DNA of 64,000 nucleotides. Source: an uncultured Porphyromonadaceae bacterium. Lineage in GTDB: Bacteria; Bacteroidota; Bacteroidia; Bacteroidales; Muribaculaceae. Location: assembly GCA_946553045.1 (NCBI GenBank), contig CAMNRO010000003.1, positions 62,001 through 126,000 on the forward strand, given 5' to 3'. The position numbers and the translations under genes were made by a program. Shown here one piece after another: positions 1-64,000 of this stretch. The notes beneath the pieces are model-generated. The model had not been told where the DNA came from, ran no database searches, and worked only from the letters and a program-made list of their open reading frames with translations. Each line of letters begins with the position of its first letter. Positions within the stretch are counted from its first letter, which is position 1.

Positions 1-1
1 A

Positions 2-148
2 CTCCGCCCCGCCGACACCAAAGGACACTATCGCCTCATCGGCAAAAACGCCGAGCACACCATTTCCGGCGCTACACTCATCAGACTTCTCCGCGACGGA
101 CAGTGCCACGCCCAGAACGAATCATACCTGATAACCGACCCAAGATAA
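2..148 (+). CDS. C-terminal end of an unknown protein, cut by the window edge
   Basis: An open frame enters from the left edge and stops at 146-148, leaving about 48 residues that end in ESYLITDPR. The start lies outside the window, so neither length nor family can be judged. Codon use, GC-rich with many C-ending codons, is like the next genes, and it lies 19 bases upstream of the following start on the same strand. This fits one co-directional run of short phage genes. Function unknown. Confidence 0.45.
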   Translation, partial: LRPADTKGHYRLIGKNAEHTISGATLIRLLRDGQCHAQNESYLITDPR

Positions 149-167
149 CCCCATATTCCGCCTAAAC

Positions 168-488
168 ATGAACGTAACATTAGAAGACTTCCTACACGCA
201 ATTAACATTCTCGGCGAAGACCGCGATGTATGCGTAGACGGCATAGACTCCATTGCAGTATGTCCGCCTGTGAAAATTACCCCTGCTGGCCGTGAACACT
301 TCAAACAGGCATTGACCGCTAACGTTGTTGTGGAATACAGAAACGACAGCCACGTCGACACTTACGTTAGCGATGCAGACGAAGCAATCGACGAAATGGC
401 ATGGGAGTTACTGAAATCCCTCGCCGGTTACTGCTACGTCGACGGTTTCGACCAGTGGTTCGAGGGAGAAAACGCAGAGTTGATTTAA
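168..488 (+). CDS. hypothetical protein, 106 aa
   Basis: Acidic soluble protein of 106 residues with no signal peptide or membrane segment. The C-terminal part is rich in acidic and aromatic residues (GFDQWFEGENAEL). It sits in a tight run of short plus-strand genes before the tRNA cluster. I do not recognise the family. The antisense ORFs over it are shadows. The call rests on good coding character and the fit with its neighbours. Confidence 0.6.
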   Translation: MNVTLEDFLHAINILGEDRDVCVDGIDSIAVCPPVKITPAGREHFKQALTANVVVEYRNDSHVDTYVSDADEAIDEMAWELLKSLAGYCYVDGFDQWFEGENAELI

Positions 489-519
489 TAGCAGCACGAC
501 TACTAAAAAACAATCTAAC

Positions 520-723
520 ATGGTCTACACCCACTACCTCAACCTCCCCGGCCTCAACGACCACGACCGTCAGCTCGTCGCCGAAGCCACACTCAGCTAT
601 TGGGATGACATCCACCCCGAACAAGCCCAGACCGCCGACGGACGCCGCGCCCTCAACGAAATACAAAACTTCAAATACCGCCAGGAAGACTGCCTCCTCT
701 CCGGCGACAACTACTACAACTAA
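520..723 (+). CDS. hypothetical protein, 67 aa
   Basis: Short acidic protein that begins MVYTHYLNLPGL and ends DNYYN, with no membrane segment. It starts 31 bases after the previous stop and ends 12 bases before the next start, as in an operon. The overlapping 112-aa frame at 401-739 is proline/threonine-rich and looks like a shadow. Family not recognised. Confidence 0.5.
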   Translation: MVYTHYLNLPGLNDHDRQLVAEATLSYWDDIHPEQAQTADGRRALNEIQNFKYRQEDCLLSGDNYYN

Positions 724-735
724 CCACCACCGACC

Positions 736-957
736 ATGACAACATCTATTCTCCGAGCCGCAATCCTGCTTACACTCGCCCTCTCGGCATTCACAACTAT
801 GTGCATGAACCCAGCCACCCCGACAGCACAGACAATCACCGGCGCCATTGGTCTCGTCTCCTTTGCCGCAATCACAATCCTATACCCTCGATGGAGTAAA
901 ACCGACCGCATAATATCAGCTTACCATCGATGGGCTTCAAAAGGAATCCGCGAATAA
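736..957 (+). CDS. small membrane protein, 73 aa
   Basis: Two hydrophobic stretches, roughly residues 5-25 and 34-50, are joined by a short polar turn and followed by a basic C-terminal tail (YPRWSKTDRIISAYHRWASKG). This suggests a two-span inner-membrane protein with a basic cytoplasmic tail. It lies in the run of short phage genes at the left end. A role in superinfection exclusion or in a lysis accessory function is conceivable, but nothing in the sequence decides it. Confidence 0.5.
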   Translation: MTTSILRAAILLTLALSAFTTMCMNPATPTAQTITGAIGLVSFAAITILYPRWSKTDRIISAYHRWASKGIRE

Positions 958-958
958 A

Positions 959-1129
959 ATGGCATTAACTCCCAAATACAAACTCCGCCCGGCCGGTCGC
1001 CCCACCCGAACTTTCATCTGGGCCCCATGCCTTAGCCTGGCTCTGACACTAAAGAAACAAGCCGAAAGAATCACCGGCATGAAATGGAAAATAACCAATA
1101 AGGACACCTCCCATGACAATTCAGTTTAG
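959..1129 (+). CDS. small basic protein, 56 aa
   Basis: This ORF is below the cut-off of the supplied track. ATG at 959 follows the previous stop directly, and the frame ends at 1129, overlapping the next gene start at 1113 by 17 bases. The product is basic, starts MALTPKYKLRPAGRPTR and has a central hydrophobic patch. The tight end-to-start spacing supports it. Function unknown. Confidence 0.4.
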   Translation: MALTPKYKLRPAGRPTRTFIWAPCLSLALTLKKQAERITGMKWKITNKDTSHDNSV

Positions 1130-1376
1130 CGATAGAGCCGTGCCTTACGGCGTATTCCTCAACGACCTTGCCGACGCCCTCGCCGAGAGAATGCGCAAAA
1201 AGGACGAGCCCGAATACATATGCCAGAACGAGGCATTCCGCCGCTTTGGCCGTGCTAATGTCGAGCGATGGCGCGCCACTGGCAAAATCGAACCCTGCCG
1301 ACGCATTCAAAAAATAGAATACAAAATTTCAGAGCTTCAAAGACTCCAAGACACCAAACAAGACTATTTCAAATAG
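1113..1376 (+). CDS. putative helix-turn-helix/excisionase-like protein, 87 aa
   Basis: A small basic helical protein. Residues around 40-65 (NEAFRRFGRANVERWRATGK) resemble the winged-helix or MerR-like recognition helix of phage excisionase-type proteins, followed by a helical tail. A DNA-binding role is inferred from this pattern only. Its position just ahead of the tRNA cluster, at the opposite end of the window from the integrase, would be compatible with an excisionase or regulator if the genome is circular. Confidence in the gene is moderate; confidence in the function is low. Confidence 0.5.
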   Translation: MTIQFSDRAVPYGVFLNDLADALAERMRKKDEPEYICQNEAFRRFGRANVERWRATGKIEPCRRIQKIEYKISELQRLQDTKQDYFK

Positions 1377-1383
1377 TCAACAC

Positions 1384-1454
1384 TGCCGAGTGGTGTAGCG
1401 GTAACACTACGGACTTTGGTTCCGTCATTGTGGGTTCGACCCCCACCTCGGCAA
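1384..1454 (+). tRNA. tRNA-Gln (anticodon TTG)
   Basis: Acceptor arms TGCCGAG and CTCGGCA pair fully, with A as discriminator. The anticodon stem ACGGA/TCCGT holds the 7-base loop CTTTGGT, giving anticodon TTG for glutamine. The T arm GTGGG-TTCGACC-CCCAC is canonical. CCA is not encoded. It starts 7 bases after the preceding stop codon, so it is probably processed from a longer transcript. Confidence 0.9.
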
Positions 1455-1676
1455 CACTCAATAAAAACGGCCCATAGTGGGTGGCCTGACCTCGCAAGGT
1501 ACGCGTACCTCAACCAATACATAGCGAGACGGTAGCTAATCTGGGAGATAAACGCCCCGACGCGACACACACGAACGGACGCTATGAGCCGCAGTAGCAA
1601 GTATGACTTTTAATGCAGCGTTAAGTCGCTGCCCTACATATTGACTCCACCAAAATAAAAACCAATATGGTGTGTG
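1455..1676 (+). other. noncoding spacer with palindromes
   Basis: No credible gene is visible in these 222 bases. Two structures stand out. One is a perfect 14-base palindrome, AGGTACGCGTACCT, near 1497-1510. The other is a perfect 6-bp hairpin, GCAGCG-TTAAGT-CGCTGC, near 1615-1632. Neither has a T-run, so neither looks like a terminator. The stretch could be part of a long tRNA precursor or a structured small RNA. Confidence 0.4.
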
Positions 1677-1793
1677 ACGACTGCATGCGGTGTAAGGTTT
1701 GGGTAGGTAAGCCCGACAACCGGGGCGGCCATTAAGATTACCTTAATTGACTTCGGCTTCCGACCAAGCAGGTTCGACTCCTGCCTGTCGTCC
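1677..1793 (+). ncRNA. tRNA-like element without a clear anticodon arm
   Basis: The 3' end has a convincing tRNA T arm (GCAGG-TTCGACT-CCTGC), followed directly by CTGTCGT, which pairs with ACGACTG at 1677-1683 apart from one T-T mismatch. The span of about 117 bases is too long for a normal tRNA. The interior contains a 6-bp hairpin (ATTAAG-ATTAC-CTTAAT) and no recognisable 7-base anticodon loop. It could be a tRNA interrupted or enlarged in the middle, or a degenerate copy. Confidence 0.35.
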
Positions 1794-1829
1794 TAAACAA
1801 CCACATAGATACAATTTCAATGTTCATGG

Positions 1830-1862
1830 CCGTCTTCGCTGTGAAGCGAGGGCGGTTTTTTT
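1830..1862 (+). terminator. rho-independent terminator
   Basis: An 11-bp stem, CCGTCTTCGCT/AGCGAGGGCGG, with two G-U pairs and a GTGA loop, is followed by seven T. It ends the transcript carrying tRNA-Gln and the first tRNA-like element, and separates it from the next tRNA-like element. Confidence 0.85.
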
Positions 1863-1863
1863 C

Positions 1864-1942
1864 GGACGGTAAGTATTAGCTGGCTGAAACACTGCGTCGG
1901 CGCGCCGACGCAGAGAGGCGGGTTCGACTCCCGCACTGTCCA
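1864..1942 (+). ncRNA. tRNA-like element with the anticodon arm replaced by a GC hairpin
   Basis: Acceptor arms GGACGGT/ACTGTCC pair over 7 bp with one G-U, and the discriminator is A. The T arm GCGGG-TTCGACT-CCCGC is canonical. A D-loop-like AGCTGGCTGA carries the expected GG. Where the anticodon arm should be there is a perfect 9-bp stem, CTGCGTCGG/CCGACGCAG, closed by CGCG, so no 7-base anticodon loop exists. It looks like a tRNA mimic or processing substrate rather than a decoding tRNA. Confidence 0.45.
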
Positions 1943-2019
1943 CAAACCCCAAAGCGATAACAACTTTCATATTTTTTTGTTACGGGTGCTCCCGTCGTGA
2001 GACGATGGCGCCCCTTTCA

Positions 2020-2095
2020 GGAAGAATGGCGGAACTGGTAGACGCGCCGCACTCAAAATGCGGTGGCCGCAAGGGTTCGACTCCCTTTTCTTTCA
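2020..2095 (+). tRNA. tRNA-Leu (anticodon CAA)
   Basis: Acceptor GGAAGAA/TTCTTTC pairs with one G-U. The D arm is GCG-GAACTGGTAGA-CGC. The anticodon stem CCGCA/TGCGG holds the loop CTCAAAA, giving CAA for leucine. The extra arm is short for a class II tRNA. The T arm is AAGGG-TTCGACT-CCCTT. CCA is not encoded. It is followed by its own strong terminator. Confidence 0.88.
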
Positions 2096-2120
2096 CAAGT
2101 AGGATTGTCTAAATTCTGCT

Positions 2121-2172
2121 CATGTTTAGGTATGCCGGCCTCACGAGTTGGGGCTGGCTTTTTCTAAACATG
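2121..2172 (+). terminator. rho-independent terminator inside a larger inverted repeat
   Basis: The inner stem GCCGGCCTC/GGGGCTGGC (9 bp, two G-U) is followed by TTTTT. An outer perfect inverted repeat, CATGTTTAG (2121-2129) and CTAAACATG (2164-2172), encloses the whole hairpin. It sits after tRNA-Leu and before recT, so it insulates the replication operon from tRNA transcription. Confidence 0.8.
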
Positions 2173-2221
2173 GCACACCTGACAAGACAACCCGGTTGCA
2201 AACAATTTAATAACAATCAAC

Positions 2222-3175
2222 ATGAGCAAAGTAAACGTATCAGCACAACACATCGCCGCTCTGAATCCGATGGAAATCGTCAAAGACGAACTTGTACGCC
2301 ATCGCTTCATAGACCTCTACGGAGCTTTATGGGGCGAATCAAACGCCGAAGCCGTCTACGAGCGCGAAGCAATCCACTTCAACCGCCTCCTGGCCGACAA
2401 TGCCAACCTCAAAGCATGTACATCGATATCTATCTTCATCGCCTTTATCGACCTTGCAGTCTGTGGCCTATCTGTCGAACCCGGAACGCGGGCCCTTGCC
2501 TACCTTCAGCCACGCGGATACAAAACCGGCAAAAAGGACGCCAACGGCAAAGACATCTACGAACAGCGCTGCACCCTCATAATCTCCGGCTACGGTGAAC
2601 TCATACAACGCACCCGCGCCGGTCAGATACGCCACGCCGACAACCCCGTCATCGTCTACGAAGGCGACGGTTTCAGCTTTACCGACAAAGGCGGTACAAA
2701 ATCAGTCGAATACACCCTCAACATAAACCACAACTCCCAAAAGCCGGTAGCATGCTTCATGCGCATAACACGTGCCGACGGCTCCATAGACTATGCCGTG
2801 CTTCTCGAAGAAGACTGGCGTCGCCTCGCCGAATACTCAGGCCGAGCCAACAAAAAATGGGATAACAACACAAGAACATACGTCGAGACACCCAACGCCC
2901 TCTACACATCAGGCGAAGGCAACCGTATCGACAGCGGTTTTCTCATGGCCAAATGTATCAAACACGCATTCAAGACCTACCCCAAGCTACGCATTGGCAA
3001 GGGCACAACCTACGAATCCGACGAAGCTCCGCGCCAGGAAGACGACTTCTACGGCATGGGCGACAACCAACAGAACGAAGCCCCCAAAGAGGAAAGCTTT
3101 GCACCGGCCCCCGACACGTCGGCCGGCGTAACCATTGACCCCTCTCAGTCCGAAGGCGACGACGGAATATTCTGA
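2222..3175 (+). CDS. recT: RecT-family single-strand annealing recombinase
   Basis: A 317-aa protein with the RecT signature: an N-terminal helical part, then a stretch like FIDLAVCGLSVEPGTRALAY, and LIISGYGELIQ matching the core annealing domain. The C-terminal tail from about residue 265 is acidic and disordered (DDFYGMGDNQ... ending GDDGIF), as expected for a site that recruits single-strand-binding protein. It would anneal complementary single strands made by the exonuclease two genes downstream, for recombination-dependent replication or repair of phage DNA. First gene of the replication operon after the tRNA terminator. Confidence 0.9.
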   Translation: MSKVNVSAQHIAALNPMEIVKDELVRHRFIDLYGALWGESNAEAVYEREAIHFNRLLADNANLKACTSISIFIAFIDLAVCGLSVEPGTRALAYLQPRGYKTGKKDANGKDIYEQRCTLIISGYGELIQRTRAGQIRHADNPVIVYEGDGFSFTDKGGTKSVEYTLNINHNSQKPVACFMRITRADGSIDYAVLLEEDWRRLAEYSGRANKKWDNNTRTYVETPNALYTSGEGNRIDSGFLMAKCIKHAFKTYPKLRIGKGTTYESDEAPRQEDDFYGMGDNQQNEAPKEESFAPAPDTSAGVTIDPSQSEGDDGIF

Positions 3176-3238
3176 CAAACACTCAACCTGCCGTGTCTGC
3201 TTCCTCGGGAGTAGACACGGCCCAACACTCCCTTAAAC

Positions 3239-4447
3239 ATGAGCAACCAACAACTTATCCCTCTTTCCGACGCCGTAATCGTGCGTCAGGAAAACATCGC
3301 CACTATTGTCAAGGCCGGTCCCGAATCCTACCATATCAACCGTGGTATTTGCGAACGTGGTCTGAAAAAAGGTCAGGCGCTTCTCGATGAAATCTCAGCC
3401 GTAGGTATGAGCGACGAACTCGACATGCGGATTGCCAGTTACCTTTCATCAGCCCGGAAATCAGTAACCAATATGAACGAGCGCCGCTCTTCCGTCACAA
3501 AACTGTTCGACATGGTACGCTCCGAGTTTACCTTACTCGAAAACTCAATCGACCCGACAAAAAAAGACACAATTCCGTTCCGGCTCGCTCAATACCGCAA
3601 CACCTATGCAGCCCAAAAACGCGAAGAAGAAGAACGTCGCCGTCAGGCCGAACTCGCCGCTCAGGAACTCGCCAAGGCCAAAGAGACATACCGCGCTGCC
3701 GTCGAAGAAGACTACCGCCGCTCATTCAACACCCTCGTCAACGGCTCCATCAACGAGCTTACCAAGATGAACAGCAGCGTCACCCTCGACAACTACACCG
3801 CAGTCTTCGATACCGTCACCGGCTATCAGTCGGCACTCTCTGCCGATTGGTATCCGCCATCGGCTGTGCGCCTGCCACACAACCTGTCGCCCGATGAGAC
3901 AAAAGCTATCCGCAACGAGGTATTCCAGAAACTTCTTCCCCAATTCCAGGAACAATTCATAAGCGAAGTCGACGAATACCGCCGAGAGATACTCGACAAA
4001 CTCCCCTCAAAGAAAATCGAGTTGGAGCGTATGGCCAAAGCCGACGCTGCCGAGGCAGCACGGCTCAAGGCCGAAATAGCCAGACGCGAGGCCGAAGAAG
4101 CTGCCCGAAAAGAACAAGAACGTCAAAAGGCTGAGGCCGAAGCCGCCCAAAAAGCCGAGTTAGACAAATCAAATGCCGAAATGGCCGGCCTCTTCAGCAT
4201 GGCAAAAGCTGAACAAGTCTACACCCCAAAATCAAAAGTCAGCAAAAAAATCAAAGTCAACAACCCCGCTGCATACCTCGCAATAATCTCGCTCTGGTGG
4301 CAACATGAAGGCTGCAAACTCTCTGTCGACGAACTCGCCAAAATATTCAAAAAGCAACTCACCTTCTGCGAAAAACTCGCCACCAAAGAAGAAATCCTCG
4401 TAGAAAATACCGGCCTCGAATATTACGACGACGTAAAAGCGCAGTAA
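3239..4447 (+). CDS. coiled-coil protein between recT and the RecE-like nuclease
   Basis: A 402-aa soluble protein. The N-terminal ~120 residues are helical, followed by two long charged coiled-coil segments rich in Ala, Glu, Arg and Lys (about residues 115-160 and 255-320). A small C-terminal globular domain follows, with a helix-turn-helix-like pattern (CKLSVDELAKIFKKQLTFC). Its place between recT and the nuclease suggests an accessory role in recombination, as with the DUF1351-type proteins found in such clusters, but I cannot assign the family firmly. Confidence 0.7.
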   Translation: MSNQQLIPLSDAVIVRQENIATIVKAGPESYHINRGICERGLKKGQALLDEISAVGMSDELDMRIASYLSSARKSVTNMNERRSSVTKLFDMVRSEFTLLENSIDPTKKDTIPFRLAQYRNTYAAQKREEEERRRQAELAAQELAKAKETYRAAVEEDYRRSFNTLVNGSINELTKMNSSVTLDNYTAVFDTVTGYQSALSADWYPPSAVRLPHNLSPDETKAIRNEVFQKLLPQFQEQFISEVDEYRREILDKLPSKKIELERMAKADAAEAARLKAEIARREAEEAARKEQERQKAEAEAAQKAELDKSNAEMAGLFSMAKAEQVYTPKSKVSKKIKVNNPAAYLAIISLWWQHEGCKLSVDELAKIFKKQLTFCEKLATKEEILVENTGLEYYDDVKAQ

Positions 4448-4448
4448 T

Positions 4449-5111
4449 ATGAACCTCAACCCCGATACATACTATCTCCGTAGCGAGGTCTCAAACTCCG
4501 ACCTTACCGAACTGAAAAACATTCTCCACCCCCGTATGCAATTCGGGGATAAAGAAGCCGCTTTTCGGTTCGGTAACCTCGTAGACGCCATAATCACCGA
4601 ACCGGCACGAGTTAATTACTATCGCTTCACCGTCGATGATATTCAGTACAACGAGGACGAGTTTCGCCATGCACAAGAAATGCACAAAGCCCTGCGAATG
4701 GAAGCCCGGCGCGACCCGTTTCTCGCAAAAGTGTTAGCGGAAGCCGAAACTCAATGCTTCATGGTAAATCAGGAGCAACAATTTGAGTATGGCGGCTTCC
4801 CTTTCACTCTCGCCACTCGCTGTAAGTGGGATTGGTGGTTGAAGATGTTTCACTTCGGTGGAGACCTCAAGACCACCTTTGCAGCTTCTCAGGCAGAATT
4901 TGATGAGGCTGTCGACTTCTTCGATTGGGACCGCTCACGCGCATGGTATATGGACATCGCCCGCTCCAACCGCGATTTCATTTATGCCATATCGAAAAAG
5001 AACTGCAAGATTTTCAAAAAATTCATCGAGCGAGGCGACCAGATATACACTCGTGGCCGCGAGAAATACGAGGAGCTTGCTTTTCAGTATTGGTGTTTCA
5101 ATCTATATTGA
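4449..5111 (+). CDS. RecE-like PD-(D/E)XK exonuclease
   Basis: The 220-aa protein has the layout of the RecE-type nucleases that accompany RecT: AFRFGNLVDAIITEP near the N-terminus, then RCKWDWW and the catalytic strand FGGDLKTT supplying the D...(E/D)-x-K active site near residue 140. The conserved helix YMDIARSNRDFIYAISKKN follows. It likely degrades one strand of duplex ends to feed RecT. It starts one base after the stop of the previous gene and its stop is 2 bases before the helicase start. Confidence 0.8.
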   Translation: MNLNPDTYYLRSEVSNSDLTELKNILHPRMQFGDKEAAFRFGNLVDAIITEPARVNYYRFTVDDIQYNEDEFRHAQEMHKALRMEARRDPFLAKVLAEAETQCFMVNQEQQFEYGGFPFTLATRCKWDWWLKMFHFGGDLKTTFAASQAEFDEAVDFFDWDRSRAWYMDIARSNRDFIYAISKKNCKIFKKFIERGDQIYTRGREKYEELAFQYWCFNLY

Positions 5112-5113
5112 CT

Positions 5114-6622
5114 ATGACAATCGGACTTCACGCATTCATAAAGAATTTCGAGCACAACCTTAAATTAAATCCGTTTCCCTATCAATGGGAAGGGATTTAT
5201 TTCGGGGTTAAGCGGAAACGTATTATGCTCGGTGACGAGCCGGGGCTTGGAAAAACCTTGCAAAGTATAGGGATCGTTAATATTGCCAACGCCTATCCCT
5301 GTTTAGTTATCTGCCCCGCCTCGCTAAAGATAAATTGGCAACGCGAATTTGAGAAGTTTACCAATAAAAAAGCCCTCGTCCTCGACAACTCAACGCGCAC
5401 AACTTGGCCCTATCTTCTCCAGATGGGCATGTATCAGGTTGCCATTGTCAACTATGAGAGCTTGCGAAAATACTTCGTGTGGGACATTTTGACCCAGCGA
5501 GAGCAAAGCGGAGCTTGCTCCGGCTTTGCCGAGCGCAGCCAAAATCGTTCTGGAGGAAATATTAAGACCAACGACACGTTCCGATTGAAAGATGTTGTGT
5601 TTTGTCCTGATATTAAACGCTTCCGCTCCGTTATCATCGACGAGAGCCACCGCGTCAAAGACCCCGCCGCACAGCAAACAATCTTCACAAAAGGTATAAC
5701 TACTGACAAACCTTATATTGTCATGCTCTCCGGCACCCCGGTAGTTAACCGCCCCCACGACCTCGTTTCGCAGCTCTCAATAATGGGTCGCTTACATGAA
5801 TTTGGAGGCAAGAGTAAATTTCTATCTGACTATGGCGAGAAAGACAGCGACCTCTCCGAATTGTCGCGTCTACTCTATAGCAAATGCTTGATAAGGCGCG
5901 AAAAGAAAACGGTCCTGACCGACTTGCCCGACAAAACTCGCGTCGACCTACATGTCGACATCAGCAACCGCGAAGAATACGACCTTGCCGAAAACGACCT
6001 TCGTCGCTATCTCGAAGAATACACCGAGTGTACCGACGTGGAGATACGTCGTAAAATGCGCATGAAGGCATTGGTAAAGTTTATGACGCTGCGCTCACTG
6101 TCTGCCAAAGGCAAAGTGAAACAGGCCGTCGACTTCATCAAGACACATCTTGCCAACGATAAGCCGCTTGTCGTTTTCTGCTCCTATCACGATATTGTGG
6201 ACGCTCTCAAAAAGCAATTTCCGAAAGCCGTCACGATTACAGGCCGTGAAAGTCTTGTCGAGAAACAGGCTGCTGTGGATAGTTTTCAGGGCGGACACTC
6301 AAAACTCGCAATCTGCTCCATCAAGGCCGCCGGCGTAGGCCTGACCCTTACAGCCTCGTCTTCCGTGGCCTTTGTGGAATTTCCATGGACTTATGCCGAC
6401 TGCTGTCAGTGTGAGGACCGCTGCCACCGCATAGGACAAAAAGAAAACGTGACGTGCTACTATATGCTCGGCGAACATACAATCGACCATAAGCTCTACC
6501 GGATTATTCACGATAAAAAGTCAATCGCCAATCAGATATTAGGCACTGACGACGATGTACCAACCGACCAACTATACTTTGATGAGTTGGTAAATCTTTT
6601 CATGGGCTATGGAGATAAGTAA
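5114..6622 (+). CDS. SNF2/DEAD-like helicase
   Basis: I place the start at ATG 5114 (MTIGLHAFIKNF), 2 bases after the previous stop, not at 4925 where the frame overlaps the nuclease. The 502-aa product has SF2 motifs in order: Q-like FPYQWEGI, motif I GDEPGLGKT, motif II DESH, motif III SGTP, and motif VI CHRIGQ. The arrangement is that of single-subunit SMARCAL1-like phage helicases that anneal or remodel DNA. Between motifs Ib and II it carries an extra segment encoded by a GC palindrome (5503-5529). Confidence 0.88.
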   Translation: MTIGLHAFIKNFEHNLKLNPFPYQWEGIYFGVKRKRIMLGDEPGLGKTLQSIGIVNIANAYPCLVICPASLKINWQREFEKFTNKKALVLDNSTRTTWPYLLQMGMYQVAIVNYESLRKYFVWDILTQREQSGACSGFAERSQNRSGGNIKTNDTFRLKDVVFCPDIKRFRSVIIDESHRVKDPAAQQTIFTKGITTDKPYIVMLSGTPVVNRPHDLVSQLSIMGRLHEFGGKSKFLSDYGEKDSDLSELSRLLYSKCLIRREKKTVLTDLPDKTRVDLHVDISNREEYDLAENDLRRYLEEYTECTDVEIRRKMRMKALVKFMTLRSLSAKGKVKQAVDFIKTHLANDKPLVVFCSYHDIVDALKKQFPKAVTITGRESLVEKQAAVDSFQGGHSKLAICSIKAAGVGLTLTASSSVAFVEFPWTYADCCQCEDRCHRIGQKENVTCYYMLGEHTIDHKLYRIIHDKKSIANQILGTDDDVPTDQLYFDELVNLFMGYGDK

Positions 6623-6785
6623 AACCGACATCACAACCGCAATCAAGTATCTTGAAGACGCGGCGAAGCTCTACGATGCACTGGCCGCACTGCCTATGCA
6701 GAAAGCCTCGTGTCGCTCTCACATGATTAAACAACTCACCCAAAAATTAAAAAATAAACTCAATGACAAAACAAGACATCATTGA
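6609..6785 (+). CDS. small basic helical protein, 58 aa
   Basis: This short ORF is missed by the track. ATG 6609 overlaps the helicase stop and the frame ends at 6785 inside the HU gene start. The product is helical (AIKYLEDAAKLYDALAALP) with a basic C-terminus. Overlaps at both ends match the close packing of this operon. Function unknown. Confidence 0.5.
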   Translation: MEISKTDITTAIKYLEDAAKLYDALAALPMQKASCRSHMIKQLTQKLKNKLNDKTRHH

Positions 6786-7038
6786 CCACCTGACAAACAA
6801 CTGTGGTCTGCACCGTTCATCGGCCATTCGTGCCGTCGAGGGTGTAATCAACTCCATTTCCGACGCTCTCGCCCGTGACGAGGCCGTGACCTTGCGAGGC
6901 TTCGCAACAATCAAGCCGGTTGAAAAGGCCGAGAAGATTGGCCGCAATATCAGCACCGACACCCCCGTCGTTATCCCGGCACACCGCTCCGCGAAGCTTA
7001 TACTTTCCAAAGAACTCAAAGAAAAACTTAACTCGTAA
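6763..7038 (+). CDS. HU-family DNA-binding protein
   Basis: At 91 aa it has the usual HU/IHF length. The N-terminal dimerisation helices (KQDIIDHLTNN... AVEGVINSISDAL) are followed by the TLRGFATIKPVEKAEKIGRN strand region and the arm with its conserved proline (VVIPAHRSAKLILSKELK). It would bend and compact phage DNA or assist replication and integration as an architectural factor. It lies inside the replication operon. Confidence 0.92.
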   Translation: MTKQDIIDHLTNNCGLHRSSAIRAVEGVINSISDALARDEAVTLRGFATIKPVEKAEKIGRNISTDTPVVIPAHRSAKLILSKELKEKLNS

Positions 7039-7043
7039 TTATC

Positions 7044-7507
7044 ATGGCACTGTGGTTTGAATGTAAAATACGTTTCGACAAGATGATGGAGAATGGCTCC
7101 GTAAAAAGAGTAACTGAGTCATATCTTGTCGATGCCCTCAGCTTTACCGAGGCCGAGGCACGTATAATCCAAGAACAAACGCCTTTTATCTCCGGTGATA
7201 TGACATTCCGGCTATCAAGAAAACCAATATAGCCGAGATTTTCCCCGATGATACCGCCGATAAATGGTGGCTTGTAAAGTACAACCTCATCACGATTGAT
7301 GAAAAGTCCGCGAAGGAACGTCGTGCTGCGGTTTATGTCATGGTTCAGGCCGATAGCCAACAGGCCGCAACCGACAGCTTCAACAAAGGCATGAAGGGTA
7401 CAATGGCCGACTTCGAGATTGAGAAAGTTGCCGAGACAAAGATAATGGATGTCTATCCGGCAAAGTATCTATCCTCAACCAATGAAACAGGAAACGCTGA
7501 CGGTTGA
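7044..7507 (+). pseudogene. DUF4494 protein split by a -1 frameshift
   Basis: The first frame gives 62 residues (MALWFECKIRFDKM... YLVDALSFTEAEARI) and stops at 7232. Reading on in the -1 frame from about 7202 gives roughly 100 more residues that continue the same family: IKKTNIAEIFPDD, WWLVKYNLITIDEKSAKERR, VMVQADSQQAA. DUF4494 proteins in Bacteroidetes phages are normally one chain of about 150-160 aa, so one base is out of step near 7195-7205. I see no slippery heptamer there, so an indel, natural or from assembly, is likelier than programmed frameshifting. Function of the family is unknown. Confidence 0.7.
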
Positions 7508-7877
7508 GCAATTCCGCGCCCTCGCCGAGAAACAAAAGTCAGGAACCGGCAAGAAGAAAACCAAGTATCACGCTGAAAAGTGCAACGGCTACGACTCAAA
7601 GAAAGAGTATTATCGCGCACAGCAGTTGAAATTATGGCTCAAAGCCGGTGTGATTTCCGACCTCCGCGAACAAGTGGTCTTTCTTCTTATCCCCTCGCAA
7701 ATCAATGGCGAGGGGATAGAGGAAAAGCCAGTGAAATATAAAGCTGACTTCGTGTATATCGACAATGCCACAGGGCAAACGGTTGTCGAAGATACTAAAG
7801 GCTTTCGCACTCCTGAATACATCATAAAACGAAAGTTGATGTTGATGGTGCATGGTATCACAATAAAAGAGATTTAA
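7482..7877 (+). CDS. DUF1064 family protein, probable phage nuclease
   Basis: I choose ATG 7482 (MKQETLTVEQFRAL), which overlaps the end of the frameshifted upstream gene. The track start at 7449 adds 11 unlike residues. The ~131-aa product has the DUF1064 pattern: KYHAEKCNGYDSKKEYYRAQ, then strands holding YKADFVY and VVEDTKGF, the D...E-x-K arrangement of a small PD-(D/E)XK nuclease, and a C-terminal helix. Such proteins sit in phage replication regions and may resolve DNA structures. The activity is inferred from the fold pattern. Confidence 0.8.
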   Translation: MKQETLTVEQFRALAEKQKSGTGKKKTKYHAEKCNGYDSKKEYYRAQQLKLWLKAGVISDLREQVVFLLIPSQINGEGIEEKPVKYKADFVYIDNATGQTVVEDTKGFRTPEYIIKRKLMLMVHGITIKEI

Positions 7878-7878
7878 T

Positions 7879-8658
7879 ATGGCACGTCCAATCAAGCATG
7901 GCCTTGACTATTTTCCGTTTGACGTGGACTTCTTTTCCGATGAAAAGCTGTATGCGATAAGTGGGGAGTTTGGCATTAAAGGCGAGATTACGACTATCAA
8001 GCTGCTTTGTGCGGTGTACCGCAACGGTTACTACATAGAGTGGACTGAAATGCTGAAATTCAAACTCCTGAAAGAGCTGCCGAGTGTTTCCGCAGATTTG
8101 CTTGACCAGATTATAAAACGCTTGGTTAAATGGGATTTCTTTGATAAGGGCCTGTTTGACTCGGCTTCTATCCTGACAAGTAAAGGTATTCAACGCAGAT
8201 ACCAAACTATCAGCGCGAAAATGCACCGAAAAAATGCAATTTCGGAGTATTGTCTTCTCGACATTCCAACGGCGCAAGAAACGCCGCCCAAAAGCAAACC
8301 TAAAAGAGTTGCTCAACCGACACCGCCCTCGGTGGCTGACGCTCCGGCTCCCGTTATTGCAAAGTCGCCGCCAATACCAATCGAGGAGTCGGTGGCCACA
8401 ATGCTATCCGATACGATATGGAGTGAGCCGGTCTGCATGAGGTATCACTTGACCCCCGAACAGTTCAAGCAGAAGGTCGCCAACTTCCGGCTGCATTGTC
8501 TTTCGCGTGAAAAACGTGAGCATGAAGATGTGGTTGACGCTAAAAGGCATTTCTGCAATCTCCTCTCGCAGGGCAAACTCGACAATATTTCAACATCAAC
8601 AACCGACACGCCTACCGACTACACATATTCGGGTGGCTTCGGTAGCAAAGACATTTAG
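7879..8658 (+). CDS. replication initiation/organiser protein (DUF4373-like)
   Basis: 259 aa. The N-terminal domain MARPIKHGLDYFPFDVDFF...GIKGEITTIKLLC matches the Lin1244/Lin1753-type domain found in phage replisome organisers. A proline-rich linker (~residues 135-170) follows, then a C-terminal helical domain with HFCNLLSQGKLDN typical of the family. It is followed directly by a DnaC-like loader, the usual initiator-then-loader order. It probably binds the phage origin and brings in the host helicase. Confidence 0.8.
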   Translation: MARPIKHGLDYFPFDVDFFSDEKLYAISGEFGIKGEITTIKLLCAVYRNGYYIEWTEMLKFKLLKELPSVSADLLDQIIKRLVKWDFFDKGLFDSASILTSKGIQRRYQTISAKMHRKNAISEYCLLDIPTAQETPPKSKPKRVAQPTPPSVADAPAPVIAKSPPIPIEESVATMLSDTIWSEPVCMRYHLTPEQFKQKVANFRLHCLSREKREHEDVVDAKRHFCNLLSQGKLDNISTSTTDTPTDYTYSGGFGSKDI

Positions 8659-8660
8659 CT

Positions 8661-9518
8661 ATGGCATACCCACAAACTCTTATAGATGAACTCGCCAAAT
8701 ATGGCAAAAGGCCGACCGGCGACATTGAATGGGATAGAGCTGTCCTGCATACGCTTCGGAGTGGAAAAAAGGCTGAGCCTTGGTTGGCTTTGGACAGTAT
8801 AGTGGCTGCGGCTACTAAAGAAATTCAAATAGCCAAAACAAATACTCTTAATCTTGCCGACCAAAACACCTATCAGGCTCACGCTGACTTACTATTGTTC
8901 ATAGCCAACGAGATTGTCCTGAAGCCTCAAAACCGACGTTTTGAAATCGACGAGCATAACAAAGACGTGCTGCGCTTCCTGCTCTATTATTTCAACGGCT
9001 GTCCGCTTGCAGAGGAAGTGTTCCCGGGTCGAGGTTATAAACTGCACAAAAACATCATGCTCCAGGGCAAGAAAGGTGCTGGCAAAACCCTTTTAATGCA
9101 GATATTCAGTGAGTACCTAAAACGCACGAAAAACCCTCGATACTTTGTGAATGTTTCGGTTACTCAAATGGTTAATCACTTCTCGCTACATAACAATATC
9201 GACCTCTACACATACAACGAGGAAGGCTCGGTCGGCTTTCAAATAAAGCCTCATCATCTTTGCCTCAATGATATTGGCGTTGAAAATAGGCCATTCTACG
9301 GTATTGATACGCTCACTGTTGTTGCTGACTTCCTACACGCTCGCAACGAGCTGTGGGCTAATCAGGCAATCAGCGATCAAAAGTTTGCTCACCTCACTAC
9401 CAATCTTGATAATGCTAAATTGGCCGCTATGTTCAGTGCCAAAGATGTCTATGGCCGTTTGGTCGACCGCTTCAAAACTTATAACGTCATTCCCTTAACC
9501 GGCGAGTCGCGCCGATAA
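8661..9518 (+). CDS. DnaC-like helicase loader ATPase
   Basis: 285 aa. The Walker A motif is GKKGAGKTL at about residue 138, the Walker B-like strand is HLCLNDIG at about residue 200, and LTTNLDNAKL (sensor 1-type) and YGRLVDRFKTYNV (arginine-finger region) follow. This is the AAA+ core of DnaC/IstB-type loaders. It begins 2 bases after the replication protein, and the two likely load the host replicative helicase at the phage origin. Confidence 0.85.
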   Translation: MAYPQTLIDELAKYGKRPTGDIEWDRAVLHTLRSGKKAEPWLALDSIVAAATKEIQIAKTNTLNLADQNTYQAHADLLLFIANEIVLKPQNRRFEIDEHNKDVLRFLLYYFNGCPLAEEVFPGRGYKLHKNIMLQGKKGAGKTLLMQIFSEYLKRTKNPRYFVNVSVTQMVNHFSLHNNIDLYTYNEEGSVGFQIKPHHLCLNDIGVENRPFYGIDTLTVVADFLHARNELWANQAISDQKFAHLTTNLDNAKLAAMFSAKDVYGRLVDRFKTYNVIPLTGESRR

Positions 9519-9529
9519 ACCCCAAAATC

Positions 9530-9895
9530 ATGTTTTTAACAATCACATCCATTATCGTTGCCGCCTGTTTCGGCATAGCTTTCACAATCGCGTGTCAGCT
9601 CTCAACCCAAAATGGCAGGTTGCGCTGTAAAATCAAAGAGTTGCGAAGCCGTCTCGATGAAAGCACTCGCACGGCCAAAGATTTATCTCGTAACCTTGAT
9701 AACATCTGCAAGGCTAACGTGTCCGAAGAACCTACCTATATAGTAGTTCATCAGGGCGGCGGTGTAATGGCCGTGTACCGTCGTAGTTTCTGCGATGAAC
9801 ACGAGTATCACACATTCATCAAGAGCTTCACTGATAAAGATATAGAGTTTAATCAGCGTGAGGCCAATGAACTATGCGAAATCCTAAATTCGTAG
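9530..9895 (+). CDS. membrane-anchored coiled-coil protein, 121 aa
   Basis: One N-terminal hydrophobic span (residues ~3-24) is followed by a short coiled coil (IKELRSRLDESTRTAKDLSRNL) and a C-terminal globular part of about 55 residues. Predicted to sit in the inner membrane with the rest in the cytoplasm or periplasm. It lies between the helicase loader and the DGR target gene. Family not recognised. Confidence 0.6.
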   Translation: MFLTITSIIVAACFGIAFTIACQLSTQNGRLRCKIKELRSRLDESTRTAKDLSRNLDNICKANVSEEPTYIVVHQGGGVMAVYRRSFCDEHEYHTFIKSFTDKDIEFNQREANELCEILNS

Positions 9896-9898
9896 CCT

Positions 9899-10156
9899 AT
9901 GTCAATGAACATGAAAGAGCAAGCGGTCTATCAAACCGCAGACACAAAGATTGAAAATGCTCTCAAGGAAGTCAATAATCCAGTAATTGAATTGTCGCTT
10001 ATCACATCAAGGCTCGTTACTACTTGCCTTAAATGGAGTGGCAGCGATTGGGATAAAGCAATGAAAACTATGGAACTTGCCGCAACGACATGCCGTAAGT
10101 CTATGGAAAATGCGAGAAAATTTTTTGGCGATAAAGCCTTTGTAAAAAATAAATAA
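9899..10156 (+). CDS. small helical protein, 85 aa
   Basis: Almost entirely helical by composition. It starts MSMNMKEQAVYQTADTK and ends with a basic tail (KFFGDKAFVKNK). Start and stop are 3 and 5 bases from its neighbours, so it is translated with the DGR target that follows. The family is not recognised. A partnership with the variable protein downstream is possible from position only. Confidence 0.55.
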   Translation: MSMNMKEQAVYQTADTKIENALKEVNNPVIELSLITSRLVTTCLKWSGSDWDKAMKTMELAATTCRKSMENARKFFGDKAFVKNK

Positions 10157-10161
10157 TCAAA

Positions 10162-10752
10162 ATGGAACAACCCAGCTTAGAAAACATCAAGGCTGCTTAT
10201 GAAGCCGCCGATGAAAACGGAAAGAAGATGCTTCGCGCACTCTATCCCGACGTGTTTACCCAGCCTAAAAGGGCTGAAAGCAACCGTCCTGTTACCGAAC
10301 GAGTAAAAACCTTTGATGATGCTTGCCACGAACTTGGCGAGGCTCATCCGCTCGTACAGCACCTCAACCTCGTTGAGCATCACTTAGCTGACCACCTCGA
10401 CGGCATGGACGATGTTCTTGCCTACCTCAAAATGCGTATCGTAGTCGCCGCTCTTAATGAGGGCTGGACGCCTGATTGGGGCAACAAGGATGAATACAAG
10501 TGGTATCCGTGGTACTATATTCTCACCGAGGAAGAATACAACGACCTCGACGATGATGCCAAGTGCCGTGTCGTTGGTCGTGCGGGCAGCTCTGCGTATG
10601 CGTATGGCGGTCTCGTTTGCTCGTACGCGAGCTTCGTTTCTTCGAGCTCGGGCACGGGCGGCGGCGCGCGGCTCGCCTTCAAGTCCAAAGAGCTTGCTGT
10701 TTACGCTGGTCAACAGTTCGGCGAATTGTGGGCTTCTTTCCTCATCGGCTGA
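10162..10752 (+). CDS. DGR target protein 2: small protein with diversified C-type-lectin-like C-terminus
   Basis: 196 aa. The N-terminal ~55 residues form a helical module (LENIKAAYEAADENGKKML), then a helical middle, then an aromatic segment (YKWYPWYYILTEEEY). Residues 134-171 are encoded by variable repeat 2: conserved scaffold positions VGRAG, GGLV, VSS and GARLAF alternate with residues that differ from the template. Residues after the repeat (KSKELAVYAGQQFGELW) close the fold. There is no signal peptide or membrane segment, so the product is probably cytoplasmic or packaged. It is encoded among replication genes, 14 kb from the reverse transcriptase and on the other strand. The role is unknown; binding a variable ligand is the likely function of such a module. 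Confidence 0.88.
   Translation: MEQPSLENIKAAYEAADENGKKMLRALYPDVFTQPKRAESNRPVTERVKTFDDACHELGEAHPLVQHLNLVEHHLADHLDGMDDVLAYLKMRIVVAALNEGWTPDWGNKDEYKWYPWYYILTEEEYNDLDDDAKCRVVGRAGSSAYAYGGLVCSYASFVSSSSGTGGGARLAFKSKELAVYAGQQFGELWASFLIG
10563..10674 (+). repeat. DGR variable repeat 2 (VR2)
   Basis: This 112-bp stretch aligns without gaps to the template at 24689-24800 (minus sense). All 17 differences fall on template adenines (12 to G, 5 to T) and none on the 88 other positions. The 3' end is the shared GC block GGCGCGCGGCTC, the likely site where mutagenic copying starts (IMH-like). Beyond that block VR2 and TR diverge at once. Confidence 0.95.
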
Positions 10753-10766
10753 AATCATCATCACAG

Positions 10767-10794
10767 GGCCGGCGGCTCCGTCCGCCGGCCTTTT
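10767..10794 (+). terminator. GC hairpin/terminator downstream of VR2
   Basis: A perfect 9-bp stem, GGCCGGCGG/CCGCCGGCC, with a 6-base loop is followed by TTTT. It lies 14 bases after the target-2 stop codon and 92 bases past the end of VR2. It should terminate transcription. Because known DGR targets often need a hairpin downstream of the variable repeat, it could also serve retrohoming; that second role is inference. Confidence 0.8.
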
Positions 10795-10817
10795 CCTGAA
10801 ACATTCTCTACATCATC

Positions 10818-11156
10818 ATGGAAAATAACGATAAACCACTGTCAACCGACCTCCCCAAAATCAGCGAGAAGGAATTTGACGAGGTTATCAAACTCGCCAT
10901 TAAGACATACGGCAAAGAGGCTCAGACTCAAATGTTGTTCGAGGAAATGGCCGAACTCCAAAACGCACTTTGTAAACTCGCTCGTAATCGTGGCACGGCC
11001 GACCAAGTCTGCGAAGAGATTGCTGACGTAATGATTATGTGCTTACAAATGGCTCAAATCTATGGTTCAAAGCGAGTAGAACAGTGGGCGAATAGAAAAA
11101 TGCTGCGATTGAAAGACCGCCTCAAACATGATACCTCAACTGAAGCGCAGGGCTAA
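10818..11156 (+). CDS. MazG-like nucleotide pyrophosphohydrolase
   Basis: 112 aa, all helical. MLFEEMAELQNALCKLARN and VCEEIADVMIMCLQMA give the paired acidic EExxE...ExxD helices that bind magnesium in the MazG/all-alpha NTP pyrophosphatase fold. It would hydrolyse (d)NTPs or the alarmone-type nucleotides that accumulate in infected cells. First gene after the hairpin that follows the DGR target. Confidence 0.8.
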   Translation: MENNDKPLSTDLPKISEKEFDEVIKLAIKTYGKEAQTQMLFEEMAELQNALCKLARNRGTADQVCEEIADVMIMCLQMAQIYGSKRVEQWANRKMLRLKDRLKHDTSTEAQG

Positions 11157-11316
11157 CTTGCTCTACCGGCTGCGCCGACACGGAATAACCGCCAACACCA
11201 AAGAGCGGATTATCTTCATTCCTTATGGGGATAATCCGTGGCGGTTTCCGCAGGTGCGCCGCCTCAACCAAGAGTATTATTTCATATTCAATTCATCATC
11301 ACATGAGCAAAATTAA
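11128..11316 (+). CDS. small basic protein, 62 aa
   Basis: It overlaps the end of the MazG-like gene and the start of the methyltransferase. The product is basic (LKRRANLLYRLRRHGITANTKERIIFIPYG) and reads like a small globular protein rather than a shadow. Similar short proteins are common in Bacteroidales phage replication clusters. Function unknown. Confidence 0.5.
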   Translation: MIPQLKRRANLLYRLRRHGITANTKERIIFIPYGDNPWRFPQVRRLNQEYYFIFNSSSHEQN

Positions 11317-12994
11317 ACTCCTATACATAGACCTTTTTTGTGGTGCCGGTGGAACATCAACGGGCGTTAATTCTGCAAGAATTGACGGCGAACAGTGCGC
11401 TGAGGTAATAGCATGTGTAAATCACGATGCAAAGGCAATCGCATCCCACGCTTCAAACCACCCTGACGCGCTCCACTTCACCGAAGACATAAGAACACTT
11501 GAATTGTCGCCGCTTATTTCTCACGTCAATAAACGCCGAACTGATTATCCTGAAGCATTAGTTGTGCTATGGGCATCGCTTGAATGTACGAATTTCAGCA
11601 AAGCGAAAGGCGGTCAGCCGCGCGATGCAGACAGCCGGACGCTTGCAGAGCATCTATTCCGATACATCGAAGCTCTCGACCCCGATTATATTCAGATTGA
11701 GAATGTCGAAGAATTTATGTCGTGGGGAGATATTGATGAGAACGGCAAACCAATTTCACGCGATAAAGGCCGTGCATATATGCGTTGGGTTGGCAAAGTA
11801 AAGAGTTTCGGCTATAATTTTGAATATCGCATACTCAATGCCGCTGATTACGGGGCCTACACATCGCGCAAAAGATTTTTCGGCATCTTTGCACGACATT
11901 CATTGCCGATAGTCTTTCCTGAGCCGACACACAGCAAGAATGGAGAAACAGGATTATTCGGCTGCATGAAGAAATGGAAGCCGGTGTGTGAAGTGCTGGA
12001 CTTTGAAGATGAGGGCCGGTCTATCTTCCGCGATAAGCCGCTATCTGAAAAGACACTGACGCGCATCTATGCCGGGCTGATTAAGTTTGTCGCAGGCGGT
12101 AAGAAATCATTCCTGGTTAAATATAACTCCGTAAATCAGAAGACCGGCAAATACGTTCCTCCGAGCGTTGATGAACCAAGCCCGACCATAGCAACGCAAG
12201 GGCGGCTTGCCCTTGGTTCCGTGGCTTTTCTTTCAAAACAATTCAGCGGTGCGCCGGATGATAAGAACATAACAGTTGACGGCCCTGCCGGAACAATCAC
12301 GACAATAGACCACCACGCATTTGTATCAGTACATTATGGCAACGGCTTCAATACGTCAGTTGAAGTACCAGCCGCAACGCTCACAACGCATGATAGAATG
12401 GCTCTTGTGCAGACTAATTTTCTTGATATGCAATACGGCAGCAGCAAGCCGTCTTCAGTGGAATCAGTTGCCGGAACTGTAACAACCAATCCGAAGCATC
12501 ATCTTATAACAGTGAAACCGTGGCTCATGGATACCAATTTTGCAAATGTTGGAAGCTCTATTGATGAACCCTCGCGAGTTATCACAGCGAATAGGAAACA
12601 TCACTATCTGATGAATCCTCAGTTTACATCTTCCGGCGGCTCAGTCGATTCTCCGTGCTTTACCCTGATAGCTCGAATGGATAAAATGCCGCCATATCTC
12701 ATTGCAACTGAATCCGGGCAAATCGCTATTGAAATCTACGAATCAGACAGCCCGATGACGGTCAAGATTAAAGAGTTTATGGCACTCTACGGTATCGTTG
12801 ACATCAAAATGCGTATGCTCAAAATTCAGGAGCTGAAACTGATTATGGGCTTCCCTGAAGATTACGTGCTGATTGGCACACAAGCAGACCAAAAGAAGTT
12901 TATCGGCAACGCCGTAGAAGTAACAATCGCAAGAAAAATGTGTGAAGCACTTTGTTCAAAATTGGTTGATAACATAAAAATCAAGAAAGGTTAA
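11303..12994 (+). CDS. C5-cytosine DNA methyltransferase
   Basis: Start at ATG 11303 (MSKIKLLYIDLFCGAGGT). The longer track frame adds 26 residues that look like shadow. Motifs present: I DLFCGAGGT, IV with the catalytic cysteine in SLECTNFS (instead of the usual PPCQ), VI QIENV, VIII SRKRFFG, and IX-X GFPEDY...FIGNAVE. The central target-recognition region (about residues 280-470) is built of about six repeats of a D-x-P...T-I-T/A...H-H pattern. It methylates cytosine, probably to protect phage DNA from restriction. No matching endonuclease is nearby, so it is an orphan enzyme. Confidence 0.9.
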   Translation: MSKIKLLYIDLFCGAGGTSTGVNSARIDGEQCAEVIACVNHDAKAIASHASNHPDALHFTEDIRTLELSPLISHVNKRRTDYPEALVVLWASLECTNFSKAKGGQPRDADSRTLAEHLFRYIEALDPDYIQIENVEEFMSWGDIDENGKPISRDKGRAYMRWVGKVKSFGYNFEYRILNAADYGAYTSRKRFFGIFARHSLPIVFPEPTHSKNGETGLFGCMKKWKPVCEVLDFEDEGRSIFRDKPLSEKTLTRIYAGLIKFVAGGKKSFLVKYNSVNQKTGKYVPPSVDEPSPTIATQGRLALGSVAFLSKQFSGAPDDKNITVDGPAGTITTIDHHAFVSVHYGNGFNTSVEVPAATLTTHDRMALVQTNFLDMQYGSSKPSSVESVAGTVTTNPKHHLITVKPWLMDTNFANVGSSIDEPSRVITANRKHHYLMNPQFTSSGGSVDSPCFTLIARMDKMPPYLIATESGQIAIEIYESDSPMTVKIKEFMALYGIVDIKMRMLKIQELKLIMGFPEDYVLIGTQADQKKFIGNAVEVTIARKMCEALCSKLVDNIKIKKG

Positions 12995-13350
12995 TGAATG
13001 TATTATCCAACAAACAAGTAAAAACTCGTAAACCTCACTGTTGTGCTTACTGCGGTCGAAAGATTGAAGCCGGAGCAATAGCACGAGTATGGGTATGCGA
13101 GGACGGCGGCGACATTCAGCGCAATTGCGCTCACTTCTTTTGCGACATGGCTGCCACTTTCATTAAAGAATTTGAGCAAGATGAATATATAGACTCTAAC
13201 ATATTCTATGATGACATACACGAATACTACACTGACAACTTAGCCGATGTCTTTACGCCTGAAGAATGGGCAAAATATACACCTGAGGAGCAATGTGGGA
13301 TAATCCTCGGTTGCGAAAACGTATCACCCCAAAGTGATATTCTGATTTGA
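12994..13350 (+). CDS. zinc-ribbon-like hypothetical protein, 118 aa
   Basis: Near the N-terminus CCAYCGRKIEAG gives a CxxC knuckle, and a second Cys/His set follows in NCAHFFC, which together could bind one zinc ion. The rest is acidic and helical. The start codon overlaps the methyltransferase stop (TAATG). The family is not recognised. A nucleic-acid or protein-binding role is plausible for a small zinc ribbon. Confidence 0.65.
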   Translation: MNVLSNKQVKTRKPHCCAYCGRKIEAGAIARVWVCEDGGDIQRNCAHFFCDMAATFIKEFEQDEYIDSNIFYDDIHEYYTDNLADVFTPEEWAKYTPEEQCGIILGCENVSPQSDILI

Positions 13351-13352
13351 AT

Positions 13353-13565
13353 ATGGATGCACGGCAATTCTTTGAGCGAGTAAAAATCATGCGGCATTTC
13401 CAAAAGGAATATTTCAAAACCCGAAGCCGCACGGCATTACAGCAGAGCAAAGCTCTTGAGCGAGAAATCGACACCGAGATAGACCGAGTAAACAGGCTGC
13501 TCGATTTACCCGAATACAAACGGCCTGAAACACCAAATCTTTTTGATAAAAATGAGACCGATTAA
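13353..13565 (+). CDS. small coiled-coil protein, 70 aa
   Basis: ATG 13353 (MDARQFFERVKIM) is preferred to the TTG used by the track. The protein is basic and helical (TALQQSKALEREIDTEIDRVNRLL). It overlaps the following YopX-like gene by 14 bases. Short proteins of this type recur in Bacteroidetes phages. Function unknown. Confidence 0.6.
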   Translation: MDARQFFERVKIMRHFQKEYFKTRSRTALQQSKALEREIDTEIDRVNRLLDLPEYKRPETPNLFDKNETD

Positions 13566-13977
13566 ATTCCGTGGAAAGTCAAAGAACTATATCTCGGAGA
13601 AACAACGATTTGTATATGGCTCTCTATCCTTTTGGGGTGATGGCCGCCTATCAATCCGATGGCGAGTAAAAGGGAGTGATACCGCCTGGAAAACGTGTGG
13701 AGTAATCCCTGAAACTGTTGGGCAATTTATCGGAATTGTTGATAGGAATGGCAAAGAGATTTATGATGGGGACATTATAACTGTAAAAGGTGATTACCCT
13801 CGCGTTGTGCTTTGGGATAAGATGATGTGGGCTTTAATGCCGACTGTGTATTACCACGATGAAGACTTTTGGGTGATGAATTTACAGCATCCGGGGGTGG
13901 ATTGGTGGGAAGAATATGCCGATGAAATTGAAGTTATCGGAAACATATATGATAATCCCGAAATGCTTCAAGATTAA
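13552..13977 (+). CDS. YopX family protein
   Basis: Start at ATG 13552 (MRPIKFRGKSK), the standard YopX beginning. The 141-aa product has the rest of the pattern: VGQFIGIVDRNGKEIYDGDII in the middle, and EVIGNIYDNPEML at the end, characteristic of YopX. The family is small, beta-rich and common in phage early regions. Its function is not known. Confidence 0.88.
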   Translation: MRPIKFRGKSKNYISEKQRFVYGSLSFWGDGRLSIRWRVKGSDTAWKTCGVIPETVGQFIGIVDRNGKEIYDGDIITVKGDYPRVVLWDKMMWALMPTVYYHDEDFWVMNLQHPGVDWWEEYADEIEVIGNIYDNPEMLQD

Positions 13978-13988
13978 AAATTAACGCT

Positions 13989-14291
13989 ATGCTAACAACC
14001 TTCCTGAATTTCATTTGGACGCTGGCATGTTCAGTTTTCATCGTCATTGTCTGCTACTCTATTTGGCGGTGGCTCGACAAAAAACGCGGCAACAAAACGA
14101 ATTATTGGGTAACCTATGAATACATGATGTTCGTTCTCGCCAAAGACCATACCGGTGGCTCTTTCAAATTTGAGTCGTGGGAGCGGCTGAAAGCTCTCGG
14201 TGCTGACGGCTGGGAGATAGCTCAAACTATCGAAAGCGACTACGACGGCATTTCATATATCCTCAAACGCGAAACATTTCACCAATCATGA
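13989..14291 (+). CDS. membrane protein with DUF4177-like tail, 100 aa
   Basis: One N-terminal membrane span (about residues 5-26) is followed by a basic stop-transfer segment (DKKRGNK). A C-terminal domain with WERLKALGADGWEIAQ resembles DUF4177. Overlaps the next gene by ATGA. Probably an inner-membrane protein with its domain in the cytoplasm. Role unknown. Confidence 0.6.
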   Translation: MLTTFLNFIWTLACSVFIVIVCYSIWRWLDKKRGNKTNYWVTYEYMMFVLAKDHTGGSFKFESWERLKALGADGWEIAQTIESDYDGISYILKRETFHQS

Positions 14292-14608
14292 AGATTTACA
14301 TTTCTCTACCAATCACTGGTCACGACATCGAAACTGTCAAGGCTCGTGCAGCCACTATCAAACAGTTCCTTTCAAGCGAATGGAACGAAGTGATAACCCC
14401 TTTCGATGTATGTCCTGAAACGGATAAGCCATACTCCTATTACTTGGGGCGAGATATAGAAGCCCTGTTAGAGTGCGATGCTGTGTTTATGGCTGACGGC
14501 TGGCAAAGCTCTAAAGGCTGCACCCTTGAATACAACGCCGCAATGCTGTATGGTAAAAACGTTTTCACGGAAATCATGTTGAAAAATTCTAAAACAATAC
14601 TCTTATGA
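14288..14608 (+). CDS. DUF4406 protein, nucleoside 2-deoxyribosyltransferase-like
   Basis: 106 aa with a Rossmann-like pattern: MKIYISLPITG at the N-terminus, DIEALLECDAVFMADGW in the middle and SSKGCTLEYNAAMLYG near the end. This matches DUF4406, related to nucleoside 2-deoxyribosyltransferases and LOG-type proteins. It may act on nucleotides or their derivatives in phage nucleotide metabolism. Translationally coupled to both neighbours by ATGA overlaps. Confidence 0.82.
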   Translation: MKIYISLPITGHDIETVKARAATIKQFLSSEWNEVITPFDVCPETDKPYSYYLGRDIEALLECDAVFMADGWQSSKGCTLEYNAAMLYGKNVFTEIMLKNSKTILL

Positions 14609-14850
14609 ACCAGACTACAACCGTTCTGACCGAGATTGTGGCGTTTATCCTCGGTCGTAAATACTACGCCAACATTATTCACACGAGAGGCACAAACAAA
14701 TGCGAGGTGTCGAGCTTCATTTTCCGCAGCAAGAAAGAGGCCAATGAACACCGGGCTGCTCTTGAAAATAACCTCTCCTATAAGTTTGTGGAAACTGTGT
14801 CGTTCCGTTCACGACACGACTATTCCAACTTAACAACATTCTCTCACTGA
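14605..14850 (+). CDS. hypothetical protein, 81 aa
   Basis: Basic small protein of 81 residues with the middle stretch SFIFRSKKEANEHRAALENN. It starts by ATGA overlap with the DUF4406 gene. No membrane span or known motif. Function unknown. Confidence 0.55.
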   Translation: MNQTTTVLTEIVAFILGRKYYANIIHTRGTNKCEVSSFIFRSKKEANEHRAALENNLSYKFVETVSFRSRHDYSNLTTFSH

Positions 14851-14869
14851 TACATACTATCTTCGCAAT

Positions 14870-15298
14870 ATGCTACATAAACTCATCGCGTGGTGGCGCA
14901 ACCGCCACAACTTCGTGATAATGGACGCGCGCGACAACTCCGTCACATTCTCACATGGCCTGTTCCGTCACATCAAACGTGTGCATGGAGAGTCCGACAT
15001 ACAGCCCAAAGTCTTTGTGTTCTACACACCGGCTACCAAGTGCTATGGCTTCGCTGTCAACGTGCCGCTCGACCAGCCTACGCAGTTGGCCGATATACAG
15101 TACAACTCAAAACACAAGTGCATCGGCTTTGAAAGCCTCAATCCCACTGTCGCAAAGATGCTATATGATTACGGAGTTGCCCGGTTTATGAAGCCCTGCA
15201 AGCTCACTATTACGACACAAGTCACGCCGCAAGGTCGTGTCTATTTCCAAATCGAGAGGCCGCATGAAAAGTTTACTCGGAATAACTCGTCGCTCTGA
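14870..15298 (+). CDS. hypothetical protein, 142 aa
   Basis: A mixed alpha/beta soluble protein (YYxx-type strands such as KVFVFYTPATKCYGFAVNVP). The C-terminal basic part overlaps the next gene by 35 bases. Similar unannotated proteins occur just before the tail gene in related phages, as far as I can recall. No catalytic motif visible. Confidence 0.6.
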   Translation: MLHKLIAWWRNRHNFVIMDARDNSVTFSHGLFRHIKRVHGESDIQPKVFVFYTPATKCYGFAVNVPLDQPTQLADIQYNSKHKCIGFESLNPTVAKMLYDYGVARFMKPCKLTITTQVTPQGRVYFQIERPHEKFTRNNSSL

Positions 15299-15653
15299 CG
15301 TTATCTTTCGCGCCGACGGCCGCTTCGACCTAACGTCTCGTGTTGTCCGTGCGCTCGGCATATCCCCCGGTGATGTGGTGGACGTGTTGAGCGACGGCAG
15401 CGAATACTACCTGTATGTGGCCAGTCATGCCGAAAATACTTCCTGTGGTCGTTTCGAGGCTCAGGTTTATTTGTCTAAACCCAAAGGCGGCGGTCTGCAC
15501 TTTCGCGGAACGTCGTCGCGATTGTGTAAAGCAATGCTGGCAGTCTGCGGCGCAGTTAATAAGGCTGCGCTCCCGTGTGGAAACGTAACCGTTGATAGTC
15601 AAGGCCGAAAACTCTTGCCTATTATTGTACGATTAAATCTCGCCGAAAAATGA
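15264..15653 (+). CDS. AbrB/SpoVT-like fold protein, 129 aa
   Basis: ATG 15264 (MKSLLGITRRSDVIF) is preferred to the track start, 27 bases upstream. The segment RFDLTSRVVRALGISPGDVVDVL is the swapped-hairpin signature of AbrB-like DNA-binding domains. The C-terminal half is beta-rich and unlike AbrB. It could be a regulator at the boundary between early genes and the structural gene that follows with a 4-base overlap. Function inferred only from that motif. Confidence 0.6.
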   Translation: MKSLLGITRRSDVIFRADGRFDLTSRVVRALGISPGDVVDVLSDGSEYYLYVASHAENTSCGRFEAQVYLSKPKGGGLHFRGTSSRLCKAMLAVCGAVNKAALPCGNVTVDSQGRKLLPIIVRLNLAEK

Positions 15654-18535
15654 TAAAGGACATCAAATATGGTGGCTACACCGCTCAACCGTCTGACTAC
15701 GAATGTCAGGACGGCGACCTGGCCACTTCAATCAATCTCATAAATGAAGACGGCAACATCACTCCAATTCTTCAACCGAAGGTCGTTATGGAAATGCCGG
15801 AAGAAGGCAAGCATAAAATCGTGTTCATCCACGAAACAACTGCCTATAAGCATTACATCATATTTGATGAAACGACCAATAAATTACTTTGGAAAAACAA
15901 CGCTTATGGCTCTACAACCGAATTAGGATATACCTATGGCCTGTCGCATTGTAACGCTGTCGGCAACACCCTGATTGTGTTTACTGAAAGTGAGATGCGT
16001 TATTATTTGTGGAGCGATAGCAGTTATATCGACCTTGGTAATTCGCTGCCGCAGATTGATGTGTCGTTTGGTCTTATCGGACACCCACGACTGTTAAGTC
16101 AATCAGACGGCAAATTCACAATCAATTTTGCCGAGGGTATTGCAGAAGGTAACATACTCTCCGACTTCTCCGATGCGAATAAGACGCGAATAACTGAGCA
16201 AGTAATGGCGAAGCTCAACAAGTTTATCCGCGAGCAAACTATCGACAAAGGCCGGTTCTGCTTTCCATTCTTTGTACGCTATGCACTTCGATTGTTCGAC
16301 GGCTCTCTCGTTTGTCATTCTGCGCCTATCTTAATGAACCCGTCAACACGGCCGGCACCGTTGGTTATGTGGGGACGCGCTCATGGTAAGAATAGTTATA
16401 GCGAGGCTAACGACTGCGATATTATGATGGTAGCCGCGTCGCTCGATTATCAGGTATCGCATGGCAACGACTATTGGATGCTCGATAGGTGGAAAGACAT
16501 TATAAAGTCTATCGACGTTTTTATCTCGAAGCCGATATACACTTACGACCAAAACGGCAAGATTAGCAATCTTACCGATACCGACAACTTTCAGACCTCG
16601 TTTATCGGCAAACTCTATCACGACAAGTATCATCGTGGTGGAGCGGCAAATTTTCCTACGACGGTAACTGAGGACTGCATGGTCGGGCCAATCAGCGTTA
16701 GCGATAGCGCAGATTTCCTTTCTCGATATATGGAATGGTCTTACTCGCGAATATACCAGCTCTATTTTACCAACGCGCAAAATAGGCCGTATCCGGGCGA
16801 AACATTCCACCTCCCGGAATACACCGACGGCAAGAATGCCGAGAGTATAAGAAACTGCGCCACATTCTACCATTTGTATTCTATTTCTCTTGAAGACGCT
16901 AAAGCAACGACGCGAAAAGAAGTGCCTATCGAAAATGACTATTTGCAGTCGTTAACTTCGCGCGAGGTTATGACTGATGATTACCTCACGCATGATAGAC
17001 TCGTGGCTTCAACTTCTCAAGTGTATAACTCTCGTATAAATCTATCGGGTGTTAAACGACAACTATTCTCCGGCTTCTCGCCAGCGGCAATGTTTGCGCA
17101 CTGTGACCGACAGTTGTCGTCATATAGCGTTTCAGGCAACACAGTATCAATGTCTATCGTTTTTGGCTATGATAACATGAGCGCAACTGTGTATGTGAAA
17201 GAGGGCGGACAAACCTTTGCGCTTAACGCTTCGTCCGACTTTACCGCCCCTTGGGGGTCGGGCATTTACTATACAAGTCAGGAAGACGCAGACAATAAGG
17301 TTAATGGTAAACGACACAAAAAGTCATGGGGGTGCTACCTCTTTTATCCAAACGTTAACGCTGTAAAAATCGTAATAAGTAGTATTTATGGTAATGAGGA
17401 TAGCGGCAACCCTTATGGCATGGCTTCGATTGTAATAGATTTGAAGCCGCACGACTTTTTGAATGGTGCATTTGCGTTGCTTGATTATGATAGTGTCCGT
17501 GTTCATAATTACACATCCGGCTCGGTTCCAAGTGTAAACACATCGCCACAAACACTGCTCGACTGTGGCAACAAGATATATACTTCCGAGGTAAACAATC
17601 CGTTCTATTTCCCATTGCTTGGTATCAACACAGTTGGCACAGGCAAGATACTTGGAATGTCGACGGCGGCAAAGGCTCTTTCGGAAGGACAGTTCGGCCA
17701 ATTTCCTCTCTATGCTTTTACTGAAGATGGGGTGTGGGCTATGGAAGTAACTGAAACAGGAACATACAGGGCGAAACAACCCATTACGCGCGACGTATGT
17801 ATCAATCCTGACGGCATTACGCAAATAGACTCTGCTGTGTTGTTCCCCACCGACCGAGGCATTATGCTAATTTCCGGCTCTAATGCGTCTTGTATATCCG
17901 AGGCTATCAACAATGACGCTCCGTTCGATATAAATCAACTGCCTCACATGGCGGAGTTACACACTATGCTCGGCCACGAGGTTGATACTTGTTTACCTGT
18001 GCAGCCTTTTACGTCTTTCCTGAAAGGCTGTCGCATGATATACGACTATCCTCATCAACGTATCATCGTATATAACAAGGATTATACCTATGCATACGTC
18101 TTTTCGCTCAAAACAAAATTGTGGGGCATGATGTATTCGCAGATACGAGATAATGTAAACTCATATCCTGAAGCTCTTGCTGTAACGAACGACGGTAAGA
18201 TGATAAACTTTGCGCTGACCGACGGCCAGAGCATCGGCGGTCTGCTCGTTACTCGCCCCATGAAGCTCGACGCGGCCGATGTGTTAAAGACCGTCGACAC
18301 TATCATACAACGCGGCAATTTCCGCAAAGGCCATGTGCAGTCCCTTGTCTATGGTTCGCGTGACCTTTATAATTGGTCGCTCGTATGGTCGAGCAAAGAC
18401 CACTATCTGCGAGGCTTCCGGGGTACGCCGTATAAATATTTCCGTATTGCGCTGCTATGCAATCTTGCCGAAGATGAAAGTATCTACGGCGCAACTGTGC
18501 AATACGAGGTACGGAAGACAAACCAACCAAGATGA
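15650..18535 (+). CDS. large beta-propeller-like structural protein
   Basis: 961 aa, beta-rich throughout with repeated strand-turn patterns such as HYIIFDETTNKLLW. FGQFPLYAFTEDGVWAME and SAVLFPTDRGIMLIS recall the propeller blades of P22 gp10-type DNA-stabilisation/tail-hub proteins. No signal peptide or enzyme motif. It probably forms part of the tail or the plug that keeps DNA in the head. It is odd in being encoded on the plus strand behind the early operon, while most virion genes are on the minus strand. Confidence 0.6.
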   Translation: MIKDIKYGGYTAQPSDYECQDGDLATSINLINEDGNITPILQPKVVMEMPEEGKHKIVFIHETTAYKHYIIFDETTNKLLWKNNAYGSTTELGYTYGLSHCNAVGNTLIVFTESEMRYYLWSDSSYIDLGNSLPQIDVSFGLIGHPRLLSQSDGKFTINFAEGIAEGNILSDFSDANKTRITEQVMAKLNKFIREQTIDKGRFCFPFFVRYALRLFDGSLVCHSAPILMNPSTRPAPLVMWGRAHGKNSYSEANDCDIMMVAASLDYQVSHGNDYWMLDRWKDIIKSIDVFISKPIYTYDQNGKISNLTDTDNFQTSFIGKLYHDKYHRGGAANFPTTVTEDCMVGPISVSDSADFLSRYMEWSYSRIYQLYFTNAQNRPYPGETFHLPEYTDGKNAESIRNCATFYHLYSISLEDAKATTRKEVPIENDYLQSLTSREVMTDDYLTHDRLVASTSQVYNSRINLSGVKRQLFSGFSPAAMFAHCDRQLSSYSVSGNTVSMSIVFGYDNMSATVYVKEGGQTFALNASSDFTAPWGSGIYYTSQEDADNKVNGKRHKKSWGCYLFYPNVNAVKIVISSIYGNEDSGNPYGMASIVIDLKPHDFLNGAFALLDYDSVRVHNYTSGSVPSVNTSPQTLLDCGNKIYTSEVNNPFYFPLLGINTVGTGKILGMSTAAKALSEGQFGQFPLYAFTEDGVWAMEVTETGTYRAKQPITRDVCINPDGITQIDSAVLFPTDRGIMLISGSNASCISEAINNDAPFDINQLPHMAELHTMLGHEVDTCLPVQPFTSFLKGCRMIYDYPHQRIIVYNKDYTYAYVFSLKTKLWGMMYSQIRDNVNSYPEALAVTNDGKMINFALTDGQSIGGLLVTRPMKLDAADVLKTVDTIIQRGNFRKGHVQSLVYGSRDLYNWSLVWSSKDHYLRGFRGTPYKYFRIALLCNLAEDESIYGATVQYEVRKTNQPR

Positions 18536-18559
18536 GCTTTTGAGAAATATGAATATGTG

Positions 18560-18594
18560 AAAGGCCGGAGCGCGTGAGCGTCCCGGCCTTTGTT
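18560..18594. terminator. bidirectional rho-independent terminator
   Basis: The stem AAAGGCCGG/CCGGCCTTT encloses a second small stem, GCGC-GTGA-GCGT. A-rich and T-rich flanks make it work in both directions. It sits between the convergent ends of the 961-aa gene (+) and the 181-aa gene (-). Confidence 0.85.
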
Positions 18595-19138
18595 AAAACA
18601 TTGATTGTCCACGTCGCAGTGGCTTTCGTCGGCCAAGCAATACACGTTTCATTCGTGCAGTGAGTAATTCCAATCGCTCTTTCCAGAACGGTTGTGCCGT
18701 CGGGCAAGTAGTTCCTAACCACTCCACCAGCACCCGGCATACAAAATAGTCGTGGATAAGTTCTCTCAATAGCAACACCGTAGTGCGCGAGAATTGTTTA
18801 GGCAATGTCAATTCTATCTCGTACCGCTCCGGCACCACCAGCTTATCATCGAGTTCTTCATCTTGTATGCAAGGTGTTTTGGTGTAGGGGTAAAGACTTT
18901 CTACGCATTCGGCATGGGCGAGGTTGAGTACACGGGTGGCAAGGTCTTCGTTACCGTCCTGTGATACATCAAAGACTTGATGCTTCAGGTGTTCATCTTC
19001 TGCGGGCATGAGGTCGCCGGTGACAAACGTGTAGTTCTCGATGTCATATAGCAACTCGTTTCGGAGAAATACAAGCGTGTTCTTTATCGGCTGCTCCTGT
19101 CCGTTGCCTCGTCCGTTGCCGTTATAGCAACAGGCCAT
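18593..19138 (-). CDS. paralogous helical protein C (last of three)
   Basis: Start at 19138 (MACCYNGNGRGNGQ), just after the previous gene's stop. The track start adds 8 residues. 181 aa, helical, with ELLYDIENYTFVTGDLM matching the second paralogue's ELLYDIMNETYLRGR. It ends in a basic tail (RRKPLRRGQSMF). The three neighbours share length, a helix containing an FLxxxLxYDI-type motif or its equivalent and a basic C-terminus. Role unknown; a structural or assembly role is suggested by the late operon. Confidence 0.65.
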   Translation of the reverse strand: MACCYNGNGRGNGQEQPIKNTLVFLRNELLYDIENYTFVTGDLMPAEDEHLKHQVFDVSQDGNEDLATRVLNLAHAECVESLYPYTKTPCIQDEELDDKLVVPERYEIELTLPKQFSRTTVLLLRELIHDYFVCRVLVEWLGTTCPTAQPFWKERLELLTARMKRVLLGRRKPLRRGQSMF

Positions 19139-19139
19139 A

Positions 19140-19646
19140 TCAGTTGCCCGAAGCGGCGGCACGGCGCATAGGACGGCTGCGCTTGCTCACGCTCTTGCGT
19201 ATGTTTTCGAGGCTTCGGGCGGCGAGGCTGGTGTAGTCGGCTGCGTCGGCCTTGTTGGTTACGAGATACCAATCACTGACGGCAGAGTTGCGTATGTAGT
19301 CATGTACGGCTTCTGCTATGCCGGCGGTGGCAGCTTCGTTGAAGTTGCTCGGCATGGTCAGCGATAACACGAGGTCTGCGGTTGCAGATATAAGTTCGTT
19401 GTCGGTGGTCTGGCCGTTCTCGGAGAGATACTCGGACAACTCGGTCTTTACTTCGCTGAATGCCTTTTTGATTGAGCGAAGTATTTTATCCTGATTTTCT
19501 TCGTCAAGCGAAGCGAACATACTTGCTACCTGCTTGTAGTTAGTGTCATCCTGAATGGTACGACCGCGCAGATAGGTTTCGTTCATGATGTCATAGAGCA
19601 ATTCGTCCATGAGGATTGTTGCGGTTACAGGTTTCTTTTGTGCCAT
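19140..19646 (-). CDS. paralogous helical protein B
   Basis: 168 aa, mostly helical, with ILMDELLYDIMNETYL near the start and WYLVTNKADAADYTSLAARSLE near the end. The latter resembles RWYKFSNKAEAESYLSEAANMMD in the upstream paralogue. C-terminal tail rich in Arg/Lys. It may bind the other two paralogues. Family not named with certainty. Confidence 0.7.
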   Translation of the reverse strand: MAQKKPVTATILMDELLYDIMNETYLRGRTIQDDTNYKQVASMFASLDEENQDKILRSIKKAFSEVKTELSEYLSENGQTTDNELISATADLVLSLTMPSNFNEAATAGIAEAVHDYIRNSAVSDWYLVTNKADAADYTSLAARSLENIRKSVSKRSRPMRRAAASGN

Positions 19647-19651
19647 AGTTC

Positions 19652-20161
19652 TTAATTATTGGGGTCTGTTAATATTGGAATGTCGGGGATAATCGGGTGA
19701 ATTGGCGGCTCCCTGTTCGGGCGGCGCGGACGCTTGCGAGAGTAGAGCTTACGCAACACATCGTCCATCATGTTTGCGGCCTCGGATAAATAACTCTCGG
19801 CCTCGGCTTTGTTGCTGAACTTATACCAACGGCCAACAATGGCCGATATAAAGTAGCTTGTCAGTGCGGCCTGTACGCTTGGATTAAGCACTTGGTCGTA
19901 GCTCTTTGACACATGGAGCGTCACTCGATAGTCGCTGTTCATCGAGCTTGCCGTCTCAAGCATTTCCTTGAGTTGGTCGTTGGCGACGGCGACGGCTTCT
20001 TCCCAAAATCGCTGAAGGCTCTTTTGGTCTTCGTCGGTTATAAGGATACGCTCATAAGCGTTCTCGTCCGCGTCGGTCATCTTATCTCCTGTATAGCCCG
20101 AAGTCTTTGCAACCTCGTTCCATACGTTTGCCTTGTTGACTGTTAATGTGATTGTGGGCAT
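19652..20161 (-). CDS. paralogous helical protein A
   Basis: Start at ATG 20161 (MPTITLTVNKANVW). The track frame starts 33 codons earlier inside the next gene upstream. 169 aa. An N-terminal strand-rich piece, a helical core and RWYKFSNKAEAESYLSEAANMMD near residues 110-135 are followed by a basic/proline tail (SRKRPRRPNREPP). Two further copies of the same plan follow downstream. Function unknown. Confidence 0.65.
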   Translation of the reverse strand: MPTITLTVNKANVWNEVAKTSGYTGDKMTDADENAYERILITDEDQKSLQRFWEEAVAVANDQLKEMLETASSMNSDYRVTLHVSKSYDQVLNPSVQAALTSYFISAIVGRWYKFSNKAEAESYLSEAANMMDDVLRKLYSRKRPRRPNREPPIHPIIPDIPILTDPNN

Positions 20162-20163
20162 GA

Positions 20164-20694
20164 TTAAAAGGATTTGAAAGAGTAAGTAATTCCGGCTCCG
20201 ATATATGGTTGCACTCCTTTCGGCGTGATAGCAAAACCGGCTGTAACACCTAAATGCCAACGTTTAGGCTTCGCCGGTGGCAGCGTTACGGTCGTATAGT
20301 CATGTCGGGTAAATGTGTGTATGCTGTCAAGATTGGCAGCATATCCGCTTATCCACAAATGATAGGTGCTGTTCTGATATTCCTTTTGGGTAATCGGTAT
20401 AACGACATTTACGCTGTCGGTCGCGGTCGTGAAGGTTACTTCATTACCGACGCTGGCGGTTGTGTCCACCGGCAGTCGGTGTGTCTCGTAACGCACCACG
20501 ACACTATCCCTTGCCACAGGATAGTAGTATGGGATAGTGTCGTAGATTGTAACCGTTTCCTCCGTTGGCTCGGTAGCGGTCTTTCCGCATTGTTTGAGAT
20601 TTTGGGCGATGTAGACACACGTCGCGAGTATCAACAGGAGTTTGACCCAATCCATGACTTTACGGATTACTTTGCGTATAGAGTCGCTTCTCAT
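20164..20694 (-). CDS. DUF6808-like membrane-anchored beta protein
   Basis: 176 aa with one N-terminal span (about residues 18-34) after a basic start (RSDSIRKVIRKVMDWVK). A periplasmic region beginning EETVTIYDTIPYY and a C-terminal beta part follow (HLGVTAGFAITP...YIGAGITYSF), like an outer-membrane beta meander. Such proteins stand next to the amidase in many Bacteroidetes phages and may help breach the outer membrane (spanin-like); this role is inference. It overlaps the amidase gene by 4 bases. Confidence 0.7.
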   Translation of the reverse strand: MRSDSIRKVIRKVMDWVKLLLILATCVYIAQNLKQCGKTATEPTEETVTIYDTIPYYYPVARDSVVVRYETHRLPVDTTASVGNEVTFTTATDSVNVVIPITQKEYQNSTYHLWISGYAANLDSIHTFTRHDYTTVTLPPAKPKRWHLGVTAGFAITPKGVQPYIGAGITYSFKSF

Positions 20695-21344
20695 TTGTTA
20701 GGCTTGCTTATATAAGACATGATGCCGTCGGCATGGAGTCGGACGATTGCGTTCTTGCCCTCTCTCGACAGCAGAAAATCCACGTCGGCCTTATTGTCCT
20801 GAAATAGCGACTCGGTAAGCACGGCAGCACACTTCGTTCCTGTCAGCACTGTAAATCGAGCTTCATAGTCCGGGTCGCCGTCGCTCCAATCGGCACGTAT
20901 AGGGCGTTGCTTGCTGTCATATTCTCCTTTGCGTTGTAGCAGGGGGAAGTTGTCTATGTATGGTTTGAGCCATTCATTGGCTGCGTTCCATATCTCGGTG
21001 GCAAGAGTATCGGATTTAGTCTTGCCGGGCGACGTATACACACACCAGCCGCCGGCCGACTTCCATTTGCCGTCATCTCCGGCAGCGTTGGAGTGTATCG
21101 ACACAAGCAGTACATTGTCCTTGCCGTGCTTGTCGCATATCGTATTGACGCGGCGGCAACGCTCTGATAGCTTCACGTCCGTTTCCTCGGTTACAATGAG
21201 CCTCGCGTCATATCCGCAATTCTTCAGGAAATTGCAGAGCAGACCGGCAATTTCTCTCGACCATTTGTATTCGAGCAGTCGCTTGTCGGGGCTGCATTTA
21301 CCGGCGGTGTCTATGCCGTGGCCGTTGTCTATTAAGATAATCAT
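20691..21344 (-). CDS. N-acetylmuramoyl-L-alanine amidase (endolysin)
   Basis: 217 aa, Amidase_3 type. Zinc-site pattern: DNGHG with H9 near the N-terminus, LLEYKWSREIA supplying the second acidic ligand, LVSIHSNA with the second histidine, and VLTESLF with the catalytic glutamate. No signal peptide, so it is released through the holin encoded just upstream. It would cut the amide bond between muramic acid and the stem peptide to lyse the host. Confidence 0.9.
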   Translation of the reverse strand: MIILIDNGHGIDTAGKCSPDKRLLEYKWSREIAGLLCNFLKNCGYDARLIVTEETDVKLSERCRRVNTICDKHGKDNVLLVSIHSNAAGDDGKWKSAGGWCVYTSPGKTKSDTLATEIWNAANEWLKPYIDNFPLLQRKGEYDSKQRPIRADWSDGDPDYEARFTVLTGTKCAAVLTESLFQDNKADVDFLLSREGKNAIVRLHADGIMSYISKPNK

Positions 21345-21348
21345 CGGG

Positions 21349-21810
21349 TTAATCGTTTTGTGGGTTGGGTTCTTTTAATTTCTTGCTCTCGCCGAGAACG
21401 AGCTGGGCTACCAATTTGGCTATGTCCTCTTTGTTCTCGATTACGATATTCATAGTGCGCTCGGCTTTGCGAAGTTCTGCCTTTGTCCATGATTTCTCGC
21501 GGACGCTCTTAAACTCGCAGAACAGGCAATACGCCGACCACAACATCGAGAAGAATGGCGCAGGCAATATCACGCTCGCGATTAAGTCAATGCACATAAG
21601 CACGGCAAAGGGCGTGAAATACTTCTTGCCTTTCTCGCAAGTCTTTTTGTAGCCTGTACTTGTTGTGGCTTGTCCAAGCAGACGTGCTTTCTTGACCCCG
21701 AAAATGAGGTCAACAAGCATGGCAAACAACATACCACCTACACACAGGCAGATAATCACTATATGATGATAGAGGTGGTCGTGCAATAAAAATCTAACGG
21801 CTTCTTCCAT
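21349..21810 (-). CDS. phage holin
   Basis: 153 aa with two or three membrane spans: IVIICLCVGGMLFAMLVDLIFG, then PFAVLMCIDLIASVILPAPFF with the adjacent LWSAYCLFCEF. A charged cytoplasmic tail follows. The arrangement ahead of the amidase is that of the Bacteroidetes toxin-secretion/lysis holin family. It would permeabilise the inner membrane to release the endolysin. Confidence 0.82.
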   Translation of the reverse strand: MEEAVRFLLHDHLYHHIVIICLCVGGMLFAMLVDLIFGVKKARLLGQATTSTGYKKTCEKGKKYFTPFAVLMCIDLIASVILPAPFFSMLWSAYCLFCEFKSVREKSWTKAELRKAERTMNIVIENKEDIAKLVAQLVLGESKKLKEPNPQND

Positions 21811-21874
21811 TTTGTGATAATATCGGTTTTGATGTTCAAAGATAGGCTGTACTCCTGAAACCGCTGTGTTAACT

Positions 21875-22357
21875 TTATCCGTTCAAGGCCACAATGGTAA
21901 TCAGGTCTATGAATAGGTTGTAAAGCAGACCGGCCTCTACCCAAAACAGGAAATGTTTATGATCGAGGACGGCAATGCACAGCCCAATTATGGCAATCCA
22001 AGGACAGCCGGTTGTGAGTATGAGCCATGCGAGGGCGCAAATACCAAGCACAGTGGCGGCGGTGGCGTGTATCTTGCCAATCATTTCTTCTCGGAATGCC
22101 GGGGCAGACGCTACAAATAGAGTGGCGGCCACGATAAAGAATGCCACAAACTGATAATTCTCCGGCGTGTTGTTCATCAGCGGCACAAGTGCGCACAAGC
22201 CTGTGAGCGATATGGCCGTAGGAAATATCCATTTCTTTTCGGTCTTGTAGTAGGTGGCACTGATAGAGGCCGGAACACCAAGAGAGTTGATGTAGGCCGT
22301 GAGGTATAGGGTCATTATGAGGCACGACACCGATACTGCGATAAGTTCTAAAATCAT
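21875..22357 (-). CDS. multi-pass membrane protein, 160 aa
   Basis: Five hydrophobic spans alternate with short polar turns. It starts MILELIAVSVSCLIMTLYLTA and ends in a span before the stop. It lies between the RT/DUF4376 genes and the holin, so it is probably a lysis-block or membrane accessory gene. Family not recognised. The antisense and frame-shifted ORFs are shadows. Confidence 0.6.
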   Translation of the reverse strand: MILELIAVSVSCLIMTLYLTAYINSLGVPASISATYYKTEKKWIFPTAISLTGLCALVPLMNNTPENYQFVAFFIVAATLFVASAPAFREEMIGKIHATAATVLGICALAWLILTTGCPWIAIIGLCIAVLDHKHFLFWVEAGLLYNLFIDLITIVALNG

Positions 22358-22378
22358 GATGTGATAATGATTGATTGG

Positions 22379-22876
22379 TTACTGTACTGTCTTGTATGCT
22401 TCCAAGTCGCCAAGCTCGTTGATAGCCGTCCACTCCGCTTTGCTGACTGCGGTCTTGTGTGCAGCGATGCCGGCGGCGACTTCTCCGATTTGTTCAGGGG
22501 TGGTAAATGTGAACACCGACGGAATGCCCTCTGCCGACGAGCCAAGATTTATCTCGATAGGCAACTCCATGAAGCCGCCCTGCAAGCCGACAATGATGCC
22601 TGTAAGGTCGCTCTTGCGCTCCTCGGTGTACTCGACTGTGAGGCCGTTCCATTTCAAGCCATAGCGTAGCTGAAACTCGCTCTCCTGTTTGATAGCGTTG
22701 ATGATTGCCGTTTTGATTTCGTCGAGTGTTGGCCGGTGCGTGAAACGCTGTCGCCAATTCCAGCCTGTTTCCGAAGCTTCATCGTCCTTGCCGAAGCCGT
22801 AGATTATCTCCCATTTGTTGCGGCCGACTTTATAAAGCCCGTCCTGCCGCTTCGGGCTACCATAAACTTTTTCCAT
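22379..22876 (-). CDS. DUF4376-like phage protein
   Basis: 165 aa. NWRQRFTHRPTLDEIKTAII begins a helical region and QGGFMELPIEINLGS... IPSVFTFTTPEQIGEVAAGI continues it, a pattern like DUF4376 proteins found near phage tail-fibre genes. It starts 8 bases after the reverse transcriptase ends, so it is cotranscribed with the DGR. It is not an Avd homologue by length or composition. Role unknown, possibly fibre assembly. Confidence 0.6.
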   Translation of the reverse strand: MEKVYGSPKRQDGLYKVGRNKWEIIYGFGKDDEASETGWNWRQRFTHRPTLDEIKTAIINAIKQESEFQLRYGLKWNGLTVEYTEERKSDLTGIIVGLQGGFMELPIEINLGSSAEGIPSVFTFTTPEQIGEVAAGIAAHKTAVSKAEWTAINELGDLEAYKTVQ

Positions 22877-22884
22877 AGTGGTGC

Positions 22885-24531
22885 TTATTTAGTATAGGGT
22901 TGGATGTTGAGCTGTGAAAAGAGAGAGTTGAGTTCCTCGTCGGTCGGCGGTGTATGACCGAATTTCGTGGCAGATGTGAAATTGGCTTTTGGGTATTGTG
23001 TCGAGTAGTCCATTTCTATCGACATGAAGCATGGCAGTTCATTGTCTTTTTCAAGCTGTTCAAGTATGCTCCACAATTCACGGTCGCCGGTCCACATCTT
23101 GCGAAGTGCGCCACGATATATGATTTGGCATAGATATTTGGGCTTGGGCTTTTGCACGAGGTCGGTGTTCAACCCCTTCAGGTCGGCATCCTGTAACCGA
23201 CGTTGATATTCTTCGGTTTCTCGGCGAGGGATTAATTCTCTCTCGAAGTCAACGAGGATAAAGGGTTGTTTGTCTAATTCTCGCGGGCTTATCTTTGAGC
23301 CTTTAAAGTTCTTTTTGCCGTCGAGCGATGTCGGGGCGATTTTCAATTCTCCGAAGTCTTTCACTTTTCTCTTGTGTTTTAGTTTCTTGTATTCTTGTGG
23401 GGTAATTAGCTTTTTCAGTAAGTGGCGACAGTCTGCATGAGCGGCCATGCCGAAGAATGAGCCTATAAGTGACTGTCTGCGTTTGCGCGACTTCACTTCT
23501 TTTATCTTCCTGGCAAACTTCTTTTTGGTGCGTTTCCTGATACGGGAGTACACTGCACGCTCCGGCTTGCTGTCATCAACGAAGGTGTTGTAGCCTAAAT
23601 AGTCAATGCCGACTGTGAGCGGCCTGACTGCTTCGCTCGGTTTGATAGTCAGCTCTAACTCGTCAAGCAGAGATTTAAGATAGTCGCGCAGTTGCCACAA
23701 CTCTTTTTTTGTCTTGGCTATGATTACTATGTCGTCGCAATAACGGTAGTAGTGATAGCGTATCTCTTTACCTTTGATTTTGACTTTGCCAGCACCTTTG
23801 ACGGCAACATCGGCCTCTCCCTCAACCTCGATTTCGTGGTGGCTGACCTTTTCGCACATTTTGTGATCTACGTCGCTCAGGAATAAGTTGGCGAGGCACT
23901 GCGACGAGCGTAGACCTTTCGACAACCCACGAAGCAAAAGCGTTATGAAATTGTCGAGCATATTCAGGACTAAAATGTCGCTTATATACAGCCTGACTTT
24001 CCGTTTCATGCGCCATTGTATTATATGGTCATAGAAGCCGAGAATATCGCATTGATAGAAATTCTGCATATTCTCTTGGTCGCATACTAAATCTTCTTCG
24101 ATGATTTGATGAAGCCAGTGCATACCACGACCTTTAATGCTGGCCGCTGTGTTTTTAATGAGCGTTGGGTGTAGATGTCGCTCGACGGGTACCATTACGG
24201 CATGACAGCCGACACGGTGGTAGACATAAGGGCATTGGCACACCCTCACTTTTGGGCCGTCCGTTACGGTTATCTCGCGTATGTCGTCAGGTGTTATCCT
24301 GAACGAGCCGTTTTTCAGCTCCTGTTCAAGCCTCTTACAGTATTCGGCCTTTTTAGGCCACATATGTTTCCTTTGGCTCGCGTTCTCAAGGTGGCTTATC
24401 ACATAGTCGAAACTTTCAGATATGTTGACCGGGTCGGCAATCTCGTTGATGAGGTTGTCGATTGGAAATACATCCTTGACAGGATTGTCGAGGGCTGTAT
24501 CAATCATATATGGTATTTTTTCTACGTTCAT
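22885..24531 (-). CDS. DGR reverse transcriptase
   Basis: I prefer ATG 24531 (MNVEKIPYMIDTALD), giving 548 aa; the track uses a TTG 22 codons earlier. RT motifs: 2 VRVCQCPYVYHRVG, 3 YQCDILGFYDHI with the first aspartate near residue 162, 4 LSKGLRSSQCLANL with the SQ typical of DGR enzymes, 5 YRYCDDIVII with the aspartate pair at residues 266-267, and 7 GIDYLGY. It should copy TR RNA into adenine-mutated cDNA. Unusual points: a basic/acidic insertion of about 25 residues just before motif 5, and about 170 extra residues at the C-terminus. No Avd gene is adjacent. Confidence 0.92.
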   Translation of the reverse strand: MNVEKIPYMIDTALDNPVKDVFPIDNLINEIADPVNISESFDYVISHLENASQRKHMWPKKAEYCKRLEQELKNGSFRITPDDIREITVTDGPKVRVCQCPYVYHRVGCHAVMVPVERHLHPTLIKNTAASIKGRGMHWLHQIIEEDLVCDQENMQNFYQCDILGFYDHIIQWRMKRKVRLYISDILVLNMLDNFITLLLRGLSKGLRSSQCLANLFLSDVDHKMCEKVSHHEIEVEGEADVAVKGAGKVKIKGKEIRYHYYRYCDDIVIIAKTKKELWQLRDYLKSLLDELELTIKPSEAVRPLTVGIDYLGYNTFVDDSKPERAVYSRIRKRTKKKFARKIKEVKSRKRRQSLIGSFFGMAAHADCRHLLKKLITPQEYKKLKHKRKVKDFGELKIAPTSLDGKKNFKGSKISPRELDKQPFILVDFERELIPRRETEEYQRRLQDADLKGLNTDLVQKPKPKYLCQIIYRGALRKMWTGDRELWSILEQLEKDNELPCFMSIEMDYSTQYPKANFTSATKFGHTPPTDEELNSLFSQLNIQPYTK

Positions 24532-24688
24532 AAGGCCTTCAGGCGCTTCAGTTATGTTCCGGCTTTCTTCCTTGCGGAGAGGGTTGCCGAGGCTCAAGTC
24601 CCTCGCAGATTGCGTCGCCCAACTCGTGAGCTTTGCAGGGTCATACGATTATATAGTCCAAAGGGGCATTTGATTTGCGCATTAATGT

Positions 24689-24800
24689 GAGCCGCGCGCC
24701 GTTGTTCGTGTTCGAGTTCGAAGAAACGTTGTTCGCGTTCGAGTAAACGAGACCGCCATTCGCATTCGCAGAGTTGTTCGCACGACCAACGACACGGCAC
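24689..24800 (-). repeat. DGR template repeat (TR)
   Basis: 112 bp read on the minus strand. It has 24 adenines, 22 of them in eleven AAC/AAT codons when read in the target frame, plus one each in TAC and ACG. It ends in GGCGCGCGGCTC, shared exactly with both variable repeats. It lies between the fibre gene and the RT gene in the same orientation, the usual VR-TR-RT order. The 68-aa ORF across it is a by-product of the repeat, not a gene. Confidence 0.95.
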
Positions 24801-24914
24801 CGGGGACTTTCTACCTTTTTCGCCTACGCTTTCGCGTGACGTATTACGTTAAACTTTTAGTTACTTATCTCTGGGTAATGACCCCGACCGCTTGACGCGG
24901 CCGGGGAATAATAG
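24801..24914 (-). other. spacer between fibre gene and TR
   Basis: No gene. On the minus strand it holds a GC hairpin just past the fibre stop codon (24882-24906), then an A/T-rich stretch with a small ACGC-GAAA-GCGT hairpin (24826-24837), then a purine-rich run into the TR. The TR transcript may begin here or run on from the fibre gene. I see no clear promoter box. Confidence 0.5.
24882..24906 (-). other. GC hairpin downstream of VR1
   Basis: On the minus strand CCCCGGCCGC and GCGGTCGGGG pair over 10 bp with one G-U and a 5-base loop. It begins 8 bases after the fibre stop codon and about 62 bases past the end of VR1. No T-run follows, so it is a poor terminator. A role as the target-side DGR hairpin is more likely, by analogy with known DGRs. 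Confidence 0.7.
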
Positions 24915-27900
24915 TTATGTTGCTTCATTTTCGTCCTCATCGTCAAAGATGATTTCTCCACTGAAGGCGAGCCGCGCGCCGACGTACGTGTACGAGTGCG
25001 AAGAAACGTAGCTCGCGACCGAGTAAACGAGACCGCCATGCGCAACCGCAGAGCCGCCCGCACGACCAACAGCACGGCACTTAGCATGGGTATACCAAGC
25101 TCCGTCGGAATAGTTCTTATTCCATGCAGAGTTGTCACTCGTCATTTTGGCCGGAACGTAATCCATGAAGCGGCCGTAGCGCACTCGACCTATACAATAG
25201 CCACTCTGCGACGATATGTTTACGCCCTGAACCTCACGCTCGGTATCGGTCTGCCTGTTGTAGATATGCCAACGTGCGTCAACGGGATAAGAGCTGTCGC
25301 CGTCAGTCGGATACTTGTCTGCTTTCCATTTCTTGAACGAAGGAACATTGACAGCAACGTGCGCCATCCACTCGTAGTTACAAGCCACGAAGTTTTGAAT
25401 ACCAAACATAAGGTTGCCTACACCCGAAGCTGTGTTTACGAGTGTACGGTTACCCCATGCGTTGATGTTCTTGCCGTTGATTGTTTGTGCGCCACAAGTG
25501 TAACCGGCACCGCAACCACGGCCACATATCGCCTGAATATCGCGGTTGCCGACAAGCTCCATGATTATGTTGGCAAGGTCTTTCGACTGTTCGTAGCTGA
25601 TACTGTGGAAGCCCTTGCCTCGCATTTCACACATATTGATGAAGTCGAGATATGTGCGGTGCATTCCTGTCGGTGCGTTCAGATTGGTTACGTTGCCCTC
25701 TGCGTCATACGTCCATGCCGATGAGCTTCCCGATGCACCGTCGCCGACTTGCGCTTTTGCGCCGGAGATTGAACGGGGTCGGCCGAGTGCGTCAATGCTC
25801 AAGCCGTAGATGCCTACAAGGCTCTGCTTTGCGAACACCCAATCAGGTTCAATAGCTTCAATGGCCGCGCTGTCGACAGCGATTGCTTCCTGTGCGTCGC
25901 TGCCGCTCTGCGATGTGAACATGAACGTGACTGCGCCGGCCGGCACGTCGGTGAAGATATAATCTTCTCCGGCGATGAAGTCAAACTGCGAATTGCTCAC
26001 GGCCATTTTGAAGATTGATATGATTTTACCGCTCGCGTCGAGGAATACACAGCCCAGGTCTTCATTGTTGATACCCGGCCAGCGTACTTGCTTCATGCCC
26101 TGTACGTCGATTTGGTAGACGTTCATGTTGGCGTTGAGGCTGGTGGTCGGAGTATCTCCTACCGACATTGCCGAAACAACGAGGGCGGCATTGGCTTCTA
26201 CAAGTAGGTTAGTGAGCTTGCTTCGGTTGATTTTCTCCCATGTGGCAATAGGACGGTCTTTGCAGATAGAACGGAAACCATATTTTTCTTGGTTCTTGTA
26301 GTCGTTCACGCCCTTATACCAATGGTTAGGTATCGTCTTGAAGAAGTCGTAGCCCATGCCGGAGCTATCCGTAAGGTCGACGCTCGTACCGTCGGCGAGG
26401 AGGTTGTAATCCTCGTTGCCGAGCTTGACGCAGTGCATTACATTGTTCACAAAGTTGCCGCGACATGGCTTGCTCAATTTCTCCAAAGCGGCGAAGTGGC
26501 CGCTCGGTACATAGTCGTTGCCGAATTTGTAACCGGTCTTGTTGTCAAGATTGGTTATGTTCTCACATTCATTCTCAAGGTCGGAATATACGACCATTGA
26601 ATACTGCGAGTTATGGAGGGTTAACTGAGGGAAGTATGAGGCGAAGCCATTGAGAGTATCTTCCTCAATCAAATCTTCCATAATCCAACGACCCGTCAAG
26701 CCTGAGCAGCGTCCTGTTTCCTCGTAGGCTGCGCCGGTGGAGTCGAGGCCGATTGCACCACTGCGTTGCAGGGCGGTGAGGATTGACGACGGTGCTGTGA
26801 TGTTCACGTTAGGTAGTCGGATATAGCGAATATTCGATGATGTAACGAGGCCGTTAATCAGCGTCATGGGGTCAATGTTCGGGCAGTTGTCAAGCATTAG
26901 ACGACTTACATTAGCCATACTTGCGATTGTAAGGCCACCGGGGTACGTCAGGGCTGGCAAGTTCACGAGGTCGAGGCGTGTTACAGTGCCGGGCAGCTCA
27001 AGGGTGTTGATAGGCGACGTTTCTGCTACCTGAAATTCGCTCAACTGTGTGCCACCGGCCAACAGTTGCTCCAATCGCGGACACTTGGAAGCGTCAACAC
27101 TTGTTGCGAGGGTGTTGCGAATATCAAGCACTTGCAGGAACGGAAGCTCCGACAGTGCAAACTGCGTGAGCGGATTGTAGCCGATAGTGTACTGCTTGTA
27201 GTTCTCGCCGCCGACGATTATCTTCTCGGCAAGTTTCATCACGGAGAAGTCGAAGTTATCCGACAGCGATACGTCGACAAATTCTATCTCCCTGATGCGG
27301 TCAGCCTGATAGATATACAGGAGTGCGCCCTGCTGGTGCGAGAAGTTTCTAAAGATGTATTCCTCGCCTTCTTCAAGGTACACAGCACCGTCGGCCGACA
27401 GTGAGCCGGACGAGTCATTGCCCATGCCGAAGTAACCGCTCTTGGCTGCGATTATGCGGATTGCAGCGTTATCACCACAGGCAATACGGCCTGATAGCAC
27501 TCCCGTAAAGAAGCCGCCTGTCTTATAGAAGCCGTCGCGGAAACGCCAACGCTGTTCGATGAATTGAGCGATAGCGGCGAGGCCGAGGCCTTGAAGCGCG
27601 TAGAAATATAGTGCGTCCGAGGTCGCGGTGTACTGTATATATTTGCGGATGCCGTCGTAGCTCGATACTACTTTCGGCCATTTTTTGAGGTGTTGGTCGA
27701 TGAAGTAGTATTTAGCACCTTCAGGAGAGAACGGATTGATTGTTCTGCCGTCAGGCAAAGTTACCTGAACGGCTCGCATAGCGGCAACCGTCTTTTGGTA
27801 TTCAATCTCTCCGCCATTGTCGTCAACCTTGATTGTTTTGGCCGCGAAGTAACCGCGCCAAGGTACTGCGCCCCAACCGGCCCACGGATTGACATAGCCG

Positions 27901-30900
27901 GTGGCTTCGTCACTCGGTTTGGTCGGGTCGGCTTCGGGCTGGCCTGTGTCGCCGCCGTCGTTGTCCGACATATACGCGCCGTCGATGTCATACTTTTTGT
28001 TGGCATTCTGCACTACGGGCTGACGTGTCAACACGAAATCACAGTTGAAGCCGGTGGGCGATGTCGCTCCCTCTTTGTCGGGGTCATAAACGCCGCCGAC
28101 AACATTATGCCCTTCAAGCAAGAAGTGCATGGGCTGGTGGTTCTTCGATAGCGAGTCAAACTCGTTTTGATAGTCAGCGTCGGCAAGATACACCATGTCG
28201 GCGCGGACGTTGCGGAATTTGTAGGCGTTGTTGCTCCAACGCTCCACCCATTCATCCTGATGCTTTGCATAGTCGCAGTAGTCGCATAGACGTAGCTGAA
28301 CATACAGCTCGAACGGAACGACACGACCCATAGCCAAATCGGCCTGTAATGCGTCGTTGTCAACCATACATTCAAAGTAGTATGTCCATGCAGGAAATTC
28401 TTCGCCTGTAACGCCGGAACTTGATTTATCAATGAGCTTCTGCACCCACTTTGCGATGTTCTTTGACGGCCTCATCATATCTTCGATTGAAGACACTCCT
28501 TGCCACCAATCAAAGCCCTCATAGGTCAGCAACTCGAAGCCGCCAACAGGGTTAAGAACGTCGCCGGTTATAGTGCGTGTTTTTGCTCCTGTCCATATCC
28601 ATGAGCCGGTGGTGTTCTTCCACTCGCCGCCTTGATAGCGCATGAAACGATAGTTACGGCTGCAATACGGATAGAGAAGATACGGCATACCCGTGTCGAG
28701 TCCTTCCATAGTTTTGAAGCGGGCTTCCATTTGGTCAAGCGTTTCTCCCGGATTACCACATACCCAGTTGAAGACTTCATCTTGGAAATTAAGACAGCCC
28801 TTGTTATAGCCGGGTACGTCTTTGAAGCCGAGTGCTACCTGTTCGCCCTTGTCCTCTTTCCAATTACCTTTGGCTTCAAACCACACGTTTTGCAGGGTGT
28901 CGCTGTTGGAACGGAACACGGCGATTGGGTGATTGGCCGTCGAGTGGTTCATCTGCAAACCGCTCAAATGCACGTCGCCTTTATCCCATGTGCCGTCATA
29001 GCAACGCTGCGCCGGTGTAAGGAAGTCGTCGCCGAGGGCGCGATATGTCGCGTTTACCATATCGCACACTGAACAGTCGTTGGCACCGCCAGAGTTGGAG
29101 TAATCGACTTTGATTGTGATAACGTCGACCGGGATAGAGTTCTCGGTAACGCGGATTTTCTTCATCGCGAAAAGCGCATAGGTTGTCAGTGCATCCTCGT
29201 TGGTGTAGTCGGGATAGAGCGGTATAACCTCGGTTGCTTTCTTGATGTAGATACGGTAGTTCTTCTTGGGACGCTTGGCCGATGTCGTACCCTGACGGCG
29301 TATTTCACAGTTGACAGCCTTGAACGACCGCCACGGCATTGTCGGGTGGTAGTAGTAGACAGTCATTTTGAATTTGTCCGATGTCGAAGTACCGTCGTCG
29401 TCTACACCCTTGCCGAAGTCGAATTGATTGTGAACATCGTCGTCTGCCACAAAGATACAGTAAGGCATACCTTGTGTGAACAGGAGCGGTGCGCTTGGGC
29501 GCATTGAGGTTGTCCCCTCGGCATTCTGCGACACAAGAACGTTCTCGCGGTTAAACTCTGCTATCATCGCGTCGGTGTCGGTCTGCTTTACGATGTAATT
29601 GCGGAATGCCTGGCTCCAATCGTAGTAGCTTTGATACGCCAGCATATAGTAGAGATATAGGTCGCCCTCGGTGCCGTCCATTGTTACATTCTTCATGTTC
29701 AACAGGCGACTGCCGCCGGGGTTATAGCCTATCGAGCCGACAAGCTCACCGTCGAGGTACATACGCATGGTGGCCCACTCCGTACCATTGCGGTTAATAG
29801 AGATTGTTGACGGCTCTACAACAACTGCTACGGTGTGCATTTCTCCGCAAGGGAAACGACGCTCGATAAGAGCCGGGGAGCCGGACTTGCATTGTAAGCC
29901 GACTTTGTTGCCCTTGATAAAGAAGCCTGCGCCGTTGTCGGGGTCGACACATTTCAGGAGCATAGCGTCTGCGTCCTTGATATTGTTGGTCGCAAACATT
30001 GTCTGATACACCATGCCGGTTGCCTCGATTGTACGCGAGGAGAAAGGCGCATGATTTTTCTCTGCCGTAACATTCTCTGCTATTCGCAGTGCGTTTTGAC
30101 CGAGATAATTCACAAAGCCGTTGCTACTCCAATTCGCGCCGTGAACGACTATGCGATAGTTGCCGACAACAATCTCGTGCGACGGCTCGGAGTTGCTGCG
30201 GCCGGAGAAGTCGAAGTGATAAAGTGCGCCGTCCATGAGCGCGGCGTCAATGGCTGAACCTTTCACAGTCAGGGTTACAGTACCCGATGTGGCAAGAACA
30301 TTGTCGCCGTCGTAGGCTTCTGCTTTGATGCTGATTTTATCGCTTCCGTCGCTCTGGTAACCTGAAACTTGCATTTCGGCTGTTTCGATTTGGTTTGCGC
30401 CAAGCTCGTAACGGCCGAGCACTCGGTCGTCAGCTTTCAGTGCGACGTTGGTTGTCAGCATTTGAGGATTGGGGTTGTACGCTGCGACTTCAACCTTTAC
30501 GCGGTCGTAAAGGCGCACAGTGCCGTCGCCCGTGTCATTGTAGCGCAGTGCAACAACAGGCACACTGCTGTTGGGGTCGATACACATCACAGCGGTGTAA
30601 ATGGTGTTGCCGGTTACTCCTGAAGCAACGTCTTTGCCGTGTATGCGCACAGGATATGCGCCGTGCTGCATTCTCTCACCGCCGCCGAAAAGGTTGGTCG
30701 GGTTGAACTGCGCACTGTTGCTGTATGCGTCGAAGTGCGTGGGGGGTGTTGCTGTGAGCGGCTTCCATGCACCTTCCCACCAAATTTCAACGAATGCCTG
30801 AATACCTTTCTCGCTGACGTTTTGAGGGAATTTGTAAAGCGGCACATTGACAGCTCGGTTGCTGCCATAGGGAATTACATAATCCGATGTGTAGTTAAGC

Positions 30901-33455
30901 ACTTGTGTACTCTCGACAGTCGCGTCTACAGCCGTAACCGTTATGAAGCGATAGCCTACATGGTCGGTGTCGTCGGTGGCTTCCAAACGGAAACGACGAG
31001 AACCGGCACCGTCAAACAAGCCGGAGAAAGGTATGTCAAAGTTGTATTCGTCCTCGTCCGATGAACGGGTGTTTACAGTCCACTCGCGGATAACTACGTT
31101 GGTGTCGCGGTCGATGAGTTTCAGAGACACAATCGAGTTGAGTTGCTCGGTTGACCCTAACTGCGTCACGGAACGGATACAGGCATGGCCGATGATGTCT
31201 TTGCCGACAGCACCGTAAAGAGGCGACTCCTGAAATTTGATATTGACGATTGTTCCTGATACCTCACCGCCACCGCCTTGCGACGCAAAGAATGTAATGG
31301 CTTCGCCAATTTCTTCTTCGGCTTCATTGAGCGGCTGAATGGTAACTGTACCGTCCTCCTGTGTTACGCGATACTTTGTCGGGATATGCTTGTATGCACC
31401 GCCGGTAGAAAGTGCGTCTTTGCCGCCGGCCGCAGGGTCGTCTTTAGTTTCGACTTCGGTTTGACCGCCGCCGCCAAATGGTATCCAAGGTTTCAGGTCT
31501 GCCGGATTGATGTCGGCGATTTCTCGCGTGAACTGATAGGCTTCCCAAACAGGTGCGCCCTTGCTGTCCTTTTCGGCTGTCTTGTAGGTCAGCACAACGC
31601 CACTCTTGAAATACTTGATACCACTCTCGGCCTCTTTGTCCTGTACGGCTTTAATGGCTGTGCTCAATGTATATTCGGTGTCGCCGCAAACATCGTTGAC
31701 ATTGACGGTGTTTCCGATGTTGTTGCCGTTCACTCCGAAGTCAGTCCATGCGCTTTCTTCGGTAAAAGAGTCGTCGCCATTCCACTGTTTGCTTTCCCAG
31801 CCATTCTTGCCACGGAAAGAAACAACGATACCGGGAATATGGAAGATTGTGCCAAACTGTGTTTCAAGGAGCTTGGAAACTTCGCCGATTGTGTAGGTAG
31901 CAGTGTAATCAAGAAGCTGATTGGCATTGATGAAAGTGCGAGGCTTCTTTACATTCTCAACCTCATTATTGAGTTTCTTGTCAGTGATGAATACCTCTAT
32001 CTCCTCGTTTTCTATACGATAGAGATAGTTATTGCAACGGTATAGATTATAGGCGTTGGCTTGTAGGTCACTGTTGTACTTTTCCTCGGCTATGCCGTAG
32101 AAGTCAGACCCGCCAAATGCGCGGAAATACCAACCGCCGTCAGGGCTGGGGCAAAGATATATACCGACTGTCGGCTCTGAACCGTTGCCGTTCCAGACAC
32201 CGTCAAAAGGTAGAATACTGATATTCTCGATTATGTTGCGGTTCTCGTTGGCCTTAATGTTCAGGTCTCTAACATCATTCTGCAACTGTACGCCTGCATC
32301 GCCCGGAAAGGCGGTGTTTGCAGTATAGCCAAGAGCAAGGTCGTTGCCGATTATCACAAGCTCGTAGCCACTCCAACGGTAGGTTTTATTATCCGAAGTG
32401 CAGATATGTACCTTTCCTGCTTCGGGGGTTGCTCCGTTATCTGTCGCTGTACCGAAGCTATCTTTGTCGCCCCATACTGCATAGTATTTGAATTGGGATT
32501 TGATAAGCTCAACCCTGCCATTGGCTTCTTCCCAATAATCCGTTAAACCCGGACGCAATAGGCTTTCGGCAAGTTGCGGTGTTTCGGCTTGAGGTGTGAT
32601 TATAGAAGCCTCACTGTTTATGCTGCGAAGTGGACGGATTACGTTGCCCCATTCAATAGTTGATGAGGGCGAAAGAATAGACACGGCGAGAAGATAGCAG
32701 TTGGTGTCCTTGTTATAGACAACCATACAGCCTACATTCGTTGACTTGAGAGTTGTTGTACTGTCTTGGAGCGTGATGTCTTCGACCATAGCATTAAACT
32801 CTATCACGTCATCAACATAGCCGGGTAGGTTTGCCGCCGGTACTTTGGCGTTAGCGTCAAGAGGCGCAAATCCGTTGGCTTTGCCCTTACTGCTGTTAAT
32901 ATTGTCAACGCCTGACTGTGCGGAGGCTGCGTCAGCCACACCTTTGTTGGCTTGTGTCTGCGCGGCTTCAACGGCTTTTTGAAGATTGTTGAGCTGGTCG
33001 CCCTGCGTCGTTTGGCCGGAGCGTAAGCTGCGGATGTCTTCCTTATTTTGGTTGACTTCGATTTTGACGGCTTCAAGGTCGCCTGTCATTTCTTCCACAG
33101 CTTCCATGTATTCCGACGAGTCGACCGTGGGGTTACCCGCAAGTTTAGGTGTGCCGTCGGCATTGGTTTGACCTACCCAAGCACCGCCGTCGGCCATGTA
33201 GACCTGAGCTGGCAGGGTGTCGCCCACCAACGCCCACCAACCCTCGTGTGGATTGGGGTATGCTTCACGCAATTGTACCGCCGTCTTGAATAGACCCTTG
33301 TTAGGTCCTTTGACATTGGGAGCGTCAAGCCAACCCTCCACTTTCAGGTTATGACCGATAGTAGCAGAGCCACGGACGGTAGCCTTACCGCCTACGCTGA
33401 CATTACGCCCTACCGCAACATCACCGTCGATTTGTTTTGTTGGGATTGAACTCAT
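24915..33455 (-). CDS. 2846-aa tail fibre / receptor-binding protein, DGR target 1
   Basis: N-terminal ~110 residues (SVGGKATVRGSATIGHNLKV, then EGWWALVGDTLPAQVYMADG) are typical of Bacteroidetes phage tail fibres. A coiled-coil stalk at about 115-190 follows. A LamG/concanavalin-like lectin domain lies near 1070-1290, a short leucine-rich-like stretch near 2090-2250, and a C-terminal C-type-lectin-like domain over the last ~200 residues. Residues 2792-2829 are encoded by VR1. It presumably sits at the tail tip and binds the host surface, with the DGR changing specificity. Start overlaps the preceding gene (TAATG). VR1 lies 17 residues from the C-terminus. Confidence 0.9.
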   Translation of the reverse strand: MSSIPTKQIDGDVAVGRNVSVGGKATVRGSATIGHNLKVEGWLDAPNVKGPNKGLFKTAVQLREAYPNPHEGWWALVGDTLPAQVYMADGGAWVGQTNADGTPKLAGNPTVDSSEYMEAVEEMTGDLEAVKIEVNQNKEDIRSLRSGQTTQGDQLNNLQKAVEAAQTQANKGVADAASAQSGVDNINSSKGKANGFAPLDANAKVPAANLPGYVDDVIEFNAMVEDITLQDSTTTLKSTNVGCMVVYNKDTNCYLLAVSILSPSSTIEWGNVIRPLRSINSEASIITPQAETPQLAESLLRPGLTDYWEEANGRVELIKSQFKYYAVWGDKDSFGTATDNGATPEAGKVHICTSDNKTYRWSGYELVIIGNDLALGYTANTAFPGDAGVQLQNDVRDLNIKANENRNIIENISILPFDGVWNGNGSEPTVGIYLCPSPDGGWYFRAFGGSDFYGIAEEKYNSDLQANAYNLYRCNNYLYRIENEEIEVFITDKKLNNEVENVKKPRTFINANQLLDYTATYTIGEVSKLLETQFGTIFHIPGIVVSFRGKNGWESKQWNGDDSFTEESAWTDFGVNGNNIGNTVNVNDVCGDTEYTLSTAIKAVQDKEAESGIKYFKSGVVLTYKTAEKDSKGAPVWEAYQFTREIADINPADLKPWIPFGGGGQTEVETKDDPAAGGKDALSTGGAYKHIPTKYRVTQEDGTVTIQPLNEAEEEIGEAITFFASQGGGGEVSGTIVNIKFQESPLYGAVGKDIIGHACIRSVTQLGSTEQLNSIVSLKLIDRDTNVVIREWTVNTRSSDEDEYNFDIPFSGLFDGAGSRRFRLEATDDTDHVGYRFITVTAVDATVESTQVLNYTSDYVIPYGSNRAVNVPLYKFPQNVSEKGIQAFVEIWWEGAWKPLTATPPTHFDAYSNSAQFNPTNLFGGGERMQHGAYPVRIHGKDVASGVTGNTIYTAVMCIDPNSSVPVVALRYNDTGDGTVRLYDRVKVEVAAYNPNPQMLTTNVALKADDRVLGRYELGANQIETAEMQVSGYQSDGSDKISIKAEAYDGDNVLATSGTVTLTVKGSAIDAALMDGALYHFDFSGRSNSEPSHEIVVGNYRIVVHGANWSSNGFVNYLGQNALRIAENVTAEKNHAPFSSRTIEATGMVYQTMFATNNIKDADAMLLKCVDPDNGAGFFIKGNKVGLQCKSGSPALIERRFPCGEMHTVAVVVEPSTISINRNGTEWATMRMYLDGELVGSIGYNPGGSRLLNMKNVTMDGTEGDLYLYYMLAYQSYYDWSQAFRNYIVKQTDTDAMIAEFNRENVLVSQNAEGTTSMRPSAPLLFTQGMPYCIFVADDDVHNQFDFGKGVDDDGTSTSDKFKMTVYYYHPTMPWRSFKAVNCEIRRQGTTSAKRPKKNYRIYIKKATEVIPLYPDYTNEDALTTYALFAMKKIRVTENSIPVDVITIKVDYSNSGGANDCSVCDMVNATYRALGDDFLTPAQRCYDGTWDKGDVHLSGLQMNHSTANHPIAVFRSNSDTLQNVWFEAKGNWKEDKGEQVALGFKDVPGYNKGCLNFQDEVFNWVCGNPGETLDQMEARFKTMEGLDTGMPYLLYPYCSRNYRFMRYQGGEWKNTTGSWIWTGAKTRTITGDVLNPVGGFELLTYEGFDWWQGVSSIEDMMRPSKNIAKWVQKLIDKSSSGVTGEEFPAWTYYFECMVDNDALQADLAMGRVVPFELYVQLRLCDYCDYAKHQDEWVERWSNNAYKFRNVRADMVYLADADYQNEFDSLSKNHQPMHFLLEGHNVVGGVYDPDKEGATSPTGFNCDFVLTRQPVVQNANKKYDIDGAYMSDNDGGDTGQPEADPTKPSDEATGYVNPWAGWGAVPWRGYFAAKTIKVDDNGGEIEYQKTVAAMRAVQVTLPDGRTINPFSPEGAKYYFIDQHLKKWPKVVSSYDGIRKYIQYTATSDALYFYALQGLGLAAIAQFIEQRWRFRDGFYKTGGFFTGVLSGRIACGDNAAIRIIAAKSGYFGMGNDSSGSLSADGAVYLEEGEEYIFRNFSHQQGALLYIYQADRIREIEFVDVSLSDNFDFSVMKLAEKIIVGGENYKQYTIGYNPLTQFALSELPFLQVLDIRNTLATSVDASKCPRLEQLLAGGTQLSEFQVAETSPINTLELPGTVTRLDLVNLPALTYPGGLTIASMANVSRLMLDNCPNIDPMTLINGLVTSSNIRYIRLPNVNITAPSSILTALQRSGAIGLDSTGAAYEETGRCSGLTGRWIMEDLIEEDTLNGFASYFPQLTLHNSQYSMVVYSDLENECENITNLDNKTGYKFGNDYVPSGHFAALEKLSKPCRGNFVNNVMHCVKLGNEDYNLLADGTSVDLTDSSGMGYDFFKTIPNHWYKGVNDYKNQEKYGFRSICKDRPIATWEKINRSKLTNLLVEANAALVVSAMSVGDTPTTSLNANMNVYQIDVQGMKQVRWPGINNEDLGCVFLDASGKIISIFKMAVSNSQFDFIAGEDYIFTDVPAGAVTFMFTSQSGSDAQEAIAVDSAAIEAIEPDWVFAKQSLVGIYGLSIDALGRPRSISGAKAQVGDGASGSSSAWTYDAEGNVTNLNAPTGMHRTYLDFINMCEMRGKGFHSISYEQSKDLANIIMELVGNRDIQAICGRGCGAGYTCGAQTINGKNINAWGNRTLVNTASGVGNLMFGIQNFVACNYEWMAHVAVNVPSFKKWKADKYPTDGDSSYPVDARWHIYNRQTDTEREVQGVNISSQSGYCIGRVRYGRFMDYVPAKMTSDNSAWNKNYSDGAWYTHAKCRAVGRAGGSAVAHGGLVYSVASYVSSHSYTYVGARLAFSGEIIFDDEDENEAT
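24969..25080 (-). repeat. DGR variable repeat 1 (VR1)
   Basis: 112 bp, gapless match to the TR. 16 of 24 adenines differ (8 to G, 6 to T, 2 to C). Only two non-adenine positions differ, adjacent bases CT for TC at positions 9-10, at the 5' edge. Ends in the same GGCGCGCGGCTC block as the TR, after which the sequences diverge. Confidence 0.95.
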
Positions 33456-34090
33456 TACTGAAAGATTGTTTTAGCTAATTCGGTTAGAGCTGAGGCTTTG
33501 TCAGCTTCGCCGTAGGTGGTTAATACTAATGCCGCCACGGTGTAGATTACCGCTGTGTAGCACCGTTCGCTAATGTCTATGCCGTCGTCCTCGTCGATAT
33601 GGGGATATGGCAAGTATGAGGCGCGAGAGACGTATGCGTCCGTGCTGTTGCACGAATAAAATTCGAGAGCCTTGCCTTCTGCTCGGTTTACTACAGCACA
33701 TACCGGCTTCTGCACGTTGCCGCGTATGCCCTTGAAGCGTGACGATTGTTTTGTATACAGCGGATCATCAACCGAGATTGCGGCATAAACAGTGCGCTCC
33801 CAATCGCTCATGCGAAAAGCTATAAGGCGCATGAAGTCGTCGGGTAATAATACCCAACCGCTTTCAAGGTTGCCCCAATACACAGCGTCGCCGAAGTCGT
33901 GACCCTCTTCCAAGAAGTGGACGGGGGCGGCGGTTTCGACGCGGCGTACTGCCTCAACTATTTTGGAGCGTATGATGTCCTCAAGCGACAGCGTTTCGAT
34001 GTCTTCAGTCGCTATCAGCTGTTCGCTCGTCATATTTTGGTCTATGGCAATGCGAACGTCACGCGCAATCTCGGTTAACTTGTATATCAT
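33455..34090 (-). CDS. head-tail connector/adaptor-like protein, 211 aa
   Basis: Helical N-terminal part (IYKLTEIARDVRIAIDQNM) followed by a mixed domain (LESGWVLLPDDFMRLIAFRMSDWERTV) and a helical C-terminus. The length, its position between capsid and fibre genes and the helix-rich plan resemble adaptor proteins such as P22 gp4. Assignment by context; no diagnostic motif seen. Confidence 0.6.
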   Translation of the reverse strand: MIYKLTEIARDVRIAIDQNMTSEQLIATEDIETLSLEDIIRSKIVEAVRRVETAAPVHFLEEGHDFGDAVYWGNLESGWVLLPDDFMRLIAFRMSDWERTVYAAISVDDPLYTKQSSRFKGIRGNVQKPVCAVVNRAEGKALEFYSCNSTDAYVSRASYLPYPHIDEDDGIDISERCYTAVIYTVAALVLTTYGEADKASALTELAKTIFQ

Positions 34091-34101
34091 GGCAGCTTGG
34101 T

Positions 34102-34683
34102 TTAGATACCCTCGAAGACGATACCATTGGCGGCAGCGGCTTCTTTGATAGCTTTGAGCGATTTGATTTTGGTGCGGCTGTAGCCGAAGTGTTCTGCGAG
34201 ATATGCTTTGGCCGCGTCGGGGTCGGAGATGACGATTGTTTTAAGGCCGCTGTTTTCGGCTTCATCTTCGGCTTGGTCGTCGTCGATGATGTCGGCCTCG
34301 CTTTCATCTTCCGAGGTCTGCTGTTCGCTTTCAGGTGCGATGTCGTCGGCTTCGACGACGGCCGGTGCGCTGACAGTTTCTTCGACAGTGGTAGTTGGTG
34401 CTGGCGCGTCGCCGGTGGAGTTGACGGGCTGCTGTTCGGGTACGATTTCGGGTTGGGGCTTGGGAGCAGGTTTGTTACGCGGTTTCTCGGGGATATATCG
34501 GGGGTCTGCCCTGAAGAGTGTACCGAACTTGTAGTGACGCTCCATAGCCTTGATGATTTCGGGGTCGTCGGTATAGAATACACTGCCACCGCCTGTAAGT
34601 GCGCTGAAAGCGATGTGTCGATTTGCCCCGGACGACAGCACTACATTTATGCTGACGTTGGTTTTGGCGATGTACTTTTTCAT
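34102..34683 (-). CDS. structural protein with disordered middle, 193 aa
   Basis: N-terminal beta-rich segment (TNVSINVVLSSGANRHIAFSAL). A long Pro/Glu/Ala-rich disordered middle (about residues 65-150) follows. The C-terminal ~40 residues (SDPDAAKAYLAEHFGYSRTK) look like a small helical HeH/LEM-type domain. It follows the major capsid gene and could be a head-decoration or neck protein. Function inferred from place. Confidence 0.6.
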   Translation of the reverse strand: MKKYIAKTNVSINVVLSSGANRHIAFSALTGGGSVFYTDDPEIIKAMERHYKFGTLFRADPRYIPEKPRNKPAPKPQPEIVPEQQPVNSTGDAPAPTTTVEETVSAPAVVEADDIAPESEQQTSEDESEADIIDDDQAEDEAENSGLKTIVISDPDAAKAYLAEHFGYSRTKIKSLKAIKEAAAANGIVFEGI

Positions 34684-34741
34684 TGCTATTGGTTTGAAAT
34701 GGTTATCGGCTTGCCGCTTTTGAGCTTGCCGAAAAAGAAAA

Positions 34742-34773
34742 GGGGCGGGCGGTTGGGTTTAACCGTCCACCCC
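34742..34773 (-). terminator. terminator between capsid and downstream genes
   Basis: On the minus strand GGGGTGGACGGTT pairs with AACCGCCCGCCCC (13 bp, one A-C mismatch, one G-U), followed by TTTTCTTTTT. It lies 41 bases past the capsid stop codon. It probably lets the capsid gene be made in excess over the downstream genes by partial termination. Confidence 0.82.
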
Positions 34774-34813
34774 TCTTACATGAAGAAAAAACTTACTACT
34801 ACTTGTGATGAAT

Positions 34814-36265
34814 TTACACAGTGGCTGCGCCGCCGGTCGGGGGCTGTGCGAGACGCATACGGGCGTGAGCCTTGGCGTAACGCAGATAGAGGCAGGCAAC
34901 TTCCTGAATTACTACTGCGTCAGTGTTGCGAATACCGGCAGTCTTCAGGTCGAGGACATTACGGGCCCACGATACATGAGTCTTCTTCGAAAGATATTCG
35001 GGATCCATTGCGAAGCCGCAATCGCTCATACCGTTTGCGTCGAAAAGCTCGTGGTGGATAGTCAGCACTTCGCCGAAGTCAGTATCCCACGATTTGAATT
35101 TCAAGTTCCATACTTCTACGGTGTCTTTCAGACGGAATTTCTCACTCTTGATTTTCGAGAATGCCGACAACATATCGGAACCGCAGAAAAGAATTTTGCG
35201 CTTGTTGCCGATACCCGTGCCGACAAAGAGGTCTTTAGTGATGTCCACAAGGTTGTCGTCGGTAATTACGGCACATTTGGCGGTGTCGTCCCATACGCCT
35301 ACCTCGATGTCCTTACCGGCCATGTACCAAATGCCGCCGGTAAACCATGTGTTCATGCCCTCTTTGGCAACGTGTTTGATTACATTCTTTACGCCGAAAA
35401 GATAGGTGTTTTCCTGAGAGAGTCGCATATCGTAGATACCGTCTTCCTCAATGTCCGAGAAACTCCAATTTACTTCTTTGGCGGCAATCTTGTCAAAGGT
35501 CGACTGTTCTACCTGAATCATGAAGTTCTGACAATACTGCACTTCGGGCATAGGAATGTTGTTGAAGCGGCCAGTCTGCACATCAAGCTCTCCACAGGCT
35601 TTACCCATGCGCACGAGTGTAGTGCCGCTGGGAATGGCGGGTACGAGTGTGGCATAGCCGGTGGTCGCGTCCTTGTCGCCGTTCACGGCATAAACCGTTG
35701 GCATATTGGTGTCGGTACTCTTACCGCACACACACAGCACGAGGTCAGGCACATTGTCGCTGTCGGTGGGATAGGCAACACCCTTGTCGTCATACAAGCC
35801 TTTCACGCCAACAACGCGGATTGTGTCATCGAGTGTGAACATATTGGCATCGTCGACGGGCAGGGTAATCGACGCGCCGGAAGTCTGCGCCGTTACGGCT
35901 TTATTGGTCTTACATGAGATAGGTCGAGTGCCGACGCTGTAGTATTTGACTTCAAACGACTTGCACGACGAGGATTTTGCGTAGCGTGAAATCTGGTCGA
36001 TAGGCGTTGCCATAGGACGGATTTTGATGATACGCTTGTCGATGTCCTGCATGTAGAAGTTGGGGTCGCCGTCCTCGCGCCCCTGCGTCTCGGTCGCGAT
36101 ACCGTCAGTGCCACCTGTGCCGTCTGCACCGGCATTTACTTTACCTGCGTCGGGGAGGTCGCTGGCTGCGGCCATGTAAACCCCGGAGCTTGCCCCCGCA
36201 ACGAGGGCAATCATACTCAGCATGAAACTGAGCAGAAAACGAGTTGTCTTTTTAACTGTTTCCAT
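34814..36265 (-). CDS. major capsid protein (HK97-like, tentative)
   Basis: 483 aa. Position directly after a scaffold-like gene and before a strong terminator, size, and segments such as DIDKRIIKIRPMATPIDQISRY (N-arm) and NKRKILFCGSDMLSAF fit a DUF5309-like HK97-type capsid protein. Odd: the annotated N-terminus has a signal-peptide-like hydrophobic run (RFLLSFMLSMIALVAGASSG). A later start at MAAASDLPDAGKV would remove it, or maturation could. Confidence 0.7.
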   Translation of the reverse strand: METVKKTTRFLLSFMLSMIALVAGASSGVYMAAASDLPDAGKVNAGADGTGGTDGIATETQGREDGDPNFYMQDIDKRIIKIRPMATPIDQISRYAKSSSCKSFEVKYYSVGTRPISCKTNKAVTAQTSGASITLPVDDANMFTLDDTIRVVGVKGLYDDKGVAYPTDSDNVPDLVLCVCGKSTDTNMPTVYAVNGDKDATTGYATLVPAIPSGTTLVRMGKACGELDVQTGRFNNIPMPEVQYCQNFMIQVEQSTFDKIAAKEVNWSFSDIEEDGIYDMRLSQENTYLFGVKNVIKHVAKEGMNTWFTGGIWYMAGKDIEVGVWDDTAKCAVITDDNLVDITKDLFVGTGIGNKRKILFCGSDMLSAFSKIKSEKFRLKDTVEVWNLKFKSWDTDFGEVLTIHHELFDANGMSDCGFAMDPEYLSKKTHVSWARNVLDLKTAGIRNTDAVVIQEVACLYLRYAKAHARMRLAQPPTGGAATV

Positions 36266-36304
36266 TGTGATTGTTGTTAAATTGGTTATTGATATTGGGT
36301 TGAA

Positions 36305-37096
36305 TTATCGTTTGATAGGTGTGCGCTTCTCGCCGCCACGTTCAAAGATGTTCATGTTGCCGTCGGCGTAGCGATCGATTGCACCCATATCGGGCATGGC
36401 CGGTTTACGACGACCGCCGCCGTTCTTGCCGTCGAGCTGTGCTGTACCGTCGCCGCGAGTGGGTTTGCGCAGGGTTTCGGTTACCTTTGCATTCTTGCCT
36501 CGCACTTCGCCTTCTTCTCCGGCTTGGGCAACGTCGTTGTCGTAGTTCTGCGCTTTGATAATCATTTCGATTGTTTCGGGCGAGAATTTGCCCATCATTG
36601 CGTCTTTGACTACGCCGATAAACCATGCCATAGCGTCGTCTATCTGCTCGTCGCTCAAGCCTTTCTCCTGTTGTGCTTTTTCGAGTAAGGTCAGTGACTC
36701 AATCAGGTTCGCGGAATACTCTTCTTCGTATTGCTTCTCTTTCGCAACACGCTCCATATATTCCTTGTTGGCCTCGGCGATGGCTTCCTGTTTTTCGGGG
36801 TCGTCGATAGCGTCTTTAATGTCGTCGCCATACAGGCGTATAAGAGCAACGGCAGGGTCGTCTCCGTCTTTCCACCCCATCATCAGCCGGGCTGAACGTG
36901 GGTCGGCTGTAAACATGTCCGAAAACTTGCCCTCGCGCTCCTTATAGCCTGCAAGCTCACTGTCGTATTGGTCGTAATCGTCGTTAATTCGGCCAAATAA
37001 TTGTTCATCGTCGTCGAATTGCTCGTCAGGGTATTTGCCCCTCAAACGCTCCAACGCCAAATCGCGCTTGCTCTTAACTGTTTCGGTTTCAGCCAT
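36305..37096 (-). CDS. scaffold-like protein, 263 aa
   Basis: Highly charged and helical, with an acidic start (KYPDEQFDDDEQLFGRINDDYD) and a coiled-coil middle (EANKEYMERVAKEKQYEEEYS). It ends in a basic tail (FERGGEKRTPIKR). This composition and the position immediately upstream of the capsid gene are typical of capsid scaffolding proteins. First gene of the late minus-strand operon, with its own promoter. Confidence 0.75.
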   Translation of the reverse strand: MAETETVKSKRDLALERLRGKYPDEQFDDDEQLFGRINDDYDQYDSELAGYKEREGKFSDMFTADPRSARLMMGWKDGDDPAVALIRLYGDDIKDAIDDPEKQEAIAEANKEYMERVAKEKQYEEEYSANLIESLTLLEKAQQEKGLSDEQIDDAMAWFIGVVKDAMMGKFSPETIEMIIKAQNYDNDVAQAGEEGEVRGKNAKVTETLRKPTRGDGTAQLDGKNGGGRRKPAMPDMGAIDRYADGNMNIFERGGEKRTPIKR

Positions 37097-37135
37097 AATG
37101 GATTGGGTTTAAGTTGTTGTTATTATTTTCCTCCG

Positions 37136-37143
37136 CAAATATA
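37136..37143 (-). promoter_or_regulatory. Bacteroidetes-type -7 box of the late operon
   Basis: Reads TATATTTG on the minus strand, matching the TAnnTTTG -7 consensus, 40 bases upstream of the scaffold start. It lies directly beside an inverted repeat (37141-37156), suggesting regulated late transcription. Confidence 0.6.
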
Positions 37144-37156
37144 CATTCTAATGTAT
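37141..37156. promoter_or_regulatory. candidate operator, ATACATT-CT-AATGTAT
   Basis: A perfect 7-bp inverted repeat with a 2-base spacer overlaps the upstream edge of the -7 box of the late operon and lies between two divergent operons. Size and symmetry fit a dimeric regulator site. The regulator is not identified in the window. Confidence 0.45.
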
Positions 37157-37234
37157 CCGGGTGGCTTTTATCTTTTACCCCTTGTTGGCTAAATTTACAA
37201 GTATAAAGAGTCAAATGGCAGAACCAATTTTGCA

Positions 37235-37666
37235 ATGAAAAACGTTGGCAGCAAAAGCGAATATCACAGGGAAAGGACGCGAGATTTACTACGGGCATAT
37301 TTCAGGTATCTGAGAAAGTGCAAACACGTCTCTATGCCCGATGTTTTTAAAAACATCGTAGACATGCCGGCCTCCCGCTTTTGGGTGTCTACGCCGCGTG
37401 CAGCAGTGGTAATTGCCAGTATCAGGCGTGGCGACAAATTGCACTACATGAGGCCAAACAAACGTGAAATGTTTTTCGAGATATACCGGAGAGTCGTAAA
37501 TCTGAGTCTCAAATACTCCGATTGGTCCATGCCAAAGCTGATTGAAACTGTAATCGCACAACCGGCCCCTAAATTCTATTTAGCTCCCGGAAGTGCGCGT
37601 GTCCTAATTCTTAAAGCGAGAAAACAATGGTTTGCGGAAAAATCGAAAAGACTGCGGGGTTGTTAA
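37235..37666 (+). CDS. probable small terminase subunit, 143 aa
   Basis: Basic helical protein: RTRDLLRAYFRYLRKCKHVSMP, then PASRFWVSTPRAAVVIASIRRGD and QPAPKFYLAPGSARVLILKA. Two similar helix-turn units containing RFWVSxxRA and KFYLxxGSA make a DNA-binding role likely. It opens the short plus-strand operon holding the large terminase. Assignment as small terminase is by context. Confidence 0.55.
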   Translation: MKNVGSKSEYHRERTRDLLRAYFRYLRKCKHVSMPDVFKNIVDMPASRFWVSTPRAAVVIASIRRGDKLHYMRPNKREMFFEIYRRVVNLSLKYSDWSMPKLIETVIAQPAPKFYLAPGSARVLILKARKQWFAEKSKRLRGC

Positions 37667-38124
37667 TCGCAGCTTACGTCCTTGCGTCAGCACTTATATA
37701 TGTGCCGGATTGGAACGTAGTCGGTGCTACTGCTGACTGCGGCATACTTCAGCGGCTTGGCTATTCTTTCTTCCATGCGTCATTGCTACATGCGTCAATA
37801 AATGCTTGGTGTTTCATTTCTATACTTTTCCTCTACAACGTGACATGGTGGCGTATGGCCGTAGCTTATGCAATAGCCGTAGCTGCTCCTGACTTTGTTT
37901 TGTCAACAATGCCTACTGTTGGACTTTCGGCAGTTTGTTTTGCCTTGCTCGGCTCGATCGCTTTTCAGGCGAAACGCAAAATATATTACAATGGCTGTAT
38001 GGCATTGTATATCGCTCTCGGTTTTATGTTTCCACTCGTAAATGGGTGGCTTCATTTTTACAGTTATGTAGCCGGGCTGTTTGTCGGCTTCCTTAATATG
38101 CCAATACCATGCAGAAGGAAGTAA
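37627..38124 (+). CDS. rhomboid-like membrane protein, 165 aa
   Basis: Five to six spans. HASLLHASINAWCFISILFL corresponds to the rhomboid HxxxN-type helix, TVGLSAVCFALLGS to the helix with the catalytic serine (normally GxSG), and HFYSYVAGLFVGF to the helix with the catalytic histidine. At the usual histidine position (HxxG) there is tyrosine, and the nearest histidine is 4 residues earlier. It is either a divergent intramembrane protease or an inactive pseudo-rhomboid. It overlaps both terminase-related neighbours. Confidence 0.65.
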   Translation: MVCGKIEKTAGLLIAAYVLASALIYVPDWNVVGATADCGILQRLGYSFFHASLLHASINAWCFISILFLYNVTWWRMAVAYAIAVAAPDFVLSTMPTVGLSAVCFALLGSIAFQAKRKIYYNGCMALYIALGFMFPLVNGWLHFYSYVAGLFVGFLNMPIPCRRK

Positions 38125-40217
38125 CACAAATACTCAAAATCAATCAGGAGCGGTTGGATGAAATTCACGCTCCGTTTAATCCTATAACCGGCAAAGGGTC
38201 GGTCGGCACTCGCTTCGAGTGTGTGATTGAAGACTTCCCGATAAAACGCCAATGGCTACCGGAAGCAATGCGCAAAACCCCACTTGTGCGACGGCTTCTG
38301 GCCGCTGGCTCTATCGAGACGTTCTTATGTGATACTCTCGGCGTAGAATATGACGATGAAGAAGAATATGAGGCTGACCGCCTGAAAGTCGTTGAACAGT
38401 TTGTGCGTATACGTTCCCGACATGACTTTCCGTTTTGGGCAGCAACGTATGTTTGGATTAAGAATAAGGGCGGCGGCGAGGATGTGCTGTTTCGCCTTAC
38501 AAGACCACAGCGTCGTTTTGTAGAGCGTCTTGAAGAAAAACGTCTTGCCGGTAAGCCCATTCGTCTTATCCTTTTGAAAGCTCGACAGTGGGGCGGCTCT
38601 ACAACGTCGCAGCTGTATATGGCATGGTTGCAGCTCGTTCATCGAGTCGGCCTCAACTCGCTAATTATCGCACACCAAACATCAGGTTCGGACGAAATCC
38701 GTGATATGTTCAATCGTATGCTCGACCGATACCCGGTGGAAATGCTCTATAAGCTGGGGGCTGACTATGACGACAACGAACCTAAACTTGTCGGGGTCGG
38801 TATGTCGGGCCTTATTCATGCCGTACCACAGCGCAACTGCAAAATCAAGATTGGCACAGCTAAAAATCCCGACTCGTGTCGTGGCGGAGACTACAATCTC
38901 GTTCACTGTTCCGAGGTCGGTATATGGGAGAAGACCGAAAAGAAATCGCCTGAAGATATTGTGCGCTCGGCCTGTTCGGGTGTACTTTATAAGCCCTATA
39001 CCATGATTGTTTATGAGTCAACCGCCAATGGTACGGGCAATTTCTTTCAGGTTGAATACGACGCAGCCAAGAAAGGAAAGTCGCAATTTGAAGCAATGTT
39101 TGTCTCGTGGTTCGATATTGAGCAATATTCACTCGATTTTGAAAGCGAAGCCGAAAAACAAGAGTTTGCCGGGTGGCTGTATGACAATCGGGAGAATGGC
39201 AATGCCACTTCGGAGCGTGAGGAGTGCGGCCGTTATCTTTGGTGGTTGTGGGAAAAGGGCGCGACGCTTGAGGCTATAAATTGGTATATCCGTGAACGTG
39301 CCAAGTCTAATGAACACGCTATTATGGCTTCGGAATATCCGTCCGATGATGTAGAGGCATTCGTTCATTCCGGCACTCGTGTATTCGACAAATACCGTGT
39401 CGAGGCGTTGAAGTCTACATGCAAGCCACCCTCTCAAATTGGCGACGTATATGCTGACTTCGACGAGGGCAAAAAGGCGTTACAAAATTTGCGCTTCCGT
39501 GAGGATCGGCAGGGCTTGTTGTGGGTATGGGCGCAACCCGAAATAGACCCGGAAGAAAAAGTGACTAATCGCTACCTTACTGTTGTCGATGTCGGCGGCC
39601 GCTCTCATAAGGCCGACTGGTCGGTAATCGTTGTCTTCGACCGCCTGTTTATGGCCGAGGGTGGCAAGCCTGTTGTTGTGGCTCAATGGTATGGTCATAT
39701 CGACATAGACCTCTTGGCATGGAAAGCTGCGCAGATTGCAGCTTACTATGATAATTCATTGCTCGTTATTGAGAGCAATACTCTCGAAACGCACGATAAA
39801 GAGCGTAATGTCGACGGCGACCAATCACAATTTATTCTTAATCAGGTCAAGGACGTTTACCCAAACCTTTATGAGCGTAAGCAACCCGAAGAAGCGATTG
39901 TCGAAGGTGCGCCTAAAAGATACGGCTTCCATACCAACATCGCCACAAAGCCGATGATTATCTCAACACTCGTTAAGGTTATTCGTGAGGCTATGTATGT
40001 CGAGCGCGACGAGCGTTGTCTTGCAGAGTATAACTTCTACGAGAAGCGTAAAAACGGCAGTTTCGGAGCTATCGTAGGCAAGCATGACGACTTGTTGATG
40101 ACACGCGCCATTGGCTTGCACATCTGCTTCTACGAAATGGATATGCCTAAAATCATACCTGTGCAAAAGAAATATAACCGTGGCCGTCGGAAACCAATAT
40201 CTGCCGCCACTTTCTAA
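38109..40217 (+). CDS. terL: terminase large subunit
   Basis: 702 aa. ATPase part: Walker A-like KARQWGGSTTSQ near residue 160 and Walker B NLVHCSEVGIWE near 270. Nuclease part (RNase H fold): TVVDVGGRSHKADWSV near 500, LLVIESNTLE near 555 and GKHDDLLMTRA near 660, giving the acidic metal-binding set. It drives DNA into the procapsid and cuts the concatemer. It overlaps the rhomboid-like gene by 16 bases. Confidence 0.92.
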   Translation: MQKEVTQILKINQERLDEIHAPFNPITGKGSVGTRFECVIEDFPIKRQWLPEAMRKTPLVRRLLAAGSIETFLCDTLGVEYDDEEEYEADRLKVVEQFVRIRSRHDFPFWAATYVWIKNKGGGEDVLFRLTRPQRRFVERLEEKRLAGKPIRLILLKARQWGGSTTSQLYMAWLQLVHRVGLNSLIIAHQTSGSDEIRDMFNRMLDRYPVEMLYKLGADYDDNEPKLVGVGMSGLIHAVPQRNCKIKIGTAKNPDSCRGGDYNLVHCSEVGIWEKTEKKSPEDIVRSACSGVLYKPYTMIVYESTANGTGNFFQVEYDAAKKGKSQFEAMFVSWFDIEQYSLDFESEAEKQEFAGWLYDNRENGNATSEREECGRYLWWLWEKGATLEAINWYIRERAKSNEHAIMASEYPSDDVEAFVHSGTRVFDKYRVEALKSTCKPPSQIGDVYADFDEGKKALQNLRFREDRQGLLWVWAQPEIDPEEKVTNRYLTVVDVGGRSHKADWSVIVVFDRLFMAEGGKPVVVAQWYGHIDIDLLAWKAAQIAAYYDNSLLVIESNTLETHDKERNVDGDQSQFILNQVKDVYPNLYERKQPEEAIVEGAPKRYGFHTNIATKPMIISTLVKVIREAMYVERDERCLAEYNFYEKRKNGSFGAIVGKHDDLLMTRAIGLHICFYEMDMPKIIPVQKKYNRGRRKPISAATF

Positions 40218-40252
40218 TAACTCACTCTATCTAATAACTCACACTAAACGAT

Positions 40253-40612
40253 ATGAACATCTTTAGAAAATTCAAAGCAAGCCTCCGACTCCGTGAGGCA
40301 ATTAAGATGGCCGACAAGGCACATCGTGAAACAGGACACCGCTACTACGTCATGCCCCAGCATGGCAGTGGCGGCAAGAAGCTCGTCATAATGGACCGCT
40401 ACAACTTCCGTCGTCTCAAGATGAAGCACTACATTCATCGAGAGGCTCGTGTCTTCGACCTCGTGCGAGAGTGCTTCTACTGCACCGGCTACAGCGACGG
40501 CAATCAGTTCCTCGCGCCCGAAGACCGCAAGAAGAAAGTAATCCAATACTTCGCATGGGTCGAGGCCGACCGCAGAGCGACAAAAGCTCGTCGGAAGAAT
40601 GGGAAAGTATAG
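40253..40612 (+). CDS. basic hypothetical protein, 119 aa
   Basis: Arg/Lys-rich helical protein (NIFRKFKASLRLREAIKMADKA) with GHRYYVMPQHGSGGKKLVIMDR in the middle. Widespread in Bacteroidetes phages, in my recollection, next to terL. It may bind DNA or the terminase. Function unknown. Confidence 0.65.
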   Translation: MNIFRKFKASLRLREAIKMADKAHRETGHRYYVMPQHGSGGKKLVIMDRYNFRRLKMKHYIHREARVFDLVRECFYCTGYSDGNQFLAPEDRKKKVIQYFAWVEADRRATKARRKNGKV

Positions 40613-40829
40613 CGTCGGTTATCATGGCCCGAAAATAGGTCGAGACTTACAGGGTATTGCTACGCTCACGCACGACCCTGTCGCAATAGATAATCTACGG
40701 CATGAGCAAAACTCACAAGCGGACAATGAACTTGACAAGGTATGGAGCGGAGCCGCTGCCGACATAGAGAAAGTGAAACAAGTAATATTAGAAGCTACGG
40801 GCATTCCTAAAGAAGCTTTTGAAAATTAA
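40599..40829 (+). CDS. small hypothetical protein, 76 aa
   Basis: Overlaps the previous gene by 14 bases and ends at the bidirectional terminator. Soluble, with an acidic helix at the C-terminus (ADIEKVKQVILEATGIPKEAF). No family recognised. Confidence 0.55.
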   Translation: MGKYSVGYHGPKIGRDLQGIATLTHDPVAIDNLRHEQNSQADNELDKVWSGAAADIEKVKQVILEATGIPKEAFEN

Positions 40830-40871
40830 ACACGAGGGCGAGTTTCCGTAATGGTTTCTCGCTCTCGTGTT
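40829..40871. terminator. bidirectional terminator between terminase and portal genes
   Basis: A 14-bp stem, AACACGAGGGCGAG/CTCGCTCTCGTGTT, with one G-U pair, an A-rich 5' side and TATTTTA on the 3' side, overlaps the end of the last plus-strand gene. It faces the portal gene stop at 40888. Confidence 0.85.
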
Positions 40872-40887
40872 ATTTTAGAGGAATTGC

Positions 40888-42861
40888 TTACGCCGCCATG
40901 GGTTGGGGGTTCATAAGCATTTGACGTGCGGCCTGAACATTCTGCATATTTGCTCCGGCCTGTACTTGCTGTTGTAACTGCGGCGACATGGCTTCCGGCA
41001 CCTGACCCTGTTCGAGTTGTTCCTTTTGACTGCGGATAGACTGCAATAGGTCGTCGGCAAATGGGAAGTCGCCGTGCTCCAGAAGCTGCTCGACCGAAAT
41101 TGCCTGTGCTTGCCACAACTGCATGAGTATGTCGTTGGCCATTTGTCGGAATGCCGGGGTGTTGGTGCTTTCGACAATAGAGAGGTCGAAGTCGACGTCG
41201 CGTATAGTTTTGGGGTCGTATTCAACCCATGCGTTTTTACCAACAATATTGAATATGCGCTTTGTGTCATAGAACTGTTGCATATTCTTCACGTCCTTTA
41301 TCGCGCCGTCCTTGACAAAGTAGCTGAAGCTGTCGAGCAAGTCAAGCAACGATGTTGTGGCGTTTTGCGTCTGCTGGTTGTAGAGTGCTGCGCTTTGATT
41401 GGCATATCCGGGCTTACCCTGCAATGCGCCGTTCACACCTGAAATGTCTTCAAAGAATTTCAGCTGTAGGTTCAGCAATTCAGTAATACCAATTTGCGTC
41501 GAGTTGTTGGCAATCTGCTGTGGAACGGCAACACCCGGTTTGGGCTTATAGTAGACAATACCGTCAAACTTGCCCCATTCTTCGGCAATATCGTCCATGC
41601 TCATATTGTCAGGCTCACAGCCCTCAGGGAACAGGAGTACGCCTTTTGCGCTTGCCCTCATGATGAAGTCGTAGAGCGTGATGAGGCGGTTGGTGTATCG
41701 TTGTTGGTCGATTACGTCTGCAACAAAACTGTGTATCTCGCCGTCGATGAAAGGGTATGCCTTGAACACATAGGGATGGCTCTTGTGTTCGTATGGTGTT
41801 TCGCCCTCTTTCAGTATGTGGCCGAATGGAGTCAGGTAATAATAGTACCAATAGTGGTCTATCATCCACGTTGCTTTTATGAGCGGAATTTCATCGTCAG
41901 GCATACCGGCCGCACGACCTCGCATAAGACGCTCTTTGTTTATAGAGCCGACCATTTCTTCGTAGTCCTCAACGTCGATTTTGTAGACGTCGCCATTGTT
42001 CAGGTCGTGGCAACGGTAACGGGGCTTGGCTTCCTTACGCCACACTTCTATAACCCTGCAACGTGTGGGGTCGCTCGTAAACAGGAAATCGAAATTTTCA
42101 AGACGTGAGTATCCGAACCGATAGGCGTAGTTGGCGATGTATTGTTTGTTGTGAGCAAAGGTGTATATTTCTCTGAAGCGTCGGTAGTCTTCCGGGCTTT
42201 CGGCAAACTGAGCACATAGCGTCTCAAAAGAAACATCGTGTACTTCGCCGAGACAAGATACATCCCAGCCTCGGAAATCGCGCATATTGTTGTCGATAAA
42301 GAAATTGTTGGGATTAACATAGTCAGTCCAACAGTCCATTTTCTCGTTACGCCAACTATACGACTTCCGATGTACGATTAAACCGCCAATCAAAAATTCT
42401 TCCATGGTTCGGGCATAAACCTCAGTCATGCGGTTTAGCTGCATATTGCACTGCAAGATTGTGGTCATTGTCTCGCCAAGTTTCTGCTCGTCGCGGTCTC
42501 GTGCATAACACGTCGGCTCTTTAGCCTGACTTCGGTATACACCCAGCACATTCCGCACAAGGCGGCGTATTAGGTTATTCTTCAGCGGAACGTTGCCCTG
42601 CTTGCCGATGTATTCTTCCTCGGTCATGGTGCAACCGTCCACCTCGATGATGTCTTTCCATTGGTCGCCGTAGCAATAGCGTTTATTGCGCTGGCGATCG
42701 CGACGGAATTGGTCCATGTTGTTCCAATGGTGTTGTGCTTCCATAAGCACGTCAAACGCTCTCCTGTCGCCTCGCCGCTTTGATGTGGCAACAGTGTCCA
42801 TGTCGTCCTCAATCTCACGAGGACGGACACGGCTCATTCTATGTAGTTTGTCCTTTGCCAT
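40888..42861 (-). CDS. portal protein (P22-like)
   Basis: 657 aa, the length of P22-type portals. Features: helical DVLMEAQHHWNNMDQFRRDRQRNKRY start, LKNNLIRRLVRNVLGVYRSQ, EVWRKEAKPRY, QQRYTNRLITLYDFIMRASAKG, SGVNGALQGKPGYANQS (the tunnel-helix region), and a Gln-rich C-terminal barrel-like tail. It forms the dodecameric vertex through which DNA enters and leaves. Own promoter upstream. Confidence 0.88.
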   Translation of the reverse strand: MAKDKLHRMSRVRPREIEDDMDTVATSKRRGDRRAFDVLMEAQHHWNNMDQFRRDRQRNKRYCYGDQWKDIIEVDGCTMTEEEYIGKQGNVPLKNNLIRRLVRNVLGVYRSQAKEPTCYARDRDEQKLGETMTTILQCNMQLNRMTEVYARTMEEFLIGGLIVHRKSYSWRNEKMDCWTDYVNPNNFFIDNNMRDFRGWDVSCLGEVHDVSFETLCAQFAESPEDYRRFREIYTFAHNKQYIANYAYRFGYSRLENFDFLFTSDPTRCRVIEVWRKEAKPRYRCHDLNNGDVYKIDVEDYEEMVGSINKERLMRGRAAGMPDDEIPLIKATWMIDHYWYYYYLTPFGHILKEGETPYEHKSHPYVFKAYPFIDGEIHSFVADVIDQQRYTNRLITLYDFIMRASAKGVLLFPEGCEPDNMSMDDIAEEWGKFDGIVYYKPKPGVAVPQQIANNSTQIGITELLNLQLKFFEDISGVNGALQGKPGYANQSAALYNQQTQNATTSLLDLLDSFSYFVKDGAIKDVKNMQQFYDTKRIFNIVGKNAWVEYDPKTIRDVDFDLSIVESTNTPAFRQMANDILMQLWQAQAISVEQLLEHGDFPFADDLLQSIRSQKEQLEQGQVPEAMSPQLQQQVQAGANMQNVQAARQMLMNPQPMAA

Positions 42862-42905
42862 ACTTTGTTTCTGCTATGCAGCTTTAGCTGCGGTTTGCCC
42901 GAGGG

Positions 42906-42913
42906 CAAAGATA
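42906..42913 (-). promoter_or_regulatory. -7 box upstream of the portal gene
   Basis: Minus strand reads TATCTTTG, a TAnnTTTG match, about 45 bases upstream of the portal start. Between it and the start lie two small palindromes, GCCC-GA-GGGC and GCAGCT-TT-AGCTGC. It implies that the portal has a separate promoter from the giant gene. Confidence 0.6.
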
Positions 42914-42941
42914 CTGAATATCCTTGCCCCCGGATTGTTAA

Positions 42942-45900
42942 CTATTCCTGTTCTTCGCCTAAAGCTATGCCATGATGTGTTTTGAGATATTCAATGTATT
43001 CCGCTGAAAGTTGTCCTGCTTTATACAAATCATTGAAATAGCCTTTGGGGTCATGCAAGGCATTGACAAGTTCTCGCATTACGTCATACATTTCAGCTTC
43101 GAGTCGAGAACGTTCTTCTTTATTGGTTTCGGTAGCTATAACTTCACGGTAAGCGTCGATGTCAGCCTTGAAATCATCGAAAATTTCATAGTTAAGATAT
43201 TCGGGCGAGTTCTCAAGGAAGTTTATCCTCTCGGCATAGCCCAATACTCCGTCCTCGTCGGCGTTCTCATACTTCCGCATGAGTTGGCCTGTGGCCTCAT
43301 ACTCTTTCAAGTATTTGAAGTATTCGTTTTGCAGCTTGCGGTTTGCCGTGCGCTCGTCGCCCGACTTGATAAGGCGGTTGGCTATGGGTATATTGCGCCA
43401 TTCAAAATCACGGTCGCCAAACATGGTTTCGCCGGTTTTCTTAATCTTATTGGGGAACGTGAATAGACCGCCGAACGTACCGTTAAGCAAGTATTCTATC
43501 TTGGCCGGGTTGATGTCGATAGAGCCTTTCTTGAAGTCGTCGCCGCCCGATGTTTCGTTGAGCCACTTGGCAAAGGAAACAAGATGTTTGTCTGCACTTG
43601 CATAGGCTTTAGTCCATTCGGGGTCGTTCTTATTGAACGGTGTGTCCTTATAAACCGGCAAGCCTGTCCAGCCCTTATTCATAATATAGGCTTCGGTAAA
43701 CGGTTTGGCTGCACTCGGTATGAATGGAGATATGCCGCCGCCACCTTCGAGCATGTCTATCGGGAATATTTGCGACACTTGAGAGGCCATTTGTCGGGCA
43801 AGCTCCGAGTTGCTATAACGCTCGTTGCCACTGATTACTCCGTGAGCAAGTTCGCCCATTCCATACATGGCTCGATACTCGATAGGTAGCGGTATGGTTA
43901 TCCATTGGTCGCCGGCATAGAAGCAGATGTTTGAACGGCGGACGTATTCAGGCAGATTGTAATATGCATTCTTATCGTCATCGTCGCCGTCTCCACCGCC
44001 CAACATTTGAGCCAGCAAAGGAATGACATACCCAAGAGTGAACAGTGCTGTTGCTCCTGCCGAGAATTTGGCAGGGTGCAATTTTGCCTGTCGACCAAAG
44101 TTGGTCATACCTTGAATACCGGCGTTCCAGAATACATATAACAGTCGGCCGCCGCCACTGAGGTATGCCCCGGTTTTGCCGAGGGCGGTCTGGCCGTTGG
44201 CATTAACCATTTTGCCGCCACTGCCTTTTTTGTTGAAGTTTACGCTAATCTCCTTTGCGTCATAGATTGCTCGGTCGATGCTTCGGCCAAAATCACGAGA
44301 CGTTACGAATGCTGCGAAGCGGGCGCAGTTTTCGGCCGAGCGGTTGAGTAGGTCTAACTGCATACCAAGAGCAGTCCATACCCTGCGGCCTGTGCTGCCT
44401 TGCTTTTTAAGTTCGGCGGCGACAGCCCTCTTGTGGCCATCAATATCACGAACGTTGGTATAGCCTGTTTCTCCGCCATTCTTCATGAATTGATAGAAAA
44501 GGCTCTCAAGGCGATTGCTCATATTGAGTGTGCCGTTCTCCCATTTTCCGAGAAGACGACGCATTACTATTGGATTGACTCTGCCAAAATTCTTGTGGAA
44601 GCGTCGGGCATATCGCGGACTTTCCTTAACCCATGTCATGCAGTTGGAGTAGAGCATATCTCGGAAAAAGTTGCCCACAACGAAGTCAGGGTTACGGGTG
44701 GTATAGAAAGCTGACAACTGACGATTTACCCATGTACCGGCTTTCAGCATGTTGCCGACTACACCATTTTGGTCAACGTCGGGATTGGTAAGACCGTTAA
44801 TTGCCTGTGCGGCTCTCGGGTTTCCGTTAATAGTCGCTACGAATGTGCGGCCATTACGCTTGATAAGTATTTGATGTTCGCGAAGATTGCCACGCACTAC
44901 CTTGTAGGGTATGTGCTGTGCCTCGCGGCCTTTCTTATACTTGTCAGGCTCGGCGGTTCGTAGAGCTTCCATGCGCTGCTCAAAGGCTTCAACTTTTTGT
45001 GCCACTTCATCGGCGGTATCGGTATCCTCAACGTCAGCGAAGACAGGCACCCACTCGTCGGTAACGTCGTTGTATTCAAGCCAAATGTCATGAACACTTA
45101 CTGCGTCGCTGGGGTGGTTGAGTATGAAGTTGAGAAAACGCTGCTTCATCAGGTTGCGGTTTCCCTGACGTATTGCATCGTCGGCCATCATGCCTATTGT
45201 TGCAATAGGATCGTCGGCCATGCTCTCGCGGCCTTCTGCCTTTTTCATGATACTGCCGCCGAGTGGTCCGTCTTTACTTGTGAGATAGCCATAGACTTGC
45301 TCACTTGTCGTTTCGTTCCAACCGCGCAGGGGTATGTAGTAGCTATACATTCCAAGTATCTTTTCGTAAGTCTCCTTGCTGATGATACCCGAAAGATAGA
45401 TTTTTTCAAGTGTGGCCTTTGTGGCATTGTTGATTGCTTCCCACAAGTCCGTGGTATCAACCATGTCCTCGTAGTCGTCTACCCACTGCTGGGCAGTGGC
45501 CTCTGCGCTTCGCCAATCGGCTTCGCCTGTCAATCCCATAAGACCCGCAAAGTCTCGGTCTGTTTCTTCGCCGTTGGCGGCCGCCTCGTTGCGCATATAC
45601 TCGTTGCGCTCAAGACCATGCTTTGCCATGATGTAGTCGGTCAGCTCTCTGCGCTTACGTTTGTTTGCACCGGCAATGCGGCCAATCTCTTTCAGGAGAG
45701 GCTGCATATAGCGTTGGAAGTATTCGTGCTGTTCTCCGGCATTCATACTGCTCATGCGGTTCTCAAACAGGTAGGCGTTCTCAAAACCGGGTACGTCCTC
45801 AATTCGGGTTTTCTTCCCGAGGACTGCCTGATAGAGCGTTTTCAAACCTAACATGCTATCCTGAACGGCCTCTTTGAATTGATAGTTGCCACTTCTTACC

Positions 45901-48900
45901 ATGCTCTCGTAGGCATAGCGGGCAAATACACGGTCACGGGGCGAGAAGTCGCCGGGGCGGTAAAGGTCACCCTCGGCTGCATATTCAGCCTCGATACCTC
46001 GCTCTGCATAGTTGCCAACTTGCAGCTCTGCCTGTTTGGCCACGTCAGCCGCTTCTCCGAGTATACTCCGCTTTCCTCCCGGCTCGGCAAGGTTCGCGTA
46101 GCTACGCCATAGTATATACCGTAGCTCGTTGTCAGTTAAGACAACGCCAACCTTATCACGGAAGCCCTCAAAACCTATCTTGTCGAGCATATCAAGGAAC
46201 AGGCGTTTGATTTTCGACCACCAACCGGTGTAGCTCTGCGCTTCGCGGAAGCTGGTGTCTTCGGCAAGACCGGCAAGATATTCCTCGGTCGCGGTGCGGA
46301 AATCCCAGCCGTTTTGAGCGGCCATTTCAGCTATCTTGCGACGTATGCTATCGTCGGCTGACTGATAGACATTATCGAGGAATGTATTAAACTGTTCCCC
46401 GAAAAGCTGACGTAGACCATAGTGGGCTACGGCTTCATGGAGAAGTGTCTGCTCTGCGTCAATGGTGCTGACATTGTTAGGAATAACAATCGTGATTTTG
46501 CCTGTACGTTTGTTATAGAAGCCTTTGGCTTTGGCTCGTTTGCCCTCAAGCTGCGAAGCGTCGGTAATAATCTCCACATTGTTGAGGTGCATACGCTCGG
46601 CAAGCTCCTTAACACGGTCGACCATGCGCTGACGCTCACGTGCGGCAAACTCGGCCTGACGTTTCTTGCTGAAACGATTTTTACCCATGACCTTTGAAAT
46701 AGGGTCATTGGCAAACGACACTTCCGCGTCGCTATATGCGCCATAGCCGTCGCCCATTCGCTGACGTTCCTGTTCACTTATCCACTGTTCAAAGGCAGGG
46801 AGCGACGCGCTACCGGCGTTGCCCTTTTCAGGCTTACCAATCTTAACGCCACGTTCAACAAGAGCGTCACGCAGAGCCGGTGGTACTGTATTAAACGGCA
46901 CTTCGATACCGTGGGCGTTCAGTCGCTGTGCGTATGCCTCGGCTACTTCCTCGACAGGAACGACACGGACAACTCTACTCCAACGGCTCAATATCACGCG
47001 TCGAGCCTGACCTATCTTGGCAAGCGCACGACCAACAGGACCGCTTTTCCATTCCTTCTCGCCAACGGTGTCTTTGGCTTTCTCGGCATGGTATTCACTT
47101 GTAAGTTCGCTTACCGGCACTTCTACTTCAACAGTAACGAGTTCAGGACGACTCCATGCGCTGCTGAATTGGTCATTGATTGGAGACCGCGACGTATGGA
47201 TATATGGATTATAGGCAGCTTTGATAGATTTGCCATTACCCTTGTCGAGCTTGAAGCGTCCGTTTTCATCGGCCATTTCCGGGTGTTCCTCGGCTTCTTC
47301 CCATACGCCGACTTCGGTCGCGTCGCGGAGTTGGCCGTCAACCTTTGCCGACATAGGCGGACGAAGACCGCCATCGATCATCTGCATTGCGCGATATACC
47401 TTAATGGTCGGTTCGCTATTAAGACGGTCGAGTGTGGCCTTGTCGGTTACAGGGCGGCACAGCACATCGTCCTCTGCTTCCTCTGCGGAAACATCGGAAA
47501 GCTGCGACTCCTGTAGCACGGTAAGATTGAACGGCGCACGGCTCAACATATCCACAACTTTTGCAATGTCGGCTTCATCAACGTAAGCAACCATGTTGTT
47601 GCCCTTGGTAATGAAGTTGTGACCCTCAACGAGTTTCAAGAGGTCGGGGTGCATTGTGTATATGCCGCCTCGTTGCTTGGATTTAGGCACACGGAGTTCG
47701 TATTGACCGCGATGTTGCCAACCAAACGAAACTTTCTCAATCTGCACATCGCCATTCTCGCTGACAACAGCTTTGCCCTCGCGTATCTGCGCAAGGCGAC
47801 TGCTCAACGACGCGCTATTGCGTAGGTCGGTCAGCTTGAAATTCTCCCCCATAAGAATGCCCTGACGAGTTTCTCCGTCGATTGTGGAGAAGCTAATGAG
47901 GTTGCCTCTGGTCTTCTCGCCTTTCTCGGTGTCAACGAGAGCCTGAAGGAGATTGCCGGTTATGATATAACGCTTTTGACGTGTTTGCGTCGGTACTTTG
48001 CTATCCCAATTCTCCAACGAGATTGCCCGGATTTCATCAGGCGAATAGCGATTGGCGATGTCGGTAGCAGATATAATCGTGTTGATTGCTTGGTCGCTCA
48101 ATGCGAGTTCTACCTTACGTCGGCCGTCGAGCGTTGCAAAGATTGCCGTCGATGAGCCGAGAGTATAGCCTTTGTTGAATTTGAAGCCGACAAACGTACC
48201 GAATGTTTGCGTGAACATTTCGGCTGTACCTTGTTTCAGGTCTTGAGGCACAACATAGATACCACCGGCGCGAAGACGTTGGAGCAATGATTGTATACGG
48301 TGCTTTATCGCCATAATTTCCTCTTGGCGTTTGCGCTGCTTCTGCAACTCTTTCTCTCGTTCCTCGTTGGCAACAGTATCAGCGAGAGATTGTATCTGCT
48401 CGTCGGTAAAGTTGTTTTCGCCTCGGCCTCGTGCTTTAGTGGCGGCGGTGACAGCCTTTTCTCTTGCTTTGGATATACGGGCTTCTCCGGCCTCTCTCAA
48501 CTTACCGATAGCCTCATCTGCCTTTGCTTGGAAGAATTGCGAGATTTCATCGCCTTTGGCTCTCACATAGTGCCGCCAATCAACACCGCCGTTCTTCTCG
48601 GTGTAATGTTCGCCCATGAGCTTACGAGTAGCTTCTACTATCTCGTCTCGCTTCATAGGTTTCTTCAACACATCGACTTCGACTTCTTCGACGTATGTGT
48701 TATCGGCAAATGCGTTGCCGCTTCCGGGGTTCTCGCCCTCATGCCAAATCTTCTTTTGCTTTGTCTCGGCACGAAGTGGCATAGTTGTGATTTCAAGGTC
48801 GTTCTCTCCGGCATCGTCGAGGAGTTGAATTTTTACACGGTATGCCTCGGTTATTTCTCGGAATATCTCGTCCTGTTCCTCTACGGAAAGGAAAGCAAGA

Positions 48901-51900
48901 TAGCGAGAGATTTTACCGGCACAGCCTGTTTTCTTTGATGTGTCCTCTTTTTCGGAAGTGCGAGGGCCGTCTTCAGCTTTCTTCTCCTGAAGCATATCCA
49001 GCGGATCGCCGAGACGTTCTGCGAGTTCGGGGTGTTCTTTCAGATACTCCCACACAACATCGTCGCCATACTTGTTGAGGTAGTCGACAATCTCCATTTC
49101 ATTGAATTTCGATTTTTGCGATGAGGTGGTGTTTGCGTCGAGGCTCTTTAACTTTGCCTTGAACATCATTTGAATGCGCTGCTCGGCAGGGATAGTCGAC
49201 ATGATATATTCGTAACGGCCACGAGTTACCTGACCGCTTCGGTCGATACGGCCTCGCATTTGCACTTCGTCGTTGATGTCGCTCTGGAATTGAGCAAACA
49301 CCATGACACGCGGACGCTGGTCTTGAAAATTGACTGACGAATGAAGCGATAAGCCGGTAGAGCCGGATTTGTTAATCATCAGTACGTCGAGTTTACCTGA
49401 ATTGAAGTCGCGAACGGCGTCCTTTTTGTCGCGGTCTTTTCGGGCCTCAACAATGTATCTACCGTCCTCGGTACGGTTGAGCTGCATGGTGCGGCCGGTA
49501 ATCTCTGCGACACTGTAACCGGCTTCCTCTATCTTCATACGGATAGCGTCCATAGGAGAAATAGGCAGGTCAGCACTCAGGTTGATTATCTTTTCACGGA
49601 TGGCGTTGTAGGCGTTCTGCCCCTCGGTAGACAAGTCGCTCAAAGAGATAGAGCCGCCCTCGGTGTTTTCGTCGGCGTCTTTTTCGGTAAAGCGCATTAC
49701 TCCGTCAAGCGCACGCATAAGAGTGAGCGAGAAGTTGGGAACGTCGTCCATAGCAACACCTTTAGGTGCTGACGACAAGAAGCCTTCCATTGTGTTCGTG
49801 AAGCTGATGACGGGTTTATATCCGTTGCGCAGATTTTCCACTACGCGGTCAGCTACAGCGTCCACTTTCAGGGCAAAGAGCAACTGATTGACAAGGTTAT
49901 ACATCTTCGACGCAAAGGGTACGTTCTTAACGCCTAAATCCTTTGTGCCTTGAGTATGGCCGACAGTAGCACCAAACTCGGCTACGGCCTCGTTTTTGGC
50001 GTCGATTATCGGAGTAATGTAGTCGTCTTGGAAATTGCGGATTGCATTGAAGATGTCGGCCACTTCGTTAAACTGTTCACGCTGGCGGCGGTTGGTTTCT
50101 TCCTCTACGCTTAACCAATCAATGGTTACACCCTCGAAGCTACGCTCACGACGTATCATTTGGCCGGACTCAACCAACTGTTTCGACATGATTTCTTGCA
50201 GGGTAACGCCGCCTTTGCTAATGGACTCAATCAATTCCGAGGCTTTAACACCGGCTTCGGCAATGGCTGTACGCTGGGCGTAGATAGGCATATTGTCGGC
50301 ACGTTTGGCAAAGGTGGCGGAGAGGAATGTAACGCCCTCGGCCGATGATGTCAACATCTGCATGTAGCGTCCACATCCACTATCTCCGCCGACAGTATGA
50401 CTTTCGTCGAGAATAGCGATGTTGCCCTCTGCGAGTTGTGCGAGTGCGTCACGTCGGGCCTGTCCGTTATAATCTGCTGTTGTATAGCCCTTGCTCTTTT
50501 TCGGGAGTTTACGAGCCTCTACGTTCCATGTTCCGTCTTCATTCTGCGCATAGTCGGCCGTGCCGTTCTTAATTTGGTCGTAGGTCGTAAGCACATAGTC
50601 GTATTCTTCAGGGAGTGTGCCATGCTCCATGATGTAATTGAATACCCTCTCCTGTTCTTTCTTGGGTGGAAGCTTATGAACTATGTTGCCGTCTTTGTCA
50701 ACAATATTTGCGTCTTTGGGATTGGACGCAATGATGAACGGACGGAGATCTCGGCTGCCGATGTCGGTGAGGTCTCGGTAGTTGTCGGTAAACAACGTTG
50801 GTTTCTGCGTGAAGTAGATAGGCACTTTGCCCTGTTTCACAGCATAGCGAATGAGTGCAGCACCCTGACGTCCTTTGCCAACGCCTGTCATGTCGCCGAT
50901 GATAAAGGCATTGCCCTTATTCATTTGATGAATGGCAAGTGCGACGGAGTCTATCTGCTCGGCGGCAAGATAATCGTAAAGTTCTACCTTGCTTGAATAG
51001 CCAAGCTCGTCAACAAGGTATTGGTCGACATCGCCAATCTCGCCGAGGCTCTTTTGAAGCACCTGAGCCTGTGCGGCCGGCACTACCGACATGAGGGTAA
51101 AGCCGTTGTCGCTTTGGTTGGGGTACGGTACTTTCTCGGTGGTAAGGTCAGGTTTTACCGCCAGTCGCTCTGCGCCACGGTCAGGTCGAGGAGCAACTGC
51201 TCCACGTCCGTCGCTTCCACTTCTTCCTGTTCCATTTTGTGTGCTTCCACTTCCGACGCTTCGGGGCTGTTCGGGATTTGGTTGCGGAACATCATCAGTG
51301 CTTCCTGCATTTCCTGTGACTGCATTATCCACTCCAGCAGGGATGCTTCCGTCATTTCCGGATGTAGGCTGTCCGCTATCGGTCCGGGGTGTATCTCGGA
51401 CTGTATCGCCTGTTTTACCGGGTCGTTGCCCTGCTCCTGTGTTCGGGCGATTGTTTCCTGTACGAACCGGCGCACTCGCTGTTCCGTCAGCGGCTGTTTC
51501 AGGGTCTCGCTGCACATTGGCAAGCTGACTCCCCATTTGCTGAATTTGCTGTATATCATCTTGAACACGTTTATAAAGTTCGTCGAATGTTGTTACTTGC
51601 TCGGCACGGGCTTTGGCCTTGACCGGCGGGAAGACGCGTTTAAATTCGCCTGTCTTGCGTCCGTCAATCAGTATCATGCGCACGTCGTAGCCAGTACCGT
51701 TGCGAGAGTAGAGAGCCTTGCCGCTTATGTTGATAACATCTGCGACGTTATAATGGCTGTAAAGATAACCAAAAAATGCGGCATCTTTAGGGTTCATCGA
51801 GCCATTTGTGCGATAACTTGTGTTTCCACCGATTACGATTGCGGCTCGACCGTCGTCTTTCATCTGCTCCAGAGCGTTGATTGCCATTTGAGCCTCAAGA

Positions 51901-54900
51901 CTCGAAATGCGAAAAACGCCGTCGTAGACCTTTTCGGTTATAGTGCCGAAAGGTGGATTGGTCATAACTACGTCCACCTTGTCGCCAGGGAATGGCAGCA
52001 ATGCGTCCTGTGCGGTTACTTGGCTGTAACCGAGTTTGCGAAGATTGGCGAGTCGTGCGTCGTCGATGTCGTTCACATGAACGAGTGAGGGGTGTACGGT
52101 AATGGTCAGTGCGCCGTTACCAGCACTCGGTTCAAGCATACTGCCGACAGCTTTACCACCGGCACGGACAAACTGCCCCATAACAAAGCCTAATGGCGTA
52201 GGTGTGGAGTATTGCTGTTTCATCAACCGCTCACTATCACGAGCGTTGAGACTCGGCTGTATTTGGTAGAGGTCGACAATGTGGTCGAATGCGCTACGCT
52301 GTGCCTCTGCTGTGCCGTCGATGTTTATAAGAGCCTCGGAGCGCGTTAGCTGCGTCATCGCCAACTCGACGAGTTCCTGAAGGTCGGTGTCGCTGATGTC
52401 TTTGAGCGCAGGGTATTTTGAGGCCATTTTCTTAACATCGGTCATGGTCAGTGGCTTTACGCTTTCAGCGTCAAGTTGAAGCATGGCGACACGGCTCTCA
52501 ATCACACCGCCGATTTCTTCTACCAACTCTGCAGTCTGCGCCTCTCTTTCCTGAAATGCGGCAGAGTCGCCGATGAGGTCGGCGGCAGGGCGTTGTTCAG
52601 GAACAACGAGTGCAGGAGTTTCTACGGTATCGTCCTCGACGGTATCGAACAAACCGCCGTCGGTCGTAGGCTTCGGCTTTGTCTTGCCGGATTTCTTCTT
52701 GCCGGGTTTTTGCTCATCAACAGTCGGGCGCACACCGGGTATGAAGTCGCCGCTGGCAATCTCAATCTCCGTGCCACTCTCGACTACGGTTTCAGTGGTA
52801 GAGCCGTCAGGATTGGTGCGTTTTTTTCGCTTCTCCTTTAATTTGGCTTCAGCTTCTTCTCGCTCCTTTTCTGCTTCCTGTTCGGCAACGACAGCGGCGG
52901 CTGTTGCCAATGCGTCGGTGCTGGGCTTGTCGAAGTTGGCGATGTCGACGCTACGCACTTCATCGTAGCTATCCATGTCGGCAATAAGCCCAGCGGCCTC
53001 GGCTTCGGGCATGTCGCGGACGGCGTTATAGAATGATTTCAGGTAAGGACGGATAGCGTCGCCGAGGTCTGCAATCATGGCAGAGGCATAGGCTTTGAAT
53101 TTCCGTGCGCCTTTCTCGATATGATAGACGGCCATTTCCGTACCGATAGCGAGAATTTCGGGATCTACACCCATGTTGAGCTGACCGCCGAGCTTCTTGC
53201 GCATACGCTCACGGAGTTCTAAATATCTCTCGTCAGTCACGAGTTTGTTTCCACTCGGGTTTATGGGCTTGTCTGCTTCCGGCTGTTGCGTTTCAGCCTC
53301 GGTTACCTGTTCCGCTTCGGTGGTGGTAGCGGTCGGGGCTTCTTCGATAGAGCTACGCATATCGTCGAGCGACAGCGGTTGCGCGTCTGCCACGGTCGCA
53401 GGGTCAGCTACAGCCTTTGCAAAAGCCTCGGCTTCCTCTTGAGTTTTGAAGCCGTAGCCTTTGGGTACGGACGTGCCGCCCATTTTCTTTGCAAGATTGA
53501 GGCGTTCTTGCCAAACGGCTTTGTCGGCACGAGGAAAGACAACACGGTGGTAGGTCTTATTCTTCTTGGTCGTGTAGGTGTCGATTGTGTAGCCGTCAGT
53601 GCTGGATACAGGATTTTCAGGAGTGCTTTCTTCAATCTCTGCCTTGTCGGCAATCTTATACTCGTGGTATGGCTTTTGCTTGCGGTGGCTGCTCTCAATC
53701 CATTTCTCGAAGTCTTCAAGATTTGCAGTAGAGAATACCAGACGACGGCCTTTCTCCCAACCGTCTTCATAGTTGGCGAGATAAGCATTGATAGCGTCGG
53801 CCTTGTCGTTGAAGCCAAGCATAACCTTATGTTCGTCGAATGTACCGTCATGATTGTATTGGTCGACAATAACGACACGTCGTCCATTCCAAGCGTCAAT
53901 GTCGGTGGAAAGGAACACGTCGATATGGTCGCCGTCTACGCCCTGCGTACCGCGAATGTAGCCGTAGGTATTCTGCATGGTGGTTTCCCACTCCTTGCCG
54001 TCAGCGTCAGTGCCACGTCGCACGGAGCCAACAGGCTGTTCGATTGTCACGTCGAATGTTCCAACCTGAACATGGCCTTTCTTATAGTTGCCGGCCTCTT
54101 TCTGCGCCTGTGTAGGTTCAGTATTGACTTCGGCCTCTGCGGCGGCGATGTCTGCGGCGAGTTTTGCCTGTTTGTCGATGTGGACTATCACATCGGTAAG
54201 GCTACCGAAGTGTTCGCCCTGATACTCGAAGCGTGAGCCGGTATAGAAGCCCTCACTGTTAGGCTCGTCTACCTGAATTACTTCGTGCTTGCCGTCGATC
54301 GTAATTGTACGCTTGTATGTCGGCGTTTTCTCGTCGCCCTCGGTCCAATCATCATCGGACACTTCGATACGCTTTTCAAGCTCCGAATTATCGAGGTCAT
54401 CAAATTCGTGCAGTTCGGCTTCTTGCGTCGACGACGGCATTACTATGTCGGTCGTCCACGACGGACTATTGAGTAGCTTGCGGATGAGATTGTGCATGAA
54501 GCGGCCAAGGCTACCGCGTTCATTTTCCATATTGCCCTTGAAAGCCGGTCGGCCGTCTTCCATAATGGTGTGGCCGGTCAGTTTGATAGTCTGCCCTGTC
54601 ACGCTGTTGGTAAACGTAGCGTGTGATAACGCCTCGATTTCTTCGGGCGTAAAGTCGGCTTCTTCGGGGGCTAATTCGTTGCTCCCTTGTCCGCTATCGC
54701 TTGCAGCTCCTGTTCCACCGTCGGCCGGTTCTGCTTCTTCCTGAGATTGTTCTGCGCCGTCAGCGTTTCCATCGCTTCCGGGTCGCCCGTCTTGGCCATC
54801 TTCACTATTGATGTCCAATACAGCACTTCCATTTGTTCCATTGTCGATTGTCGGTTTTGCTATGGGTTGATATTCGAGATTAAGCACACGATGTATGGCC

Positions 54901-57900
54901 TCGGCAAGAGGCTTGGGGGTCTTGTCGGCGACTTCAAAGAGATTATCCTGTTCCGTACCCTGCACAATGTCATACATCATATTGAACACGGACTGAATAT
55001 GTCTTTGGGTGTGGCCTTTATACATGGCCGCGAGTGCGAGCGCAAAGTTACTGAAAGTTTCCGAGGGAAGATAAGGCTCTCCCGTAACATCGTCAAAGGC
55101 AGATTGCAGTTTCCATGCCTCTACAGCATGTTGAACAGCCTCGGGGTTCGTAGCGTCACGGAACTGCTCGTAACCCATGAGTGCGTCAAAAGCGATGATA
55201 GACTGCTGGATTTCGCTAATCATACGGTCGGCAAACGCACTGTCGTAGTCGCGGAATGCCGTTGCGAGGATAGCTCGCTGTGCCTTGGCGGGCATTTTGT
55301 TGAACATTTCTTCGAGGCGAGTGCTGCCACCTGTGAAGATTGATTGATACATAATGCCCTTGAGGTCGTTGGCTGCTTCGGCTGAAAGGTTGCCTTTGCT
55401 GTCAAACGCACTTGCATATTGGGTGTTGCTGATAAAGCCCTGCTGGTTCATCCACTTTAACACGTCAACACCATTAGCGTCGACGAGTTGAGCAAACGAG
55501 GCTTCATCGTCGGCAGAACGAAGCAAGAGATTGGCAAAATTTCGTATCTTGTCGCCCATTTTCTGCACTGCATTTTTGGGCTTGATACGTTCAATGCCGC
55601 CGCTCTCGGTGTCCTGTGCTACATATTGGCCGAGAGTGATAGCGTTTTCGTCCGACACGTCAAGCATATTGGCGAGTACCGGCTGCTCAAAAGCGGCGAT
55701 AGATTCAGGAGTAAGGCCAAACTCTGCGGCATGGTCGATAAGATACTGCTTGTATCTCTCGGCCGACTGCGCATAGTTCTCATACATGAGTCGGAGAGCT
55801 TCGCTTCGGTTGTTGCCCTGAATAACCTCGCCACGAGCATTGATACTCGGTGCGCCGGTAAAGGCAGTGACGCTCGAAGTGATTTCTTCAGGGCGCATAC
55901 CCTCGGCAATCTTGGCGGCGGCGAAACGGCTTGCCGCGTCCTTGCGCTCTTTGGGCTGCGCTTCATCAAGGAAGTGCGCAGGGTTACGCTGGCCGTCACG
56001 GTGGCTCGGCTGCAACTGTGAAGCCTCAATGACAACGACATTGCCGGTTGGCATAACATCGTCGCCAAATTTAACTTCGACTGCATTGCCGATTGCATGG
56101 TTGTCGATGATTTCGGGGCGGTCGACTTTCTGCGGTCCGTTACGACGGTAGCCTCTGGCACGAGCGTCGGCCGGAGTGTCAACTGCCCAATCGGGTACGC
56201 CGTTGAGTGCTTCACGCTCTATGCGGTCAGCTTCTTCTCTTTCTGCTTTCAGTCGTGCTTCTTCCTCGGCACGTTCCTGTGCAAGACGACGAGCCTCTGC
56301 TTCTTCGGCATTGCGACGCTCACTGTCTCGACGCTGCTTTGTACCGGCAATCTTTTTCCAATGATCGAGAATTGCCTTTGCACGGTCGCGGATAGCCTGT
56401 GCCTCTGCGAGTGCTTCCTTTGCAGCATTTTTCGCGGCGATACGTTCTGCCATTGTCGGTGCTGGGTCGCCCTTTTTACGCTTCTCCGGCTTACCTTCCT
56501 TTGTTTTGTCGAGAGCCTTTTCTGCGGCATTGAAGTCGGCCTGACGCTCTGCAACGATGTCGGCTACAACTTCTGCGGCTGTTGCTTCATCGCCCTGCGC
56601 CTGTTCAACGATAGCATCCCAAGCGGTGTCGGGTTCGGCTTCATCATATTTGGGTTGTCCTTGCTCGTCGACAGGGATACGAGAAAGAGCCGACGCTTGA
56701 GGCTCTGCTTCGACAACTTCTTCGGGATTGGGAACGGTTTCCGTGGCATTTTCACTGTTTTGCTCGACAAAATCGGGGTTTTCCTCAACATTGGGAACGT
56801 TTTCCACGTTTTCGGGAACAGGCATAGTAATCGCCTCGCCGTTGTATGTGTCGAGCATTTCTTCAAGTTCGGCAGGGGTCAGGCGGTTCACACGGTTGCC
56901 GTTGATAGGTTCTTCCGTGTAAATCTCCACTGTGCCGTCCTCGTCGAGTTCGCCGGTGATTGAACCGCGAATAGGTGTGCCACTGTCGTTGAGTATGGTA
57001 AACTCATCGTTGAGGGCAAACTGTGGGCGCATAGCCTCGGCCTCGGTGGCCTGTTGCTGTGCGCGATTGGCGGCGCGTTCCTGCTCGAAGTTGTTAAGAC
57101 GTTCAATGTTGGCCGCGTCGGCAAAGGCTTGGAGTTGCTCTTTTTCTATTTCGGTTTGCTGACCGTTGGCGAACTGCACGATGATTTGGCCGTCAATAGG
57201 CATTCCGCTTTCCTCATCTACAAGAGGGCCGACTATCGTTACACCTACTACACCGCCACCGTCATTGATTTGCACCACGTCGCCCGGATTGAATGCGAGT
57301 GTGCCGTTCATGGCGTTGGCTGCGGCCTGTGCGGCCTGTTGGCGGATATTGTCGACAGCCATTGCCTTTTCCATTTCAGGGTCGATTGCTTCGCCGGCCG
57401 ATACGATAGATTTCGGGTCGGTAAATTCGAGTTCGCCTGTTACCGCGTCGCGGACAACAATACTCTCGTCGGACGCGTCACGGTCTATCGTGCCGTCGTC
57501 ATTGATAGCAAGAGAGCCGCCGACAATGTAAACCTGACGGTCGTCGAGACCCATAATGGCTGGCTGTATCATGCCGCTGGCAGGATTGACACGAGCATTT
57601 ATCATCGCGTCGCTCTGGGCAATCTGCTCGTCGATATTGTCATTGACACGTTGCAGAATGCCGTCGCGGACGGTTTTAGCATTGATGTAGTCGCGTGCTG
57701 CGTCGATTTCTTCCTGTGAATACAGGCCATTGCGCGACATTTCCATGAGTGTGGCGACCGGAGATTGTTCGAGAGCTTCAAGTATCATATTGTCAAACAT
57801 GCTCTCTGAACGTTGACGCTGATACTCAAACATATTCTGCGCGTCGTTCATCTCCTGTGGAGTGGAAGCCTCGTAGCCGTCGATGTATGACTGACTCAAT

Positions 57901-60356
57901 TCGCTATCCATTTCTACCGGTAAACCGTCGGCTTCCTCATCAGCTGCGCCACGGCTCTGCGCCATAGCACCGAGATTGAGGCCGCGAAGATTTAGGCTGC
58001 GCTCCATATAACCCATGACGGCGGCACGTTCCTCGTCGGAAAGATTAGGATCATTAACCATGCTCTCGGCGAGTGCGCCCATATCCTCGTTTGTAGTGTT
58101 GTCGATAATCTCGCGGATAGGCTCCCAGCGGTCAGGCGTGAAGATTTCGGCGGCGACACGGTCGGCGACGTTCACTTGATGTTTCATGTTGCCATAGGCA
58201 ATGCCGGAGATTGTATACTTGCCCGCACCCATTAAACCCATAGAGAGAGCCATGCCGCCCCAAATATCGCCGTGGAATTGTCCTGTAAACAACAGGTTCT
58301 TGCGCTCATAGACGGGATTGCCGTCAGCGTCTAATACCTGATTGCCCTGCTCATCGCAGACAGGCACATTGGTATATGCGTCGTCGAGATTGAGCATTGT
58401 GCGCCAAAGCTGGCCGTAGTATTCCTCGCTGACCTCGCCGAAGTAGTCCGACACGCCAAGACGCTCAAACTGCTTGCGGGTGGTCGCAAGGATTTGGCCG
58501 TAGCTCGACGCATTGGCACGAGCAAGCATACCGCTAATGCGCTTGCCGCCGAATGTCTTTGCGAGAGCTGGCACAACGCCGTCGAGGTGTGTGCCGAACA
58601 TTTCCGAGTAGTTCTCGATGATTGCGTTGGCCTCTCCCTGCCAAATAGCACTGCCCCAAGTCTTATCGTTGGAGAAGTCATAGTTGCCGTTCTCATCAAC
58701 AACCACATCGCCGAGTTTGCGGTCGATAATATCGGCCGTAGTCTTTCCTGCTTGTATGGTGTTCGTCATGAGCGGAGCGCGAATTAACAGGTCGTCCGCA
58801 GTTGTACCGAGAGCTTTGATAGTCCAATTCTCGGCCATACGACCGACACCACGGATGCCGTATTTCTTGGCATACTGCTTCACGCCAAGCTCGGTCATTT
58901 CTTTGATTGCTTCTTTGCCAATAACTTTGACAGCTCCACGGGTAGCAACTCTACCGGCGACATCTATTGCTTCATAGCCACCGCCTGTAAGAGCGAAGTC
59001 GAGCATGAACGACGGCATGTAGCCGGTCATAACACCGGCCCTGTTCCAGAAAGAGGCGTTTTCGCCAAACATCTGCTCCGTCTGCTGTGCGTCATATACG
59101 GCCTTGAGCATTTCCTGACCGGCGCGTTTCTCTCCCTCGGTTGCGTTGGGTGCTGAATATTGGTCGGCATTAAGCATGGTCATAGCGTCCAAAAGGTCGC
59201 CTGTGCCGAAATCCCATGTACGCACGTCGCTGACAGTACGGCCGAAGCCACGCCAAAAGCCCACGTCTTTGCCGATTTGCCTGTCGCGTTCTTCGTATAG
59301 GTTCTTGAGTTGCTCTTCCCTTTGACGTATGGCGACACGCAGGGCAGAGTTCTCCTTGTCGGCGGTTTGACGTGGCACATAGGTGTTGGCTGCGAGGACG
59401 GCGGCAAGCGGCGCAGAGTTCTTCTCGTAATCCTCTGCCCATTCCTTATGCACACGCTCTGAACTTTCAGTGAGTTGTTTGCGGAGTTCGGCAAGTTCTG
59501 CCTCGGCACGACGTATTTGTGCGCCGACCGACATATCGGCCGCAGCCATTGCCTGACGGAAATTATACGTTGACATATCAGCGGCGGTTTTGCTTGTTGT
59601 GCGCTCGCCGGTTGGTGTGAGATATGTTTTCTCCATTTTGCCGGTTTCAGGATTGAACACCGGCTTGCCCTCTACGGTATGGAAGCCGAGGCCACGATTA
59701 CCACGGTAATATTCCGATACGTTCTCCATGCGTTCACGACTCTCCGCAAACATAGCGTCGGTTTGCTCTTGCATTTGGTAGAGCTGGCGCGACATGGCTA
59801 TTTTCTGCTGCTCGGTGGGCTGCCACGGCTTATCTTCGATAGCTGTGCTTGTGGTGGTATATTTATAACCACGTCGTTTGCTGCGGTCGTGTGCCACCGA
59901 AAGGTCGACATGGCCGTCGAAAGGCTTGCCGTCTTCATTTGTGCCTTGCATATAGACACGGAGAGGTGCGCCGGGATTGGCTTTTGCCCACCCTGTAAGA
60001 CCGCCGGCGGCGTTTACCTCGTCGGTCGACACAGTGAAATCTTTGCCGCCACGGCGCAGTTTGAAGTACTGCGTATCCTTGGGCGAGGCTGGCGGCGGTG
60101 TCGGTGCGGCCAGTGTGTCGACAGGAGCGGCAGGGCGTTCAGGCGCAGGTGCTGGCGTTGCTGCTGCTGCCTGTCCATACCCCAACTGCTGCGAGAAGCT
60201 ATCCCATGTGCCGAGGTCATAGTCTTGGCTCGTTGCGTCATAGAGTTTACGACGCTTGGCCTCGTCGTTGAGGTCGGCGCAAAACTGCTCATAGCTGCCC
60301 ATATCGTAGTCTTGCGAGAGGGCATCGTATAATTTTCGTTTGTTGTCAGTTGCCAT
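42942..60356 (-). CDS. 5804-aa large polyvalent protein (internal virion/ejection type)
   Basis: One unbroken frame of 17.4 kb. In order: two copies of a LYDA(L/T)SQDYD(M/L)G repeat (1-60); a helical virion-like part; a ParB/DdrB-like domain (GNNRSEALRL ~1510); an inorganic-pyrophosphatase-like domain (GVDGDHIDVF ~2140); an N6-adenine methyltransferase (EPSAGNGAL, NPPF ~2800); a Strawberry-notch/SNF2-type helicase (GDMTGVGKG ~3150, DESH ~3320, QMRGRIDRSGQ ~3700); a possible ADP-ribosyltransferase-like part; a zincin (HEAVAHYG ~4640); and an LPD38-like C-terminus. Gly/Ser/Pro/Asp linkers separate domains. It is probably packaged and injected to protect or take over early infection (inference). 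Confidence 0.9.
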   Translation of the reverse strand: MATDNKRKLYDALSQDYDMGSYEQFCADLNDEAKRRKLYDATSQDYDLGTWDSFSQQLGYGQAAAATPAPAPERPAAPVDTLAAPTPPPASPKDTQYFKLRRGGKDFTVSTDEVNAAGGLTGWAKANPGAPLRVYMQGTNEDGKPFDGHVDLSVAHDRSKRRGYKYTTTSTAIEDKPWQPTEQQKIAMSRQLYQMQEQTDAMFAESRERMENVSEYYRGNRGLGFHTVEGKPVFNPETGKMEKTYLTPTGERTTSKTAADMSTYNFRQAMAAADMSVGAQIRRAEAELAELRKQLTESSERVHKEWAEDYEKNSAPLAAVLAANTYVPRQTADKENSALRVAIRQREEQLKNLYEERDRQIGKDVGFWRGFGRTVSDVRTWDFGTGDLLDAMTMLNADQYSAPNATEGEKRAGQEMLKAVYDAQQTEQMFGENASFWNRAGVMTGYMPSFMLDFALTGGGYEAIDVAGRVATRGAVKVIGKEAIKEMTELGVKQYAKKYGIRGVGRMAENWTIKALGTTADDLLIRAPLMTNTIQAGKTTADIIDRKLGDVVVDENGNYDFSNDKTWGSAIWQGEANAIIENYSEMFGTHLDGVVPALAKTFGGKRISGMLARANASSYGQILATTRKQFERLGVSDYFGEVSEEYYGQLWRTMLNLDDAYTNVPVCDEQGNQVLDADGNPVYERKNLLFTGQFHGDIWGGMALSMGLMGAGKYTISGIAYGNMKHQVNVADRVAAEIFTPDRWEPIREIIDNTTNEDMGALAESMVNDPNLSDEERAAVMGYMERSLNLRGLNLGAMAQSRGAADEEADGLPVEMDSELSQSYIDGYEASTPQEMNDAQNMFEYQRQRSESMFDNMILEALEQSPVATLMEMSRNGLYSQEEIDAARDYINAKTVRDGILQRVNDNIDEQIAQSDAMINARVNPASGMIQPAIMGLDDRQVYIVGGSLAINDDGTIDRDASDESIVVRDAVTGELEFTDPKSIVSAGEAIDPEMEKAMAVDNIRQQAAQAAANAMNGTLAFNPGDVVQINDGGGVVGVTIVGPLVDEESGMPIDGQIIVQFANGQQTEIEKEQLQAFADAANIERLNNFEQERAANRAQQQATEAEAMRPQFALNDEFTILNDSGTPIRGSITGELDEDGTVEIYTEEPINGNRVNRLTPAELEEMLDTYNGEAITMPVPENVENVPNVEENPDFVEQNSENATETVPNPEEVVEAEPQASALSRIPVDEQGQPKYDEAEPDTAWDAIVEQAQGDEATAAEVVADIVAERQADFNAAEKALDKTKEGKPEKRKKGDPAPTMAERIAAKNAAKEALAEAQAIRDRAKAILDHWKKIAGTKQRRDSERRNAEEAEARRLAQERAEEEARLKAEREEADRIEREALNGVPDWAVDTPADARARGYRRNGPQKVDRPEIIDNHAIGNAVEVKFGDDVMPTGNVVVIEASQLQPSHRDGQRNPAHFLDEAQPKERKDAASRFAAAKIAEGMRPEEITSSVTAFTGAPSINARGEVIQGNNRSEALRLMYENYAQSAERYKQYLIDHAAEFGLTPESIAAFEQPVLANMLDVSDENAITLGQYVAQDTESGGIERIKPKNAVQKMGDKIRNFANLLLRSADDEASFAQLVDANGVDVLKWMNQQGFISNTQYASAFDSKGNLSAEAANDLKGIMYQSIFTGGSTRLEEMFNKMPAKAQRAILATAFRDYDSAFADRMISEIQQSIIAFDALMGYEQFRDATNPEAVQHAVEAWKLQSAFDDVTGEPYLPSETFSNFALALAAMYKGHTQRHIQSVFNMMYDIVQGTEQDNLFEVADKTPKPLAEAIHRVLNLEYQPIAKPTIDNGTNGSAVLDINSEDGQDGRPGSDGNADGAEQSQEEAEPADGGTGAASDSGQGSNELAPEEADFTPEEIEALSHATFTNSVTGQTIKLTGHTIMEDGRPAFKGNMENERGSLGRFMHNLIRKLLNSPSWTTDIVMPSSTQEAELHEFDDLDNSELEKRIEVSDDDWTEGDEKTPTYKRTITIDGKHEVIQVDEPNSEGFYTGSRFEYQGEHFGSLTDVIVHIDKQAKLAADIAAAEAEVNTEPTQAQKEAGNYKKGHVQVGTFDVTIEQPVGSVRRGTDADGKEWETTMQNTYGYIRGTQGVDGDHIDVFLSTDIDAWNGRRVVIVDQYNHDGTFDEHKVMLGFNDKADAINAYLANYEDGWEKGRRLVFSTANLEDFEKWIESSHRKQKPYHEYKIADKAEIEESTPENPVSSTDGYTIDTYTTKKNKTYHRVVFPRADKAVWQERLNLAKKMGGTSVPKGYGFKTQEEAEAFAKAVADPATVADAQPLSLDDMRSSIEEAPTATTTEAEQVTEAETQQPEADKPINPSGNKLVTDERYLELRERMRKKLGGQLNMGVDPEILAIGTEMAVYHIEKGARKFKAYASAMIADLGDAIRPYLKSFYNAVRDMPEAEAAGLIADMDSYDEVRSVDIANFDKPSTDALATAAAVVAEQEAEKEREEAEAKLKEKRKKRTNPDGSTTETVVESGTEIEIASGDFIPGVRPTVDEQKPGKKKSGKTKPKPTTDGGLFDTVEDDTVETPALVVPEQRPAADLIGDSAAFQEREAQTAELVEEIGGVIESRVAMLQLDAESVKPLTMTDVKKMASKYPALKDISDTDLQELVELAMTQLTRSEALINIDGTAEAQRSAFDHIVDLYQIQPSLNARDSERLMKQQYSTPTPLGFVMGQFVRAGGKAVGSMLEPSAGNGALTITVHPSLVHVNDIDDARLANLRKLGYSQVTAQDALLPFPGDKVDVVMTNPPFGTITEKVYDGVFRISSLEAQMAINALEQMKDDGRAAIVIGGNTSYRTNGSMNPKDAAFFGYLYSHYNVADVINISGKALYSRNGTGYDVRMILIDGRKTGEFKRVFPPVKAKARAEQVTTFDELYKRVQDDIQQIQQMGSQLANVQRDPETAADGTASAPVRTGNNRPNTGAGQRPGKTGDTVRDTPRTDSGQPTSGNDGSIPAGVDNAVTGNAGSTDDVPQPNPEQPRSVGSGSTQNGTGRSGSDGRGAVAPRPDRGAERLAVKPDLTTEKVPYPNQSDNGFTLMSVVPAAQAQVLQKSLGEIGDVDQYLVDELGYSSKVELYDYLAAEQIDSVALAIHQMNKGNAFIIGDMTGVGKGRQGAALIRYAVKQGKVPIYFTQKPTLFTDNYRDLTDIGSRDLRPFIIASNPKDANIVDKDGNIVHKLPPKKEQERVFNYIMEHGTLPEEYDYVLTTYDQIKNGTADYAQNEDGTWNVEARKLPKKSKGYTTADYNGQARRDALAQLAEGNIAILDESHTVGGDSGCGRYMQMLTSSAEGVTFLSATFAKRADNMPIYAQRTAIAEAGVKASELIESISKGGVTLQEIMSKQLVESGQMIRRERSFEGVTIDWLSVEEETNRRQREQFNEVADIFNAIRNFQDDYITPIIDAKNEAVAEFGATVGHTQGTKDLGVKNVPFASKMYNLVNQLLFALKVDAVADRVVENLRNGYKPVISFTNTMEGFLSSAPKGVAMDDVPNFSLTLMRALDGVMRFTEKDADENTEGGSISLSDLSTEGQNAYNAIREKIINLSADLPISPMDAIRMKIEEAGYSVAEITGRTMQLNRTEDGRYIVEARKDRDKKDAVRDFNSGKLDVLMINKSGSTGLSLHSSVNFQDQRPRVMVFAQFQSDINDEVQMRGRIDRSGQVTRGRYEYIMSTIPAEQRIQMMFKAKLKSLDANTTSSQKSKFNEMEIVDYLNKYGDDVVWEYLKEHPELAERLGDPLDMLQEKKAEDGPRTSEKEDTSKKTGCAGKISRYLAFLSVEEQDEIFREITEAYRVKIQLLDDAGENDLEITTMPLRAETKQKKIWHEGENPGSGNAFADNTYVEEVEVDVLKKPMKRDEIVEATRKLMGEHYTEKNGGVDWRHYVRAKGDEISQFFQAKADEAIGKLREAGEARISKAREKAVTAATKARGRGENNFTDEQIQSLADTVANEEREKELQKQRKRQEEIMAIKHRIQSLLQRLRAGGIYVVPQDLKQGTAEMFTQTFGTFVGFKFNKGYTLGSSTAIFATLDGRRKVELALSDQAINTIISATDIANRYSPDEIRAISLENWDSKVPTQTRQKRYIITGNLLQALVDTEKGEKTRGNLISFSTIDGETRQGILMGENFKLTDLRNSASLSSRLAQIREGKAVVSENGDVQIEKVSFGWQHRGQYELRVPKSKQRGGIYTMHPDLLKLVEGHNFITKGNNMVAYVDEADIAKVVDMLSRAPFNLTVLQESQLSDVSAEEAEDDVLCRPVTDKATLDRLNSEPTIKVYRAMQMIDGGLRPPMSAKVDGQLRDATEVGVWEEAEEHPEMADENGRFKLDKGNGKSIKAAYNPYIHTSRSPINDQFSSAWSRPELVTVEVEVPVSELTSEYHAEKAKDTVGEKEWKSGPVGRALAKIGQARRVILSRWSRVVRVVPVEEVAEAYAQRLNAHGIEVPFNTVPPALRDALVERGVKIGKPEKGNAGSASLPAFEQWISEQERQRMGDGYGAYSDAEVSFANDPISKVMGKNRFSKKRQAEFAARERQRMVDRVKELAERMHLNNVEIITDASQLEGKRAKAKGFYNKRTGKITIVIPNNVSTIDAEQTLLHEAVAHYGLRQLFGEQFNTFLDNVYQSADDSIRRKIAEMAAQNGWDFRTATEEYLAGLAEDTSFREAQSYTGWWSKIKRLFLDMLDKIGFEGFRDKVGVVLTDNELRYILWRSYANLAEPGGKRSILGEAADVAKQAELQVGNYAERGIEAEYAAEGDLYRPGDFSPRDRVFARYAYESMVRSGNYQFKEAVQDSMLGLKTLYQAVLGKKTRIEDVPGFENAYLFENRMSSMNAGEQHEYFQRYMQPLLKEIGRIAGANKRKRRELTDYIMAKHGLERNEYMRNEAAANGEETDRDFAGLMGLTGEADWRSAEATAQQWVDDYEDMVDTTDLWEAINNATKATLEKIYLSGIISKETYEKILGMYSYYIPLRGWNETTSEQVYGYLTSKDGPLGGSIMKKAEGRESMADDPIATIGMMADDAIRQGNRNLMKQRFLNFILNHPSDAVSVHDIWLEYNDVTDEWVPVFADVEDTDTADEVAQKVEAFEQRMEALRTAEPDKYKKGREAQHIPYKVVRGNLREHQILIKRNGRTFVATINGNPRAAQAINGLTNPDVDQNGVVGNMLKAGTWVNRQLSAFYTTRNPDFVVGNFFRDMLYSNCMTWVKESPRYARRFHKNFGRVNPIVMRRLLGKWENGTLNMSNRLESLFYQFMKNGGETGYTNVRDIDGHKRAVAAELKKQGSTGRRVWTALGMQLDLLNRSAENCARFAAFVTSRDFGRSIDRAIYDAKEISVNFNKKGSGGKMVNANGQTALGKTGAYLSGGGRLLYVFWNAGIQGMTNFGRQAKLHPAKFSAGATALFTLGYVIPLLAQMLGGGDGDDDDKNAYYNLPEYVRRSNICFYAGDQWITIPLPIEYRAMYGMGELAHGVISGNERYSNSELARQMASQVSQIFPIDMLEGGGGISPFIPSAAKPFTEAYIMNKGWTGLPVYKDTPFNKNDPEWTKAYASADKHLVSFAKWLNETSGGDDFKKGSIDINPAKIEYLLNGTFGGLFTFPNKIKKTGETMFGDRDFEWRNIPIANRLIKSGDERTANRKLQNEYFKYLKEYEATGQLMRKYENADEDGVLGYAERINFLENSPEYLNYEIFDDFKADIDAYREVIATETNKEERSRLEAEMYDVMRELVNALHDPKGYFNDLYKAGQLSAEYIEYLKTHHGIALGEEQE

Positions 60357-60360
60357 TACG

Positions 60361-61482
60361 TTAACTCATTGGATTTTTCTTCTTTTGTTTGTTCCCACTG
60401 CCACTGCCGGAGTCACCATTGTCCATTGGATTAGGTTTCTTACCTTCAGGCTTCGTCGAATGGCCCTTTGCCGGTTTGGTCGTAGTAGATGATGTTGTGC
60501 CTTTGGTCTTACCCCGGCGGTCTTTTTGCTCTCGCTCGGTGGTCGACTGTTGGGTTGCCTCGCTCCATGTACCATGATTGAGGGCATTTTGCCTCATAGC
60601 CTCGTAAGATGAAGCATAGTGAAGATTGCCGTCGCGGTCGTACCATGGATATTCGGGGGCTTTACCGCCACCGCCGCGACTACCAGAGCCAATCGGACGG
60701 CGATAGTTATTTTTGTTGATACGCGACTGCCAATAGGCTTCGGCATAGTCTGCCTCAATACGTTTTGCCTCGGCGGCTGCTTCCTGTTGGTTGATTTTGC
60801 CCTGCATCAAGTCCATGCGGAGTTGAGCCATAGCCGCGTCTCGGTCTGCCTTGGCTTGCGCTCGTGCGTCTGCCGCTTCCTTATAATGGTCGGTCACTCT
60901 CTCACGCTCTATTGTGTGGTTCCAATTCCGCTCATCTCGTGCGTCGTCGGCATCCCACTTCATTGCGCGCATGAAGCCGTCCATGTACTGACGCTGGTTA
61001 TCCTCACGGTCTTTTTTCAGTTGGTCGAAACGTGCCTTTGTGGTAGCGGCCATGCCTTTTGAGGGGTCGAAAGCGTTGGGGGCGTACTGTGTTGTGAAGT
61101 AGAGATTGCTCATAGCCGAGATACCCTCGCCGATTGCGGCGAAGATAGCCTCTCGTTTCTGCTTCTTGCGCTCCTTTTCAAGTTCTTCGGGGGTCGGCGG
61201 CTTGTACGGCGATATCTGCTGAAACATCTCCGTATAAGTCATTTTCTTTGGCGCGGTCTGCTGTTCGTCTACCGGCGTTACCTGCTCGGTATCGGTCACA
61301 ACCTCGACAGTGTGTTCACTCTCGTTTTTAGGCTGTACGGTAACTTGCGGTGCCGTTGTGGTTGTTGCAGACGTGGCTGGTTGTGCAACAGTAGGAGGCA
61401 CTGTTGCATCGGCTAACGCTCCTTCGACAGGTGCGACAGGCGATTTCCCCCTTGCTAATATTTCATCGGTCGTTACTGCCAT
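60361..61482 (-). CDS. internal virion-type coiled-coil protein, 373 aa
   Basis: Pro/Thr-rich disordered start (residues 1-85), a helical middle (KKDREDNQRQYMDGFMRAMKW, then the coiled coil EAADARAQAKADRDAAMAQL) and a basic Lys/Gly/Ser tail. It has the character of a virion or ejection protein and is cotranscribed with the giant protein, whose start is 4 bases downstream. Family not recognised. Confidence 0.7.
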   Translation of the reverse strand: MAVTTDEILARGKSPVAPVEGALADATVPPTVAQPATSATTTTAPQVTVQPKNESEHTVEVVTDTEQVTPVDEQQTAPKKMTYTEMFQQISPYKPPTPEELEKERKKQKREAIFAAIGEGISAMSNLYFTTQYAPNAFDPSKGMAATTKARFDQLKKDREDNQRQYMDGFMRAMKWDADDARDERNWNHTIERERVTDHYKEAADARAQAKADRDAAMAQLRMDLMQGKINQQEAAAEAKRIEADYAEAYWQSRINKNNYRRPIGSGSRGGGGKAPEYPWYDRDGNLHYASSYEAMRQNALNHGTWSEATQQSTTEREQKDRRGKTKGTTSSTTTKPAKGHSTKPEGKKPNPMDNGDSGSGSGNKQKKKNPMS

Positions 61483-61487
61483 AATCG

Positions 61488-61985
61488 TTAGAGTATTCCT
61501 GCGATATTTGAGCCGGCTTGCGTCACACCCTGAATAGCTTGCGCCACATTGGCCGCTTTCTTCTGCTCAAGGTCGTTTAACTGCTGCTGAATATTCGCGT
61601 CGGTTTGTAAATATTGGCTCTCGATAGCGTCTTTTCTCGCCTCGCCATTGACGGCGATGTTGGTTGTTGCCGTTGCAAGAGCCTCGTTATTGGCCGCTTT
61701 GGCCGCTGCGACGCTTTCTTCCGTTCCACCCATGACGGCCTGAGCCGCAGCCGCCTGTTTGTTGCGGTTGCGTATAGACTCCTCGGTCTTTGTCAGGATA
61801 GCCTGTGCGTCGGCTCGTTGGGTTGCGTCCTCATTGTAGCGGCGGTCGTACCAATCTTGGTTTTTGCGTCGCTGCTCCTGCAAATTCTTTTTAACACGTT
61901 TCATGGCCTTTGACGCAGAAATGCCGCCGAAAATACTCCCGACAGCTCCTAACCCTGCGCCGATTGCGCCGCCTAATATGCCCAT
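61488..61985 (-). CDS. ejection/internal virion protein with glycine zipper, 165 aa
   Basis: Starts with a glycine-zipper membrane-type segment (MGILGGAIGAGLGAVGSIFG), then a coiled coil rich in Lys, Gln, Ala, and Glu (RRKNQDWYDRRYNEDATQRAD). This is the pattern of T7 gp14/P22 gp7-like ejection proteins, which insert into the host envelope during DNA delivery. It leads the operon of the giant protein. Confidence 0.75.
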   Translation of the reverse strand: MGILGGAIGAGLGAVGSIFGGISASKAMKRVKKNLQEQRRKNQDWYDRRYNEDATQRADAQAILTKTEESIRNRNKQAAAAQAVMGGTEESVAAAKAANNEALATATTNIAVNGEARKDAIESQYLQTDANIQQQLNDLEQKKAANVAQAIQGVTQAGSNIAGIL

Positions 61986-62037
61986 ATTACGAAATGTGAT
62001 TAGTTGAACTTAAATTATGTGGGCGAATTTACATTAT

Positions 62038-62045
62038 TATCTTTG
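62038..62045 (+). promoter_or_regulatory. -7 box of the small plus-strand gene
   Basis: TATCTTTG matches TAnnTTTG. A GTTG at about 62013-62016, 21 bases upstream, fits the -33 element. Start codon of the next gene is 25 bases downstream. Confidence 0.6.
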
Positions 62046-62069
62046 TGGCGATGTATTAACTTTAACCGC

Positions 62070-62354
62070 ATGGCAATAGGTAAGAAAACAGGAGGACGAA
62101 AGAAGGGCACACCCAACAAGGCAACTATGCTGGGCAAAGAGGTCATTGTGTCCTTGCTGTCCGACTACTCCAACAGCGGCCTTATGGCTTCTGACTTTAT
62201 GGCTCTCGATCCAAAGGACAGGCTTGTTATTGCTGAAAGGCTCATGCAGTACACCATGCCCAAAATGCAAGCAACAGCAATCGACCTCAACACCGGCGAG
62301 AAAGAGAAAACAATCGAAGACCGCCTCGCAGAATTGGCCGGAGAGGACGAATAA
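62070..62354 (+). CDS. small DNA-binding-like protein (DUF5681-like), 94 aa
   Basis: Start at ATG 62070 (MAIGKKTGGRKKGTPNK). The track start is upstream of the promoter. The GGRKKGTPNK N-terminus is the phage-type motif of DUF5681-like proteins, some of which act with terminase or as regulators. The helical C-terminus is acidic. A monocistronic gene with its own promoter next to the integrase block. Function uncertain. Confidence 0.6.
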   Translation: MAIGKKTGGRKKGTPNKATMLGKEVIVSLLSDYSNSGLMASDFMALDPKDRLVIAERLMQYTMPKMQATAIDLNTGEKEKTIEDRLAELAGEDE

Positions 62355-62387
62355 TCTACTCGGCCTCCACTTTAGACAGCAACCGAC

Positions 62388-62412
62388 TGACAATCCGTCG
62401 GCGGTTTTTTCT
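62388..62412 (+). terminator. weak terminator after the small plus-strand gene
   Basis: A stem CCGAC/GTCGG with a 9-base loop is followed by CGG and TTTTTTC. Short stem, so only modest support. Confidence 0.4.
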
Positions 62413-62827
62413 TGCCACAATGCGAAAATTTATGCGAATTGGCGTGGGGTTTCTTCAAACTTAACCGGGGTTTTGTTTGAGGAAACATAGGGTTGGCTCT
62501 CTTTTATTCCTCGGCGACGCATCAAAAAGGGTGAAAATCGGGGCGAAATTAACTCTCGGTAGCAAATAGTAAAGTTTGAGGAAACTATGGGTTAGCTATG
62601 GGTTTTGTTTGAAGTTATTTTGAGATTTTTAGTTTCCTCAAACTTAATTGGGGTTTTGTTTGAGGAAACTATGGGTTAGCTTGGTTTAATTCCCGAATTA
62701 AGTACACAAAAGAAAAGAAAGGAAAAGAAATAAAAAGAAAATAAATAAAAGAAGATATAGTAAGAAGAAACGACGGCGACGACGGCGACGACAAAGGAAA
62801 AACTTGATTTTGAAATTTTGTTTTTTT

Positions 62828-62869
62828 GAAAAAGAAAAAGACCGGCGAAGCGAAAATGCCTCGTCGGTC
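62828..62869 (-). terminator. integrase terminator
   Basis: Read on the minus strand, GACCGACGA pairs with TCGCCGGTC (9 bp, one G-U), followed by TTTTTCTTTTT. It ends transcription 35 bases after the integrase stop. Confidence 0.75.
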
Positions 62870-62903
62870 GAATGGGTTAAAATAAAAACAGGGGGGCGCG
62901 ATT

Positions 62904-64000
62904 TCAAAAACCTTTGCCCTTCATGCGCTCGTATGTCTGCGAAAGTCCTTTGTCGATGATGTCAATTTTGAATTGCACCATTGAGCGCGTTGGCACGTCG
63001 TCATGTACGAATGGCACGAGTGCCTGAATAACCTCGTCGATGTTGTTGAAGCCGGTGTCCTCAACTTCGCCCAACAACTTGCCACGGAAATATGCGCCGC
63101 CGTGAACAAGATGTTTCGCCGAGAAACGGAACAGGCCGTCTTCCGGGTCTTTCTTCTCGCTCTCGGCTTCCGTGTAGAAAATCAGCTCGACAACTTTCTC
63201 GTTCAATCTCCATGCAGGGGAGAAGTCCAGACGAAGATAGCCGCGCGTTACCTCGTGGCCACTTGCATGGTTCATGGCAAACGCCACTTCGCTAATGGTC
63301 GCGCCGCAGTCATTCTGCGCCACTGTTCCCCATGTGTGGCGAAACGTATACACGCAGTAGCGGTCATCGCCGGTTATACCTATGCTCTCGCAAATCTTCT
63401 TTATGCCGCTGTTGGCATTTGAGCCGAGGCTATCCGAGTTGCGGTAGCGTTCATGGAAACTGAACAAGTACGGATCATCATCGCTGGTGGCGTATTTCTC
63501 AAACAACGGCAACAGGATTGACGGCACACGCATTTCGATGTAGGCGTTATCAGCTCTGAATTTCTTTGTCTTGGCTCGCTTATAGTGTATGATGCCGTCG
63601 TAGTAGTCGGTCTTCTTCATGTTGTAGAGGTCGACTGTATTAATACCGGCGAGGCACAACACCATCATGGCAACGTCGCGGCCAATCTCCTCCAACGGTG
63701 CCTTCATCTTGCTTTCAGGTATCGGCGCAGAAAAGAAAGCCCTCGCCGCCTGGGGCGTGATTGCAAGTTTCTCTGGGCGGTCAGCTTCGGGAATTTTAAC
63801 CCTCAGCCACGGATTAGTCTTGATTTTGATAATGCCGTTGTCATAATCGTTGTACTCCAGCATCGCCGCCTTGAACACCTGACGCAGACAAATCGGGTAC
63901 ATCTCCTTTGCCCTTGCTGTGGTTTCAAGAGATTTTATCCACTCGTTGACAAAGGTAGAGGTCAGTTGCGAGAACATAACCGCCGTTGTGCCGGCATGAC
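62904..64000 (-). CDS. int: tyrosine recombinase (integrase), N-terminus outside the window
   Basis: At least 357 residues; the frame is still open upstream of the first ATG (63977), so the true start is probably beyond the window. The catalytic domain shows the beta-hairpin lysine segment HYKRAKTKKF, the FRHTWGT box with the second arginine and histidine, HASGHEV, and the tyrosine in TRGYLRLD. The first-box arginine is not visible in GINTVDLYN, as in some Bacteroidetes integrases. It would catalyse insertion into and excision from the host chromosome. Confidence 0.88.
   Translation of the reverse strand, partial: HAGTTAVMFSQLTSTFVNEWIKSLETTARAKEMYPICLRQVFKAAMLEYNDYDNGIIKIKTNPWLRVKIPEADRPEKLAITPQAARAFFSAPIPESKMKAPLEEIGRDVAMMVLCLAGINTVDLYNMKKTDYYDGIIHYKRAKTKKFRADNAYIEMRVPSILLPLFEKYATSDDDPYLFSFHERYRNSDSLGSNANSGIKKICESIGITGDDRYCVYTFRHTWGTVAQNDCGATISEVAFAMNHASGHEVTRGYLRLDFSPAWRLNEKVVELIFYTEAESEKKDPEDGLFRFSAKHLVHGGAYFRGKLLGEVEDTGFNNIDEVIQALVPFVHDDVPTRSMVQFKIDIIDKGLSQTYERMKGKGF

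Follow-up and report, generated by a model that had tools for sequence, protein, structure and literature searches.

The window, the 64,000-nucleotide stretch of DNA analysed here, comes from an uncultured Porphyromonadaceae bacterium of the gut, assigned to the Muribaculaceae, and harbours a prophage, which is integrated, since chromosomal genes are found on both of its flanks. Its layout is similar to that of the Bacteroides phages BS-TP4 and BKO1-TP3, with a capsid protein 80-81% identical, and the module that carries the giant tail-module gene also codes for a major capsid protein of the SU10 type, a portal and a terminase (Table 1). The 383 nt separating the stop codon of the tail gene from the start of the reverse transcriptase (RT) gene contain the template repeat (TR) of a DGR, while the 3' end of the tail gene itself harbours a variable repeat (VR1). 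A second one (VR2) is located in a small gene of the early region. A single very long ORF adjoins the portal gene, and its equivalent in BKO1-TP3 is annotated as DarB-like antirestriction.

Table 1. Features of the window and of the related loci mentioned in the text (positions refer to the window unless a contig is named).
Feature	Position	Strand	Remarks
Target 2, small protein of 196 aa, phrog_11581 (unknown function)	10162-10752	+	Intact ORF, VR2 in its 3' part
VR2, 117 bp	10563-10679 (112-bp core 10563-10674)	+	14 kb from the cassette
GC-rich hairpin GGCCGGCGG-CTCCGT-CCGCCGGCC	10767-10790	+	About 90 nt 3' of VR2
DGR-type RT, about 548 aa	22885-24531	-	GLRSSQ and YCDD; C-terminal extension of about 160 aa
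C-terminal extension of the RT, about 160 aa	22885-23400	-	No family match
Rfam RT-3 RNA (RF03068)	24533-24650	-	Between TR and RT start; 47.8 bits, gathering threshold 40.5
TR, 117 bp	24684-24800 (112-bp core 24689-24800)	-	A-rich copy; adenine differences 18/26 to VR1, 19/26 to VR2
GC-rich hairpin, one G-T pair	24882-24906	-	About 57 nt 3' of VR1; read from sequence
VR1	24964-25080 (112-bp core 24969-25080)	-	3' end of the giant tail-module gene
Target 1, giant tail-module protein of 2846 aa, phrog_14959 (unknown function)	24915-33455	-	Short match to a minor-tail-protein profile
SU10-type major capsid protein	34814-36265
Terminase	38109-40217
Portal	40888-42861
Single ORF of 5804 aa	42942-60356	-	Adjoins the portal gene
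Second RT of the source genome	G000:C11:26505-27116		Other contig
RT-3 RNA in relatives	L022:40783-40932; L019:25235-25403; L075:7380-7529; L080:5021-5173
RT and RT-3 of BKO1-TP3	L019:23818-25308		No TR/VR pair
Mu-type transposition proteins	L205, L231, L232		Neighbours of dedicated DGR
Polymerase and exonuclease	L209		Neighbours of dedicated DGR
Terminase	L235		Neighbour of dedicated DGR
Helicase/methylase	L240		Neighbours of dedicated DGR
Serine recombinase	L217		Neighbour of dedicated DGR
Two or three tandem phrog_11581-type targets	L205, L209, L217, L222, L226, L229, L231-L233, L235-L238, about position 10000		Directly before TR and RT
Two small-target copies, one TR	L240:1681-2208 and 10820-11347		Dyadobacter phage-like region; copies 9 kb apart

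The ungapped 112-bp alignment of the TR with VR1 shows changes at 16 of the 24 template adenines and at 2 of the 88 other positions, the latter forming one TC-to-CT dinucleotide at TR positions 9-10. In the frame of the target, the TR contains eleven AAC/AAT codons, and the differences alter the amino acid at 12 of 37 codons. In the 117-bp version of the repeats, 18 of 26 adenines and 2 of 91 other positions are changed (Fisher p = 3.8e-13). A preliminary description of this DNA had given the 112-bp counts and the number of AAC/AAT codons, which recomputation reproduced exactly, and had proposed a complete DGR with an SQ-motif RT and a tail target, together with past mutagenic retrohoming; the analysis supports each of these points. 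However, its interpretation omitted VR2, a target in a non-tail protein; the 'three 112-bp copies' that it mentioned are the TR, VR1 and VR2. A scan of the whole window with the 5 kb around the RT as query, mismatches being confined to adenines, returned only VR1 and VR2, and a search of the source genome yielded no fourth copy of the repeat. That genome codes for a second reverse transcriptase on another contig.

Compared with the TR, VR2 is changed at 17 of 24 adenines and at none of 88 other positions over 112 bp, and at 19 of 26 adenines and none of 91 other positions over 117 bp (p = 1.9e-16). VR1 and VR2 differ from each other at 17 positions, and therefore neither was recently copied from the other. 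Both are situated at the 3' end of intact ORFs. Shared sequence between repeats can come from duplication, and the three copies could in principle be duplicated domains that diverged via point mutation or gene conversion, with no DGR involved. Such an origin can practically be dismissed, given the restriction of the differences to adenines (p of about 1e-13 for VR1 and 1e-16 for VR2), the DGR-type RT adjoining the template, and the invariance of the template between relatives described below. Both VRs carry GGCTCGCCTTC where the TR has GGCTCACATTA, a difference compatible with an IMH/IMH* asymmetry at the 3' end of the repeats. GC-rich hairpins follow both VRs, with perfect equivalents 3' of VR1 in G051 and L010, and equivalents 3' of VR2 in L013, L015 and G051; they are candidates for a retrohoming cis element or a terminator.

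With regard to the RT, it scores above the cut-off for Pfam RVT_1 and matches the phrog_1423 reverse transcriptase profile (3e-62). The DGR-type SQ motif announced in the preliminary description was recovered as GLRSSQ, preceded by K and not by I, V or L as in (I/V/L)GxxxSQ, and the protein matches published phage DGR RTs, being 37-38% identical to those of hankyphage p00. Searching the PDB with it at E<=0.001 gave a single match, 8ub7 'Reverse transcriptase', which we take to be the BPP-1 enzyme. Antiviral DRT and retron assignments were rejected, as they produced partial matches only, under the curated NCBIfam cut-offs. With about 548 residues, the RT is longer than the average DGR RT of 378 residues (PMC3521204), and close relatives share the additional C-terminal stretch in conserved form. 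No Avd was recognised in the flanking ORFs tested, and one may speculate that the C-terminal extension could replace it.

The interval between the TR and the RT start contains a match to the Rfam family RT-3. This RNA is present directly before the RT in eight relatives, namely, L009, L010, L011, L056, L080, BT-TP2, L075 and BKO1-TP3, and in all but the last-named it is located within the TR-RT interval. Since RT-3 occupies this position in phage DGRs, it probably forms the structured 3' portion of their template RNA, which gives this orphan RNA family a likely role. In the window, the RT-3/TR spacer taken alone folded no better than shuffled sequences (z = +1.5), and the structure of this segment is thus that given by the Rfam match only. 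BKO1-TP3 possesses the RT and RT-3 without a TR/VR pair under the criteria used, and may represent a decayed DGR.

In the mechanism that we propose, the template RNA would be composed of the TR and the RT-3-type segment, and the phage RT would copy it with errors opposite adenines. The cDNA would then be substituted for homologous sequence at the 3' ends of both target genes, namely, VR1 of the giant tail-module gene next to the cassette, and VR2 of the small gene, which is located in the early region on the opposite strand, at a distance of 14 kb. The two targets were examined for recognisable folds. The preliminary description had placed VR1 in a C-type-lectin-like domain; this fold may be kept as a lead, no Pfam, PHROG or PDB sequence match having been obtained for it, and the AlphaFold model of the tail C-terminus, built with nine sequences, was unusable (pLDDT 38). 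The tail target may bind a host receptor, and its diversification may change receptor binding, as had also been predicted. The small protein matches the phrog_11581 profile over its full length (1.8e-61, residues 4-195), with conserved family residues flanking VR2, whereas Pfam, NCBIfam and PADLOC searches gave no match and revealed no recognised tail or defence domain. Its AlphaFold model has a helical N-terminal half, confident in the helices only, with pLDDT <50 at residues 135-168, across VR2. A Foldseek search with this model found no PDB match, and PDB sequence searches with the C-terminal ends of both targets gave no meaningful match. In the window, the gene is surrounded by those for a replisome organiser, a helicase loader, a helicase, a Dcm-type cytosine methylase and a MazG-like protein.

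Activity was addressed by comparing assemblies of related phages rather than reads of the source strain. Two metagenome phages of the window lineage share a backbone 92-95% identical. Between them, the TR differs at 0 of 33 adenines and 1 of 94 other positions, VR1 at 15 of 33 and 2 of 94, and VR2 at 22 of 33 and 1 of 94. As both VRs vary at adenines while the adenine sites of the TR are invariant, both targets have been diversified in these relatives. The preliminary description had suggested looking for variation of the VR restricted to adenines beside an invariant TR, and this pattern is found in these two related phage assemblies for VR1 and VR2 alike. L012 has diverged too far from the window for a population comparison of VR2. 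Another pair of two-target phages is 99.94% identical over 55,450 bp; of their 30 SNPs, 12 fall within VR1 and the other 18 where the alignment ends, and VR2 is identical. Given that, the alignment edge aside, this pair differs only in VR1, a DGR of the two-target kind is active, and VR1 can change without VR2 changing. At the level of sequence, the template, the RT, both VRs, the adenine specificity, the invariance of the template and, in relatives, the independent diversification of both repeats are established, and a single DGR very probably serves two targets in this integrated prophage.

Among 297 genomes of the host's family, 28 gave matches to the small protein, although some of these matches cover only a VR belonging to a tail gene; for the order, the count was 13 of 393 genomes. 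On 13 further contigs of the host's family, the small gene is paired with a TR of its own 13-44 kb away, with 0-1 non-adenine mismatches, and another VR adjoins that TR. Summed over these contigs and the window, 203 of 375 adenines and 2 of 1102 other positions are different, values that are descriptive, as the pairs were picked for few non-adenine mismatches and are thus partly conditioned, and as G057 and G130 are near-duplicates. The double pairing of one TR with the small gene and with a further VR also exists in the phages Versailles, BT-TP2 and BI-TP1, as well as in two relatives of the window phage that come from metagenomes. The TR sequences and RTs of these phages differ, and the variable end of the small gene therefore tracks the TR of its own phage. 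The close relative BS-TP4 has the tail target only, and a phage of this kind can thus do without the second one. For ten small genes, several of them on short contigs or partly fetched, no TR was found, and a degenerate core pattern of the repeat had no match among viral contigs.

Other Bacteroidota, as well as Ignavibacteria MAGs, contain loci in which between one and three members of the family directly precede a TR and an RT. In most of these dedicated loci, the TR has no VR outside the small genes within the fetched stretch (6-21 kb), the exceptions being L193, with a tail-type VR, and L220, with an extra unassigned copy. Their annotated neighbours are mostly phage genes (Table 1). Several loci carry the small targets in tandem, and in a Dyadobacter phage-like region one TR is accompanied by two distant copies. 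Judging by gene content, the dedicated DGRs speak for a small protein that is targeted on purpose and against its being part of a tail.

These data bear on whether VR2 matters to the phage. The system might be an ordinary tail DGR in which VR1 alone is relevant, VR2 being an accidental or relic target via the shared repeat; the adjacency of the tail gene to the cassette, the lack of a small target in BS-TP4, and the unchanged VR2 beside a changed VR1 in the 99.94% identical pair would all fit. We nevertheless regard this as improbable, in view of the intact ORF and conserved family residues around a VR2 free of non-adenine differences, the change of 22 of 33 adenines in VR2 between related phages, the retention of the same family as second target despite different TRs and RTs, and the compact phage DGRs for which no other target was detected. 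The small protein might otherwise belong to the virion or act as an adhesin, as a second receptor-binding or decoration protein, so that both targets would serve attachment. Those phage DGR targets that have been characterised have structural or adhesive roles, and the Versailles copy is annotated 'tail protein'. Yet the gene resides in replication or early modules, in many cases on the strand opposite to the structural genes or separated from them by tens of kb, and near transposition genes in Mu-like prophages, and the protein does not match structural-protein profiles, the shared VR aside, making a virion role rather unlikely.

The location of the gene, together with the remote second VRs reported beside counter-defence genes by two independent studies (PMC8008677, PMC12629997), favours instead an intracellular binder directed against host defence, and we tentatively propose that the small target acts in the cytoplasm as a hypervariable binder of host (defence) proteins. 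By extension, phrog_11581 could be a family of early proteins that are hypervariable inside the host, serving as evolvable binders matched to host anti-phage proteins or to those of competing phages, much as diversified tails are matched to receptors, and diversified in Bacteroidota phages either as the second target of a tail DGR or, in one to three copies, by a dedicated DGR; this picture is possible but somewhat short of probable.

DGRs with several VRs have long been known (PMC3521204, PMC6642488), and two-target DGRs of gut phages have been published (PMC8143477, PMC10743442, PMC8008677 and PMC12629997). The system of the window joins them, the two-target design itself being already known, and a non-structural second target was already proposed in 2021. 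Roux et al. pointed out that their own survey would miss remote targets (PMC8144416). In the phages of the Quimbyvirus/LoVEphage type (Benler et al. 2021, PMC8008677), one DGR likewise serves two C-terminal targets, one downstream of the tail fibres and the other on the opposite strand in a methyltransferase/tRNA-ligase neighbourhood. BI-TP1 combines this neighbourhood with a phrog_11581 target, whereas the phage type and the RT of the Quimbyvirus/LoVEphage type differ from those of the window; the accessible part of that report draws no link from the second target to a family common to other phages. In the inducible gut prophages with double-VR DGRs (Nature 2025, PMC12629997), the second VR is far from the RT, as in the window, and in four prophage species its vicinity includes counter-defence genes, for instance one for a DNA methyltransferase. 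The Tentaclin phages nd4/nd12 (PMC10743442) and the Bacuni phages (PMC8143477) are gut phages that also have two targets per TR, but, unlike those of the window, these targets have Ig domains or resemble fimbrial tips, and are considered adhesive. Hankyphage p00 is a transposable phage with a published DGR (Benler et al. 2018, PMC6199706); the small target has matches in eight phage records, none of which is p00. The system of Bordetella phage BPP-1 (Mtd/Avd/bRT) shares with the window the TR, the VR, the RT and the adenine-specific change, but has one target and an Avd, as against two targets and no recognised Avd. In the openly searchable literature, we did not see it stated that a single family provides the second target in different phages and is the sole detected target of dedicated phage DGRs.

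The usual explanation of phage DGRs is that they switch tails. One protein family occurring across several phage types, and in phage DGRs without another detected target, provides a defined object for asking whether DGRs diversify intracellular proteins. As BT-TP2, BI-TP1 and Versailles are sequenced temperate phages with known hosts and carry the small target, direct testing is possible. The targeting of the small protein in many otherwise different Bacteroidota phages suggests that diversification takes place inside the infected cell as well as in tails.
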